From NCBI GenBank assembly GCA_023374045.1, contig CM041776.1:279123999-279187998 (forward strand): a stretch of 64,000 bases of DNA, in the 5' to 3' direction. Position 1 is the first letter of the stretch; each line of letters begins with the position of its first letter. This DNA comes from Limonium bicolor (lineage: Eukaryota; Streptophyta; Magnoliopsida; Caryophyllales; Plumbaginaceae). The position numbers and the translations under genes are program-made. Below the pieces are notes generated by a model, which was not told the origin of the DNA, searched no databases, and was given only the letters and a program-made list of their open reading frames with translations. This document shows positions 1-64,000 of the stretch, piece after piece.

Positions 1-2079
1 TTTTCTTGTTCTGGCTTGCGCATCGAGTAAATGCTCCCTTTCGGTAAACCCCCTCGGTTTTCCCCATCCTGTATGTGTATATATTTGGTTCCGGAAACTT
101 TTATTCGAAAATCCGATTGTGAGTGGGTCACATCTCTTGTTAGCAAAGAATTCAATCGACCCACGGGTAAGATTTGTGTGTCACTAATTTGGTCAGTTCG
201 AGACTCTCTGCTTCACCCGACTTTACTGGTGGATATGTCTATGTGTTCATATGATTCATAGACTGATCATGAATTGTTGAGATTCGGACCTGGTTAATTC
301 CTCTGGTTGCTTATTGTCTGTGTCGGTGAAACTGTGAGATTTGTCTCACTCATGGACTGTGGGTGCTTCCATTGCCGAACAACTATTTAGTTGTTGAATT
401 GTTTACTTTGAAATTACACTTTGCCAGTTTGAGTTTTAGGCTGATGCACGGTCCAGGGTTTCTCCCCATTGATGTGGGTTTAACGTATGGCTCAATGTTA
501 TTTACTTAATGCTCTTTGGCGCTTTAAGCTTGGTTTGAAGTTTTAATTCAATCCCAGCCTGTTTAACATTCGTTTGTCTGCTACTTACTTTTGTCGTTGC
601 CCTTATACTTGACTGAGGTACTGCTCACCCCAAAACTTAGACGGAATCAGATTTGCTTGGCTTGAAGTGCTTGGGCTTCTTGCATTTCGGTTTGGCATCC
701 TTGACTTGGCACCCACTTCTATGGGTTTGGAAATTGCATCGGTCAGTTATTCCTGATCATGACTTGATGATCTGCTTAAGAATTCGCCCCTTGCGCATGA
801 TGTATTTAATTTGGAAACTCTACTTGGTGGCTTTTATTAACCTGTTGTCATGCTGATCATATCCTTACCCAGTTGATGTTTGCAATTAATTCGGTGTTAT
901 TGATATGTCGGCCTTGTGATAACCAGTTCTTCTCCGGCTGAATGATTTTTGTTTGAAGGCCAAAATTTACTGGTGCTATGTTTTGCTGTTGGGTCTGGAC
1001 AGTTGATATTGATTTGGGTCCCCACCTTTTCCGGCCTTTTGGTGAATTGGGGCCCACACGTGGATTATTTTCTCCTCTGGCAGCATACTTGTTGCGAAAT
1101 CCCACGTGAAATCTGATATGTCCCTTGTGCTATTTTGACTCCATTTGTGCCTTACCTCTCGGTTTTATGTTCTGGCTGAGGTACGGTTGGGCTTTTGTTG
1201 TGCTTGCTGATTTGGTGCGACATTGGATGTTATAAGTTGACCGTGCTAGGAACTTTGGGCTTTATTGCAGCTCCACATGGGTTTGGAAATGCTATTGCTC
1301 AACCTTCTTAATTGTAATTTAATTTTATTGGTTAATTTCCCCTTGCGCATTGATATTGGTTTGGAAATGATTTGAGACCGGCATATAACTTGACCCTTGC
1401 GTTTAGATAAGAACATAGAATCGAGTGATAGTTGCCCTATACTATAATTGTACATAAATCACTCATTGGCTGGATGCTCCTCGTTATTTTCATCTTAGAG
1501 GGAAATGATATAAATCCTTCTAGATATGATCCCACGTGACTCACAACTTCACTCTTTTGATACTACACTTCGATTTGAGTCATAATCTAGGATGTTGAAT
1601 TAATTTGAGTAGCAACCCCAATGCTTGATTTATCTTACAATTCATAGCATTTGTTGGCAGCTTGAAACTCTTTTCTATGTTCTCGGTTGGGGTGTGGGAG
1701 ATGATTAAATTGCCCCCTTTCCTCCCATTGTGAGGGGCCGTATGATCCCATTGCACACACCCCAACCCTCCTACATTTCATTACTAACTTATCCAGGGAA
1801 ACTGCTAAGAGTAGGAAAGCAGCATTTTGGCTCGGACTACTTGAGTAATTCCCCAGTCTTCGGAAAACGGTTGGTGCATCTCTTTGGATCCCTATCAGCT
1901 CGAGTGAGGCGGCGTCAATGTGACCCCCCATAGCGGCTTATCTTTAATTAACAATTTTTATTGGTTTTAATAATGGTTTGTAATCATTTGGTCATTGTAA
2001 TCTCTTGTGTAATTAGTTTTATGCTTTCATGATATCATTTCGTTATTGTGATTTTTTGAAATCTTTCTGTCTAATCAAG
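1..2079. other. No supported gene; unclassified non-coding DNA
   Basis: Only short, uninformative open frames occur and none resembles a known domain. I see no terminal repeats, PBS or PPT. The stretch could be decayed retrotransposon sequence, but nothing in it supports a specific assignment. Confidence 0.5.
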
Positions 2080-2252
2080 CATGTGTTATTTTGTATGTCT
2101 GTCGATATTTTCCATAACTTTCGTTTAAGTATCGAGTCTATGCTATTTTGTATGTCTGTTGATGTTTCTCATATTTTTCGTGTAAGTATCGAGCATGTGC
2201 TATTTTGTATGTCTGTTGATATTTTCCATAACTTTCATTTGAGTTTGATTTA
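2080..2252. repeat. Short tandem repeat, about 3 copies of a 57-58 bp unit
   Basis: Three consecutive copies share the core CTATTTTGTATGTCTGTTGA followed by a CATA(A/T)..TTTCGT..AAGTATCGAG tail. The copies differ by scattered substitutions, so the array is old. The open frame across it only reflects the repeat period. Confidence 0.8.
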
Positions 2253-2519
2253 TAGTTAGCTGCACAAGATTAGAACAGGTGGCCATAGAATAGCCTTTAG
2301 ACTTACCCACTTATTTCTGGACATATCAAGTCCAGTTTATAAAAGCTTCTAGGTCCGGGGATGTTTCTCACTCAAACAGGCCGTAGAGTCTGGTCGGTGG
2401 GAATGCCCTTCCTTTATAAAATTTTCCAAACAATCCATAATTGTCAGAATAAAATTCACATTCAATCAATCACCCAATTCCAAATCAATTTAAAAATCCA
2501 ACGAGTCAAATTCTACTTC

Positions 2520-2870
2520 GAAATCAAACTCTCTTACACTCTCTCACCAAACACCCTTCAAATCATTCTCTCTCACACTCTCTCACCAAACACCCTTCAA
2601 ATCAATCTCTCTCACACTCTCTCACCAAACACCCTTCAAATCATTCTCTCTTACACTCTCTCACCAAACACACTTCGAAATTAATCCCTTTCACACTCTC
2701 TCATCAAATTTCACTTAAAAATCAATCTCTCTCATCAGGCACACTTCAAAATCAATCTCTTTCACACTCTTTCATCAAATTCTACTTCAAAATCAATCTC
2801 TCTCATCAAACAAACTTCAACATCAATCCCTCTCATACTCACTCATCACACACTCTTCAAAATCAATCCT
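2520..2870. repeat. Pyrimidine-rich tandem array (CTCTCACACTCTCTCACCAA type)
   Basis: Units of about 45 bp alternate CTCTCTCACACTCTCTCACC with AAACACCCTTCAAATCAAT. The first four copies are nearly identical and later ones drift (ACACTTCAAAATCAATCTC). The strongly C/T/A-biased plus strand continues into the next arrays, as is common in long LTRs of Tat/Ogre-like elements. Confidence 0.8.
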
Positions 2871-3179
2871 CTCATACTCTGAAACCAGATATTCTTCATG
2901 AATTCTTTGAAATCAAAGTTTTTCACATGTCAACATTAAATACTCTTCATACACTCATTAGACACACTTCAACCTCACAAAGCATTTGAAATGCTTCCAA
3001 AAGTTCCAAGATCAAACTTCAAACTCTTTCCAAACTCCAATTGTCTCATAGATTCAAATCATCTTCCAATTTCAATTTCAAGACCCAAATATGGCCCTCA
3101 TTTCAAGTCCCAAACCCGGTCCATCTCTAAGGCCCAAATTCGGCCCATTACCTCAATTCGATCCCGATTTAGTTTCAAA

Positions 3180-3260
3180 TCTAATTCAACTTCAATTTCA
3201 ATTCCGAATCAAATTCAAATTCAAATTCAAATTCAAATTCAATTTCAATTCAATCCAATC
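3180..3260. repeat. (TTCAAA)n-like microsatellite
   Basis: Repeated AATTCAAATTCAAATTC units followed by AATTTCAATTCAATCC variants. The overlapping open frames of about 100-124 codons are only low-complexity Asn/Ile/Gln/Phe translations of the repeat. Confidence 0.75.
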
Positions 3261-3424
3261 AAATTCAATCCAATTCCGATCCAGAATCAATTCAATTTCA
3301 ATCTATCTCAATTCAAAATTCTCTTCATTCCCAATTCAATTCAACTTCATTTCAATCCCAAATAATTCCAAACATCATAAATCTCAAACTCCTTGAAACT
3401 TCAAACTCTGGAGAACTCAAGCAT

Positions 3425-3690
3425 CTCGAATCTCTAAACGTCTCAGCAGCTCAATAGACTCGAACGTCTCAGCAGCTCAACAGACTCAAATGTCTCAACA
3501 GCTCAACAGACTCAAATGTCTTAGCAGCTCAACAGACTCGAACGTCTCAGCAGCTCCACAAGACTCAAGCGTCTCAGCAGTTCAACAGACTTGAACTTCT
3601 CTGCAGCTCCACAGACTCAGACGTCTCAACAGCTCAATAGACTTGAAGGTCTCTACAACTCAACGGATTTGAAAGTCTCAACAGTTCAAT
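3425..3690. repeat. Minisatellite, about 26-27 bp unit, roughly ten copies
   Basis: The unit is approximately GTCTCAGCAGCTCAACAGAC followed by TCGAAC. Copies vary at the GAAC/AAAT position and in CTCAACAG versus CTCCACAG. It sits just upstream of the Tat/Ogre-like LTR edge and is probably part of that LTR. Confidence 0.8.
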
Positions 3691-3984
3691 AGACTCATCA
3701 AATTAAAACACCTCGAAAACCCTCAGCTCCTCAAAAAGCCGAACCCCTTGAAACTTGATAATCCTTTCATGCCTTAAATGTCTCACAGACCCGAGCGTCT
3801 CACAGACGTCATCATTTTAAGATTTCAAATATCTTATAGAGTCGAGCACCTCAAACTCCAAAACAAACTCGACAATCCTTCGAGCTCCACGAAATGACCA
3901 CAAAACCCCATTGACCCCTCAAAGACCCAAAAGGTCAAAATCCCAATTCCTTCGAAAACCCCCTAAAACTCCCAAAGGCCCAAA

Positions 3985-4640
3985 GGCCCTGAACTACGTA
4001 AGGTCTTATCTCAACAGGGAGTTGAGTACGTAGGCAACCCACACAGGGTGCGACCCCATTCCAAAAAAAAAGCCTTTTCCCCTTCTAAGGTGGCTCTCAT
4101 GTCTCTCAAGACACTCAAGCCTTCTTCGGCTTCCATAAACTTCCAACCATCAGACTCCAAGTCTTGTTTATCCACTCAACCCCCGGTTTTCCCAAACCAT
4201 CATTCTATACTCATTCAAATTCTTCAATTTTTCTTCTTGGCGCTAGCTTGGCAGAAAAGCTCGCCTCACCCACTCGTTTTCTCTCCTCTTGTCCTAATCC
4301 TATCCTTGGCTTTTAAATGAATCTCTCTAAAAAGGTTTTGAAAGAAGGCAATCCCGACAATTGGAGACCGAGGTTTCCTCGGGCACCAATCCGAAGTCGT
4401 GGTCGTTGCCACTTCTAAGGGGTGTAACCCAGTGCGAACCCTTAGTAGAATCTCTGATCTGACCAGATAAGTCCTATCCATAGGCAATAATTCAGAGTCA
4501 ATCAACGGTTCTTAGAACCCTTCTCCTCCCTTCCTAGTTCCGTAGGTCAAACTAGGTGGCGACTCTTGTCAACCCCGCCTTATAGAGGCATAAGTCCGCG
4601 TGGAGCCCATTGAGAGCGGGTGTAGTGCTCACTAGCATTC
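3985..4640 (+). mobile_element. Tat/Ogre-like Ty3/gypsy LTR 3' end and PBS region (relic)
   Basis: The text AGTTGAGTACGTAGGCAACC near 4020-4040 and AGGTGGCGACTC near 4555 resemble the LTR body and the primer-binding region of plant Tat/Ogre-lineage elements. A G-rich leader-like segment follows. No gag or pol frame follows, so this is a fragment. The assignment rests on remembered family sequence character rather than an alignment. Confidence 0.4.
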
Positions 4641-6000
4641 CCCTTATGCTTTCTGGGAAAGACGGACGATTTAGTAAGTATTTGAGGGATGCCAGAACAA
4701 CGGGTTTTCACCCTCCACAGAATGACAATTTCTAGGATCTAGGCTTTTTAGTCAGAACTAGTTAGATAGACCCCCCTCATACCGAAAAATCAGCCTCCAC
4801 ACCGGCTAGACACGAGAGTGCCTAGAACATGTCTTATGACATGTCTCGCTATCTATAGTTGGGGTAATGGGATCCAACGGCTACAGGGCCTTGCCCCATC
4901 TGCCGATGTCCTTGATATTGAGTTAAGCCAGTGTGTGCTTGTCATATGACTGGTCCCGCACTTGCCCATTGTGCTATAAGAGACATTTTTAGTAGGGCAA
5001 TTTTAAAGGCATGGTGTGGTCGTTGGGGGAATGGAATAGACCTATGTGGTGGTAGTCTAGTCAGTTGTTGTCTGGATTATTTATATGACACATGAGTAAT
5101 AGTAAAATTTGTACCAATTTAAATAGCAATAATTTTTAATCTGAAATGAAAAACATTTATACTTTTGTTTATCTAAATTCTAGCTCTTCAAATAAGACCA
5201 ATCAAAACTAGTTTAAATTTTTATATGTTTGCGATGATACACTAATGATGACATGATTCATTAAATTGGTATTACTATTTATTACAAACAAGTAGCGAAT
5301 CAGATAATAAACTTCAGTACTAATAATAGATCCTTATTGTTTTGTAGTGCATTATTATTATTGTATGATGTATTTTAAGTCTTATGTGGTGAATCATAAA
5401 TTTTCCTCACGTACCGATTTCAGAATTGATAATGGATTATTATTTTGTGGTGTACAAATACTGTTGTATGGTGTATTTATAACTTTATATATTGAATCGC
5501 TAATATAAAGTTCTAAGCTTGTAAAAACATATCCATGATTGGTCATATTTTGAAGAGCTTAAATTTAGATCGACAATGCTGCAATCTTTTTTTTATTATT
5601 TCAAAATTTTATAATCAATGAAAATTTAATTCTGTCGAATACGTACACAAACTCCAATCAGCTGAATTTATCGGACACCTTTTCTATGTATATGCTTCTT
5701 ACTTCCAGCGGCGCCCGTTTCCGCTTTTGTATGTTTTAGTAGCTCGTACTTTGGTAATTGTTCTTTTTGTTGTTTTAAGAGTTGTTTATTAATTGTTCAT
5801 TCTTAGATTAATGTCATATAATAGGTTAACAATTGAGTAAGGACTCTATACTAAACCATATATGTAGCTTACTAGAAAGACCATGAAGAAATAATAATAA
5901 AAAAAAAAGAATTTAGGTTAATAGGAGTTTATGTCTGTATATTGTACTACTATCATTTTGTATCAAAGTGTTGTCTGCAAAGTAGGGTATTAAAACTTTA
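4641..6000. other. Intergenic or decayed repeat DNA, AT-rich after about 5.08 kb
   Basis: No open frame or structural RNA is recognisable. Between 5330 and 5510 a TTATTATT..GTATGATGTATTT..AAG..TTATGT motif recurs once in diverged form. Nothing else is supported. Confidence 0.45.
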
Positions 6001-6003
6001 GTG

Positions 6004-6505
6004 ATGGAATCGATCGAGAATGAACAATGCAGCTCTCGAAGAGCAGTGATCAACTTGAATGGAAATAATGAGAATGTGAACTATACGATAGATAATCTCA
6101 CGGTGATTGTCTCTGGGATACAAAAATATCTACACGCACTACTACAATCATGTAGTATGCCCACACTTTTAAGTTCAAATTTTATAAACAAATAAAATGT
6201 GGAAAATTAATTCCTTCACTTATAAGTGTCTTCATAATAGATGTAGAGATATTAGAGATCTTTGTATTTTATATATACATACTTGTACCTACATTTAGCA
6301 CAAGTTCTTATTATATAGTTCTACACAAACAAATGTAACTAAATAGTGTGGTTATATTAAAAAATTTACTACACTTTATTAAGTGGGGTTAAAAAAAATG
6401 TCATTATCCATATTTTTTGTAGTAGTGACGAATTTCTTTGGTATCAGCATCACGATGACGAAGGTGATACTTCACATCGGAAGTTTGGCCGACAAAAATT
6501 GTAAT
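6004..6505 (+). pseudogene. Small open frame interrupted by a CACTA MITE
   Basis: A frame starting at an ATG at 6004 (begins MESIENEQ) runs into the MITE at 6137 and stops inside it. If the MITE and one ACG target copy (6137-6430) are skipped, the same frame continues from 6431 for about 25 more codons, with Asp/His- and Lys/Arg-rich text, to a TAA just after 6500. That continuity suggests the MITE landed in a coding exon. I do not recognise the protein. It is short (about 70 codons in all) and may be one exon or a gene fragment. Confidence 0.35.
6137..6427. mobile_element. CACTA-type MITE, 291 bp
   Basis: The element begins CACTACTACAA and ends TTGTAGTAGTG, a perfect 11-bp terminal inverted repeat starting with CACTA. 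It is flanked by a 3-bp target duplication ACG (6134-6136 and 6428-6430), the CACTA signature. There is no coding capacity. The interior is AT-rich, so this is a non-autonomous deletion derivative or MITE. Confidence 0.88.
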
Positions 6506-7330
6506 GTGCAACCTTTAGAATGAAAATTTTCTCGCGATAGGATATCACAAGACAAACATTTCACTAGTCACACAAGCACGCAAGCACACAGACAAGCATT
6601 CACAGAATACAAGCAAACAAGTATGCAAGTTGACGAGGTTAACATCATCGGCGTCAGCACAAGGCCCAACCAGCCTAATGCATGTCTGTCCCGGGCAAGG
6701 CCCTTGCCATAAGACAGCCACCACCATAGCCTGATAGGGACTAGGAGTGGACCTCAACCACCCAACGATGAGCTCTTAACGCTGACTCACTTATCCCGAC
6801 ACTATGCTTCGGGACTGGTGCGGTTGTGTCCCAATTGTTAAATCAACACCGTTCCTAGGACCCAGCCCAAGTCCAGAGGCATCAACACCCGAACAGCTAG
6901 CCAACCATAGGACCCAACCTCTAGTCGGGTCTAAGGTAACTCAAGCCCCAAGGGAGCGAGCTTACCCAAGGCCTGCCTCTAGGGGGAACCCTGGACCGTC
7001 GGTAGAGGATTCCAACGTGGGCAACACTGAACACTCGCCTCCTCTCTAATCCAAACTGTCCCTGTTTTAACCCTTATCGGGCTACACAAGTGCGTCACCC
7101 ATCGCACCGTAAGTATAAGGTACTTGGTGCCAACAAGGTGTCAAGCATCTTATCGGCCCCACCCCGTGATCGCATTCTTTGTCGTTAACGCCACATGCTA
7201 TTGACAAGTGCTACTAGCCCCTAACCTTACGGCCCGGGTCTAGGTCTTCGCTGAAATGCTTCATCCGACAAGGGTCTCTCGTCCTCAGTATACCTGCAAG
7301 AGAACTCAAAGCCGTAATACATGAGTGACT
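6505..7330. other. Non-coding, probably LTR body of the minus-strand chromovirus relic
   Basis: This region lies directly left of the LTR edge at 7470 and reads as LTR interior on the minus strand: AATAAA-like text near 7380 and a TCTTGCAGG motif near 7290. The outer LTR boundary was not found, so the extent is uncertain. Confidence 0.35.
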
Positions 7331-7490
7331 GAAGTCATTGCAACATAGGGACAACTGAATAGAATGTGGCTACTTATTTTATTCATTAAGGAACTTGATT
7401 ACATTCGGTATCATTACCTTAAGTGCAAATGACCCCCGCCTCAAGTTACATTACAAAATGGGGCATGACAAACCACCCCCACCTATTCCT
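7331..7490 (-). mobile_element. LTR edge (TGTCATGCCCC) and polypurine tract of a chromovirus relic
   Basis: Read on the minus strand, a G-rich tract (GGTGGGGGTGGTT, 7471-7484) directly precedes TGTCATGCCCC (LTR start at 7470). This is the normal PPT/3' LTR junction of a Ty3/gypsy element. A chromodomain lies just upstream in element orientation (7500-7697), as expected. Confidence 0.65.
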
Positions 7491-7494
7491 TTGT

Positions 7495-7697
7495 CGTCCC
7501 CAACAAAGTGTCTAGATACATTTTTATCTTATCCTGAAATTGTCATAAGTCTTTCTACTTTTCCCAAGTTGCATCTTCCCTAGCTTCGCCCTTCCAATGG
7601 ACCAGGAACTCCGTCAAACGATTCGATCTCCATCCCCGCATTCGATGATCAATGATTTCATCCACATCCTTCGTGTATTCCATCACCACCGCAGGCG
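7495..7697 (-). pseudogene. Chromodomain relic of a Ty3/gypsy chromovirus
   Basis: Minus-strand translation gives a chromodomain-like stretch: an IIDHR-type opening, the core EFLVHWKG, then ATWE, and a C-terminal QFQDKIKMYL. This is the class II chromodomain found at the end of chromoviral integrases. In-frame stops follow ATWEK, so it is dead. It continues the integrase C-terminal relic at 9416-10012, from which it is separated by the 7703-9415 insertion. Confidence 0.7.
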
Positions 7698-7702
7698 GGG
7701 CT

Positions 7703-9415
7703 TGTTAGCAGAAATATGTTACTATCTCTACCTAGGCAGTGTACCTATCGTTTTGCGGGTATAGTGATTAAGTAGGTTGTCAAACTCATGGACCTCGTTC
7801 AATTAACTGACAAATTATTAATCTAACTGAGAAACTAAATTAAACTAAGAAAACGGGATATAGTCACTTTTTCAGGTTTTCAATTAATTCAAAACAAATA
7901 ATGAACACAAAATAATAAAGTAACAAAATGATAAAACTAAACAAAGCAAATGTCGGTTTAAAAATCTAATGAATTAAAAACGCTCCCCGGGTTATTCCAC
8001 TCGTCTATTTCGTCGAATTCAATTAATAACAATTTTCACTATTTTATGCATAAACTCAGGAATTATAAATAGTTCGTTGACCGGTCCTTGTACAACGAAC
8101 CCTAACTAACTGAAATAACAAGCCGCAAACCATGCCCAAGTTAAATTCAAGTTAATTGCAATAAACACAATTCCTATTAGAGACAGATTAATCTATAGGC
8201 AAGTCATGCTTCTAGTCGTTAATCCGGTTTGATTTCCTATGTCTAGAACTCAATCTCAGCACCGCATTTTGATATAAGCTCTACAAGAATCACTTAGAAA
8301 ATTGGCCAGAAAATCTAAGCGCATTAAGGATTGGAATCAAACTATTGCAAAATTATAATAATAGTGACAAATCTAATAATTAGAATTCTACGAAAAAGAC
8401 TCGCTTCCCTGACCCGGGAAGCTAAATAAAACTACTCACTCATGGTTTTAGAAACGAAAACAAACATTGTCACGAACATGAAATAACACGTAACAAATAA
8501 AAAAAATAACAAATAAAAAAATGAGTTACTAATGCCCTTGGTATTCCCCGGTTCTTGTTGTTGACTCGGCGCCAACTGTTGCTCCTCGTCGAACAGGTTG
8601 ATGGTGGCGTCGGGAGTGTTAGGTGATGACGACGGTGAGTGGAAACTGGTGGAGATGTGAAGGATGTATGGTTGTGATGGTGTGGTGATGGAAATTGACG
8701 ATGGATGGGGGCGTGCAGTTGGAATTGGTGAATGATGTGGCTGGGTGATGAATGGTTTCGGTGATGATGGTGGATGAGTGAGGAGTATGGATGTGGGCGA
8801 GAAGTATGGACGTACTGGAGTCTCGTATGTGTTGGTGAACGAATATGGCTCTCGATGAATAATAGATGGATGCGTCGCGCAAGAATATGGAGCAGTGCGG
8901 GAGAATTCTTGAATTGTTGAATGCCCTTCTCGGCGGCCTGTATCCTGGGTATATATAGATCTCTTGTTTTATCTTCACAGTGGCGAAGATAAATAAATAT
9001 CTTTTCTGATCCCTTTTAAACAAATTGCAGCACCGACATATATCTTTTTTTTTCAATATTTTCAATGCAGCACATTTGTTACCGATACAACATCATACTC
9101 CACTCGTCCAATGTCTTCGTGTGCAGCCCGTATGATATTAATTATTTTATAATCAATCATAATCTACATAGAATGCAGCGGCTATATATGATATCAACTA
9201 ATATATATGCCGAGAGTGAGTGCACGATTATGATGATATATATATCTGTCATGCAAATTCAAGATTTTTTTCCTCCATTTGATACATAAAATATATCAAC
9301 TCTCATCTAAATATAAAACTTAAAAGAACATAAGATAAGTGAGAAATATGACATCAATTGTTATGAAAATAGGAAGAATTAAAGCCCTAAAAATAGATAT
9401 ATTTCACACTTATCA
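7703..9415 (-). mobile_element. 1.7-kb TG..CA insertion with 5-bp TSD, probable solo LTR or small LTR derivative
   Basis: The segment begins TGTTAGCAG and ends CACTTATCA, and is flanked by GGGCT at 7698-7702 and 9416-9420, a 5-bp target duplication typical of LTR elements. On the minus strand it starts TGATAAGTGTGAAATAT. At about 8565-8580 the minus strand reads TTGGCGCCGAGTC, resembling the PBS of Athila-type elements. The piece could therefore be a short LTR-PBS-LTR derivative rather than a pure solo LTR. There is no coding content beyond chance frames. Confidence 0.65.
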
Positions 9416-10012
9416 GGGCTCTAGCTCTTTCCACGTGAACCTTTTTGACATCCACAAAAAATGGCTTCAGGTAACTCATATGGAAAGTCAGGTGAGCTTT
9501 CAGTCTTTCGGAAAGTTCCAACTGGTAGGCGGAGTTATCCACTCGGCGGATAACCTTGAATGGTCCATCAAAGCGCTGGACCAAACCCCTGTGTCTAGGA
9601 CACTTGATCTGTTTCAAAATTTGAGACGTCGATTTCAGCATCACTTTGTCACCAACTTTGAACTCGGGGGGACACCACTTTTGGTCTGCAAACCTCTTCA
9701 TTCGGTTCCTAGCTTGCTCCAAGCTTTCTCTTGCTGCCTTCAACATCGCTTGGTGATCGTGTACGAACCGATAGGTCGTCGGACATTCACCCGCGGCCGC
9801 CTGCTTCACAACTTCGGCCGGGGTCAAGGGCTGCCAACCCATGACCAACTCAAAGAGGCTTCGCTTGGTAGTCAAACTTTTGTGCAGGTTATAGCACATT
9901 TGTGCGGTATCGAGTAAATGAATCTAGTTCATTTGGGAACCTGTGACATAATGCCTAAGGTATTCCTCCAAGTATGTTGTGTTTATACCAGCACCCTCGA
10001 ACTGTCCAGTTG
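9416..10012 (-). pseudogene. Ty3/gypsy integrase C-terminal relic (minus strand)
   Basis: Reading leftwards, the translation gives LEEYLRHY, an in-frame stop, LLDTAQMCYNLHKS, FELVMGWQP, then RMKRFADQKW..FKVGDKVMLK, RFDGPFKVI and FHMSYLKPF. These are the post-DDE, GPY/F and pre-chromodomain parts of a chromoviral integrase. At least one stop near 9920 and a diverged start make it non-functional. It belongs to the same copy as the chromodomain at 7495-7697. Confidence 0.85.
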
Positions 10013-10017
10013 ACATG

Positions 10018-10172
10018 ACAACAAGGTTGTTCTATGCACATGTCGTTAAGTACTTTGGACTCCCCCGTGATGTGATAAGTGATTGCGATACGAGATTCAC
10101 TGGATGATTTTCGGTGACGCTCTTTGGCCTATAGGCTCTGATTTGAAGTTCTCTATTGTGAATCATCCGCAT
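10018..10172 (+). pseudogene. Integrase core relic in opposite (plus) orientation
   Basis: Plus-strand translation gives FYAHVVKYFGLPRDVISDCD, then TRFTG, a stop and, after a frameshift, SDLKFSIVNHPH. This is the D..(D)..HPQ block of a Ty3/gypsy integrase core. It ends about where the minus-strand relic to its left begins, so the two lie back to back as complementary halves of a core domain. Confidence 0.7.
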
Positions 10173-10545
10173 TGAAACATGAAGGAGATCAAGACCCACA
10201 AGATTGAGCTCCCAATCCTCACCGATGATGATCCGTAGGGTGGATCCTTGAGCAACATCAACGAAGAGGATATAGGCCCGATCGGCATGGGTTTGCATGA
10301 AGGATGCAACCTTGTGCTGGTTCTTCTGGCTCGAGAATCATTAGGGTCTTCTAGCTTGGACATAACTCAAATAGTATTATTGGAGCGATTTGGATCTTCA
10401 CAAAGCAGCACATGATTAATATGTTATGCGCTTTAAGTCAAGATTCAACAATGGAGGATTATCGGGAATGTTCAATCGAGGAAAATAATGTATTCCTTAT
10501 GATTAGGGCAAAACAAATTCCGGCCTTCCTCACGAGTGTGAGCAC
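10173..10545 (+). pseudogene. Ty3/gypsy gag relic (plus strand)
   Basis: Broken frames contain KIELPILTDDDP, GWIL, and later LSQDSTMEDYRE followed by acidic text. These match the beginning and the 'SVEDYRE' part of Retrotrans_gag domains in chromoviruses. Stops and frame changes are frequent. It is probably the 5' part of the same plus-strand copy as the RT and integrase relics at 11.5-13.2 kb. Confidence 0.5.
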
Positions 10546-11480
10546 TACAATTCTTGGAGTGGTTCTCATACAGTAGGTGTATCTTTCCAAACTGGACCCT
10601 CTCATTCGTACGAGTAGTAGAATCAATTGGGTTAGGGAATCATGAACCTATCCAGAGACCTAGCTCACTGATGGGACTGGTTGAATCGGTTTCTTATGTA
10701 GAAAATTGCTGTCAAAACAACCATGATGGAGCGGATTGATGGGTGTTTGGTATATGTTATGCGCTTTGTTACAACAATTCTAATCATGATAGAGTTGGGT
10801 GACAAATTGCAGCAGTACATCTGTTCATTTAAATCTATATGTATAACTTCTACGGTAAGTATCGTACATCAGTTCATTTAAGTTCAAAGGTTATTCAATT
10901 TTATGTATTGGTTGTTCAGATTGATGTAAAATTTATGTGTATTACTATAAAATTTGTTCAATTTTATATGATGTTGTTCAAATTGAATGAGAAGATTATT
11001 CGAGAATGAACCCTATTATTGTACAATCGGTTGTACGATAGCCAGACTGGCAATTGCTAGATAACTTTGACGAGTTTTTTTTTTCAACCCTTTGATTCAC
11101 TCCTTCCATCCTGGTTTCTTGATCATAGGTTCTTTTTAAAATTGGTAATTTCTTGGCTATATCTAAATGTAGGTAGATGGCTACATATATGTACATTTGT
11201 TCTATAAAAATTGTACAATTAGTAAACAGAAACTATACGGATGTATATGTAAAGTTACACATTGAATTCCGATACGACTAAAATTCTACGAGATGTACAT
11301 ACTAACTTCTTAAACTGTACAATAAGCTTACAAAACCTGTACTTTTACACTATACAAATTGTACAATTTTTACTGTAGTCAAAGATAGCTACATATACTT
11401 GTAGCCAAGAATGATTGTTTAAAATTAGGATCTACTCCTCCTAATACTAGGCCTTAGCAGTATCCGCACTACTAGAAGAA
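10546..11480. other. AT-rich decayed retroelement DNA
   Basis: This lies between gag and RT relics of the plus-strand chromovirus, where protease would be expected, but no DSG/DTG motif is readable. From about 10.8 kb it is AT-rich with repeated TTCATTTAA and TTGTACAA motifs. Confidence 0.4.
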
Positions 11481-11499
11481 TTAGATAAAGCGAAATGTG

Positions 11500-12420
11500 C
11501 ATGAGTTACAACATATGGGTTAGTCAAACCTATCATGAGACCATTTACAGTCCAGTGTTATTGGTCACGAAGGAAAATGAAGACCGGTGAGTTGAAATCT
11601 GGTTACCACCAAAAAAGAGAAAGGAGGAGGATATAAGCAACTCACGAAGATGACTACGAATTTCTTGCAATTCCTTTTCGAAGAACGCCCCAACTACCTT
11701 TAAATCACTGGTGAGTGCAATATGGCATACCTTTCCAAGTTTATACTAGTGTTTGTTTACGATATATCAGTTTACAGTTGTAGAGGATGATATTACATAG
11801 TTGTGTTTGGTTTTGAAAATTTCAAATTGGCATCAACTAAAGGTAAATCTTAACAATTTTTGTTTTGGAAATTTCATTTCAAGATTAGGAGTGGAGGTGG
11901 ATCCTACCAAGTCAACAACATGTTGTTTGACTAGTTCCTCGATCTATTAAAGAGTTGAGATCATTCCTTGGTTGACTTAATAGTATAAGCAATTTGTTGG
12001 AGCCTACGGAATTATTGGTGCCCCGTTGACATTTCTCATGAAGAAAGTCTAGACGCTCGATCAACTTTTGATCTGTTAAAATAAGCTCTGAAAATCATGT
12101 CAGCTCTAGCAATACTTGGCTTGAATTAGTTGTTTGAGGCGGAAATTGATGTGTCGGGTAAGGGCATTTGTGTTATTTTGGTGCAATTGTGTAAAAAAAT
12201 TGCATATTTCAGTCACGTATTGTCCTCTAGAGATCAAAACAAGTCTATCTATGAAAAGAAATTGATTGTTGTTGTTCTTGCTATACAAAAGTGAAGGCTT
12301 ATCTTTTAAGTTGATTCTTCATATACGTGGGTCATCAAATTATTTGGTTTCATATACATTATGGGAAAAAGAATGTGGTTGTCGATGTTTTGTCTTGAGT
12401 TGAGGAATTTCTCAATTATA
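11500..12420 (+). pseudogene. Ty3/gypsy reverse transcriptase and RNase H relic (plus strand)
   Basis: In several frames the plus strand reads SPVLLVTKEN (RT block), DYEFLAIPF..(palm), a degenerate ..YISVYS (normally FFDDILVYS), then KELRSFLGLT, GIIGAPLTFL and the RNase H stretch with SIYEK. The order is correct for gypsy RT followed by RNase H. Multiple stops and frameshifts mark it as old and inactive. Confidence 0.75.
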
Positions 12421-12839
12421 TTATATTTGTTGTAACTTTTCTTTGATAGAAGCAATTTCAAGATGAAACTGATGATGTTATAAAGTTAATTGGTTGATAC
12501 TAATGGCCACCTTGGTTTTGGAATCAAAATAGGACATTTATTCTACAAAGGCAAACTTGTTTTATCCAATCAGTCCTACCTTATACCCACTGTACTCCAA
12601 TAATATAGATCTACTCCTTTGAGTGGTCACTCGGGGCATTTGAGGATATATAAATGACTCTTTGGAATTATTTTCTCGTTTTTTATAAGTGACTGAAAGT
12701 TCAGCATAAGAGCGATACTGAGACTTTAAACGAATCTTTCTCGCAATATGTTTGACATGCACAAACATATCAAAGATTATTTTACAGGTTACAACACTTG
12801 CGAAAAGGGTCAAGTACACCCTTTGCCTGGCTACGTTAC

Positions 12840-13190
12840 TTCAATCTTTGCTTAGGAGGACATAAGCATGGACTTTGTGTGTGAATTACCCAAATACAAG
12901 GTGCAAATATAATGTAGGTGGTAGTAGACTGGACAGACTTACTAAGTATGTTCATTTTATTCACCTCAATATACAGCCAAGGGTGCCGCTGTAATATTTG
13001 CTCAGGAGGTGGTCAAGCTCCATTGTCTTCCAAGCACAATAATTTCTTATTTTCGAGACCCGACCCATTTTGTGACTCAATTCTGGAAGGATTTATTCAA
13101 ATGGGCGGGGAAAACATTGTGTCTTTGTTCCTCCTACCACCCCCAATTTGATGGCCAAATTAATTATTGGTATAAACTCCATCACGTTAC
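12840..13190 (+). pseudogene. Ty3/gypsy integrase core relic (plus strand)
   Basis: Plus-strand frames read MDFVCELP, VVVDxLTKYVHFIHL and, further on, a degraded FWKDLFKWAGKTLCLCSSYHPQFDGQ-type block. These correspond to the first Asp, the VDRLTK motif and the HPQTDGQ motif of a gypsy integrase. It is broken by frameshifts. The LINE insertion at 13244 follows almost at once. Confidence 0.75.
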
Positions 13191-13243
13191 CTAATAAATA
13201 ACGAATCATGTTGATATAAAATCACCACAATTGGAGAACATTG

Positions 13244-14400
13244 TTTTTTTTTTTTTAAGAAAAGTAAGCTATATTAATGAAACTACAATATTTACAAGTA
13301 CAAAATCCCCATTTGCAACAACCTGCAGAGAATATACCTCAACACTTTTGTCCTACCAATAAATCCAGTAGACCAAAAGCTTGTAAAGCTCTAACTGCTT
13401 TCCTATTCACAAGGTAATTAAATTTGCTCCATCTAATTTTCAATTCCCTTTTAATATCAACTATACATCTACTATAATCAGGGAACACAGCTTCATTTAT
13501 GAGTTTCCAAATGTAGTAGATAACACTACTAACAGCCGATGATCTCAGTTTGAACACCAGAGAAGTCTTATTCCTAGACTTCCAAAGACGGCGCATACAT
13601 GTAGAGAAATCCACCGGGAGCTTGCACAACAGCCATCTGTGCAGAATGCTTTGAAAAATCTCCTTACTAACTCTGCACTTGAAAAACAGGTGATTTCGAG
13701 ACCTATCCAGACCACAGAAAACACATTGAGAATTCACACTGCTATTCCATCTCATGATCCTGTCCTTACTAGCCAGTAGGGATGTCAATCTTGACCCGAA
13801 CCCGAAAACCGACCCGAAACCGACCCGTAAAAAGCCGTGTTCGGGTTGAGATTTTTGACCCAAAAAGATTTTCGGGTCGGGTTTGGGTTGGATCATTGAA
13901 ACCCGCTTCGGGTTCGGGTTGAACCCGCTAACCCGTAACCCGGAAAAATAATTTATTAAAAATAGAAAATATGTTATATTTAATGATTATATTAGTGTTT
14001 AATGATTAGTTTATTACTAAATAAACATTTAGTCAATAAAATATGATTAAATATAGTATATATTAATAATTAATATTGAAATATTATATTTATTTATTAA
14101 ATAATCTAAAATTTTAAAAATAAAATAATTTTTTTTAAAAGCGGGTCAAGTTCGGGTCAACCCGCTGCGGGTTCGGGTTGAAGAAATATAACCCGCTTCG
14201 GGTTTGGGTCGGGTCCAGGTTGACCTAAACCATTTTCGGGTCGGGTTCGGGTTGATCTCAACCCGACCCAAAACCCGATTTTGACACCCCTACTAGCCAG
14301 TCTATTATGGCAAGCAAGCCACCAGATAAAAGAGGAGTGGGGTGTGCAGTAGCTATTCCAAATGATTTGTTTCCACTCACCTTTAGGTTGCTCTGGATGA
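13244..14400 (-). mobile_element. 5'-truncated LINE (L1 type) with poly(A) and 10-bp TSD
   Basis: On the minus strand the element ends in a poly(A) tail (T-run from 13244). It is flanked by the direct repeat GAGAACATTG (13234-13243 and 14401-14410), so its length without the nested MITE is only about 630 bp. The coding content is a zf-RVT domain: FIWWLACHNRLA, then CVFCG..HLFFKC. This zinc-binding region is typical of the 3' end of plant L1 ORF2. The domain is split by the hAT MITE at 13777-14292. Confidence 0.85.
13777..14292. mobile_element. hAT-type MITE, 516 bp, rich in CGGGTT motifs
   Basis: It starts TAGGGATGTCAA and ends TTGACACCCCTA (imperfect TIRs), with the 8-bp target duplication CTAGCCAG at 13769-13776 and 14293-14300, the hAT signature. 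Both ends are dense in ACCCGAACCCG/CGGGTTCGGGT motifs and the middle is very AT-rich. The long open frames through it are artefacts of the CGGGTT repeat. Confidence 0.9.
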
Positions 14401-14410
14401 GAGAACATTG

Positions 14411-15691
14411 TTTACACCGAAGAACTTGCATTCTGCTCTTGAACACTAAGTGCCGGTGTCTTATTCACTAGAAAGCAATACTTCCTACTCTGTTCCCCTC
14501 ACCCATATACTTGATACTTCTCAAATAACTAGAATTACCAAAGAGCAAATCCCACCAACTAAGGAAATGAATCCATACAGATAAGGCAATAACAAACTCC
14601 CAATAGGAGCCTCCATAAAAAGTTGACACCTTCTCAATTAATCCCTCAAGACACTATACCAGAGTGTAGATCAGCCGCATGTGACAAGTGACTAAAAATC
14701 ACACCCACCAAACTGAATTTGAGATATCAAAACCTATTGCACTTGTATTAGGGCTATACACAAGTTACTAGATGTATCATTTCTTTGGCCTCCCTGCGCT
14801 GGGCAGCATAATATGATGAGGGTAATTACAAGGGAAACCTTTTTGATGAAATGATGCATCAAAAGAGGATGCCTATGCCTGCTTGTAATGAGGTCTGATA
14901 CGTCTTACCTCCAATTCAATGGCAAGAAATAAAATTTAGCAGCGCAATTAAAACTTTTTGCATCAATATCCATTTACACTATACCACCAGAAGGAATATA
15001 AGCTAGAAGGTTTTCTATTCTTTACATCCTGCAATGTACACCAGAAAGATATACCACCATTTCCAAAATGAACAATAAAACTAGCCACAGTCCACGAAGT
15101 GTTGTTTGTTTGGTTGCAGGACGACCACCAGAGACACTTTTTCTGGAGTCTTTTACAGCAGAACACTTTGATTATCATGGTGAGAAGAACAGAGCAGTAC
15201 ATATGTTAGAATCCGTATACCCTCGCTTTTGATTTCCGGATTAGGTCCTCTCCCTCCCACCAGCTGTCTCATAGAGCTGTCAAAACATAGTAGATCCTTT
15301 TCAGCTTACCATAGGGATATCTGATGTGCCCCCTACATGCATACACTCTGAATAAATGAATGCAAATGCGAGACTGATGCGGTGAACAAACGAAAAGAAA
15401 TAGGTGCAGAGGTCGATAAAAATAACCCTGCCATATCTCTGGAATCAATGACCACGAGAAAAAGGCAATGAAAAGAGCAAGTAATTGACAATAGACATAC
15501 CGCAAAAGGTCAATTTCACATAAAGGTTTCGTGGTTAAACCGTGAGGTGGGAAAAAGAACTCACTGCCATAGCATCAAAAGCTGTACAAATTTCATATAG
15601 TCTTGTCCAACCACACCATGTAACCTTGTGAATTTACCTATATATTTTCATCTACCCAAACTCCAAGCGACTCCCAAATCCCAACTATTCA
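14411..15691. other. Intergenic region, includes probable 3' UTR of the LON gene
   Basis: No supported coding region. The right part (about 15.2-15.69 kb) lies directly downstream of the LON-domain gene and should contain its 3' UTR and poly(A) site. The left part may hold further decayed retroelement sequence, but I see no motif to prove it. Confidence 0.45.
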
Positions 15692-16573
15692 CTATGAGGA
15701 GGAAGAGGAAGAAGGAAAGACATCCTTGACAGCTAGCGCAGCACTGAGGTAATTAAGAGTATTCTTAAGAGTCTCCTTCTCCCTTCTCAGCCTAGCAGCA
15801 GTATCCTCAAGCTCAAGCAAAGCTTGCTGTTCCCGGGGAGCACCCTCAAACGTATTTCCAACAAAGAACGAGAACGGTGTGGGAAACAGATTCTTCCTAA
15901 GATCACCAACTTCCTGATCCGGTTTACCATTAAGTCTGTTACTTAATCTAATTACATCCCTCAAGTGCCCTTCCACTTCACCAGCAACCGTCTCGAGGTC
16001 CTCGGGCTCGGATGCGGGGGGAGGGCGGTCTTCTAGCCATGAGACGGATGCGACGAGATAGGGTTTAGTCCGGATGATGCGGGAGATGCGAAACCGTTCT
16101 TGGCCTTTACAGATAAGGAAGAATCGGTCGTCCGCGAGGCGTTCGTGCTTGACAATCTCGCCGACGCAACCAACGTCCGCAGTTCCCGTCATTGAGTCAG
16201 TATAGACTACGCCGAAGCGGAGGTCGGTTTGGAGGAGGGTATGCATCATGATGCGGTACCGGAACTCGAAGATTTGGAGTGGGAGGACTGAGCCTGGGAA
16301 GAGGACGAGTGGTAAGGGGAAGAGAGGGAGCTCGACGGCAGAGTTGAGTGAAGGTGGGAGTTTTTTAGGGTCTTGGTTGCGGTGGGGGTTGTGGTGGTCA
16401 GGGAACGGAGAGGAGGCGGAGGTGCAGTGGATGGTCAGGGGATTGCGGCGGGCGGTTGAGCGGTAGAGGATACGCGGAGACAAGGCGGCGGTGTGGGATA
16501 GCAGCTTAGGGTTGGGGTTTAGGATGGAGGAGGAAGAAGTAGCCGGGGAATGTAAGACCTGCGGAAGAGCCAT
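15692..16573 (-). CDS. LON substrate-binding-domain protein, probably plastid-targeted
   Basis: A single uninterrupted frame of 293 codons from the ATG at 16573, chosen because GCCATGGC is a strong plant start context; an in-frame ATG 11 codons upstream (16606) is weaker. Residues 1-55 are rich in Ser, Thr, Pro and Arg with few acidic residues, like a chloroplast transit peptide. From about residue 81 (ELPLFPLPLVLFPGSVLPLQ) through FEFRYR, RFGVVY, ADVGCVGEI and GQERFRI the sequence is a LON N-terminal (PF02190-type) domain, followed by a helical region and a C-terminal Ser run. There is no AAA+ module and no Ser/Lys protease dyad, so it is not a protease by itself. It resembles the small intronless plant 'LON domain' proteins; their role is not firmly known and substrate binding is inferred. 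Confidence 0.92.
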   Translation of the reverse strand: MALPQVLHSPATSSSSILNPNPKLLSHTAALSPRILYRSTARRNPLTIHCTSASSPFPDHHNPHRNQDPKKLPPSLNSAVELPLFPLPLVLFPGSVLPLQIFEFRYRIMMHTLLQTDLRFGVVYTDSMTGTADVGCVGEIVKHERLADDRFFLICKGQERFRISRIIRTKPYLVASVSWLEDRPPPASEPEDLETVAGEVEGHLRDVIRLSNRLNGKPDQEVGDLRKNLFPTPFSFFVGNTFEGAPREQQALLELEDTAARLRREKETLKNTLNYLSAALAVKDVFPSSSSSS

Positions 16574-16930
16574 GGCTGGAGCCGGAGATAGATGATGATT
16601 AATCAAAGTGGGAGGGTGTGTCTGATTCCGATAGATTTGAGCGGCAAAGAGGGCCGTGAAGTGAAACTAAACGGAAGTATGGCGGTATGTTTTGTGGATA
16701 GATTTCACTGGGAGATGGCTTTTGATTTGACGGCTATCGGAGGGCCGCGGATAAGAGTAGAGGTGGACGAGCGAACTGGAAAAATTTTGGATTTTGCTGA
16801 AGATTTTTTCAACTTGCTTTTTCGGGTGTGGCTAGGACTAGAGTAGTGGAGTACCCATGGCGAGAGAGACTTATCGAATTAGTGATATGGGCCCATTGCA
16901 AAAATTAATCTATCAGTTTACTCTTTTATA

Positions 16931-17200
16931 CTCCCTCCTATTCTAAATATAAGTCGTTTTAGGCTTTAGAAATATGTTCAAATTATAAATCGTTTTAGAC
17001 TTTTTGTATCTAACTTTCTACTTTTACTTTTTCTACTTTTTTAATTATTATCATTATACTCTACTTTTTATCTTACCAATAAAGTATACTTACTTTTTTA
17101 TTCTTCCAATACAAAAAGTAAGGGTATACTAGTCTTTTTAAACTCTTTCTTAAAAAATGTGAAAAAGTCTAGAATGACTTATAATTAGAATAAGAGGGAG
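16931..17200. mobile_element. Stowaway-like MITE, 270 bp
   Basis: It begins CTCCCTCCTATTCTAAATAT and ends ATTAGAATAAGAGGGAG, an imperfect terminal inverted repeat, flanked by TA (16929-16930 and 17201-17202). The size, TA target and CTCCCTC start are those of Tc1/mariner-derived Stowaway MITEs. It lies about 360 bp upstream of the LON gene start. Confidence 0.85.
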
Positions 17201-17353
17201 TATTTATTACTTAAAATCATATTGTCATTTATTTCTTCTCTTATTTATTTTCTCTCTTTTTAGTTTCAGCACTGCAAACATATAGATGGCGATTTAAATA
17301 ATACCACACTGTTTTTTTTGTATTATTGTTAATTTATTTAATCTATTTATGTA

Positions 17354-17591
17354 CTCCCTCCGTCCTGAATTGACTGTCCTGTTTACTATTTGGACATGTC
17401 GTTTGACTTCAATTTTTAACATATAAGATAAATTAATTTTGAAAATTTAAATTTTGCAAATGATTCCTTACATGATAAACTATATGTTACAAAATTTAGT
17501 TTTATAAAATTATTTTATCTTATATGTTTAATATTGAAGTGGAAAAATGTGTCATAAAGCAAACATGACGGTCAATTCAGGACGGAGGGAG
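17354..17591. mobile_element. Stowaway MITE, 238 bp
   Basis: The ends start with CTCCCTCCGTCCTGAATTGA in inverted orientation and match almost perfectly over about 25 bp. TA target copies lie at 17352-17353 and 17592-17593. The interior is AT-rich and non-coding. This is a classic Stowaway structure, better preserved than the neighbouring copy at 16931. Confidence 0.92.
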
Positions 17592-17849
17592 TATTAATTA
17601 TCAGTCTAATTTTTATTTTATTTACCTAGTCAAACTTATTTATTGGGTTGGTTTGTTTTAGAGAACAGTGGTAGAATATAAACATGATTAGTATTGTAGT
17701 AAAATTTCTACTTTTCTCCTTTCGGATTATAAGGACAAAACATGTATTTTTATGATTATAAATAAAAATTAAAGTAGACATAAATTTACTATGAAATGAA
17801 AGAATAATTTGAACAACACATGTATACAACAAATTATACTGAAACAATG

Positions 17850-18301
17850 TGTAACACCCGGCGTGGTGTTCCTCCCACATCGGTTGAAGAGGAGAACAAA
17901 GTGTGTGACTATGGTGCATGGATACCTCTCCTTGTGTGACGCGTTTTGGGGCTAGGAAACCCCAGGAACAAATCCGTGTGGCCTGCGTGTCAAGCGGACC
18001 AATATCACAATGTGGCTGATTGGCTTGGGCTGTCACAGATGGTCAGAGCCAGACCCAGGTCGGTGTGCCAGTGGGCCCGTGAGGGCACTGGCTCCCTAAG
18101 GGGGGTAGAGTGTAACACCCGGCGTGGTGTTCCTCCCACATCGGTTGAAGAGGAGAACGAAGTGTGCCTTATAGGTGCATGGATACCTCTCCCTTGTGTG
18201 ACGCGTTTTGGGGCTAGGAAACCCCAGGAACAAATCCGTGCGGCCTGCGTGTCAAAGCGGACAATATCACACATGTGGGCTGATTAGGCTGGGCTGTCAC
18301 A
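17850..18301 (+). mobile_element. TRIM (terminal-repeat retrotransposon in miniature), 452 bp
   Basis: Two near-identical direct repeats, 17850-18037 (188 bp) and 18111-18301 (191 bp), each start TGTAACACCCGG and end GGGCTGTCACA. The 73-bp interior starts with ATGGTCAGAGCCAGACCC, a two-base-deleted version of the iMet PBS TGGTATCAGAGCC. It ends with a polypurine tract AAGGGGGGTAGAG (18098-18110). There is no coding capacity. Left target copy CAATG at 17845-17849; the right side reads GAAT and does not match cleanly. Confidence 0.88.
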
Positions 18302-18305
18302 GAAT

Positions 18306-19747
18306 TGAAATACCCCAAACTTATAAAACATGAATTAAATATTTAATTACGTTAATTAAGGCCTAAACATGCCTTAAAAAATCAACTGAGAACTATAGTG
18401 GTCAACACAAAGCAAGGTGTTGCACCCTTTGACTGGTGAGGGTAAATAAATACCCAAATGAACTTCTTAGGACCTAAAAATTTGTCCTAAGTTTATTAAC
18501 ATAATACTAAACATATTATAATGGTTGGACAACACTCCAACACAAAGAACAAGCATTTACATGCTTCAAGGTCAAGTAGAGCAAAAATGTGCTCTAAGAA
18601 TACCTTAAAGGTCTAATGACCTCTAAATGATATAAAATTGGATACCATGATCAAATATCATGTAAGGAACACAACAAAACCGTTTTCAAAGAAAACCAAG
18701 CTCAGAAACATCTGGAGACACAAAATGTGCACTAAAACTCCTTAAAGCACATTTTTGTGTAATTGTCTTCTAAATTGATTTTAAATGGGCTTAAAGGTCA
18801 TAATTACCCTTAAATATGATAATATATCATTATATATCATATTAGGAATTTAATTCCAGAAATTTACAAATTTTTACAAATTTAATATTATAATATTAAT
18901 AAAACCCTAAAGTGGGGCCCGTTTGAGTCAACATTGACTAAGTTGGTCAATGTTGACCATTGACCACGAATTGGACCTTATAAAATCAGATTATTAAGTC
19001 TATTAACAGACCAAGAGACAAGTCCCATGTGACAATTATTTATATCCCTTTACTTTTGCATAAAATAAGTAAAAGTTAACTTTAACATAAAAAAAAAGTT
19101 GTCTCACCACTTGCTTACCCAGTGAAGCCAGCCGATTTGGAGCCTCCATTCCCTCCTCATTATTACGGTGCTCCAAGCAAGAACAAGACAAGAAGAGATG
19201 ACTCACCTTTTGACTAGTTTATTAAATGGCATTATTACTTCATTTTTGAATCAAATAAGCACCAATTATTCACCCACTCTCTCAATCATGGCCGGCTGCC
19301 TATGATTCTTGTCTCCACCGATTTTGCAGCAATAATCAACAGCAATCAATTAGTAATGAGTCATCAAATCATTAAAGACATAAAATAAGGAAAAATGTGT
19401 TTTAAGGCAAATTTAGGTCATTCTCTTTCATTTCTCCACTTCAGCCGAGATTGCTCCTTCCTTGAGCTCTCTTTGGATCCTCTCAACCGTAGGTAAGTGT
19501 TCCAAGCTCCATTGATGAGAGCTCTTGCTCTAGGTAAGCTCCTAAGGCATAAAAATGCCCATTTTCTTCATCTTTCTTTCCTTTTTCCATTGATCTAGAC
19601 TCCAACCTTTTCTATACATCTATGTAGAGTGTTTTGGAGGTTAAAGGAAGGATAAATTTCGGCCATAACAAGATCTAAGGAGGAAAGTTCAAGTCTTGAC
19701 CATTTAAGGTAAAAATGTGCTCTAAGCACATATCTTTTCTTTCTTGA
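18306..19747 (+). repeat. Solo LTR 1, left part (TGAAATACCCC start)
   Basis: It begins TGAAATACCCCAAAC, the LTR start shared with the elements at 19748 and 41880. It contains AAAATGTGC..TTAAAGCACATTTTTGTG text also found in the solo LTR at 41880. It is interrupted at 19747 by the 14.3-kb element and resumes at 34057. No PBS or PPT occurs in the combined sequence, so it reads as one LTR of about 5.7 kb. Confidence 0.7.
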
Positions 19748-20213
19748 TGAAATACCCCGAACTTAAATATAGGGATTAAAATTTATCTCATATGTATTTA
19801 AGGGCCTAATGGTACCCAATTAATACTAGTAAGGAAAAATAAATCCAAAAGAAATAAAGAAACGCTTTAAAAGCGGAAAACGCTAAATAAGCGTTAAATA
19901 ACCATAGGAGGTACGAGACCTCGGTTAGAGTATTATATGGATTTTGAAGGTTTAATAAGACCTAAATAATGTATGGGAACAAATCCCGAAGAAAACGGAT
20001 CCTTAAAACGGATTAAAATCACTAACGAACCTTAAAGCGCGTTTTTCGAGGTAACCGAGAAAACGTGACTTTAAGCGGGTCAAATAGACTCGTAACAATT
20101 TTGGTCAACTAAATAATCATTAATAAATATTAGTGAGGCTTTAGAACCAATAAAAATCAAGAAAACGAGAAATTAGTAAAAACTGTCAAAAACGGGAAGT
20201 TGTGGGGTAGAGA

Positions 20214-20220
20214 TATAAAT
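20214..20220 (+). promoter_or_regulatory. Candidate TATA box of the 5' LTR
   Basis: TATAAAT lies within GTAGAGATATAAATAACACA, followed by pyrimidine-rich text. The same motif occurs in the 3' LTR at 30195-30201. The 44.7-59.2 kb element has TATAATTA or TATGATTAG at the matching position, which supports this as the LTR core promoter. Confidence 0.55.
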
Positions 20221-22005
20221 AACACAAACTTATGTGTCCACTTTTAAAATAAAAGAAAAAATTGTGTGTGTGTGTGTGCTAGTGAGCCGGCCCCTACCCC
20301 CCTCTCTCACACACTCACTCACCCCTTCTAATTTACAAACAAACAAAAACAATAAAGTAACCCCCACCCTCACTTTTTTTCTCTCCTACCCATTCTCCTC
20401 CCTCACTCACGTACTCACCTCCTCCCTCACTCTCTTTTCTTTCTTCTCCTTCCTCCCCCATGCGATTTCTATGGAGGTTTGAAGAACCACACACAAAACC
20501 TCACTTCTCTCCTCTTGTTACTCCATCAAACATTCTCCAAAAATTATAAAAATACCACCATTGGAATCCTCTCATCAAGAGCTACATTCCTATCTTTTCA
20601 AAAATCGAAAACAACAACTTTCATCTCCATGGGTATGGAGCATTTGGAGCTTCAAGACCACCATTAGAAGGCCCTCCTTCTCCTTGTTCTTTTAAGGTAA
20701 AAATATTCCTAAAAACTCCATCCTTTTCTAGCCTCAAGGGCAAAACGAAAATGAAAACTAAAACCTTTGTTGCTCCTTGTATCCTAGCCGATTTTGGCAT
20801 CTTGGTGGAGTTGGAAACTTTGTTCTTGAACCACTCCAAGCTTCATTTACACCCTTGCAAGGTAATGAGAATTCTAAACCCTAAAACCTACTTAAAGTTT
20901 AAGAATAGCTAGGGTTAGTTTTTAGTGTATTGAAATGTGTATGTATATGGGTTGTAGAGTAGAGAATTTGTGTTTGCTAAACCGGTGGAGAAAGAGGAAA
21001 AGAAGAAGCAAGAGGAAGAAAAGAAATTAGAAGAGAAACAAGGTAAGGATACTCACCTTTGTGTAGCCTTGTATATGTATGGATGTAACAGATTTTTAGA
21101 AGTTTGAAATGAGTAATGGAAATGGTATTGTGTAGTAATGTCTTGTGCAGGAGAATCTAAGTGCTTAAAACCGTTGAAAAACATGTAAAATGTATTGAAA
21201 CTTAGTTGGGTATTGGGTTGTTGAGTGCAGGAATTTTTAGTAGTGTTTTAGTATTGGTAAATGTGTATGGGAGCTTGTATATTGATGTTGTGTATAAACA
21301 GGTGAGATGATGTTAATGTGTGAGAGAAACCATGTGGAGAATGTTAATAATATAGGGGAGACTATGTCAAATTTTATCTAGGAATTTGAGGACTTAAGTG
21401 TTCAAGATGAGAAAACAACCTAGGTAGTGACTAGGTGTATGTGGAGAGTATATGGGAGGGTAGCGTTAGTAGCTTGTAACAGATTTGGGGGTGATTTGTT
21501 AATGGGTTGCAACTAGGAAGTGAATGGATGTATTTTGGCTACTAGGGGTAGCATTAGTTGAGGAAGTAATGGAGGAAATAAGAACCCAAAAATCTGCAAC
21601 AAAGTGTATAGAGATACATTGGAGAAGTTAGGAAGAGTTAGTGTGGAAGAATTGATGACAAGAGTGTTGGACTTGGGTATAGATATGGTAGTGGCTTGGG
21701 AATGAATTGGAGGGTAAGGTAATACATTGTAGGCTTTGGAAATGGCATTGGGAGATGAGAATATACATGGGGGAAATAGGAGCAAAAATCTGTAGCGTTG
21801 GAGGATGAAAAACTGTTGTAAGTGTGGAAGGGAAGTGATGAAATTGTGTAAGTGGATTGATGGATTTAGTAAAGCATTTGGTGGGTGAACTAAGGCAATT
21901 TGAAGGGCCTAGGTAGTGTTTAAACATGTGAAATTACATGTAAGAAGATTGGAGAAACAATGGGTAAAGTATGGGACTGAAAACAGAAGTAAAAATGCAA
22001 ATACT

Positions 22006-22412
22006 GGGCCCGACCGAACTTGCGACCGGACTTGCAAGTTCGGTCGAGCCCAGATTTACAAAGACGGGAAAGCTTCTGGAATCGACCGGACTTGCGAGGA
22101 CTTGCAAGTTCGGTCGGACCAGAAAAATTCTCCCGTCTGGAACCTACTGGAATCGACCGGACTTGCGACCGGACATGCAAGTTCGGTCGGCCAGAAAAAT
22201 TTCCGTCGAGTAAGCTACTGGAATGGACCGACCTTGCGACCGGACTTGCAAGGTCGGTCGGGCTAAAATTTTTCCGCTAAGTAACTTACTGGAATGGACC
22301 GACCTTGGGACCGGACTTGCAAGGTCGGTCGGCCCTGGAATTTTCACCCGATGTAACCTACTGACTCGGACCGAACTTGCAAGGTCGGTCGCAAGTTCGG
22401 TCGGGTCAAAAC
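22006..22412. repeat. Tandem hairpin array inside the LTR (CCGACCGAACTTGC family)
   Basis: About six units of 60-75 bp. Each has a palindromic core (GACCGGACTTGC..GCAAGTTCGGTC) and a variable spacer such as CTACTGGAATC. The arms could form 12-bp stems. The same array occurs in the 3' LTR (31989-32396) and, in variant form, in both LTRs of the 44.7-59.2 kb element. Confidence 0.9.
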
Positions 22413-24063
22413 TTACAAAAAAAAAAACTATAAGACTATGGTTAGTATATGTATGTATGTATATGTATACCCACCTATACATACGTGCATATATGTGTAA
22501 GTAAACCATTGTTAAGTAATTAAAAGTAAGTAAATAAAATGTAAGTATAAGAATGTGAAGACCTAGTAAGTATGAGTTAGGAAGCGTAAGGGTAACCGAA
22601 TTAAGTTAATGATAGTTAGATTAATTATTCGGTTGTATGTATATCATAGGATTTGAATTGTGAATACCGGAGGAACGTTGGGATACGAGTACAACGGTGA
22701 AAGGTATGATTTCTTCATGCCCTGTATCCTAATCTGGTTACCCCGATTTGTGTGCTTATTTGACCACCTAAATAAGATAAATGCATGAATCGGACTATAT
22801 TGCACTTACCTGTGCTTGACTTATGTTGTGCTTGATATTTACTGTCTTGAGCACTAGTTTGTATAATTCATGAAATATATGAATGGTGATGTATGGTATT
22901 CGAACCTCGTATTGTACTTGTGTAATGTATTGCACCTCGTATGTATGTGTATATGTGTATTGTATTATTGTGGCTTGGATGTTGACTTGTGCTAATTCCT
23001 AACTATCTAACTCCTAACTTAAGTGAGTAAATTGGAATGAGTACAAGTCCGATATAGCTTCGGCCACGCGTGAGGATGCGGAGTCACAAGAGGTTGGCTG
23101 CAATTCCTGACTCTTAAACTGGTCCGCGGCCCAAATCCCTTAAATGGGTAGCATCCCGGATTAGTGAGTCAAGTAAATCCCGGAGGTGGGACGGTGTAGT
23201 CCCCAGGGCCGGAGGTCCCGACGACTTAACTTGAGTAAGAGTAAGAGTAAGTAAGTATGGATCCGTAAGTATGTATGAGTATGTATGCGTATGTATGAAG
23301 TAACGAGTAAAAGAGTAATCTCCACCCGATTAACCCGGGTGGAACAATGAAGCTAACAAGAACTGTACTTTGTGTATGTAGTAAGTATGTGTATTCGGAA
23401 GAAGGTAAGTGAGTATTGAATGGTTATATCGTAATCCTTGTATGTAATGAATTGTATGTATGTATGTTATGTAAGTATTATTATACTGTGTGTAAGAGCA
23501 TGTATGCATGTATGCTTGTATGAAAATGAACCGCATGTATTCGACCAAGTGGTCGGCGTACCCTCACTAGTACGCGGGGTATGCGGTTATCATGCTCGGC
23601 GAAAGCTGACCCCTTCGGGGGACATTTTTTTAGTGTGCAGGTACCCGAATAGAATATGGTCAAGGAAAGACCGGAGGCACACCTTTGTAATTAGGAGTAA
23701 GTAGTTTGTGAGGAACGGTAGTAAGTAGTCTCGTAGTGAGTACGTATGAACTTTGAAGAGGTAGTATTTTGTATAAGGATCTTAGTAAACTCGGTATGTG
23801 GATTATATTGTATGGTATTTGAAGTATTGTATCGAATGAAAGAATGTAGCGTGTATTGGTGTATGAAATATATATGTAGATATGTATACTCGGGATTCCG
23901 GTCCATCAGACCGATGCTGTAAGCAGTAAGTAGCCTTGTTAGCCACGTGGGTGGCTAACGGCATTGTATCACCCATTGTATGTAAGTAAGTATCCGCTGC
24001 GTATATCTGACGTGTAAGGATTGGACGGTAAGCATGTATTAATGGTAGGGGTGTTACAAAAAG

Positions 24064-24075
24064 TGGTATCAGAGC
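24064..24075 (+). promoter_or_regulatory. Primer-binding site, initiator tRNA-Met
   Basis: TGGTATCAGAGC follows the 5' LTR end by a few bases. It is complementary to the 3' end of plant initiator tRNA-Met, the usual primer of chromoviruses. The next bases (GAAGTATCGCTCTGATG) parallel the leader of the 44.7-59.2 kb element. Confidence 0.92.
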
Positions 24076-27000
24076 GAAGTATCGCTCTGATGACTGGAAA
24101 TACCGAGTTTAGGAATACCGAGTTAGGAATTAGAAGCTTAGGGCTAAGGGCTGAGTGTTAGCATTAGAGATATGCTAGTTAGGAACTACCGTGAGTACCG
24201 GATACCTACCATACCAGACCCGCCCTCCACATACCCTATTATATAACTTGGGAAAGGACGCCAGAGAGAGGAAAAGCCCTCTCACACTCGGGAAAACCCG
24301 ATCTGGCAGTTGTGAAGCGATCACACGGTAAACAAGAACCGACATGTAGTAGATTCCAAGAACTGGAAGTCCCGGAGATAGTCCCCGGTTGAACCACAAC
24401 ACCCGCACGTAATAGCGGTAGAATGAGCACTCCACCACGAGGAGGCTATAACTTGCAACAGCATGGGGCGACCTGCTTAGCAGTCGCGAAACCTGGCTAG
24501 TCAACCAACCGCAGGACAGAAGCACTAACCGTGCAACGGAATGAAAAGGGAGCGGTAACGGAACCCGAGACACAAGTCTACGGGATAGTAATACTTGAAT
24601 AATACCACCAACGGTATGCTAGCCGACTAAGGACATAGTCGGAAGCGGTTAACTCCAAACTACGATGCCATCAGGTTGCAACACCTGGCCAATATAGCTC
24701 AGACAACTACAAGAACAACCATGATATAAACCAATAGGACTACAAGCGTAGTGCCTAAACAAGGAAGGCTCATAACCACCACAAATGTGTGGGAACGAGC
24801 CACAAGGAGCGACACTAAACCAAATAGAACGGGAACCTCCGAGGAGTGGAGGAGTACCCAGATCTACGACAGCCATGTCTAGACCACCAAGAAGCTACCT
24901 AAAGGAGCGAGTATACCAATTATAGATCAATAAGATCGAGGGAAGCGTCAGCGAGACTAACAAACACAAATGGAAACCATACCGAGATTGGCATAGGATT
25001 ATCCAAAAACCACCGATACCACGCACTTGCCAAGGCAAGTGCAGTAAAGACAGAGATATGTAAAGGAACTAACACGTCACAAGTACATAGTAATGTACGG
25101 TGACCGTAACGAAACAACCACAGGAATAAACATCCTAAAACTGAAGGAATGGAACCTTGGAAAGGCCTAATGGCCCGACCACTGTATTTAGAACATACCA
25201 GTCAGCGAGAAGCTAGACTTGGTCAAGACCTCAAACATGGCTATGCCATGGAGATTTCTTTTAACACCACACCGAACCATTGTTTTAAAACCCAAAATTT
25301 TCTTTCAAAACCATAAACCTTCTTTTAAAACCTTGGATTTTAAAACCAGACCAACAGCATTATGGTGAGTATCATAGGATGATACAAGAGGAGTTGGCAA
25401 CAGAATACTTCACCTAGGCGTGTGACGAACACTACGAGTATACCCGTTACGGGATGTGGGACAACCGCACTCCGAAGGAGCTTGCGGGCCCGATATAGTT
25501 GGGTAAGTGGTAACGTATCAACATGGTACCCCACGTATGTATACATGTAGTGTGCGACACACGAGAAGTAGTCAACTCCGTTCTACGGACCATGAGTGAG
25601 TTCAATCAGAACCGCTGGACACCTCAGACGAGCAAGTATCAAGGAACTCAGAGAACCCATCTGAAGATGAGGAATAAGAACTAGGAAGTGCAAGAGCACA
25701 TACTAGTAAGTATAGACATTGGATATGTCTCAAATAATCCAAACAATCATGACAGCTGGAAGGTATACCCAGCCTAAAAACAGTAAGGCAATCGCCTAAC
25801 GTGAACACCACGATGCTCAACAAACGGGACAGAATTCCCAAGAGCAACCCCAAGATTACCGCAAGTATACTCCATCATTGAAGGGAATACCAAACCTAGT
25901 CTTAAACACTAGGAACAAGCATAAACAGTCTACCCAAGGACGGGAGACGTCATGACCCAAAAGGGGAAAACTCAAGTACAACACCACAAGAAGGTACAGT
26001 GGACAACATGTCATCAACATTAGCCGGATGTAACGGCATGCTTCAACAGCACTCAGGAGCAATCCTTGAAGGGTGTCTGCATTGCAACAGTCGAACAACA
26101 GCGACATGATAAAAGCATGAAAGTTAGAACGAACACGGACCCGAAGGGATTTCACTTAACAGGAAATGCCTAAGATACTGGGAGACACTTATTAACACCA
26201 TTTGTCTAAGAAGGTCTCCTATGGACGGAAGCGTGATGCCACGACTTACCATGGAGCCCAATAATACCTCCAACCCACGACAGTATACATGGAGTGGAAA
26301 CATGTATAAGCAGCTTGCAAAAGCATAGCTGGCAGCAATATGGCTCTAAGGCCATAAACCTGACGCGTGGTGTAACCTTAAACGGTTGCAAAACCCGCAC
26401 CACCACTAACAAGACTTGCAAGAAATATTGCCTCATACGACAAGAAATCAACAACTGGACCATAAATTCAAACCCAACATTCTGAGTGGCTTGGAGTAAT
26501 GGCCAACCCAATGTCACTGTCACTAGAGCATCAGCCTAGTATACAGTTGACGGAGTTCTTAATTACCGCCATGCCTTCTGTAGCAATGGTAGCACAGAGG
26601 CACGAGAATCATGATAATGCCAACATTGGCCTAGTCCACATTTGGACACTACAAGAAACCCAAGGGAAGGTACCCCTCGTTAGCCAAAGACCACCAATGT
26701 GGTGAAGATGTGAACCCTTGGAAAGGCTTCCATCTATTATAACAATAAGCCTACGCTTATAAATATTGTCAAGGGGCGATGGAAAAAGGAAATGAGATTT
26801 TCCAAACCATTACGACGTAAGGAGTAAGCATACCCCATATGCACTCAAGCATGTGGTGAACCGTTGTATAAACACCAATATGATAACCTGGACATGAGAC
26901 CTATGAGTAGAGACAACCCCCTCAACGAGAGATTTCACTTGTCAGTGATGGAATACCCCCCAATTGGAGAACGGGACCAGAAAACCCTTGAAGTTTCTTG

Positions 27001-29714
27001 GGATGTCCCGGTGATGTACATACCAGAATAAAACCGCACAGCCAGAGCCTAAACCAATGCTCAGCTTTGGGAGGACAATAATTGTCAAAAACAATCAATG
27101 TGAGTGCACGTTGCACATCACGAATGACCAACGCTCAAGAGAGCTTGTAAACCGGTAAATTGCTTTATCCTTGGTCAACCAAATACTTGGTAAATTATAT
27201 CACAAATGATGATAGAATGTGAGGTAAGTTAACCTACACATAAAACCTAAGTGGAATAAGACATCTCCACATTGGGAAGATAATAAGATTGCCGTATGCT
27301 ACGACAACCGTCATACACACAAACACAGGGAACTCCTAGTATATTTACACCATAAGGAAATGGTGCCAAGGACAATGTCACTAAGTAAAAAGGAACTACC
27401 ACAGTAACAGAAACAGTAAAAGCAATGTTGTACAATGAGTAAGAATACGGTGCGCAACAGGCGACCGCTATGGGGGAGTAGTTAAGCAATAACACGGAGT
27501 ATAAGTATGAGATGACACACAGAAATATTCTTTCCTATCACATGAGTGACTTACTGTCAAGCGTTTACGCCTCTGCACTCTGTATGACTGAGTGTTTTGG
27601 TATTGCACTTGTGCAGCTAATGATCTAATGGGATGGCTAAGGATATGGAGAATGTAAACCGTAGTAAACCCTTCTTTTCACCAACGAACATGGCACTAGC
27701 CAGTTAAGCAAGCTTAGCAACAAACCGTACGGCCTAAGGCCAAAGAAGCACGAAGAGTGCACAATACACTAACAATCACAAAATGTGAATTCCAATGGAA
27801 TAAAGGTGAAAGGAGACTTAAGAAAGTCACTAGGACCGACGCATAGAAATGCAAGGTCATACAAGTAAAGGACACTTGTACTGAACCAGAAGAACTGGTA
27901 TAATTCAGAAGCTATTGACAACAGAGGAAGCACTACAACTAAGTAGTGACTTAACCTCGCCCGACAACAAGTCGGAGGAACTTAACGAATAATCGTGGAA
28001 GCACGAATAGCATGTGCAGTAGATTACCAGAGAGCTGGTTATAAATCTTAACTCGTCGAGTTCAAACACGGTAAAAGAATACCGCAGTTGTTTAGTAAAC
28101 CTTATTCCCATAATAGACGGATGAGAAGGTGATGTATAGCACATTAAGGATAACACGAAGGGTAAGTAACCCAAGCTATCAGGGTCGCAGCAGAGAAGCT
28201 AGTGGGCCCTAGCTAGGAGACAATATACCTAGTGAGTATAATACAATGGCTGTTAATGCCTTGAAGCCTGATAGGCTAGAACCGAATTAACGATGAGTTA
28301 AATAAACTCATATAGGAACTCTTGGTGCAAAGGCTAAACCGTTGGTATGGTTAAGACCCTTTGACCAGAGCATATTCTATAGTATACCGTAGTGAAGCTA
28401 AACGCTTCAGTTTGCCCAAACTGATTAAACCAATGTTTAATAATAATAACATATGGTAGATTACGTGGGCGTAATCCCTTTTAAGGGGGGTAGAGCGAAA
28501 ACCGCTTAATGTAAGTTTTTATGAATAAAACACTTAAACCGTAATGTGCATAGCACAAATGAGAATCAAATTGATGATTGGTACTATGTTAAACAAACAT
28601 AAGTACTCATTCATATTGTAATTATGGTAACTAGGCATTAAACATGCAAATACCATAGGAGGAATGTACCTATCTTGTAACACCAGTGTAAGAGTATTAG
28701 TAAAAGAAAAGTAATGAGTAGTGGACGGAGCTCCACAAGTATTGTAACCTTTGAAGAAGTAGTACGAAATGAATGAGGATAGTAGATGAATGAAGCTTAT
28801 GAGTAGTGGGATCGTAAGTAAAATATGTGAAACAATTGAAGCCAACTAAATCTTATAAGTGTAGTATTCCGTAGTTAGAATATAGGAGATGATGGTGAGT
28901 AATGGATGGAAGTAGTGAGGGTTGATGAAATGAGCATTAGGACCGAACCATGGAGTAAAGCATTTGGGAAGTAGAGTGAGGACGATTGATGGATTGAGTC
29001 CATCCTTTGGAGATGTATGAATTCGCAACCACGACTAGAAAGAATAAAAAGATAGAAAATGAAAACAATTAAATTATAGTTGGTTGAACCTGATGTGGGA
29101 AGTCGAACTTGATCCTGATCAGATCAAGGGAAACCGAACACAAATTGGGGTGGAAAGATAGTTCAACACTGATGCTGATCACATCAGGGTCGAATGATTC
29201 TTGAAGCTCCCCTCAAGTGGTCACAAGAATCACACATAGGATAGAAGTAATGAATATAAATTGGAACATGGAGTCGTATGTTTTAGAAATTTTAATTGGT
29301 AGTGGTGGAAGAATTTCTTTTAGTAGGGAGAACGAGGATGTGTTAGAAGTGAATACCGAAGAAGATAGTAAGGTAGTATGTGGTATAATTCCAAGGGCAG
29401 CGGGACATAGAGGAGTCCCGTGTCTAGAGGACCTGAGCGCCTGCGGGATTGGAATGTGTATTGCATCGCTTTGGGGATAGCCTTGCATTGTATGTATGTA
29501 TAAATTGGTAATGAGGAACCGGATGGTCGGTAGTAATGTGGATTGGAGTGATTATTATGCATTAGTATGGTATGGTATGGTATAGTATGTAGGAACCGTG
29601 GGTAACGGATTTGGGATGGTAAGAGGAAGAAGGTATGGCTTTGGTATTAGACACGTAAGAATGAGTAAACATTATAAACCCATAACCTCGAACAACTTTG
29701 AGGACAAAGTTCCT
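24076..29714 (+). other. Non-coding interior of the LARD-like element
   Basis: About 5.6 kb without a frame above about 130 codons on either strand and without any retroviral motif; the minus-strand frames have no family resemblance. An internal polypurine tract at 28483-28494 (AAGGGGGGTAGA) lies 1.2 kb before the real one. A 65-bp stretch at 27549-27617 is near-identical, in inverse orientation, to 60938-61006. I infer that gag-pol was replaced by unrelated sequence. Confidence 0.75.
28483..28494 (+). promoter_or_regulatory. Internal second polypurine tract
   Basis: AAGGGGGGTAGA is preceded by GTAATCCCTTTT. The matching text occurs in the autonomous element on the minus strand at 49044-49055 (CCCCTTTTAAGGGGGGTAGA). 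It is separate from the LTR-adjacent PPT. Confidence 0.6.
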
Positions 29715-29726
29715 AAGGGGGGTAGA
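29715..29726 (+). promoter_or_regulatory. Polypurine tract before the 3' LTR
   Basis: AAGGGGGGTAGA ends two bases before TGAAATACCCC at 29728. This is the normal plus-strand priming site of the element. Confidence 0.9.
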
Positions 29727-29727
29727 T

Positions 29728-32700
29728 TGAAATACCCCGAACTTAAATATAGGGATTAAAATTTATCTCATATGTATTTAAGGGCCTAATGGTACCCAAT
29801 TAATACTAGTAAGGAAAAATAAATCCAAAAGAAATAAAGAAACGCTTTAAAAGCGGAAAACGCTAAATAAGCGTTAAATAACCATAGGAGGTACGAGACC
29901 TCGGTTAGAGTATTATATGGATTTTGAAGGTTTAATAAGACCTAAATAATATATGGGAACAAATCCCGAAGAAAACGGATCCTTAAAACGGATTAAAATC
30001 ACTAACGAACCTTAAAGCGCGTTTTCGAGAGGTAACCGAGAAAACGTGACTTTAAGCGGGTCAAATAGACTCGTAACAATTTTGGTCAACTAAATAATCA
30101 TTAATAAATATTAGTGAGGCTTTAGAACCAATAAAAATCAAGAAAACGAGAAATTAGTAAAAACTGTCAAAAACGGGAAGTTGTGGGGTAGAGATATAAA
30201 TAACACAAACTTATGTGTCCACTTTTAAAATAAAAGAAAAAATTGTGTGTGTGTGTGTGCTAGTGAGCCGGCCCCTACCCCCCTCTCTCACACACTCACT
30301 CACCCCTTCTAATTTACAAACAAACAAAAACAATAAAGTAACCCCCACCCTCACTTTATTTTCTCTCTCCTACCCATTCTCCTCCCTCACTCACGTACTC
30401 ACCTCCTCCCTCACTCTCTTTTCTTTCTTCTCCTTCCTCCCCCATGCGATTTCTATGGAGGTTTGAAGAACCACACACAAAACCTCACTTCTCTCCTCTT
30501 GTTACTCCATCAAACATTCTCCAAAAATTATAAAAATACCACCATTGGAATCCTCTCATCAAGAGCTACATTCCTATCTTTTCAAAAATCGAAAACAACA
30601 ACTTTCATCTCCATGGGTATGGAGCATTTGGAGCTTCAAGACCACCATTAGAAGGCCCTCCTTCTCCTTGTTCTTTTAAGGTAAAAATATTCCTAAAAAC
30701 TCCATCCTTTTCTAGCCTCAAGGGCAAAACGAAAATGAAAACTAAAACCTTTGTTGCTCCTTGTATCCTAGCCGATTTTGGCATCTTGGTGGAGTTGGAA
30801 ACTTTGTTCTTGAACCACTCCAAGCTTCATTTACACCCTTGCAAGGTAATGAGAATTCTAAACCCTAAAACCTACTTAAAGTTTAAGAATAGCTATAGGG
30901 TTAGTTTTTTAGTGTATTGAAATGTGTATGTATATGGGTTGTAGAGTAGAGAATTTTGTTTGCTAAACCGGTGGAGAAAGAGGAAAAGAAGAAGCAAGAG
31001 GAAGAAAAGAAATTAGAAGAGAAACAAGGTAAGGATACTCACCTTTGTGTAGCCTTGTATATGTATGGATGTAACAGATTTTTAGAAGTTTGAAATGAGT
31101 AATGGAAATGGTATTGTGTAGTAATGTCTTGTGCAGGAGAATCTAAGTGCTTAAAACCGTTGAAAAACATGTAAAATGTATTGAAACTTAGTTGGGTATT
31201 GGGTTGTTGAGTGCAGGAATTTTTAGTAGTGTTTTAGTATTGGTAAATGTGTATGGGAGCTTGTATATTGATGTTGTGTATAAACAGGTGAGATGATGTT
31301 AATGTGTGAGAGAAACCATGTGGAGAATGTTAATAATATAGGGGAGACTATGTCAAATTTTATCTAGGAATTTGAGGACTTAAGTGTTCAAGATGAGAAA
31401 ACAACCTAGGTAGTGACTAGGTGTATGTGGAGAGTATAATGGGAGCGTTTAGTAGCTTGTAACAGATTTGGGGGTGATTTGTTAATGGGTTGCAACTAGG
31501 AAGTGAATGGATGTATTTTGGCTACTAGGGGTAGCATTAGTTGAGGAAGTAATGGAGGAAATAAGAACCCAAAAATCTGCAACAAAGTGTATAGAGATAC
31601 ATTGGAGAAGTTAGGAAGAGTTAGTGTGGAAGAATTGATGACAAGAGTGTTGGACTTGGGTATAGATATGGTAGTGGCTTGGGAATGAATTGGAGGGTAA
31701 GGTAATACATTGTAGGCTTTGGAAATGGCATTGGGAGATGAGAATATACATGGGGGAAATAGGAGCAAAAATCTGTAGCGTTGGAGGATGAAAAACTGTT
31801 GTAAGTGTGGAAGGGAAGTGATGAAATTGTGTAAGTGGATTGATGGATTTAGTAAAGCATTTGGTGGGTGAACTAAGGCAATTTGAAGGGCCTAGGTAGT
31901 GTTTAAACATGTGAAATTACATGTAAGAAGATTGGAGAAACAATGGGTAAAGTATGGGACTGAAAACAGAAGTAAAAATGCAAATACTGGGCCCGACCGA
32001 ACTTGCGACCGGACTTGCAAGTTCGGTCGAGCCCAGATTTACAAAGACGGGAAAGCTTCTGGAATCGACCGGACTTGCGACCGGACTTGCAAGTTCGGTC
32101 GGACCAGAAAAATTCTCCCGTCTGGAACCTACTGGAATCGACCGGACTTGCGACCGGACATGCAAGTTCGGTCGGCCAGAAAAATTTCCGTCGAGTAAGC
32201 TACTGGAATGGACCGACCTTGCGACCGGACTTGCAAGGTCGGTCGGGCTAAAATTTTTCCGCTAAGTAACTTACTGGAATGGACCGACCTTGGGACCGGA
32301 CTTGCAAGGTCGGTCGGCCCTGGAATTTTCACCCGATGTAACCTACTGACTCGGACCGAACTTGCAAGGTCGGTCGCAAGTTCGGTCGGGTCAAAACTTA
32401 CAAAAAAAAAAACTATAAGACTATGGTTAGTATATGTATGTATGTATATGTATACCCACCTATACATACGTGCATATATGTGTAAGTAAACCATTGTTAA
32501 GTAATTAAAAGTAAGTAAATAAAATGTAAGTATAAGAATGTGAAGACCTAGTAAGTATGAGTTAGGAAGCGTAAGGGTAACCGAATTAAGTTAATGATAG
32601 TTAGATTAATTATTCGGTTGTATGTATATCATAGGATTTGAATTGTGAATACCGGAGGAACGTTGGGATACGAGTACAACGGTGAAAGGTATGATTTCTT

Positions 32701-34051
32701 CATGCCCTGTATCCTAATCTGGTTACCCCGATTTGTGTGCTTATTTGACCACCTAAATAAGATAAATGCATGAATCGGACTATATTGCACTTACCTGTGC
32801 TTGACTTATGTTGTGCTTGATATTTACTGTCTTGAGCACTAGTTTGTATAATTCATGAAATATATGAATGGTGATGTATGGTATTCGAACCTCGTATTGT
32901 ACTTGTGTAATGTATTGCACCTCGTATGTATGTGTATATGTGTATTGTATTATTGTGGCTTGGATGTTGACTTGTGCTAATTCCTAACTATCTAACTCCT
33001 AACTTAAGTGAGTAAATTGGAATGAGTACAAGTCCGATATAGCTTCGGCCACGCGTGAGGATGCGGAGTCACAAGAGGTTGGCTGCAATTCCTGACTCTT
33101 AAACTGGTCCGCGGCCCAAATCCCTTAAATGGGTAGCATCCCGGATTAGTGAGTCAAGTAAATCCCGGAGGTGGGACGGTGTAGTCCCCAGGGCCGGAGG
33201 TCCCGACGACTTAACTTGAGTAAGAGTAAGAGTAAGTAAGTATGGATCCGTAAGTATGTATGAGTATGTATCGTATGTATGAAGTAACGAGTAAAAGAGT
33301 AATCTCCACCCGATTAACCCGGGTGGAACAATGAAGCTAACAAGAACTGTACTTTGTGTATGTAGTAAGTATGTGTATTCGGAAGAAGGTAAAGTGAGTA
33401 TTGAATGGTTATATCGTAATCCTTGTATGTAATGAATTGTATGTATGTATGTTATGTAAGTATATTATACTGTGTGTAAGAGCATGTATGCATGTATGCT
33501 TGTATGAAAATGAACCGCATGTATTCGACCAAGTGGTCGGCGTACCCTCACTAGTACGCGGGGTATGCGGTTATCATGCTCGGCGAAAGCTGACCCCTTC
33601 GGGGGACATTTTTTTAGTGTGCAGGTACCCGAATAGAATATGGTCAAGGAAGAGACCGGAGGCACACCTTTGTAATTAGGAGTAAGTAGTTTGTGAGGAA
33701 CGGGTAGTAAGTAGTCTCGTAGTGAGTACGTATGAACTTTGAAGAGGTAGTATATTTGTATAAGGATCTTAGTAAACTCGGTATGTGGATTATATTGTAT
33801 GGTATTTGAAGTATTGTATCGAATGAAAGAATGTAGCGTGTATTGGTGTATGAAATATATATGGTAGATATGTAATACTCAGGATTCCGGTCCATCAGAC
33901 CGATGCTGTAAGCAGTAATAGTAGCCTTGTTAGCCACGTGGGTGGCTAACGGCATTGTATCACCCATTGTATGTAAGTAAGTATCCGCTGCGTATATCTG
34001 ACGTGTAAGGAGATTGGACGGTAAGCATGTATTAATGGTAGGGGTGTTACA
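29728..34051 (+). repeat. 3' LTR of the non-autonomous element (4324 bp)
   Basis: Near-identical to 19748-24058. Most differences are 1-5 base indels (for example around 20012 versus 30020, 20370 versus 30357, 21455 versus 31438) with few substitutions. The same hairpins are present at 31989-32396, about 33597 and 33929-33950. Confidence 0.93.
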
Positions 34052-34056
34052 CTTGA

Positions 34057-37000
34057 AGATTTCGGTTGTAAACCTTGGTTCCCTAGCCTTATTTTCTTCT
34101 CCTTTTCATGTGGATTCAGTTGGTATACCAAGATCTACAAGGAGTAGCTAGATCCAAGCCAAAAACACCATTTTTGGCATCTTAAACAAGGTAAAACTTA
34201 GCTATCTTCCAAGCTAACTACCCACGGTTTTATACCTTGTTCTTGAGAGTGTTTTGATACTCTTTTTCTACTGGAAAAATAGGGCCGAAGTAGATATACA
34301 ACAAGCTTGAAGATCTAAGGTAAAAATCAATGATTTTCATGACTTAAATTACTTCTCATGGTTAGCTCATGTGTGGAGTTTAATCATGTCTTGTTTTCTA
34401 CATGAAGACAAGTAAATCAAGCTTTGGAGAAACTCTCCTTAAGGTGGCGAATTCAAACAAGGCTTTACCTAAGTTAAATCAAGGTATAAATCACTTAAAC
34501 ATTAACTTTGCTAAGTTAATATGTTCTTAAACTACTTCTAATTAAATTGCCGTGAGTGAATGAGTAAAATAGGGTCTTGTTTGACCTTAAAATGATTAAG
34601 GAATGGTTTAATAAATTTTATAACTAATTAAACAAGCATAATTGTCAAATTTAAGACATTATGTAGAAGTTTGGTAATTAAATGAAAATTACATGGTGAG
34701 GCCGAGATCTATATGTATTTTTGGGACATTTATGTGTAATTTATTTTGCAAGCCAATGTTTGTAATAAGGCCATGTATTTTAGGCCATTTTATTTATGCA
34801 TTTACAAGCTTTTATTTAAAGTTTAGGTGATATATAATTATTACCGAAATGAATAAGGGGTGAAAGTGTAATTAAATTAAATTTGGGGGCTTATTAAAAA
34901 TAAGGCCGAAAATTAGAGGTTAAAAGGATTTAAAATAAAGTTTATAAGATTTTATAAAGTTTTGGGGTTAAATGGTAATTTTTGAAAAGTTTGGGTACAA
35001 ACCGTGAATAATGGAGATTAGTGGTCAAGGGAATATTAAGGTGGTCAACCTTGACCATATGGTAGGTTTTGACCAAATTAGATAAGTTAGATAACTTATT
35101 TAAGGTTTTATAATAAGATAAGTATTTGATGGTAACAATTATATAACATATGTGGTAAATATGTTATTACCGAAAAGTAAGGGTGTATAATGGTATTATA
35201 AACACCCATGGGCTATTAGGAATTTTTAGGAATTTATTGGGTTGTTTTTGGAATTAAAATGAACTATATATGTATAATATATAGTTATTATGTCATTATG
35301 ACACTTTGGAGAAATATAGGTGGTGGAAATGTGAATACCGAAAGTATATGGGTTAATAAGGATATTTATAACCCTTTGGAGAAATTTAGAGATTTTTAGA
35401 ATTATATAAGAGTATTTATTAAGATATATGTATAATATATGGTTTTAATGAATTATTAAACTATATGTTATAAATAGGGCCAAATGGCAATTATTGAACA
35501 GTTTTGGGTCTGTTCGGTATTTTATAAATATTGACCATAGGTTATATTTATATTAAGGTTAGAATGTTATATTAAATGGAATATATAACATGGTATAAGT
35601 TATGGGATGATTTTGTGAATAAAGGAAACTATGGTTTATGGAAAAGTATAAGGTTTAATATATATGCCTATGAGGCAATATATAATAGTTTTGTATAAAA
35701 ACTATAGGTTATAAGTTAAAGGAAATAAAAATATCATATCATATGATATTAACATATGGTACAACATTATATGATGTTATGTGGTCAAAATGGGATTTAA
35801 ATAAATTCAAGGGCTTAACCAAATTATTAAGAGTTGGAAAATGAATTTTAGACTAAGGTCTATAATGTTATAAATGTTATAACAATTATATGGTATTAAG
35901 GTGGTTTATTGGAATTAATACACATAAGGTATTCACATTAAATGATGTGACAAACAATAAGTAAATGAGATTTATAAACTAAGGTGTTTATGGAATAAAC
36001 CTTAGGAGTTGTAAAAATACAACATAAAGTGTTACATAATATTAGGATAATAATCTTAATATAAGTTGTATAATATAATACAACTAATGGGAATAATCAT
36101 CTAATAAGAGATGATAAAAAGTAACATAAAATATAAGAGTTTGTTAAACTCATGAGAATTACCTATGTGGTAAATATATACATACACAAGAATAATGTAT
36201 ATAAGGTGGATATATATTTTGGTTGGGAACCATATGATTTAATGGTGGGGGTTATTTTTTTAAAAAAAATATAGTTACGAACTATAAGTTATGAATTTTT
36301 GGATGCAAATATTGTTTGCTAAAGATAAAGGGATCATATAATACATTGTGTTATAATGGATGGTGGGAGAATGATACAATATAACAAATGATACAATACA
36401 AAAAAATAATATAATACAATCATGCATGCATACATGCAACCATGGGTTACGTACCTAAACTAGATGGTGGATAAGATTAAAAAGAAATACAACGTATTAA
36501 ACTTAACAGTTGAAATATTATGACGTATGAGTTTTAGGTAACAAAGCCGACTGTTTTAGAGAAACATGTAACAAACAACTGTAGAAAACAGGGATGAACT
36601 GTCGGGGTTACTTATTATCCGGAAGTACCGGGTGTAGTTAGTCATGGAGACTGACTTATAGTTTTGATACCGTTTAGATTAAACTTCTGACAAGACGCTT
36701 GACGAGCTAGAGGACTACACGGAGCATAGGATCTTGCTGATTCATACTCCACCGTAATACGATCAGGGTGAACGGTATGTAAAGGGGTTTGATCCGAGTT
36801 ATCCTAAGGTTGCTCCTTGGGCTCGGATTTGGTTGATATAACTTGTGTGTTATGTGTATGGATACGTGTATGTGCTTAAGTGTTGCTACATTTATTATTA
36901 TGCACGAACGTCCTACGGGACTAACACTACGTCGACTATAGATCGACTTATATAAACATACATATACGTTGTGATGACATGACGGTTACTTGATATAATA

Positions 37001-38311
37001 CCATGATATTAATATTAAGTATATGGTAACCTAAGTAAAACACTTAGGGATGAGTCACGACATTGTCGGTCTCTAGAGCGTGGATCTCGAACATGAATAT
37101 AACCTAGATTACTTCTAGGTATGCGTGAGACCCATTGGGCAGCTAACTAATAATTATTCTCCATAGGACTAAGAGCAGATCTTAAACATTATGAGAGAGG
37201 GATGGTATGAGTTGAGGTGAGGAATCCCAGTGGTTTACGAACCACTTGGTTGCGCATTTGTGATCACTAAGGGGTTTCCTAATTGGATTCCGCTCCAGGT
37301 TATACCCAACGAGCCCAAACTGGATCGTGGGTCAGGTGGCTACGGCCTTTTTATGGACGTCTTACGAGACATAAGAGAGTCAGGGGCCTCCGGACCTCTG
37401 GTGAAATGAGCACCTTTGTGTGTACGGGAGGACTACTGTCCATGGTGAGGTTATCGGGTTGTCCTAACATGACGCCCAACTGGTATTAATAATTAAACAT
37501 GGTTGGATGGAGCCCACAAGGCTAAGGTAAATTACATATTAAACTGTACGCTACGGCAAATGTACATTGTACATGTGGATGGGGCCTTGAAGGCCAAACT
37601 AAAATGAGTTAACGATGGATGGTGAACGCTACGGCGATTGTACATTGTACAATAAACTGTAATTTTTCGATACGTTCGATATATGCTTGTTGTTTGAAAT
37701 ATTCTATGGATGTTTGGTTGAATGGATGGTTAAGTGTTTATGAATATTTGGATGGATGTCTATGTATATTTATGCATATATATTACAGTATTGTTTATAA
37801 CTGTAAAATGGTAAAGCATGAAACCAATCTAATAATAATAAGATGGTTAAAATGACAAGTGACCATTAGGGTCCAGGCCCGGCATACTCAGCGTCTATCG
37901 CTGATACTACACTCATACAGGTTGTTGATTATCGCCGGAGCTGAAGTGCAGGGACATGGTAAATAGAGTTTACTTTAATTACCGCACATGGAGTTCGTTT
38001 GGTTTAGCAATGAAGATGGTGTATGGTATTATGGTAAGGTTATGTATTTTCAGGATTGGGTAGACGCTCACTTGTCGATGTTTATGGTTTATGGACTAGT
38101 ATGATGTATAAGACTTTTCTCGTTATCACGGCGGTTAGTAATTTGTTTATATTGGAAGTTGGATGTAGTTTTGGCTTCGTTGCTCGCATGGGCGAGTAAT
38201 GGCCGGTGACACCTGAGTGAGTTTTGTAATTGTTATTTATTTTCCGCTGCGAGGCGTTTTATTTATTGCTACGTGAGAGACTATTACGTGATTATGGAGA
38301 GGGGTGTTACA
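34057..38311 (+). repeat. Solo LTR 1, right part (ends GGGGTGTTACA)
   Basis: Continuation of the LTR begun at 18306 after the nested element and its duplicated CTTGA (34052-34056). It is AT-rich from 34.3 to 36.5 kb, then more balanced. It ends with the family's hairpin (38180-38199, TTGCTCGC/GCGAGTAA), TCCGCTGCG at 38243-38251 and GGGGTGTTACA at 38301-38311. CAATG follows at 38312-38316, and the same five bases occur at 17845-17849 just left of the TRIM. Confidence 0.7.
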
Positions 38312-38316
38312 CAATG

Positions 38317-39200
38317 CATCTAAGGTATACAGCTAATGGTCGCAATATTGTGCGTAGTATACATCTAGTTTGAATGTTTTGGATTTATCCAAAAATTAAA
38401 CTAATTGAATTAGTTTTTTTTATTCTTAATTGAATTTTGTAATCAAATTTAGAATTTTAGGTATATGAATATCTAAATTATAATTTGATTGGAATTGTGG
38501 TTTTGACTCTGTTTGATTTGGTTAACTGAATTATCTAAAAAAATTATTTATTCTTTTTTCTTTAGTCTTTAGGAAAAGTGGGAAGTGATATGACAAACCC
38601 TATTCAATTCTAAAACTAAGAGTGAAATTCAATTCTCTTTGTTGCACCTCTCTTATGAATTTGCTTCGTTCTCTTCTGTGGCACCGACACACCGTCACCT
38701 TTCACCATCGTCATCCATTGACAATAGACTGAACTTATCTTCTTCCTCTTGTTGCTCCCGATATAATGAATTTATCTTCTTCCTCTAGCTCTAGTAATAA
38801 AATTTATAACTTGTCTTCTTCTCAGTCTCGAGTCTTCATTCTGCTATTAGGTTTTTGGTTTTTTTTTGTTAACTAAAAACCAAACAAAAAATATGGTTTT
38901 CGGTTTTTTTCTAATTTCGGTTAGTTGAAATCCAAGCAAACTAAATTTGGATTTCAGCTTGGTTTTCTGTTTTTTACTCAAATTTTTTTTAGATTTTGGA
39001 TAATTTGGATAACAGTAAATTTGGTTTGGTCAAAATTTGGATAATTCGGTTTTTAACCGAAATTACCGAAATCCAATCTTTTTTTACAATTCGGATTTCG
39101 TTTAACTGGATTATCTAAATGCTCACTCTTACTTAGCACTAGCATATATTATTCATTACTAGCATATATGAGTACCCATGGATAGGTACGCCGCCAATGA
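38317..39200. other. AT-rich DNA, possible hAT MITE relic
   Basis: No gene. From about 38850 to 39110 there are many GGTTTTCGGTTTTT and AACCGAAATTACCGAAATCC motifs, and near 39118 the text ATGCTCACTCTTA. Plant hAT MITEs often have such GGTTTCGGTTT arms with a GTGAGCA terminus, but no convincing partner TIR or TSD was found. Confidence 0.35.
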
Positions 39201-41340
39201 ACATTGCTAGCAATGGCAGATTTTTCTTTTTAAAACATAACATACCATATATTGATACAGAGACATCCATGAGAACATAGTTGGACAAAACGGGAACATC
39301 ATCAGGCCCTAGTAGCTACAAGTGCAATTAAGCATGTCCTAGTGACAATAGCTTAAGGTAAGAGGGCTAAGAACATCTTAACAAGCCTAGAAGATCATTA
39401 CACATAGACACTCACCTAGATAAATGAGATTATACTATCATCCTAGAATTAAGATCGAGTAACCAAACAAAAGATAAGCACCCAAAACCAGCACAAAAGG
39501 GCTACTAAGCCATCAAATTTACAGGAGAGACCACTAAGTAAAAGAAGATGATCACCTAGAACCTAAAACATTTTAAAGAGATCCTTATAAGATCAAGTTT
39601 AGGACGACATTAAAAACTAGAAGAAGGTTTCCTTAACTCAACATGGCCCCCACCATTCTTGAGAGCTTCTTCAATCTGTGTGAGATGATCAACGGGAGGG
39701 GGAGGGGGTGGAAGCTCTCTTTTTGTCCTTGTGTGTTATCTCTTACCACCGTAGATCCCAAATCTTCACCCTAGAGACGTAAGCAAGGAGATTGTTGAAG
39801 GGGCACTTCCGTAGCAGGGTTGGATGATCCAAGAGCATAGCATTGAGGTGATCTGCAATATTCTGCTAGTGTATGATTCTGATGGCCCCCAAGTCCACGC
39901 TCATCCAGAGTCGAGACTAAGGTCATTGGAAACAATAGGCTCCTCCTAAACACTTGGCTTCTTTGCATAACAATGGAGTTGTATCAATGGAAGAAAATTT
40001 ATGTGGAGAGTCATTGTCCAAAGGTAAGTAGTCCCTTGAGCGACTCTCAGCGAAAGATAGGTCAATCGTGCGGTGAAGAAAAGAGCCACTAACACCACAA
40101 ACTAACGACATATTGTCTTAAGATAACGAGAAGACTAAGAGTTTTTCATTGCATGAAAAGGGCATACAACGAAGAATTGGGAGTGACAAGTTGAGAAGAA
40201 CCTTGAGTCAAACAAACCAATAATCCGACGGCAGGGTCATATACCATCCTTGTGTACTTACCTAGTAAAAAAGCTACATACTCGGAAAAGGTTCGGGTGC
40301 ACAAATGCCTCAAAACATCGTAAATACGCACCTAGCAGGGTATTCATTTGAATTCATGATGTGCAAGGGCAATACCAAGCTCAAGCCTTTGGATTTCAAG
40401 CAAACACCCTTCAATAAGCCATAGACTCCTTATTTGCACCGCATGCATGACATGGATGCAATTGAACTCGTGATGAAGCAGCAGGGGGCCATCTTGCAGA
40501 GACGAAACCTCTGAAGTCACTCTAAAGGGCAGAGATGGTGACACAGAAGATGAGGGGAGAGATATCTTTGTGAGCAGAAATCTTCCTCATGGTGCACCTC
40601 CCTATAGTGGTAAAGAAAGTCGTGTCGTTATCCACCATTGCAAGAGATGAAAGTATTTCTGGGTTGGTGATATTAGCAGTGAAAGAAGGAGAAAACAGAG
40701 CATAAGAGAAATGCGGGGGGAAGAGGAAAAGAACTAAGTTGAGAAGGATGAAGCGCAGGATGGGAAGGGATGGAAGCTGGGGCAGATGTAAGGGAAGTAA
40801 AGGTTGCATGCTGGAAACACATGTAATGCCGCAGTGAGTCATGATGGCTTGTGGGAATCATGAGGGAGGGGAAAACGGCCGAGAAAGAAAGTGGAGCGGG
40901 TGACGCACGTAAAATATCCACTCTTCGTCAATTCTCCTTATTTTCGATGATGAAGCTCAACACGGAAAAGGTGGGCAAGCGAACGAGCACTCCTATAGGG
41001 GGAGAAATACATGTCGGCGGGCTGTAGGAGAGACGGGCTTGGAGAGAAAAACAGGCTGGGTTCTTGTTGTCAGCAATGACATATTTGTATATGAGCATTA
41101 TGATTATGCAAATAGGGACAAGGGGCAGAATGGCGTCAACAAGTTGCGTGGTAATGAAGTTATTGTATTTGCTTGAATAGGACTGAGAAAATAGTTTTAT
41201 TTTTGGTGATCAGAAATCTAATAAAGTTTTTATTTTTTGTTATAGCTTGATAATATTTCAATCCAATGAAATACATCTACAACACAACTACATTCAAATC
41301 AAACTAATCAATGCTAAGTATGTTCGTGGAAATGAATTCT
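39201..41340. other. Unclassified region left of the Ulp1-like exons
   Basis: No clear exon could be assigned between 39.2 and 41.3 kb. Short minus-strand frames exist at 39.8-40.9 kb without recognisable domains. The region may be part of the transposon or gene that carries the Ulp1-like peptidase exons. Confidence 0.35.
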
Positions 41341-41770
41341 GACCAATCCTCTAGCATCTCAGTTATGTGATTCTATTTATATTGTTCGTCATCCACTAGT
41401 TGCTCGAAAGCCTTGAACAAGCAAAAATGAACACTGATGAGAAACTACAAGTGCAACAAAGGATAAAATAGAAACTAAGACTTTCAAAGAATGTCTTATA
41501 CCTTGTCCAATGAGTTCTCTGGCAAAAGCGTGGATGATGATACTAAATCATGCATAAACCTCATAATATAGTAACCACATTCTAATCCACCGGGTTGTAC
41601 TGGACACTACATATTCACACATGTATGTTCTCAGTCATACTTGCAGGTCTAATATTAACGTGTTAACTATTTACATAAAGTAAGTAAAACTACCTTCGCT
41701 AGAGTCCATAGGATGTTCTTCACTTGTTTTTGCGTTGAAAAAAAATGCAGATTTCAAGGCACTATAAAAA
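41340..41770 (-). pseudogene. Ulp1-like (C48) cysteine peptidase exon fragment
   Basis: The minus strand at 41606-41502 reads VQPGGLECGYYIMRFMHDLV, the active-site Cys region of Ulp1/C48 peptidases (Q..(E)CGYY.M..M). It is bordered by an AG at 41607-41608 and a GT donor at 41501-41500, so it looks like a 105-nt exon. A further exon-like piece with FKAFEQLVDDEQ and ITEMLEDW lies at about 41425-41345. Another lies near 41760-41690. The catalytic His/Asp part is not visible because the LTR at 41777 cuts the locus. Such peptidases occur as SUMO proteases and inside CACTA and Mutator-like transposons; the latter seems more likely here. Confidence 0.6.
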
Positions 41771-41776
41771 ATAAAC

Positions 41777-41879
41777 TGTAACGCCCCAATTTAAAGTAAA
41801 TACAACGGAATAAAAATCTCTAATGGCGATTACAGATCATCGGGTTCCAAACACCCAGTACAAAACCTCACTAATTACT
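41777..41879 (-). repeat. Outer LTR fragment starting TGTAACGCCCC (minus orientation)
   Basis: TGTAACGCCCC at 41777 is the reverse of a GGGGCGTTACA LTR end, like the other chromoviral LTRs here. The sequence is interrupted at 41879 by solo LTR 2 (TSD TTACT) and resumes at 60145. Its far end was not found. Confidence 0.5.
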
Positions 41880-44719
41880 TGAAATACCCCAAACCTTAGT
41901 ATATTGTTTAAACACCTAAATATGGTATATTAAGACTAAAAAGAGTCTTAGAAACATTAGTAAACAAATTTAAACGATAGAAAACACAAAATGTGCTTTA
42001 AGGTCAATAAGAGCCAAAACGTGCTCTAAGCTTGGGATAAGCTTGGTTAAGACCTAATGAACTTACCAAGACCTCATTTATATACTAATGAACATATTAA
42101 ACCAATTACCAAAGAAAACCAAGCTTGAAAACAAGTTAAAACACAAAATGTGCTTTAAGAAGTCTTAAAGCACATTTTTGAAAAATTGTCTTGTAAATGA
42201 GTTTTGAGTGGCTAAATGTACATCATTACTCTTAAATATATATGTGTACTATATAGTATCACATTTGGATGTCTATATCAATGGGAAATCAAAAATTTCA
42301 CTTCTATGTGCCTTGTTTTCATGAATAGTGATTTTGATAAGCTATTTTGTAACATATGTTGTATTAAGTAATTAAATGATTCAACAAAGACTAAAATACC
42401 CTCATATTACTATTGGGGGCCGGTTTTTAAGGGTGGTGACTCACCACTCTTGTTAGCTCATTAGTTAAATAAAGATGACAAGTTAAGTACTATTTACTTT
42501 ACTTTATTAACAAATATCTTCAAAAGCAACTTACCTTCTTCATTTCTTTCATGTTCCCACCGTCTCCAACTCCATCTCCTTCCTTCTTGCTCTCATTTTC
42601 GGACAAGCTACAGCACCACCATCATTTCACCACCTTTGACCATCAATAATTCATAGCTCACTTAACCAAATCAAATTCTAAGACCACCACCTTCTTCCTC
42701 TCATCAAGCTCTTCACTTCTATCTTCTCAAAACTTCAAGAGCCCCATTTCGGTGCCATGGAGTTCCACCATTGAAGGAGCTTGAGCTTGTATTTCTACAT
42801 ATTATTACTCTCATTTGCTTCTAGGTAAGGAATCTTAAATAAAAACTTCATTTCCTTCATGTTTTTGTTGTGACCGAAAACACCCATTGAAGGTGCTCTT
42901 TATATGGCTTTGTTTTAGCTTCATTCCAACCTTTCAAGGACTAGGTGGAGTCCTCTCTTCATAGATATTCAAACTCTCTTCAAAGACCAAGGTAAAACAA
43001 CTACATTAATATTTTTGAAATAATGTAAAATTAGGGTTTACAATGAGATGAAGCTTAAAGCTTGAATACTCATTATGAGGTTTGTATATTGTTTAGAACT
43101 TGACAAGGAATCAAATACCTTACCGGTTTTATAAGGAAACAAGAAAGAAGTTGTTTGGAAAAGAGGTAAAAATACTAACCTAATGTAGTTTAATGCCTTA
43201 GGAGAAATGAGCTTATAATGCTTGTTAAAACTACCTAAAGAGCAAATGGTAAATGACCTAGTGAAATGTTCTCACGGAGACTAGTAAAAGAACATATGTC
43301 TTGTTGTATGTATTTGCAGGTCAAAGGCATATATATTGTGGAAATTCAGTGTTTATGATTTAAGCACTTTAAGGGCCTAAGAGCCATGCATTTTAAGGGC
43401 CTAAGTGCCATGCAATTTAAGTTATGCATTATATTTTAATGTAGTGAGATTTGAGTGAAGTTTTGTGTATGAGAGTGTTCTTGGTGTTCTTAGTGTTCTT
43501 GGGTGTTTAATGGTGAAAACAAAGTGCTTTGGTGTAACAAAATGCTAGGATAACCTATGTCGAAATTTAGGAAATGCATAAGGAGTTCAAGATGTTTTAA
43601 AGGAATTTTGATGAACTAGAAAGTGTTCTAGAGTGTAATAAGGACTTAGGCATGATCTTGAAGTTTTAGTATGTACCAAAGTCATTTTGGACTTAGGTAA
43701 AGACTTAGGCAAACTTTGGTAAATTGAGGAGAAAGTGTAAGCTTGGAAAAGGAATTGTAAGAATGACATAAGGAGTTTTGATTTGTAAGAAAGGATGTTT
43801 GGATGATGATGTTTGTGTGGGAGATATGTCTTGGTATAATAGTTAGAATAGGCATGAAACATCACTTAGGAACCTAGGGAGTAGATACTATAAGTGTTGG
43901 AGGCTTTGGAGAAATTTGGCTAAGTGTTTGAAGGCTTGGAAATTGAGCATTTTGCCTTGTCCGAACTTCCGTCCGGACATGGAAGTTCGGACAGGCTCTG
44001 TTGGGTAAGAATTTTGCACACTCAAACTATGTCCGAACTTGGGAAGTCCGGACACATGTTCGGACGCATGGATTTCCGCATTAAGAGATTCTCGACTCAC
44101 GTCCGAAATCCGGACACAAGTTCGGACGTGTGTCTGTTTTCAGTTCAAAGTCACGGCTTGCGTCCGAACTTGGAGGTTCGGACACAAGTTCGGACAGGCC
44201 ACTGTATGGACCAAAATTGTTGTTTTAAGTGGGGAAATGATGTCTAAAAATGGTAATTAACTAGTAAAGATGGTGTGAGGTTAATTAAGACATGTTAGGA
44301 GTGTTATAATGGTAATTAAAATGGTGAAGAGTTATAACAAGTGTGAAAATAAAATAAAATAGATATGTGAAGTAACAAGTTAACAATGGATTAGTGCGTT
44401 AATTAACCGACGTTACTAATGTGTTTAGGATTCTCTCAAGGTGGAAACGAATCGAGGCAAGGACCAAAGTATGGTTTTCTTGCAGTCTGTTGCCTACCGG
44501 TTTACACCGGCTTGTGTGTTGTTTGTTTTTCTGTGTGTTTATGACTTTGTAAGATTAAACCGTGTAAAGAGTTTACAGTTGTTAAATATTATTATGTTGA
44601 TAAGTATGACTCTCTCTTCCCTTGTGTGTGTCTAACAAGACTTGACCTATTACTGTGATTTGTGTATTGAGTTTAATAATGAACTGCTGACAAGTGCTAA
44701 CGGGGGAAGTGAGGAGTCC
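41880..44719 (+). repeat. Solo LTR 2, left part (TSD TTACT)
   Basis: It starts TGAAATACCCCAAACC at 41880, preceded by TTACT (41875-41879). The other end at 60144 (GGGGTGTTACA) is followed by TTACT (60145-60149). It is interrupted at 44719 by the 14.5-kb element (TSD AGTCC). The two parts add up to about 3.7 kb with no PBS, PPT or genes, so this is a solo LTR. It carries its own hairpin array at 43960-44205. Confidence 0.88.
43960..44205. repeat. Hairpin array of solo LTR 2 (GTCCGAACTT family)
   Basis: Four repeated palindromic modules such as GTCCGAACTTCCGTCCGGAC and GTCCGGACACATGTTCGGAC, spaced by unrelated 25-40 bp. The architecture equals the arrays in the two full elements, but the sequence differs (GTCCGAAC instead of GACCGAAC). 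Confidence 0.8.
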
Positions 44720-47700
44720 TGTAACACCCCAACCGCTAATCCTATGCTTACCGTCTAATCGTCCTATTAATCTTACGAGTTCGCAGCGGAATTATTACTT
44801 ACTTACTACGGCGGGTGAAACAATGCCGCTAACCGCCCATACGGCTAGCTAGGCTACTAATACTTACAGTAACGGTCTGATGAACATAACGTACCGAGCT
44901 ACTAAATTACTTGCCAAGATAACATATGCCAAATACTTACATCCTGGATCACCGAGTATTTAAAGTATATTCAATTACAACCTTTCAAGCTTACCAAAAG
45001 AATGAGTTTCTAAAGCTACTCATCTATACCCCAATCCAGTACTTCCATTATCCAAAAAGGTGTACCCCATGGTACACCGGCTATTCAAAACTACAGCCAT
45101 GTACTACTCAGTACACCCATCATAAATTCATTGTTTACATTCCAAAAAGAAGATAAAAGAAATGAAACTCAATCTTCACATCTTCATCCCTCGCGGGTAC
45201 CTGCGTGTAGTAAAAATGGTGCCCCAAGGGGCTCAGCAAACGCTGCATATGGACTCCGCATATACCGCGTGCTAGCTAGGGCACGCCGACTATTTGACGT
45301 CCACTAAACATGCAGTTCATTATTTCATACATACATGCTTGCATACAACATACCTTCATTCACAATACATTATTCATTCCAAGGCAACAATACAATTATG
45401 CTCACAATACTTACCTTCGCAAGGTTAGCCAAATTATGCACCCGGGTTAATCGGAGTGCTTATTACTCTTTTACTCATTACACAATACTTACACATTCTC
45501 TTTCATACTTTACTTGCTTACCTTTCCATACTCATTCACTTGCTCTTACTTACTCATACTTCTTACTCATACTCATATTAAGCCGGTGTGGCCTCTGGGC
45601 AGGGACTACACCGTCCCACCACCAGGCTTTACTTGACTCACCAATCCGGGATGCTACCCATTTAAGGGATTTGGGCCGCGGACCAGTTAAGAGTCAGGAA
45701 TTGGGGCCAACCTCTCGTGACCCCGCATCCTCACGCGTGGCCGAAACTATATCGGACTTCTACTCATTCCAATTTAGTTACCAATTTAAGTTAGGATGGT
45801 TAGCTTGTTAGGAATAAGTTAGAAGTCCCTTCACACAATTAATCGGTCACGATACAATACATCATACGTACACACATTCATACTCATCCAAACATTTCAT
45901 GAATTATACAAACTAAAATTTAAGAAAATGCTCACAACATACAACACTACATATTCACAAGTATGCATATTAACTCCGATTCGTGCATTTATCTTATTTG
46001 GTGATCAATTAGCACACAACACACAAATCAGAGTAACCAAGATAGCATACGGGGCATGAGGAATCCATACCGTTCACCGTTGTACGTGATTCCAAACGTC
46101 CTTCGGTGTCACAAATCAAGTCCTATTATATACATACAATTGAATGATTAATCTAGCTATCATTACTTAACTCATACTTACTATGTCTTTATACTCCTTA
46201 CACTTACACTTTACTTACTTACTTTTCATTACTTAGGTTTTACTTTCTTACTTAACTTTGGCATGCTTTCATACATGTACATATATATATGTAGGTATAT
46301 ACATACATATATATATATGTATATTTTAATTTAAATAATTTTTTTTTTGACCGGACCGGACTTGCGACCGACCTTGCAAGTCCGGTCCATTCCAGTAGCT
46401 CAGATTACCGAAATCCTTCTGGCCGACCGAACTTGCAAGTCCGGTCGCAAGTTCGGTCGATTCCAGTAGCTATCCTCGGGAAATTTTTCTGGGCCGACCG
46501 AACTTGCATGTCCGGTCGCAAGTCCGGTCGATTCCAGTAGGTATCCTCGGAAATTTTCTGGCCGACCGAACTTGCATGTCCGGTCGCAAGTCGGTCGATT
46601 CCAGTAGGTTACAGGGGAAATTTTGGCCGACCGAACTTGCAAGTCCGGTCGCAAGTCGGTCGATTCCAGTAGGTTACAGACGGGAAATTTTCTGGTCCGA
46701 CCGAACTTGCAAGTCCGGTCGCAAGTCGGTCGATTCCAGTAGGTTCAGACGGGAAAATTTCTGGTCCGACCGAACTTGCAAGTCCGGTCGCAAGTTCGGT
46801 CGATTCCAGTAGCTCACCCGTCTTTGTAAGTCTGGGCTCGACCGAACTTGCAAGTCCGGTCGCAAGTTCGGTCCGGCCCAGTATTTGCATTTTACTTTCT
46901 GTTTTCAGTCCTCTCTTTTACCCAATACTTCCCCATTGTTCCTACACTTAATCCCATGTTTTAACACTATTTAAACCTCCTAATACACCTAGTTCATTTC
47001 CTAACTCCTTACACAATTTTATACTCATTCACTCACCTAATTTTCTAAGTTTCAACTCACACTTTCACTAGTTGTTTCCTAGTTGTGTTTGCTACAGATT
47101 TTAACTAACACTCTCCATCTACAACTCCCTCTTCTAATGTCATTTCTAACACCTCTAATACATTACAACTACATTAACTATCTCTCCCCATCTTCCCTCT
47201 ATCTATCTATTCAAAATCTGTTACACTTACATCATTCACCTAGTTTAAAATTCACTAAGTGTTCTAATTCTAGATAAATTTTGACATAACCTCCCCTATA
47301 TTTTTACACTCTCACCACATTCTAGTTCACATTCACACTCTTTCACCTGTTTCAACAACCAAATATACAAGCTCTCATATACCAAACTCAATACTAAAAC
47401 ACTACAAAATTTCCTGCACTCAACAACTAATCCCAATCTGTTTGTAACAGTTTTAATGTTTTAAAGCTTCAAAATACTTAATTCTCTTACATTATACTAC
47501 TAATGCATTACCATTTTACAATACTTTTACTTCTAAAAATCTGTTACATACTATACAAGGCTACACAATGAGCATTCTTACCTTGTTTCTTCTAGTTTTC
47601 TTTCTCTTCTTCCTTCCTTCTCTCTACCGGTTTTGTAATCTCAATCCTCTAACACTACAACCATTCACATACACCATTCAATACTAAACTAACCTAACCA

Positions 47701-48667
47701 TTAATCAAGTTTAATCTAGGTTTTAGGGTTTAGAAAATTTATTACCTTCCAAGAGCAAAGAGCTGTTTGGGATAGCTCAAGAACAAGGTTTCTCACACCA
47801 CCAAAATGCCAAAATCGGCTGAACACAAGGAAACAAGGTTTAGTCTAATTTTCGTTTTGCCTTTGAGGCTAGAAAAAGATGGAGTTTTCGAAATATTTTT
47901 ACCTTAGAAGAACAAGGAGAAGGAGGGCCTTCTAATGGTGGTGTTGAAGCTCCAAATGGGGTATACCCATAAAATCGAAAGCTTGTTTTTGGATTTTGGA
48001 AAGATGAAAATGTAGCTCTTGATGAGAGGATTACAATGGTGGTATTTTTATAATTTTTGGAGAGTTTGGAGAGAGTTACAAAGGAGAGAAGATGGTTTGT
48101 GGGTGTTTCTTATTCACCATGGAAATCGCATGAGGTTGAAGAAGAAAAAGAGAGTGAGGAGGAGTGTGCACGTGAGAGAAGAGAATGGGATAGGAGAGAG
48201 TGGTAAAGTGAGTGAGTGTTACTTTTTGTTTTTAATTGTTTTTGTCTTTAGTATAAAGAGTAAGTGTGTGTGTGTATATATGTAAAATCGGACAGCACAC
48301 AGCACTAGGGGTTTTAAAATTTTATTTACAATATTGGACACATAAGTTTGTGTAATTATACTTCTACCCCACAACTTCCCGTTTTTGACAGTTTTTACTA
48401 ATTTCTCGTTTTGATTTTATTGGTCTAAAGCTTCACTAATATTTATTAATGATTATTTAGTTGACCAAAATTGTTACGAGTCTATTTGACCCGCTTAAAG
48501 ACACGTTTTCCCGGTTACCTCGAAAAACGTGCTTTAAGGTTCGGTAATGTTTTTAAACCGTTTTAAATCCGTTTTCTTCGGGATTTGTTCCCTTATAATT
48601 TACTTAATTAAGCTCTAAATTACTTATTAGCCTAATTAATCACTATTTTTAATTACGGGGTATTTCA
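44720..48667 (-). repeat. 3' LTR of the chromovirus (3948 bp)
   Basis: Matches 55212-59244. It contains the hairpin array (46346-46880), the CGGCCACGCGTGAGGATGCG block and the GCCCCTTGGGGC hairpin (about 45221-45232). The terminal hairpin lies at 44828-44849. The TATA-equivalent reads TATAATTA on the minus strand (48353-48360). Confidence 0.93.
46346..46880. repeat. Hairpin array in the chromovirus 3' LTR
   Basis: About eight units of roughly 65 bp, each CCGACCGAACTTGCAAGTCC + GGTCGCAAGTTCGGTC + GATTCCAGTAG spacer. GACCGAACTTGC and GCAAGTTCGGTC form a 12-bp inverted repeat. Frames through the array code only repeat peptides. Confidence 0.9.
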
Positions 48668-48668
48668 A

Positions 48669-48680
48669 TCTACCCCCCTT
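48669..48680 (-). promoter_or_regulatory. Polypurine tract adjacent to the 3' LTR
   Basis: On the minus strand AAGGGGGGTAGA directly precedes the LTR start TGAAATACCCC. It is identical to the PPT of the non-autonomous element at 29715-29726. Confidence 0.9.
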
Positions 48681-48681
48681 A

Positions 48682-49043
48682 AGAAACTTTGCCCTCAAAG
48701 TTGCTCAAGGTTAATAGTTTTTAATTCTACTCATTATGCAAACCAATTGCCATAATGTATCTTCCTACACCTATGAGGTGTTTACTTCTTTCACACTGCA
48801 AGCATACACATTTCAACATCATACGCAATTCACATACACAATGCATCATTTCCATTCATACCATACCACAATACAATACACCATTACCATCCACAATACA
48901 CATTACACCAATCACCATACATTGCACATACACATCATTCATTACACATTACACATACATACACATCCATACTAAATTCACTTGCACTACATGTGCCATA
49001 CAAAATGCAATGCTTACCCCGAAGCAATGCTAAAGCAAAGGGT
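48682..49043 (-). other. Non-coding spacer between internal and terminal polypurine tracts
   Basis: About 360 bp, CA-rich on the plus strand (repeated CATACACAT, TTACACATAC), without coding signals. It sits after the chromodomain stop and between two copies of the PPT motif. The non-autonomous element has a longer (1.2 kb) spacer in the same place. Confidence 0.6.
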
Positions 49044-49055
49044 TCTACCCCCCTT
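49044..49055 (-). promoter_or_regulatory. Internal second polypurine tract of the chromovirus
   Basis: The minus strand reads CCCCTTTTAAGGGGGGTAGA just downstream of the pol stop. The non-autonomous element has the same motif at 28483-28494. It may be a second plus-strand priming site or the fossil of an earlier LTR junction. Confidence 0.6.
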
Positions 49056-49098
49056 AAAAGGGGTACGACCCGTACCCGTATACTAAATACTAGACTCT

Positions 49099-50245
49099 CT
49101 AGTCTATGAATAACTGCGGGTATTTAGCCTTCATGGCATCTTCCAACTCCCATGTCGCTTCTTCGACATCATGGTTAGACCATAGGACCTTCACCATTCG
49201 TATAGACTTATGGCGAGTGTCTCTGGTCTTCCTATCAAGGATTCTCACTGGGGTTTCGACATATCTCATGTTTGGCTCAATGGATAAGTGCTCGGGCTCC
49301 AACACATGAGAAGGATCAGCAATACTTCTTGAGTTGTGACACATGAAATACATCATGGACACGCCCCAAGTCCTCAGGTAGTGCTAACCTGTAGGCTACT
49401 GAACCAACTCTTTCGGTGATAGTGTACGGCCCTACAAACTTTGGGCTTAGCTTGCCCTTCTGACCAAATCGAAGACACCCTTCATAGGTGAAACTCGCAA
49501 GAACACTTGGTCGCCCACGGCGAACTCAAGGTCGCGTCGTCTCACATCCGCATAGGATTTCTGTCTATCTTGGGCTGCCTTCATGTTAGCTCGGATTTGT
49601 TGCACTTCGGCTTGCACTTGCTCAAGGTACTCCGGTCCTATTATGACCGCTTCACTTGACTCATCCCAACACAAGGGTGTACGGCAAGGTCTACCGTATA
49701 GAGCTTGGAAAGGCGACATCTTAATCGAGGCGTGATAACTATTATTATACGAGAACTCGATAAGATGAAGCTTATCTAACCAACTCCCCTGAAAGTCCAA
49801 GGCACATGCCCGAAGCATGTCCTCCAGTGTCTGGATGGTCCTTTCTGTCTGACCGTCGGTCTGAGGATGGAAGGCGGTACTCAACTTCAGTTCTGTACCC
49901 AACGCTTCCCTTGTAGCTCTCCAGTATCTCGAAAGAAATCTGGTGTCGCGGTCAGATACTATGGTCTTAGGGACTCCGTGGTGTCTGATAATCTCCTTAT
50001 CAAAAAGCTCAGCTAGCTTTACTACCTTCCAGGTGTCCTTCATCGGTATGAATCTGGCAACCTTGGTAAGGCGATCTACTACAACCCAGATCATGTTGAG
50101 TCCTCCCCTAGCAGGTGGGAGTCCTACAACAAAATCCATGGAGATATCATGAAATTTCCACTCCGGAATTGGCATCGATTGTACCATTCCGCCCGGTCTA
50201 CGGTGTTCAAATTTTACCTTCTGGCATGTCAAGCATCTCAATACA
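49099..50245 (-). pseudogene. pol part 3: integrase core, GPY/F and chromodomain-like tail (frameshifted)
   Basis: In element order: [12 protein letters not shown] (second pair of the HHCC zinc finger), [10 protein letters not shown] (first Asp), [13 protein letters not shown] (second Asp), [19 protein letters not shown] (Glu), then [20 protein letters not shown] (GPY/F region), [13 protein letters not shown], and finally PVRILDRKTR, VKVLWSNHDVEEATWELED, ending at 49099. The last block is the chromodomain-like tail of Tekay/Del chromoviruses. Reading frames change at about 49472 and 49321, each by a one- or two-base indel. The catalytic triad is intact, so the copy is young or the breaks are sequence errors. 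Confidence 0.9.
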
Positions 50246-51262
50246 ATTCTGTCACATCTGACTTCATTCCAGACCACCAGAAGTACCTCTTCATGTCTTT
50301 GTACATCTTGGAGGCTCCCGGATGGACTGATAATGTAGAACTATGTGACTCTCGCAGGATGCGATCCCTTAGCTCAGCATTGCTTCGGGGGACGCATAGC
50401 CTGCCATTCAACCGAATCAAACCATCTTCATGTAGCTTAAAATCATACTTTTTCTTCTCAAATGTACCATTCTCGATCTTGTGTCTGATTTCGGTTAGGT
50501 AAGGGTCGCTCAACTGAGCGTCTCGCACCTCGTCAACCAAGCTAGAAGAAGCGAGTAGCGAATGGAGCGAGTGTGCTCGACGGCTCAGGGCGTCGGCTAC
50601 AATGTTTGCCTTCCCTTCCTTATACTGCAGGTTGATGTCGTAGTCTGAGAGAAACTCCATCCACCTTCTCTGTCTCAAGTTGAGTTCTTTCTGAGTGAAT
50701 ACATACTGTAAGCTCTTATGGTCGGAGTAGATGGTGATGCTTACCCCATAGAGATAGTGTCGCCATATCTTCAAGGCGAAGACAATGGCTCCTAACTCTA
50801 AGTCGTGAGTCGGGTAATTCTCCTCATGTTTCTTCAGCTGGCGGGAGGCATAAGCAACAACCTTGCCATGCTGCATGAGTACGCATCCCATTCCTTTGCC
50901 TGATGCATCACAGTATACCTCAAATCCCTCTGTGCCCTCTGGAAGAGTAAGGACGGGCGCTGAGGTCAATGAGTCTTTCAGTTTCTGAAATGATAACTCG
51001 CACTCGTCTGTCCATACAAACGGTGCATCTTTCTTCATCAATGTAGTCATGGGCTTGGCGACTTTCGAGAAGTCCCTTACAAATCTCCGGTAGTAACCGG
51101 CTAGACCAAGAAAGCTCCTAATGTCGGTAACAGTCTTGGGTCTAGGCCATGATCGTACAGCTTCTACCTTAGAAGGGTCAACCGAGATACCTGCGCTCGA
51201 GATGACATGTCCAAGGAATGATACCTGATCAAGCCAAAACTCGCATTTGGAGAACTTCGCAT
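50246..51262 (-). pseudogene. pol part 2: RT C-terminus, RNase H and integrase zinc finger (frameshifted)
   Basis: Continues RT after a one-base loss near 51262. It has the connection region with [13 protein letters not shown], RNase H ([66 protein letters not shown]), then the integrase N-terminal region with [15 protein letters not shown] (His pair). A second one-base loss near 50246 changes frame just before the Cys pair. Frames on either side match the family without missing domains. The RNase H acidic residues D, E, D and D are all present. Confidence 0.9.
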
Positions 51263-52473
51263 AAGCTGGTTCTCGCGCAGTGTCTCAAGCACTTTCCTCA
51301 AGTGGATTTCATGTTCCTCTGGTGATTTGGAATATACAAGGATGTCGTCGATGAAGACCACAACCGAAGTGTCCAACTGCTCACTGAATAGTCGATTCAT
51401 GAGGTCCATGAATTTTGCCGGTGCGTTTGACAAACCGAATGGCATCACTGTGAATTCATAGTGGCCATATCTGGTACGGAATGCCGTTTTCTCGATGTCT
51501 TGCTCTTTGATTGCAATCTGATGATACCCTGAACGGAGGTCGATCTTGGAGAAGACTGAGGCTCCTCTCAACTGGTCGAATAGGTCATCGATACGTGGTA
51601 GTGGGTATTTATTTTTGACTGTGACCGCATTCAGCTCGCGGTAGTCAATGCATAGTCGGAGACTACCGTCCTTCTTCTTAACGAAGAGGACCGGTGCTCC
51701 CCAGGGTGATACGCTCGGGCGTATAAACCCTTTGTCTAGAAGATCTCTCAACTGTTCTTTCAATTCGGTCATCTCTGCTGGTGCCATGTGGTATGGTGCC
51801 CTGGCAATGGGACCGGTACCTAGCAATAGATCAATTTCGAATTCCACTGCTCTCGGTGGTGGCATGCCAGGTAGCTCCTTAGGGAATACATCGGGATACT
51901 CGGATACAATGGGTACTTCATCACTGAACTCTGGATCTCGCTCCAGGTCTTGTACATAACAAAGATACACCTCTTGGCCCTTTCTGAGCTCCCGGTACAT
52001 GGCCATGGCAGATATGAGTGTGGTCGAAGGCTCTCTCGGTCTCTGGCGGTAAGATACGGTAACCCCAGAAGGACTCTTGAGCAGCAAACGATGCTCGGCG
52101 CAGAGGATTCTACCCTTGTGCCGCTCCAACCAATTCATCCCAATGATTACGTCGAATCCCAATCCATTGAATTCGATGAAGGAAAGGGGAAACGATTCGC
52201 CTTTGATTTGGATTGTGGCTGATTGATAGTATTTGGTGCACTTTACTCGCTCCTTCGATGGGAGAGTAACCATGAAGTTCGGTAGCTCATCCGCATCTAG
52301 CTTCAACCTCTTCACAAGGGATGATGATACGAAAGTGTGAGAGGCGCCGGAGTCGAATAACACATTGGCATCAATGCCATTTACTGGGAAGGTTCCCGTT
52401 AGAATGGTGCCGCTTCTGCCGGCTTGTGCTTCGGTGAGGATGCTCAGGTTACCTTCGGTACCGAGTCCACAAC
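51263..52473 (-). CDS. pol part 1: aspartic protease and reverse transcriptase (exon 4)
   Basis: It starts at the inferred splice acceptor (AG at 52475-52474). The protease has [17 protein letters not shown] (active-site DSG), [13 protein letters not shown] (flap/ILG-like) and follows a short linker. RT follows: [78 protein letters not shown], and the catalytic [11 protein letters not shown]. The frame is lost just after LRENQL near 51263. Without splicing it has no strong start of its own, so expression as a Gag-Pol fusion is likely. Confidence 0.92.
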
Positions 52474-53506
52474 CTATTGGATTCACAATTGGATAAGTAT
52501 TGATGGAGGACACAAGTGAAATTAAATCAACACTGCTCTTTATTGATAAACCAACCATCATACATACCGTGTCTCTAATACACGTTACTAATAGATTACA
52601 TGATACTAGGAATTTAATACTTTCTAATGGTAAGGTTCAGGTGTCCTGGTTTCATGTGTGTGGCATTGATTATTGCCAGCGGTGCCGTATTCAACTTGAT
52701 CTTATTGATCCCGTGATACAGCATCCTAGAGTTTCCACCCATGATTAGGACATCTCCTGATCTCAATACCAGTTTCTGTGCGAGGTCCACACGCTTCTGC
52801 TCGCTATACAGGAATACGGCGTCATCACCAATGGACCAAAACACTACGGGCACTCCTTGTTCAAGAGATTCCGCTGTCTCGTCCTTGTCTTGGTGTAACC
52901 CAAGTCGTCCTTCTTTCTCGTAGAAGTTGACGATACAGAGATCCGCTTCAAGTGCGGGGATCGGTTCAGGTTCGCATTGTTGTGCAAGTTCCACTGCTTG
53001 TGTGATGAGTGTCTGAAACTCTGGTGGTATTGTCGGTGGCGTCGCTCCGTCTTGTGTTCGTGTCTCCTGGTATGTCTTGGTATAAGGATTCCAGTCCTTT
53101 CCCAAGCACATCATCTTCAGCTTCATCTTCACTCCACCGGGGAATTCGGGTGTGTAAAATCCACCTTGACCCGTTCCTAGCTCGTTGCATCGTGGAATGA
53201 TTGAGATTTGCGCTTCGGGTGTCAGGTATCCCCTTAATAAGATCATACCTGGTCGGATGACCTGACACTGATTGTTGGTGTAGTCATGGTTGGTGATGTC
53301 GATCTCTTCTTGATTCAAGGTTACCGGTATCGGGTAACAGATACTAAAGTTTCCTATGGTTACAAATTTCATCTACGGTGAGTACTAGTTTCAACTACTC
53401 CATTTCATGCTCAAAATACACTTCATTTATTTACTCATGCATTCACTCATACAGTTACTCTACTACTAGGCATGCTATTTCAAGGATTAAAGGTTGAGAT
53501 TATTAC
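52474..53506 (-). other. Putative 1033-bp intron of gag-pol carrying the AlkB frame
   Basis: Donor CCCAG|GTAATA at 53507|53506 and acceptor CCAATAG|GTTGTG at 52474|52473, preceded by a pyrimidine-rich stretch. The donor exon ends in phase 1, and the acceptor restores exactly the protease frame. Unspliced, gag stops five codons after the donor. A second possible acceptor, CACCGTAG, ends at 53373, immediately before the AlkB ATG. The splice sites are inferred from sequence and frame, not from transcripts. Confidence 0.75.
52614..53372 (-). CDS. AlkB/ALKBH1-like 2-oxoglutarate Fe(II) dioxygenase inside a retrotransposon intron
   Basis: A complete 252-codon frame, same strand as gag-pol. Residues 40-52 ([13 protein letters not shown]) and 69-92 (..[21 protein letters not shown]) match the N-terminal part of plant ALKBH1-type proteins. 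NFY 149-151 precedes the iron-binding LGLHQDKDE (His160, Asp162). [11 protein letters not shown] is followed by LYHGI (His220), and NLTIR ends with Arg250. So all three iron ligands and the final Arg are present. The residue matching AlkB Arg204, which binds 2-oxoglutarate, is His244 (codon CAC, explainable by a CpG transition from CGC). AlkB enzymes oxidatively remove methyl groups from DNA or RNA bases. The frame has no introns and no breaks, unlike pol. I infer capture of a host ALKBH1-like cDNA. Activity is uncertain because of His244. Confidence 0.93.
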
Positions 53507-53848
53507 CTGGGCCGGACTTAGAACCGGACCCATCACGGTCAATCACGTGAAGGACAGGCTGCCTCTGAGGTGCACCCCGCGGAGGTCCCCGGGATCCCTG
53601 TCCCTGTGGTGCCTGCTGGGTCGGTGCATCGCCAGATGCAACCTCTTTGCCTTCCCTCTGCCTGTAGCTTTGGTAGTTCCCTTTTTGCTTGGCATTTTCG
53701 GGGCAAAAGTTGGCTCGGTGCCCGGGCTTCTGACAATTGTAGCACCGGATTTCTCTCCCTTGGCAATCCTTGCCGGGATGGTCTAGATTGCACCTTCGGC
53801 ACATGTCTGTGCTGTCCGGATAGCTCTTGGTGGGACCGGAGCCGGAAC
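53507..53848 (-). CDS. gag exon 3: zinc-knuckle part
   Basis: Begins after the acceptor CCTTAG and contains two CCHC-like elements: CRRCNLDHPGKDC (incomplete knuckle) and CYNCQKPGHRANFC (classical CX2CX4HX4C). A Gln/Gly/Pro-rich tail follows (QQAPQGQGSRGPPRG). The phase after joining to exon 2 is exact. It ends at the donor of the AlkB-containing intron. This is the nucleocapsid part of Gag, which binds the element's RNA. Confidence 0.88.
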
Positions 53849-53933
53849 CTAAGGTTTAGAGGGTTAGCACATTTGTGCGTGGATATACTAGATGTATTAC
53901 TTGCACGAATACGAATTAGGGATAGAAGTTTAC
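53849..53933 (-). other. Putative 85-bp intron 2 in gag
   Basis: Donor AAGG|GTAAAC at 53934|53933, acceptor AACCTTAG|GTTCC at 53849|53848. It is AT-rich relative to the exons. Removal joins the frames exactly (phase 1); reading through ends exon 2's frame away from the zinc-knuckle frame. Confidence 0.7.
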
Positions 53934-54213
53934 CCTTAGGTGGGTATGATCTCAGTGGCTTTGCTGCCACCGGTGCGGATGAACCGAGTTGAAGAAGTTC
54001 AACCGGTTTGCCCTGCTCTGCATGGGCACTGCTCTCCCCCTGGGATTTCTTTAGGGATTGCTGAAAGAAATGCCCTTTCTTCTTTTTCCAGCTCTTCCCC
54101 TGGTTCTGCTCCTCAGTGCTGGTGTTTTTGTTGTTAGCTTTGCGCTTTAGCGCGGTCTCTTCATCCCTTAGCTGGCAAGTGATCTCAACGCGAGAAGCCG
54201 CGTGATAACACTC
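53934..54213 (-). CDS. gag exon 2: capsid C-terminal and linker
   Basis: Open for 93 codons in the frame set by exon 1 (phase 0 junction). It starts ECYHAASRVEITCQL, which resembles the gag segment that follows the capsid ('Y..A..VE..L'), then Lys/Gln/Ser-rich linker text. There is no start codon of its own in good context, consistent with being an internal exon. Confidence 0.75.
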
Positions 54214-54327
54214 CTGACATCTCAGGTATTAGCCGGGATTCTCATTTAAGGAGGTATAAAGAAAGATTCAAAGGATTCAAGGAATTTAAAGAATCGAATT
54301 TGATACTAAGGGCTATCTGTCATTTAC
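54214..54327 (-). other. Putative 114-bp intron 1 in gag
   Basis: Donor CTTCAG|GTAAAT at 54328|54327 and acceptor GATGTCAG|GAGTG at 54214|54213. Four codons past the donor there is an in-frame stop, so Gag would be truncated without splicing. Removal gives an exact phase-0 join into the next capsid segment. Confidence 0.7.
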
Positions 54328-54984
54328 CTGAAGGGAGGTAAATCTGGTGTAGCCCATACCGTACCGAAGGCGATGGCTCAGACCGCCATAGAAGCGATCG
54401 ACCAACACCTGGCCGGTGTATCCTAGATCAGGGAGGAGACGAAGGATGGAAGTGAAGGTGCGGTAGTACTCATCGACAGTCATCTTCTCTGTCATCTTCA
54501 AGGCGTCCAGCTCTAGCCTTTTCTTAGTTTTCACATGCTCCGGATAGTATTTGGAACGGAGGAGAGATGCAAAAGAATCCCAGTCGAATGCGGGGTCGCT
54601 GACGTGCTCGTGCTTGACCAGCTTCCACCAATCCATAGCAGCATCCTTGAGGTAGTAAGCAGCAACTCTGACTCGAACTCTAGCAGGAGCTTCAAGGGTT
54701 TCGAAAGCCGTCTCCATCTCGGAGATGTAGGCCTCGAGCTTAGCCGGATCACTCTCGCCCCTAAAGCAGGGAGGGCGGAGTTCCGCTACAGCTTTTACCC
54801 AGTTTGCTTCTCTGGGTGGCGGGGGAGGGATTGGTCCCGCTTGAGTTTGTTGGTTTTGTTGCATAGCGTTGATTACTTGTGGTAGCATCTGTGCTACCGT
54901 GGCAGCGACGATCTCAGCTATCGTCTGCGTGCCCGGTCCGTCATTGCCCCCTCCTCTGGGGCGACCTGGACCTCTGCCTGACAT
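54328..54984 (-). CDS. gag exon 1: Retrotrans_gag capsid domain
   Basis: 219 codons from the ATG at 54984, about 210 nt after the PBS. It opens with a Gly/Arg-rich MSGRGPGRPRGG. A helix follows (IAEIVAATVAQMLPQVINAM), a proline run, then the capsid domain: LRPPCFRGESDPAKLEAYI, ARVRVRVAAYYLKDAAMDWW, FDWDSFASLLRSKYYPEHV, KMTVDEYYRTFTSILRLLPD. This is the standard chromoviral gag fold. The frame ends at a splice donor rather than at the end of gag. Confidence 0.92.
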
Positions 54985-55194
54985 CTGAATATTTAACAGT
55001 TACGTTAGGCTTTGCAAGATATGACTCAAAGGTCTTGGAATTTAAGCAAGGTATCGTTCATAAGAACGTTAAGGGTATCAGTTGTTAACAACGGTAGTTC
55101 TTAGTTAGGTTTCTAAGTGTCCGTCTTAAGACGGTTGGAATCCTAACTCGGTAATCCCCTATGCTCGGTACTATGGACATCAGAGCGTTACTAC
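54985..55194 (-). other. Untranslated leader of the chromovirus
   Basis: About 210 nt between PBS and gag ATG. The start (CGTAGTAACGCTCTGATG and TACCGAG motifs) parallels the leader of the non-autonomous element (24076-24190), which supports common ancestry and could carry the packaging signal. Confidence 0.6.
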
Positions 55195-55206
55195 GCTCTG
55201 ATACCA
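55195..55206 (-). promoter_or_regulatory. Primer-binding site, initiator tRNA-Met (chromovirus)
   Basis: The minus strand reads TGGTATCAGAGC, five bases after the 5' LTR end, exactly as in the non-autonomous element at 24064. Confidence 0.93.
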
Positions 55207-55211
55207 CTTTT

Positions 55212-58200
55212 TGTAACACCCCAACCGCTAATCCTATGCTTACCGTCTAATCGTCCTATTAATCTTACGAGTTCGCAGCGGAATTATTACTTACTTACTA
55301 CGGCGGGTGAAACAATGCCGCTAACCGCCCATACGGCTAGCTAGGCTACTAATACTTACAGTAACGGTCTGATGAACATAACGTACCGAGCTACTAAATT
55401 ACTTGCCAAGATAACATATGCCAAATACTTACATCCTGGATCACCGAGTATTTAAAGTATATTCAATTACAACCTTTCAAGCTTACCAAAAGAATGAGTT
55501 TCTAAAGCTACTCATCTATACCCCAATCCAGTACTTCCATTATCCAAAAAGGTGTACCCCATGGTACACCGGCTATTCAAAACTACAGCCATGTACTACT
55601 CAGTACACCCATCATAAATTCATTGTTTACATTCCAAAAAGAAGATAAAAGAAATGAAACTCAATCTTCACATCTTCATCCCTCGCGGGTACCTGCGTGT
55701 AGTAAAAATGGTGCCCCAAGGGGCTCAGCAAACGCTGCATATGGACTCCGCATATACCGCGTGCTAGCTAGGGCACGCCGACTATTTGACGTCCACTAAA
55801 CATGCAGTTCATTATTTCATACATACATGCTTGCATACAACATACCTTCATTCACAATACATTATTCATTCCAAGGCAACAATACAATTATGCTCACAAT
55901 ACTTACCTTCGCAAGGTTAGCCAAATTATGCACCCGGGTTAATCGGAGTGCTTATTACTCTTTTACTCATTACACAATACTTACACATTCTCTTTCATAC
56001 TTTACTTGCTTACCTTTCCATACTCATTCACTTGCTCTTACTTACTCATACTTCTTACTCATACTCATATTAAGCCGGTGTGGCCTCTGGGCAGGGACTA
56101 CACCGTCCCACCACCAGGCTTTACTTGACTCACCAATCCGGGATGCTACCCATTTAAGGGATTTGGGCCGCGGACCAGTTAAGAGTCAGGAATTGGGGCC
56201 AACCTCTCGTGACCCCGCATCCTCACGCGTGGCCGAAACTATATCGGACTTCTACTCATTCCAATTTAGTTACCAATTTAAGTTAGGATGGTTAGCTTGT
56301 TAGGAATAAGTTAGAAGTCCCTTCACACAATTAATCGGTCACGATACAATACATCATACGTACACACATTCATACTCATCCAAACATTTCATGAATTATA
56401 CAAACTAAAATTTAAGAAAATGCTCACAACATACAACACTACATATTCACAAGTATGCATATTAACTCCGATTCGTGCATTTATCTTATTTGGTGATCAA
56501 TTAGCACACAACACACAAATCAGAGTAACCAAGATAGCATACGGGGCATGAGGAATCCATACCGTTCACCGTTGTACGTGATTCCAAACGTCCTTCGGTG
56601 CCACAAATCAAGTCCTATTATATACATACAATTGAATGATTAATCTAGCTATCATTACTTAACTCATACTTACTATGTCTTTATACTCCTTACACTTACA
56701 CTTTACTTACTTACTTTTCATTACTTAGGTTTTACTTTCTTACTTAACTTTGGCGTGCTTTCATACATGTACATATATATATGTAGGTATATACATACAT
56801 ATATATATGTATATTATTTAATTTAAATAATATATTTTTTTTTGACCGGACCGGACTTGCGACCGACCTTGCAAGTCGGTCCATTCCAGTAGCTCTCAGA
56901 TTACCGAATCTTCTGGCCCGACGAACTTGCAAGTCCGGTCCATTCCAGGTCGATTCCAGTAGCTATCCTCGAAGTTTTGGTCGACCGAACTTGCATGTCC
57001 GGTCGCAAGTCGGTCGATTCCAGTAGTATCCTCGGAAATTTTCTGGACCGACCGAACTTGCATGTCCGGTCGCAAGTCCGGTCGATTCCAGTAGGTTCAG
57101 GATGGAAATTCTTCAGGCCGACCGAACTTGCATCCGGTCGCAAGTTCGGTCGATTCCAGTAGGTTACAGACGGGGAAATTTCTGGTCCGACCGAACTTGC
57201 AAGTCCGGTCGCAAGTTCGGTCGATTCCAGTAGGTTACAGACGGGGAAAATTTCTGGTCCGACCGAACTTGCAAGTCCGGTCGCAAGTTCGGTCGATTCC
57301 AATAGCTCACCCGTCTTTGTAAGTCTGGGCTCGACCGAACTTGCAAGTCCGGTCGCAAGTTCGGTCCGGCCCAGTATTTGCATTTTACTTTCTGTTTTCA
57401 GTCCTCTCTTTTACCCAATACTTCCCCATTGTTCCTACACTTAATCCCCCATGTTTTAACACTATTTAAACCTCCTAACACACCTTAGTTCATTTCCTAA
57501 CTCCTTACACCATTTTATAGTCATTCACTCACCTAATTTTCTAAGTTTCACTCACACTTTCACTAGTTGTTTCCTAGTTGTGTTTTGCTACAGATTTTAA
57601 CACTAACACTCTCCATCTACAACTCCCTCTTCTAATGTCATTGCTAACACCTCTAATACATTACAACTACATTAACTATCTCTCCCCATCTTCCCTCTAT
57701 CTATCTATTTCAAAATCTGTTACACTTACATCATTCACCTAGTTAAAATTCACTAAGTGTTCTAATTCTAGATAAATTTTGACATAACCTCCCCTATATT
57801 TTTACACTCTCACCACACATTCTAGTTCACAATTCGACACTCTTTTCACCTGTTTCAACAACCAAAACTATACAAGCTCTCATATACCAAACTCAATACT
57901 AAAACACTACAAAAATTTCCTGCACTCAACAACTAAATCCCAATCTGTTTGTAACAGTTTTTAAATTGTTTACAAAGGTTCAAAATGATTACATTCTCTT
58001 ACTCATTATACTACTAATGCATTACCATTTTACAATGTACATTTTACTTCTAAAAATCTGTTACATATACAAATATATACAAGGCTACACAATGAGCATT
58101 CTTACCTTGTTTCTCTTCTAGATTTTCTTTCTCTTCTTCCTTCTTTCTCTACCGGTTTTGTAATCTCAATCCTCTAACACTACAACCATTCACATACGCC

Positions 58201-59244
58201 ATTCAATACTAAGAGCTAACCCTAACCATTAATCAAGCTTTAATCTAGGTTTTAGGGTTTAGAAAATTTATTACCTTCCAAGAGCACAAGAGCTGTTTGG
58301 GATAGCTCAAGAACAAGGTTTCTCACACCACCAAAATGCCAAAATCGGCTGGACACACAAGGAGTAAACAAGGCTTTAGTCTAGATTTTCGTTTTGCCTT
58401 TGAGGCTAGAAAAAGATGGAGTTTTTTGAAATATTTTTACCTTAGAAGAACAAGGAGAAGGAGGGCCTTCTAATGGTGGTGTTGAAGCTCCAAATGGGGT
58501 ATACCCATAAAATCGAAAATGCTTGTTTTCGGATTTTGGAAGGATGAAAATGTAGCTCTTGATGAGAGGATTACAATGGTGGTATTTTTATAATTTTTGG
58601 AGGAGTTTGGAGAGAGTTACGAAGGAGAGAAGATGGAGTTTGTGGGTGTTCTCTTATTCACCATGGAAATCGCATGAGGTTGAAGAAGAAGAAAAAGAGA
58701 GAGTGAGGAGGAGTGTGCCCACGTGAGAGAAGAGAATGGGATAGGAGAGAGAGTGGTAAAGTGAGGTGAGTGTTTACTTTTTGGTTTTTAATTGTTTTTG
58801 TCTTTAGTTAATAAGAGAGTAGAGTGTGTGTGTGTGTATATATGTAAAATCGGACAGCACACAGCAGCTAGGGAGTTTTAAAATTTTATTTACAATATTG
58901 GACACATAAGTTTGTGCTAATCATACTTCTACCCCACAACTTCCCGTTTTTGACAGTTTTACTAATTTCTCGTTTTCTTGATTTTTATTGGTTCTAAAGC
59001 TTCACTAATATTTATTAATGATTATTTAGTTGACCAAAATTGTTACGAGTCTATTTGACCCGCTTAAAGATACGTTTTCCCGGTTACCTCGAAAAACGTG
59101 CTTTAAGGTTCGGTAATGTTTTTAAACCGTTTTAAAAGTCCGTTTTCTTCGGGATTTGTTCCCTTATGATTATTTACACTTAATTAAGCTTCTAAATTAC
59201 TTATTAGCCTAATTAATCACTATTTTTAATTACGGGGTATTTCA
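55212..59244 (-). repeat. 5' LTR of the chromovirus (4033 bp)
   Basis: Direct repeat of 44720-48667. The half nearest the LTR 3' end (55212-56820) is almost identical to the other copy; the rest differs mainly by 1-5 base indels. Hairpin array at 56840-57372, GCCCCTTGGGGC hairpin at 55713-55724, terminal hairpin at 55320-55341 and TCCGCTGCG at 55274-55282 (minus strand). The TATA-equivalent reads TATGATTAG (58917-58925). Confidence 0.93.
56840..57372. repeat. Hairpin array in the chromovirus 5' LTR
   Basis: The same ~65-bp palindromic units as 46346-46880, with unit-level indels between the two LTRs (for example a partly deleted unit near 56925-56950). Confidence 0.88.
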
Positions 59245-59249
59245 AGTCC

Positions 59250-60144
59250 GGTCTGTTCCGGCCACGCGTCTGAGTATGGGAGTCGATGTCATAACCGGTT
59301 CGATTCTCTTTGTATGTTATGGTTGTTTTCCAATTTGGTTTCCAACCTTCCCTTTAGCTTAACCAAGGCTATTTTACTGACTCACGTCGGGCCACATGGG
59401 CATACTATGTGTTATTTCGGTGGGCTTGGATCACTATATCCGAGGCACCTTGTGTTAAGTTATCCGTTCAATCTAACAGGACGGTAACGAGTTATGTAAC
59501 AAGCTTAGCATGAGCATGGCAACATTCTCTAGGCTCTCAATGGGGACTAACTGTGTTGGTTCTCTTCCTAAAAGGAATTGTTCTTGTGTGATGTGTGTGA
59601 TGTTGTGTACAATACCCATGTTATGATATATATGTATAAGTTGTGTGTTTTAAAATGAATGCCATGTCATCATGACAAATAGTTGCGCGCATCCCGGTAG
59701 CCGATGGGCTGCGCGTTAACCATACCAGCCAAGGGTTGCTGACCCCCTCGGGGGATCCATATTTCTTTTACTGCAGGATGAGGATCGAAGAAGCGGAGTG
59801 GCTTTAGATCCTAGGATGCAGGTTTACTTTTGAATACTTTTGGATGTTGGCCCGGGATGCGCCTGTGCTCCCGTGGCGTTATATATTTGGTTATGAACGG
59901 TTTACAGTGATGGTTAACAGTGAAGGATGTATGTAAACACTCGGTATTTTGTTAATGTATATATATGGTTATTAGTTCTATGCTCGGGAGTCTGATCATC
60001 AGACCGGTACACTTGTATTTATTCAGCCTTGTTAACCACGTGGGTGGTTGACGGCGTTGTAGCACCATTCGTTTAGTTACTGTTTAGTTGTTTAAATTCC
60101 GCTGCGATTTCAAGTAGTGTTATGTGCGTAGTAGGGGTGTTACA
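59250..60144 (+). repeat. Solo LTR 2, right part
   Basis: Continues from 44719 after the nested chromovirus. It has CGGCCACGCGT near 59268, a CCCCCTCGGGGG hairpin at 59743-59754 with T-rich text and TGCAGG, the terminal hairpin GTTAACCAC/GTGGTTGAC at 60031-60052, TCCGCTGCG at 60098-60106, and GGGGTGTTACA ending at 60144. TTACT follows. Confidence 0.88.
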
Positions 60145-61010
60145 TTACTACTTACAAGTGTTACAGTCTGAAGTCGAGAAAACAATGTAAACATAACTTA
60201 AAATAACAAGGCAACTCTCCATAATTCCTAATTCCCATCCCAATCACTCATACTCTTCGTGGCCACCTGTATGAACAATTTGTACCTGCAAGATGAAACC
60301 AAGCAGCCCACCCTGGGAGGGGTGAGTTAGTTCCCTGGAATGGAACTGGTACAATTCTCCAAAACAAAACATCAAAGCATAACTCTTAAAATAAACAATA
60401 ACTTGAAGTCAAACTCTTAAAACAAAACAAAGGAACAAGGCACTTTAAAATCACCAAGTCAAAGATAACAAGTTAAGGACAGAGATAAATAACAGAAAGG
60501 TAAAGTTAGTCAATGAAAAAGTCACACCATGAGTTAGTGAACATCCATTTCTTATGTTAGATTCAATTCCAGTCAGGAGTAGAAAGACTCAAGTAGTCAC
60601 AAGGACTAGGAATGAAAAGATAGATCCAAGAACCAACAACTCAAGAGTGGAATAACACCAACTGGGAGAGATGGCCCCCACCACCAGATATAAATGTCCA
60701 TATGGACGAGGGATATACAACCCCCTGCTGTCTTACACGTCCTTTTGGACGAGGGATATACAGCCCCCTGCTGTCATACACGTCCTTTTGGACAAGGGAT
60801 ATACAGCCCTTTGCTGTTACCGGAGAAGACGCGCGCACGTCACAACAAAGACTCAACTCATGGATGAAACGATATCCAGAGTCAAAGGAAGAATTTACCA
60901 AGATTGACATTTTCCCATATTCCCACTAGATTACTAACTACACAAGTGCAATACCAAAACACTCAGTCCTACAGAGTGCAGAGGCGTACACCCTCGACAG
61001 TTAATATCTA
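60145..61010 (-). repeat. Outer LTR or repeat continuation (from 41777), with tandem units
   Basis: Probably the continuation of the TGTAACGCCCC LTR interrupted at 41879. It has GC-rich inverted text near 60310-60350 and the 65-bp segment at 60938-61006 shared with the interior of the non-autonomous element. Its right end is not identifiable. Confidence 0.4.
60692..60822. repeat. Tandem repeat, three copies of about 49 bp
   Basis: The unit is GTCCTTTTGGACGAGGGATA followed by TACAGCCCCCTGCTGTCATACAC. Each copy contains two small palindromes (GTCCTTTTGGAC and CAGCCCCCTGCTG). The frames through it are repeat translations. Confidence 0.8.
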
Positions 61011-63180
61011 ACGAAACAATCAGATAGGATGAACCAATATTCATGTAAGTTGTACATTCAAGGCTTAGTTAGTCACATCAAGCTAAGTTTGTCACACAAA
61101 CAGTTTCCTTTGAAATTCATTTAAGCTCAGTTAGCGTTTTTCAAAAACGTCTCTTAAGTCTGTTAGCAAAGGCATCTGAGTACGAGAAATCATACATGAG
61201 TAATTCTGTAGCAGTTCTAGTAAACTTGTGCAAACATTCAACAACACTCTGAGGAACAATAAAGGTATCCTATTATCACTAACTTATATCCTAAGTTAAA
61301 CTTAAGTAAATCCCCCACTCTTATTTCTAAATCTCAATTATCTTGTAAGCCCTCCCATAAATGTTATGTATATCCTTTGACTTCTTTTAGAAGGTTGTAT
61401 ATCCCAAGGTTGTAAGATCAAGGAACGTATTTTATTAACACTTGTTAATGGTTCCACCCTTATCCACTTTACTAATACTTAACCATAATGCTCACATTCA
61501 AGACTTTTGAGACCTTTATATCATAAGTGCATTTTATGTTATTCAATCAATCTTAGAATTCCAATAACAATTCTTAAGCTCAATACTTTCATTCTTAATT
61601 TAGAATAAACATCGTATTATGATCTATGATATGCTTATCTTAGAATACTATACTATTATTTCACAATGTAATGATTATGTATTTTATCAATATTACTAGA
61701 TAATCCATTATGATTAAGTTTTCCCTTAACTTAATTAAAATCTACATCTTGTATATTGGGATCATAGTGTTGTAGATACATTTTATTATAACTTAATTGA
61801 GCCACTAAACTCAATTATCATAACCTTAGTTTAGAACCATCTAATAATCTTGTCATAAGATGTTGAATTACTTCTCATCTTGAAATAACTACATTATAAT
61901 TAACTTAGACTTATCAAACTCTTACATTTAGTATTCACAAGATATATTATTTGCTTTATTATTACCTATATAATGAGGTGTTTAAGATAACTTTTTATGT
62001 ATCCTTACTCACATTTAATTCCCTAACTGTTTTATTTTTACACACATTCTCTCTATAAACTATATATACTCCTTTTGTACTAAATTTTAATAAACTTATG
62101 TCTTAAATACATTTTAGATTGTTTACAAAACCTAAGGTTTCAAAGGAATAACTTGATAAATTAATTCCTTTTATTATGTTTTAGGATAAGCATTATATCT
62201 TAACATAAGGTAAAATTTATCTAAGAATTAAATTTTCATTCATAAGTGAAATTGTCAATTATTTAATAAGATCATCCATTCTGAAAAATCCTCATACCTT
62301 ATATTCAAATGACATATTAATATTTTCAGTGTGGTAAAGTAGATTAATATAATCTCCTATGTAACTTAGTTTCATTTAAATAAAGGTTCAAAGGTTTTAA
62401 GTATCTAATTTATATTTGCAAACCTTTTTATAAGTTATGGCTATTAATTACAACACTTATTTATAAACTCACATTCTGAATATTGGTAATTAATGTTATA
62501 AATGTATTTTATATGGCTTATCTAATTCTAAGAAACTTAAAGATTATTTTAGATTAATTTCCTAATCATAGTTTAATATAGTTTTATACCATAACCTTTT
62601 AATGATTGTATCGTAAAATATTAAGTTATTGTTCAATACTATAAATGTTATGAAATGATTAAATCTAGACTTATTAATCCACTTCACATTTAGATGTAAA
62701 AGTATTTCATTATATAATAAGATTTATCTGTGTCACAACTTATGTAATCAAATTATGAATATTCCTAAGTCTTAACTTATTAATTACCTAATCCAATTAT
62801 CGATTTACATTCTAGTAAATGACAAATAATATTACTGGGTTGCTATTCGTAGTACAAAATTACTAATCACCACAGTACAAAATTTTTTTAGTTTATACTG
62901 ACGTTGTACACATGTAATGATGTCGTGTTGTAACTCTTGTTTTTTTTAAAAATAATTTCTTGAGCGCAAACAGTAAAAAACACTCTGATTGTTACAAAAC
63001 ATTATAAACCCGTATAAAAGACGTTAAACCCTTTTTAATCGCATTTAAACGTTATAATTGTGATTCCACATAAGTTAATGACATTTTATGTTGTGTTTGA
63101 CTAAATTACAAACATTGTTACACTTTCAGAACGTTGTATTGAAATCGCAGTTGAAAACGTCAATTTTGGGTAAAAAACGC
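61011..63180. other. AT-rich non-coding DNA
   Basis: About 2.2 kb with very low GC and no frames of note. No TIR, LTR or RNA gene was recognised. Confidence 0.5.
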
Positions 63181-63186
63181 TCGAAC

Positions 63187-63194
63187 TATATATA
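63187..63194 (+). promoter_or_regulatory. Candidate TATA box
   Basis: TATATATA in AACTATATATAGCC, followed about 30 bases later by pyrimidine-rich TTCATTTCTCACTTACTCAC. This resembles a plant core promoter and 5' leader reading rightwards. Confidence 0.4.
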
Positions 63195-63474
63195 GCCTAA
63201 CCTTCCTTGGATTATTCATTTCTCACTTACTCACTTTCTCTCCTCTATCTCTCTTCCTTAAGAAGCTCTCTTCTGACTGCCGGAGCCGCCACCCGCCGCC
63301 GCCAACCACCGCCAAAAAAAATATTCTGTGAGTTTTTCGAATTTTTTTTTGCAACTTATAGATTTGGGTGTCCTGAGTATGAATTTGGTGTTAGTTTTTT
63401 GAAATTTAATATCATTTGAGCTAGATCTAGCATGAAACATTCAAAAATATTCAAAAAAAAAAACCCAGGCGAGG

Positions 63475-63805
63475 AGCAGGGCGGCTCTACTCGCGCTTGG
63501 TCGAGCACCACCGCTGCTCTACCCGGAGACAGGCGAGTACCGCCGCAGCTCGCCCCAGAAGAAATCGAGTACTGGCGCTGCTCGAGTTACCCGCCGGCGA
63601 GGAGCTATGCGACTCGACCTCTGTGCGCACGCCCGAAGATGGAGTCGAGGGCTGGTGCTGCTCGAGTCGGGTGGAACCGAGTACCTGCGCTGCTCGCCAC
63701 CGACTTCGCCGAGGAGCGGCGCTACTCGATGCTGGAGACAGTGAGGAGCTGCGCTGCTCGCCCCAGAATCAGACGAGTAGCAGCGCTGCTCGAAGGCAGA
63801 TGTTT
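63475..63805. repeat. GC-rich degenerate tandem block (CGAGTA..GCGCTGCTCG)
   Basis: Around eight recurrences of a CGAGTACxxGCGCTGCTCG core at roughly 30-60 bp spacing, with CGAGCAGC/GCTGCTCG inverted complements. GC content is far above the flanks. Two frames (126 and 109 codons) stay open across it but look like repeat translations. Confidence 0.65.
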
Positions 63806-64000
63806 TTTTTAATTCTAATATTTTGAAGGATTTTTAAATATTTTAATTTGTTTATTTTTTAATACTAATATTGTGAATGATTTTTAAATGTTTTAATTTG
63901 TTTTTTTTGAATTCTAATAAATATTGTGAATGATTTATACATGTTTGAATTTTTTTTTTGAATTCTAATATTGTGAATGATATGATTATAAATGTTTGAA
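63806..64000. repeat. AT-rich tandem repeat, about 55-60 bp unit
   Basis: At least three copies of TTTGAATTCTAATATTGTGA followed by ATGATTTTTAAATGTTT, running off the window end. Confidence 0.7.

Follow-up and report, generated by a model that had tools for sequence, protein, structure and literature searches.

A high-copy family of Ty3 chromoviruses in Limonium bicolor carries an ALKBH1-like AlkB coding sequence within an intron at the gag-pol border. The architecture, its conservation among loci, purifying selection on the AlkB frame, splice sites that are in phase with gag and genomic copies of both splice joints were all observed in the assembly. Judging from these sequences, the family probably took up an ALKBH1-like coding sequence before the three sampled subfamilies split, and this sequence is probably now expressed as an alternative exon. 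More tentatively, a three-way switch between Gag, Gag-AlkB and Gag-Pol may place the demethylase in particles, where it could clean methyl or alkyl marks off packaged RNA or nascent cDNA, and the domain may have been acquired independently of a case already published from an orchid.

The window, meaning the whole stretch of 64,000 nucleotides that was analysed, contains on its minus strand a complete LTR retrotransposon with both LTRs, a primer binding site and a target duplication (Table 1). The primer binding site reads TGGTATCAGAGC, which we take to be the motif that pairs with initiator tRNA-Met. Because the gag, protease, reverse transcriptase, RNase H and integrase domains follow one another in this order and a C-terminal chromodomain lies after the integrase, the element is a Ty3 chromovirus, and it presumably resembles the Tekay/Del lineage; the integrase core was matched at 27.2 bits, which is below the Pfam whole-protein cut-off of 32.6. 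The initial annotation had described an ALKBH1-like frame between gag and protease, enclosed by an interval of 1033 nt with GT..AG ends, and this description was confirmed, now for a chromovirus with both LTRs. The pol frame of the window copy is broken in four places. The two LTRs are 96.1% identical by BLAST, with 26 mismatches and 95 gap openings over 4057 columns, and a MAFFT alignment gave 90 substitutions and 60 gaps over 3930 aligned positions, so the frame breaks in pol may partly be assembly errors. The first 19 nt of the 252-codon open reading frame are probably intron. The AATAAA that follows the AlkB stop within the intron is a possible poly(A) signal on the basis of its sequence; its use would yield short Gag-AlkB mRNAs unable to serve as genomic RNA.

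Table 1. Features of the AlkB-bearing element, with positions counted from the first base of the window.
Feature	Position	Strand	Basis
5' LTR (element sense)	55212..59244	-	edges from self-alignment; TG..CA ends
Primer binding site TGGTATCAGAGC	55195..55206	-	sequence read; adjoins 5' LTR
gag exon 1 (capsid, Retrotrans_gag)	54328..54984	-	PF03732, E 4e-16
gag intron 1, 114 nt, GT..AG	54214..54327	-	ends compared across loci
gag exon 2	53934..54213	-	open frame
gag intron 2, 85 nt, GT..AG	53849..53933	-	ends compared across loci
gag exon 3, zinc knuckle; 3' end is the shared donor AG/GT	53507..53848	-	open frame
gag-pol intron, donor to A2, 1033 nt, AlkB inside	52474..53506	-	A2 conservation and natural joins
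Short alternative intron, donor to A1, 153 nt	53354..53506	-	A1 conservation and natural joins
AlkB exon, ALKBH1-like, 245 aa + stop, in Gag frame via A1	52614..53353	-	PF13532, fold match, dN/dS
252-codon ORF of the initial annotation, ATG at 53372	52614..53372	-	open reading frame list
AATAAA past AlkB stop, within intron	52539..52544	-	sequence read
Protease + reverse transcriptase, pol start, exon after A2	51164..52473	-	PF08284, E 4.4e-28; PF00078, E 2.7e-32
RNase H + integrase zinc-binding part, frame broken relative to neighbours	50238..51050	-	PF17917, PF17919, PF17921
Integrase core	49447..50277	-	rve, E 4.7e-06, 27.2 bits
C-terminal chromodomain	49102..49320	-	PF00385, 25.9 bits, cut-off 25.1
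3' LTR	44720..48667	-	LTR self-alignment
Target duplication AGTCC	44715-44719 and 59245-59249		both flanks of element

Tandem arrays of units of about 70 bp occupy 46369-46873 and 56841-57366, one in each LTR, and similar repeats occur in the LTRs of a second element at 19748-34051. The LTRs of this second element are 99.3% identical over 4331 positions and its target duplication is CTTGA. Parts of its LTRs (about 78%) and both of its internal edges are shared with the AlkB element, and none of the gag and pol parts of that element was matched in it. By these features it is probably a large non-autonomous partner that is mobilised in trans. It was also considered as an AlkB-free sister element and rejected because of the missing gag-pol match, for which reason it cannot date the capture of AlkB. 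The window further contains a host gene (15692-16606) whose single open frame encodes a Lon N-terminal domain. Over part of its length this gene is closest to Ancistrocladus (86% over 64%) and Dionaea (83% over 64%), and Nepenthes has 70% over 95%, which hints weakly at non-core Caryophyllales; Eucalyptus has 82% over 71%, and one Fragaria row had the top bit score at 46% identity.

The AlkB domain of the window copy matches PF13532 and its nearest proteins are ALKBH1; the closest structure is OsALKBH1, and the fold is of the ALKBH1 type. An alignment-free fold model of the domain had a pLDDT of 31.8 and was discarded. The iron ligands H160, D162 and H220 (HxD...H) are invariant among 41 proteins, and the wider motif LHQD(K/R)DE is found in 21 of the 23 full-length element copies (it is absent from L013 and L023). 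In the RxxxxxR motif for 2-oxoglutarate the window copy has His for the first Arg, so that the cofactor arginine is lost there, and the remaining 22 full-length element copies end in PGRL.LTFR. A tree of 62 sequences was built from 12 element copies, 9 unnamed proteins and 41 named proteins, with a midpoint root for drawing only; the database proteins were picked among the 120 matches listed of 515, and host ALKBH1 genes were left out. In this tree the element AlkBs and four of the unnamed proteins (P0001, P0002, P0003 and P0006, which are 58-70% identical to the window AlkB) form one group (100/100) apart from the 41 named plant proteins. This grouping suggests that the lineage may reach other plants. 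Among viral contigs no relative was confirmed for either the window AlkB or P0001. A protein search with Gag exon 1 gave no protein at E <= 0.001 among 519 candidates, and so linked none of the unnamed AlkB proteins to Gag contigs.

The wider family was sampled from a 2.92 Gb assembly of 2,686 contigs. A profile search with PF13532 returned 38,325 first-look candidates, which are unscored and are not a copy count; the best 150 were scored, all 150 were above the cut-off and 149 had no internal stop. About every seventh of these 150 best matches was taken as an AlkB-chosen sample (L009-L028, n=20), a choice that favours intact frames. A second sample was drawn with the window protease exon, which gave 1,935 first-look candidates, of which 40 were scored and 30 taken, the window copy being one of them. 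The order gag exon 3, AlkB, protease was found in 20/20 AlkB-chosen loci, and AlkB lay between gag exon 3 and protease in 30/30 protease-chosen loci. Upstream of AlkB, gag exons 1 and 2 were matched in all AlkB-chosen loci but L020 (19 of 20); downstream, RNase H and integrase were matched in all but L024 (19 of 20), which has no match past the protease. The AlkB identity of these 20 loci to the window copy is 68-72%, and two further subfamilies, B (17 loci) and C (3 loci), were found besides that of the window (A). The unspliced gag donor pattern of subfamily B alone occurs at 6,668 places (3,320 + 3,348, with up to 3 mismatches), compared with 0 for a reversed control. AlkB is therefore a conserved part of the family, and a one-off insertion, which would have refuted the initial annotation, was rejected: all 50 sampled loci carry AlkB, and the AlkB-free copies that were seen are exact splice joins. 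AlkB copies at C1:497439466, 497449587, 497459630 and 497469727 stand in a row spaced by about 10.1 kb, and similar 10-kb spacings recur near 83.05 Mb of C5 and near 109.34 Mb of C6; such rows are likely to be tandem arrays of elements with common LTRs.

Gag carries three introns in this family, and AlkB lies within the third. The GT..AG ends of intron 1 were present in 8/8 printed loci and those of intron 2 in 7/8, with all three subfamilies represented in both cases. The eighth locus, L010, lacks intron 2 precisely at the predicted joint and reads as a natural copy of partly spliced RNA. Splice sites around AlkB were compared in 50 loci, namely the window, the 20 AlkB-chosen loci and 29 protease-chosen loci. 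The donor AG/GT after gag exon 3 is kept in all 50 (one has GTCAT), 21 of them counted by script and 29 by eye, the latter having CAAG where the script pattern has CCAG. By script, two acceptors are likewise kept in 50/50 loci: A1 (AG/GA) at the AlkB exon and A2 (TAG/G(C/T)TGTG). In all three subfamilies A1 directly precedes (N/T/S)(F/Y)xIC(Y/F)P, and its phase matches that of the donor, such that G + GA gives a glycine and AlkB follows. Most subfamily-B A1 sites end in AAAG and not in pyrimidine-AG; as an acceptor, AAAG is weaker than TAG. In 21/21 loci measured, unspliced Gag runs into a stop 3-10 codons further on, the split codon included. Two conserved in-phase acceptors with one donor predict that either Gag-AlkB or Gag-Pol is made by alternative splicing.

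If one donor is used with two acceptors, joined copies are expected now and then from reverse-transcribed spliced RNA. Join patterns were searched genome-wide, the donor-A1 join in subfamilies B and A and the donor-A2 join in subfamily B. In subfamily B, with up to 3 mismatches allowed, there are 12 places with the donor-A1 join (3, 6, 2 and 1 with 0, 1, 2 and 3 mismatches). For the donor-A2 join there are 14 (5, 7 and 2 with 0, 1 and 2 mismatches), and the reversed-pattern controls of both gave 0 places each. The donor-A1 join of subfamily A was found at 1 place; its pattern follows the window haplotype, which is two bases off the commoner one, so some joins may be missed. Seven joined stretches of 211 bases from several haplotypes were read, and each of them keeps the frame across the joint. 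Three pass from Gag into protease (Gag-G-CALGT...) and four from Gag into AlkB (Gag-G-TFNICYP...). The initial annotation had stated that removal of the 1033 nt joins Gag to protease in exact frame, which agrees with these donor-A2 joins. The donor-A1 copies L059, L060, L065 and L066 carry stops or frame breaks. In L060 the reading that starts at the zinc knuckle, crosses the joint and reaches the AlkB end meets one stop; L059 is more broken, and both retain intron 2 and the acceptor before protease. L065 and L066 contain stops, and L066 diverges from AlkB soon past the joint, through either a deletion or a further splice. The donor-A2 copies read as AlkB-free copies from which AlkB was removed by the splice itself. 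The joins thus point to spliced RNA that is sometimes reverse-transcribed, and they are silent on translation and on the ratio of the products.

Selection was estimated from 23 unbroken AlkB copies (five of subfamily A including the window, 15 of B and 3 of C), with L018 and L025 dropped as broken and 4 copies used from the 29 other window-subfamily loci. Within subfamilies the dN/dS of AlkB is 0.250 (A), 0.140 (B) and 0.146 (C), and between subfamilies it is 0.138 (A-B), 0.080 (A-C) and 0.100 (B-C). A codon model with free omega gave 0.167 (lnL -3765.96), and omega=1 was worse by 187 lnL (lnL -3953.31). AlkB is under purifying selection, so the dN/dS check proposed with the initial annotation returned a value that is not neutral. 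The choice of intact copies lowers dN/dS within subfamilies and hardly accounts for the values between them. In AlkB the proportion of nonsynonymous sites changed between the window copy and subfamilies B / C is 0.177 / 0.197, and the corresponding values are 0.175 / 0.210 in protease, 0.280 / 0.299 in Gag capsid, 0.121 / 0.155 in RNase H and 0.075 / 0.064 in integrase; dN/dS is given for AlkB, and dS of most other domains lies past the Jukes-Cantor limit. The amino-acid constraint on AlkB is about that on protease and greater than that on Gag capsid.

AlkB could instead be a separate open reading frame with its own ATG that is translated from RNA in which the intron is retained, which was the form in which it was first annotated. 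The window copy does have a full frame from ATG to stop, and the same ATG context was seen in 16 of the 30 protease-chosen rows, the remaining rows displaying another stretch. However, this ATG occurs in 0/20 loci of subfamilies B and C, where the open frames run in with no ATG ahead of the conserved AlkB core. The in-phase AG/GA in 50/50 loci and the existence of donor-A1 joins also point to a Gag-AlkB fusion; a stand-alone gene was therefore set aside and is considered unlikely. The argument from joins would be weakened if the joined copies had arisen by ordinary deletion or by assembly mistakes and did not stem from spliced RNA. On one chromosome two donor-A1 places are separated by about 10 kb, and the same chromosome has two donor-A2 places separated by about 9 kb, so there are fewer events than places; the window LTR pair is also rich in indels. 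Against this, the joins are exact to the base at A1 and A2 alike, and they occur in several haplotypes. A control in which the donor was joined to a different AG of the short intron gave 0 places, and L010 has lost intron 2 exactly. Deletion or misassembly is thus a very improbable source of these copies.

It can also be asked whether AlkB is a passenger, that is, a captured host sequence that is functionless or was kept by chance in one burst. The AlkB frame is broken in 25 of the 29 other window-subfamily loci, although gag and protease matches are often split there too, and 14 places have lost AlkB through the exact donor-A2 join. Yet the low dN/dS between subfamilies persists at a synonymous divergence near saturation, and the likelihood gain over omega 1 and a constraint about equal to that on protease make a passenger scarcely credible. 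The main rival to action in particles concerns the target of the enzyme, which may act on host chromatin or RNA and not on the element, for example by countering silencing through 6mA or Polycomb. The similarity to OsALKBH1 fits this, as rice ALKBH1 is reported to impair PRC2 (PMC10469495), and the authors of the Phalaenopsis study allow for action of the enzyme described there on other cellular RNA (PMC9289625). The fusion to Gag, on the other hand, argues for delivery to particles over chromatin, and from the sequences at hand action on the host seems the less expected outcome, at a probability that is low without being negligible.

The particle reading supposes that the gag-end donor has three fates. 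Left unspliced, it would give Gag, ending within a few codons; joined to A1, it would give a Gag-AlkB fusion of about 672 residues by window coordinates; and joined to A2, it would skip AlkB and give Gag-Pol. A Gag fusion should co-assemble into particles, and we infer that the Gag-AlkB protein is made and enters them through its Gag part. Packaged AlkB would then meet the genomic RNA and the nascent single-stranded cDNA and could demethylate or repair either. The initial annotation had proposed that the enzyme might take m6A or m1A off the genomic RNA or act on methylated DNA. For ALKBH1, a preference for 6mA has been described where the DNA is unpaired or single-stranded (PMC10469495). The Gag fusion makes a sharp prediction on where the enzyme works.

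In plant RNA viruses the AlkB domain is part of the replicase and is not known to be spliced. These viruses (cited in PMC9289625) are likewise RNA-based replicons that carry AlkB, though they are RNA viruses and not retrotransposons. The initial annotation knew of no standard chromovirus architecture with an AlkB domain. No AlkB chromovirus was found among the matches listed from literature on AlkB, chromoviruses and plant-element splicing, but LTR retrotransposons with an AlkB domain have been published from Phalaenopsis (2-ODD Gypsy elements, Gypsy_Pa_2799, paALKBH5-like), the AlkB of which removed m6A from RNA in vitro (PMC9289625). In that report a screen of 121 angiosperm genomes placed the 2-ODD/AlkB domain in no other genome used there. 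Both cases are amplified plant Ty3 LTR families with a conserved AlkB-type dioxygenase. As described there, however, the Phalaenopsis elements are 25 kb long, belong to the Ogre/Tat lineage and have a separate ORF2 of 565 aa that ends in AlkB, with Gag and Pol in one ORF that has no intron. The elements reported here are chromodomain-bearing chromoviruses in which AlkB lies between gag exon 3 and protease (50/50 loci), within the gag-pol intron, and would be an alternative exon in the Gag frame. The Phalaenopsis enzyme is ALKBH5-like and the present one ALKBH1-like, a comparison made by description and by the ALKBH1 identity of the nearest proteins here.

Splicing near the gag/pol border is also known from plant LTR elements, namely BARE1 (PMC3735527) and Ogre and EVADE (PMC12786077), and, as is proposed here, it sets which polyprotein is made. 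In those elements splicing separates Gag from Gag-Pol, and the passages cited do not mention an exon for an enzyme that could be joined to Gag as an alternative 3' partner. The nematode element Cer1 produces an accessory protein, CERV, from a spliced mRNA (PMC10309623), but CERV is described as a novel protein and a nuclear export factor of genomic RNA. The bare idea of AlkB in an LTR retrotransposon is thus not new (PMC9289625), nor is gag/pol-border splicing. What appears to be new is the combination, in a chromovirus, of an ALKBH1-like domain with its place as an alternative exon in the frame of Gag, which was not found among the literature matches listed.

Genomic copies of spliced RNA can back an alternative-splicing model without a transcriptome, and with 6,668 donor sites in one subfamily, host RNA and particles could test the model directly. 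With this chromovirus family, AlkB enzymes would be known from a second lineage of retrotransposons, which differs from the published one in clade and in AlkB type. This suggests that removal of methyl marks pays repeatedly for plant retroelements.
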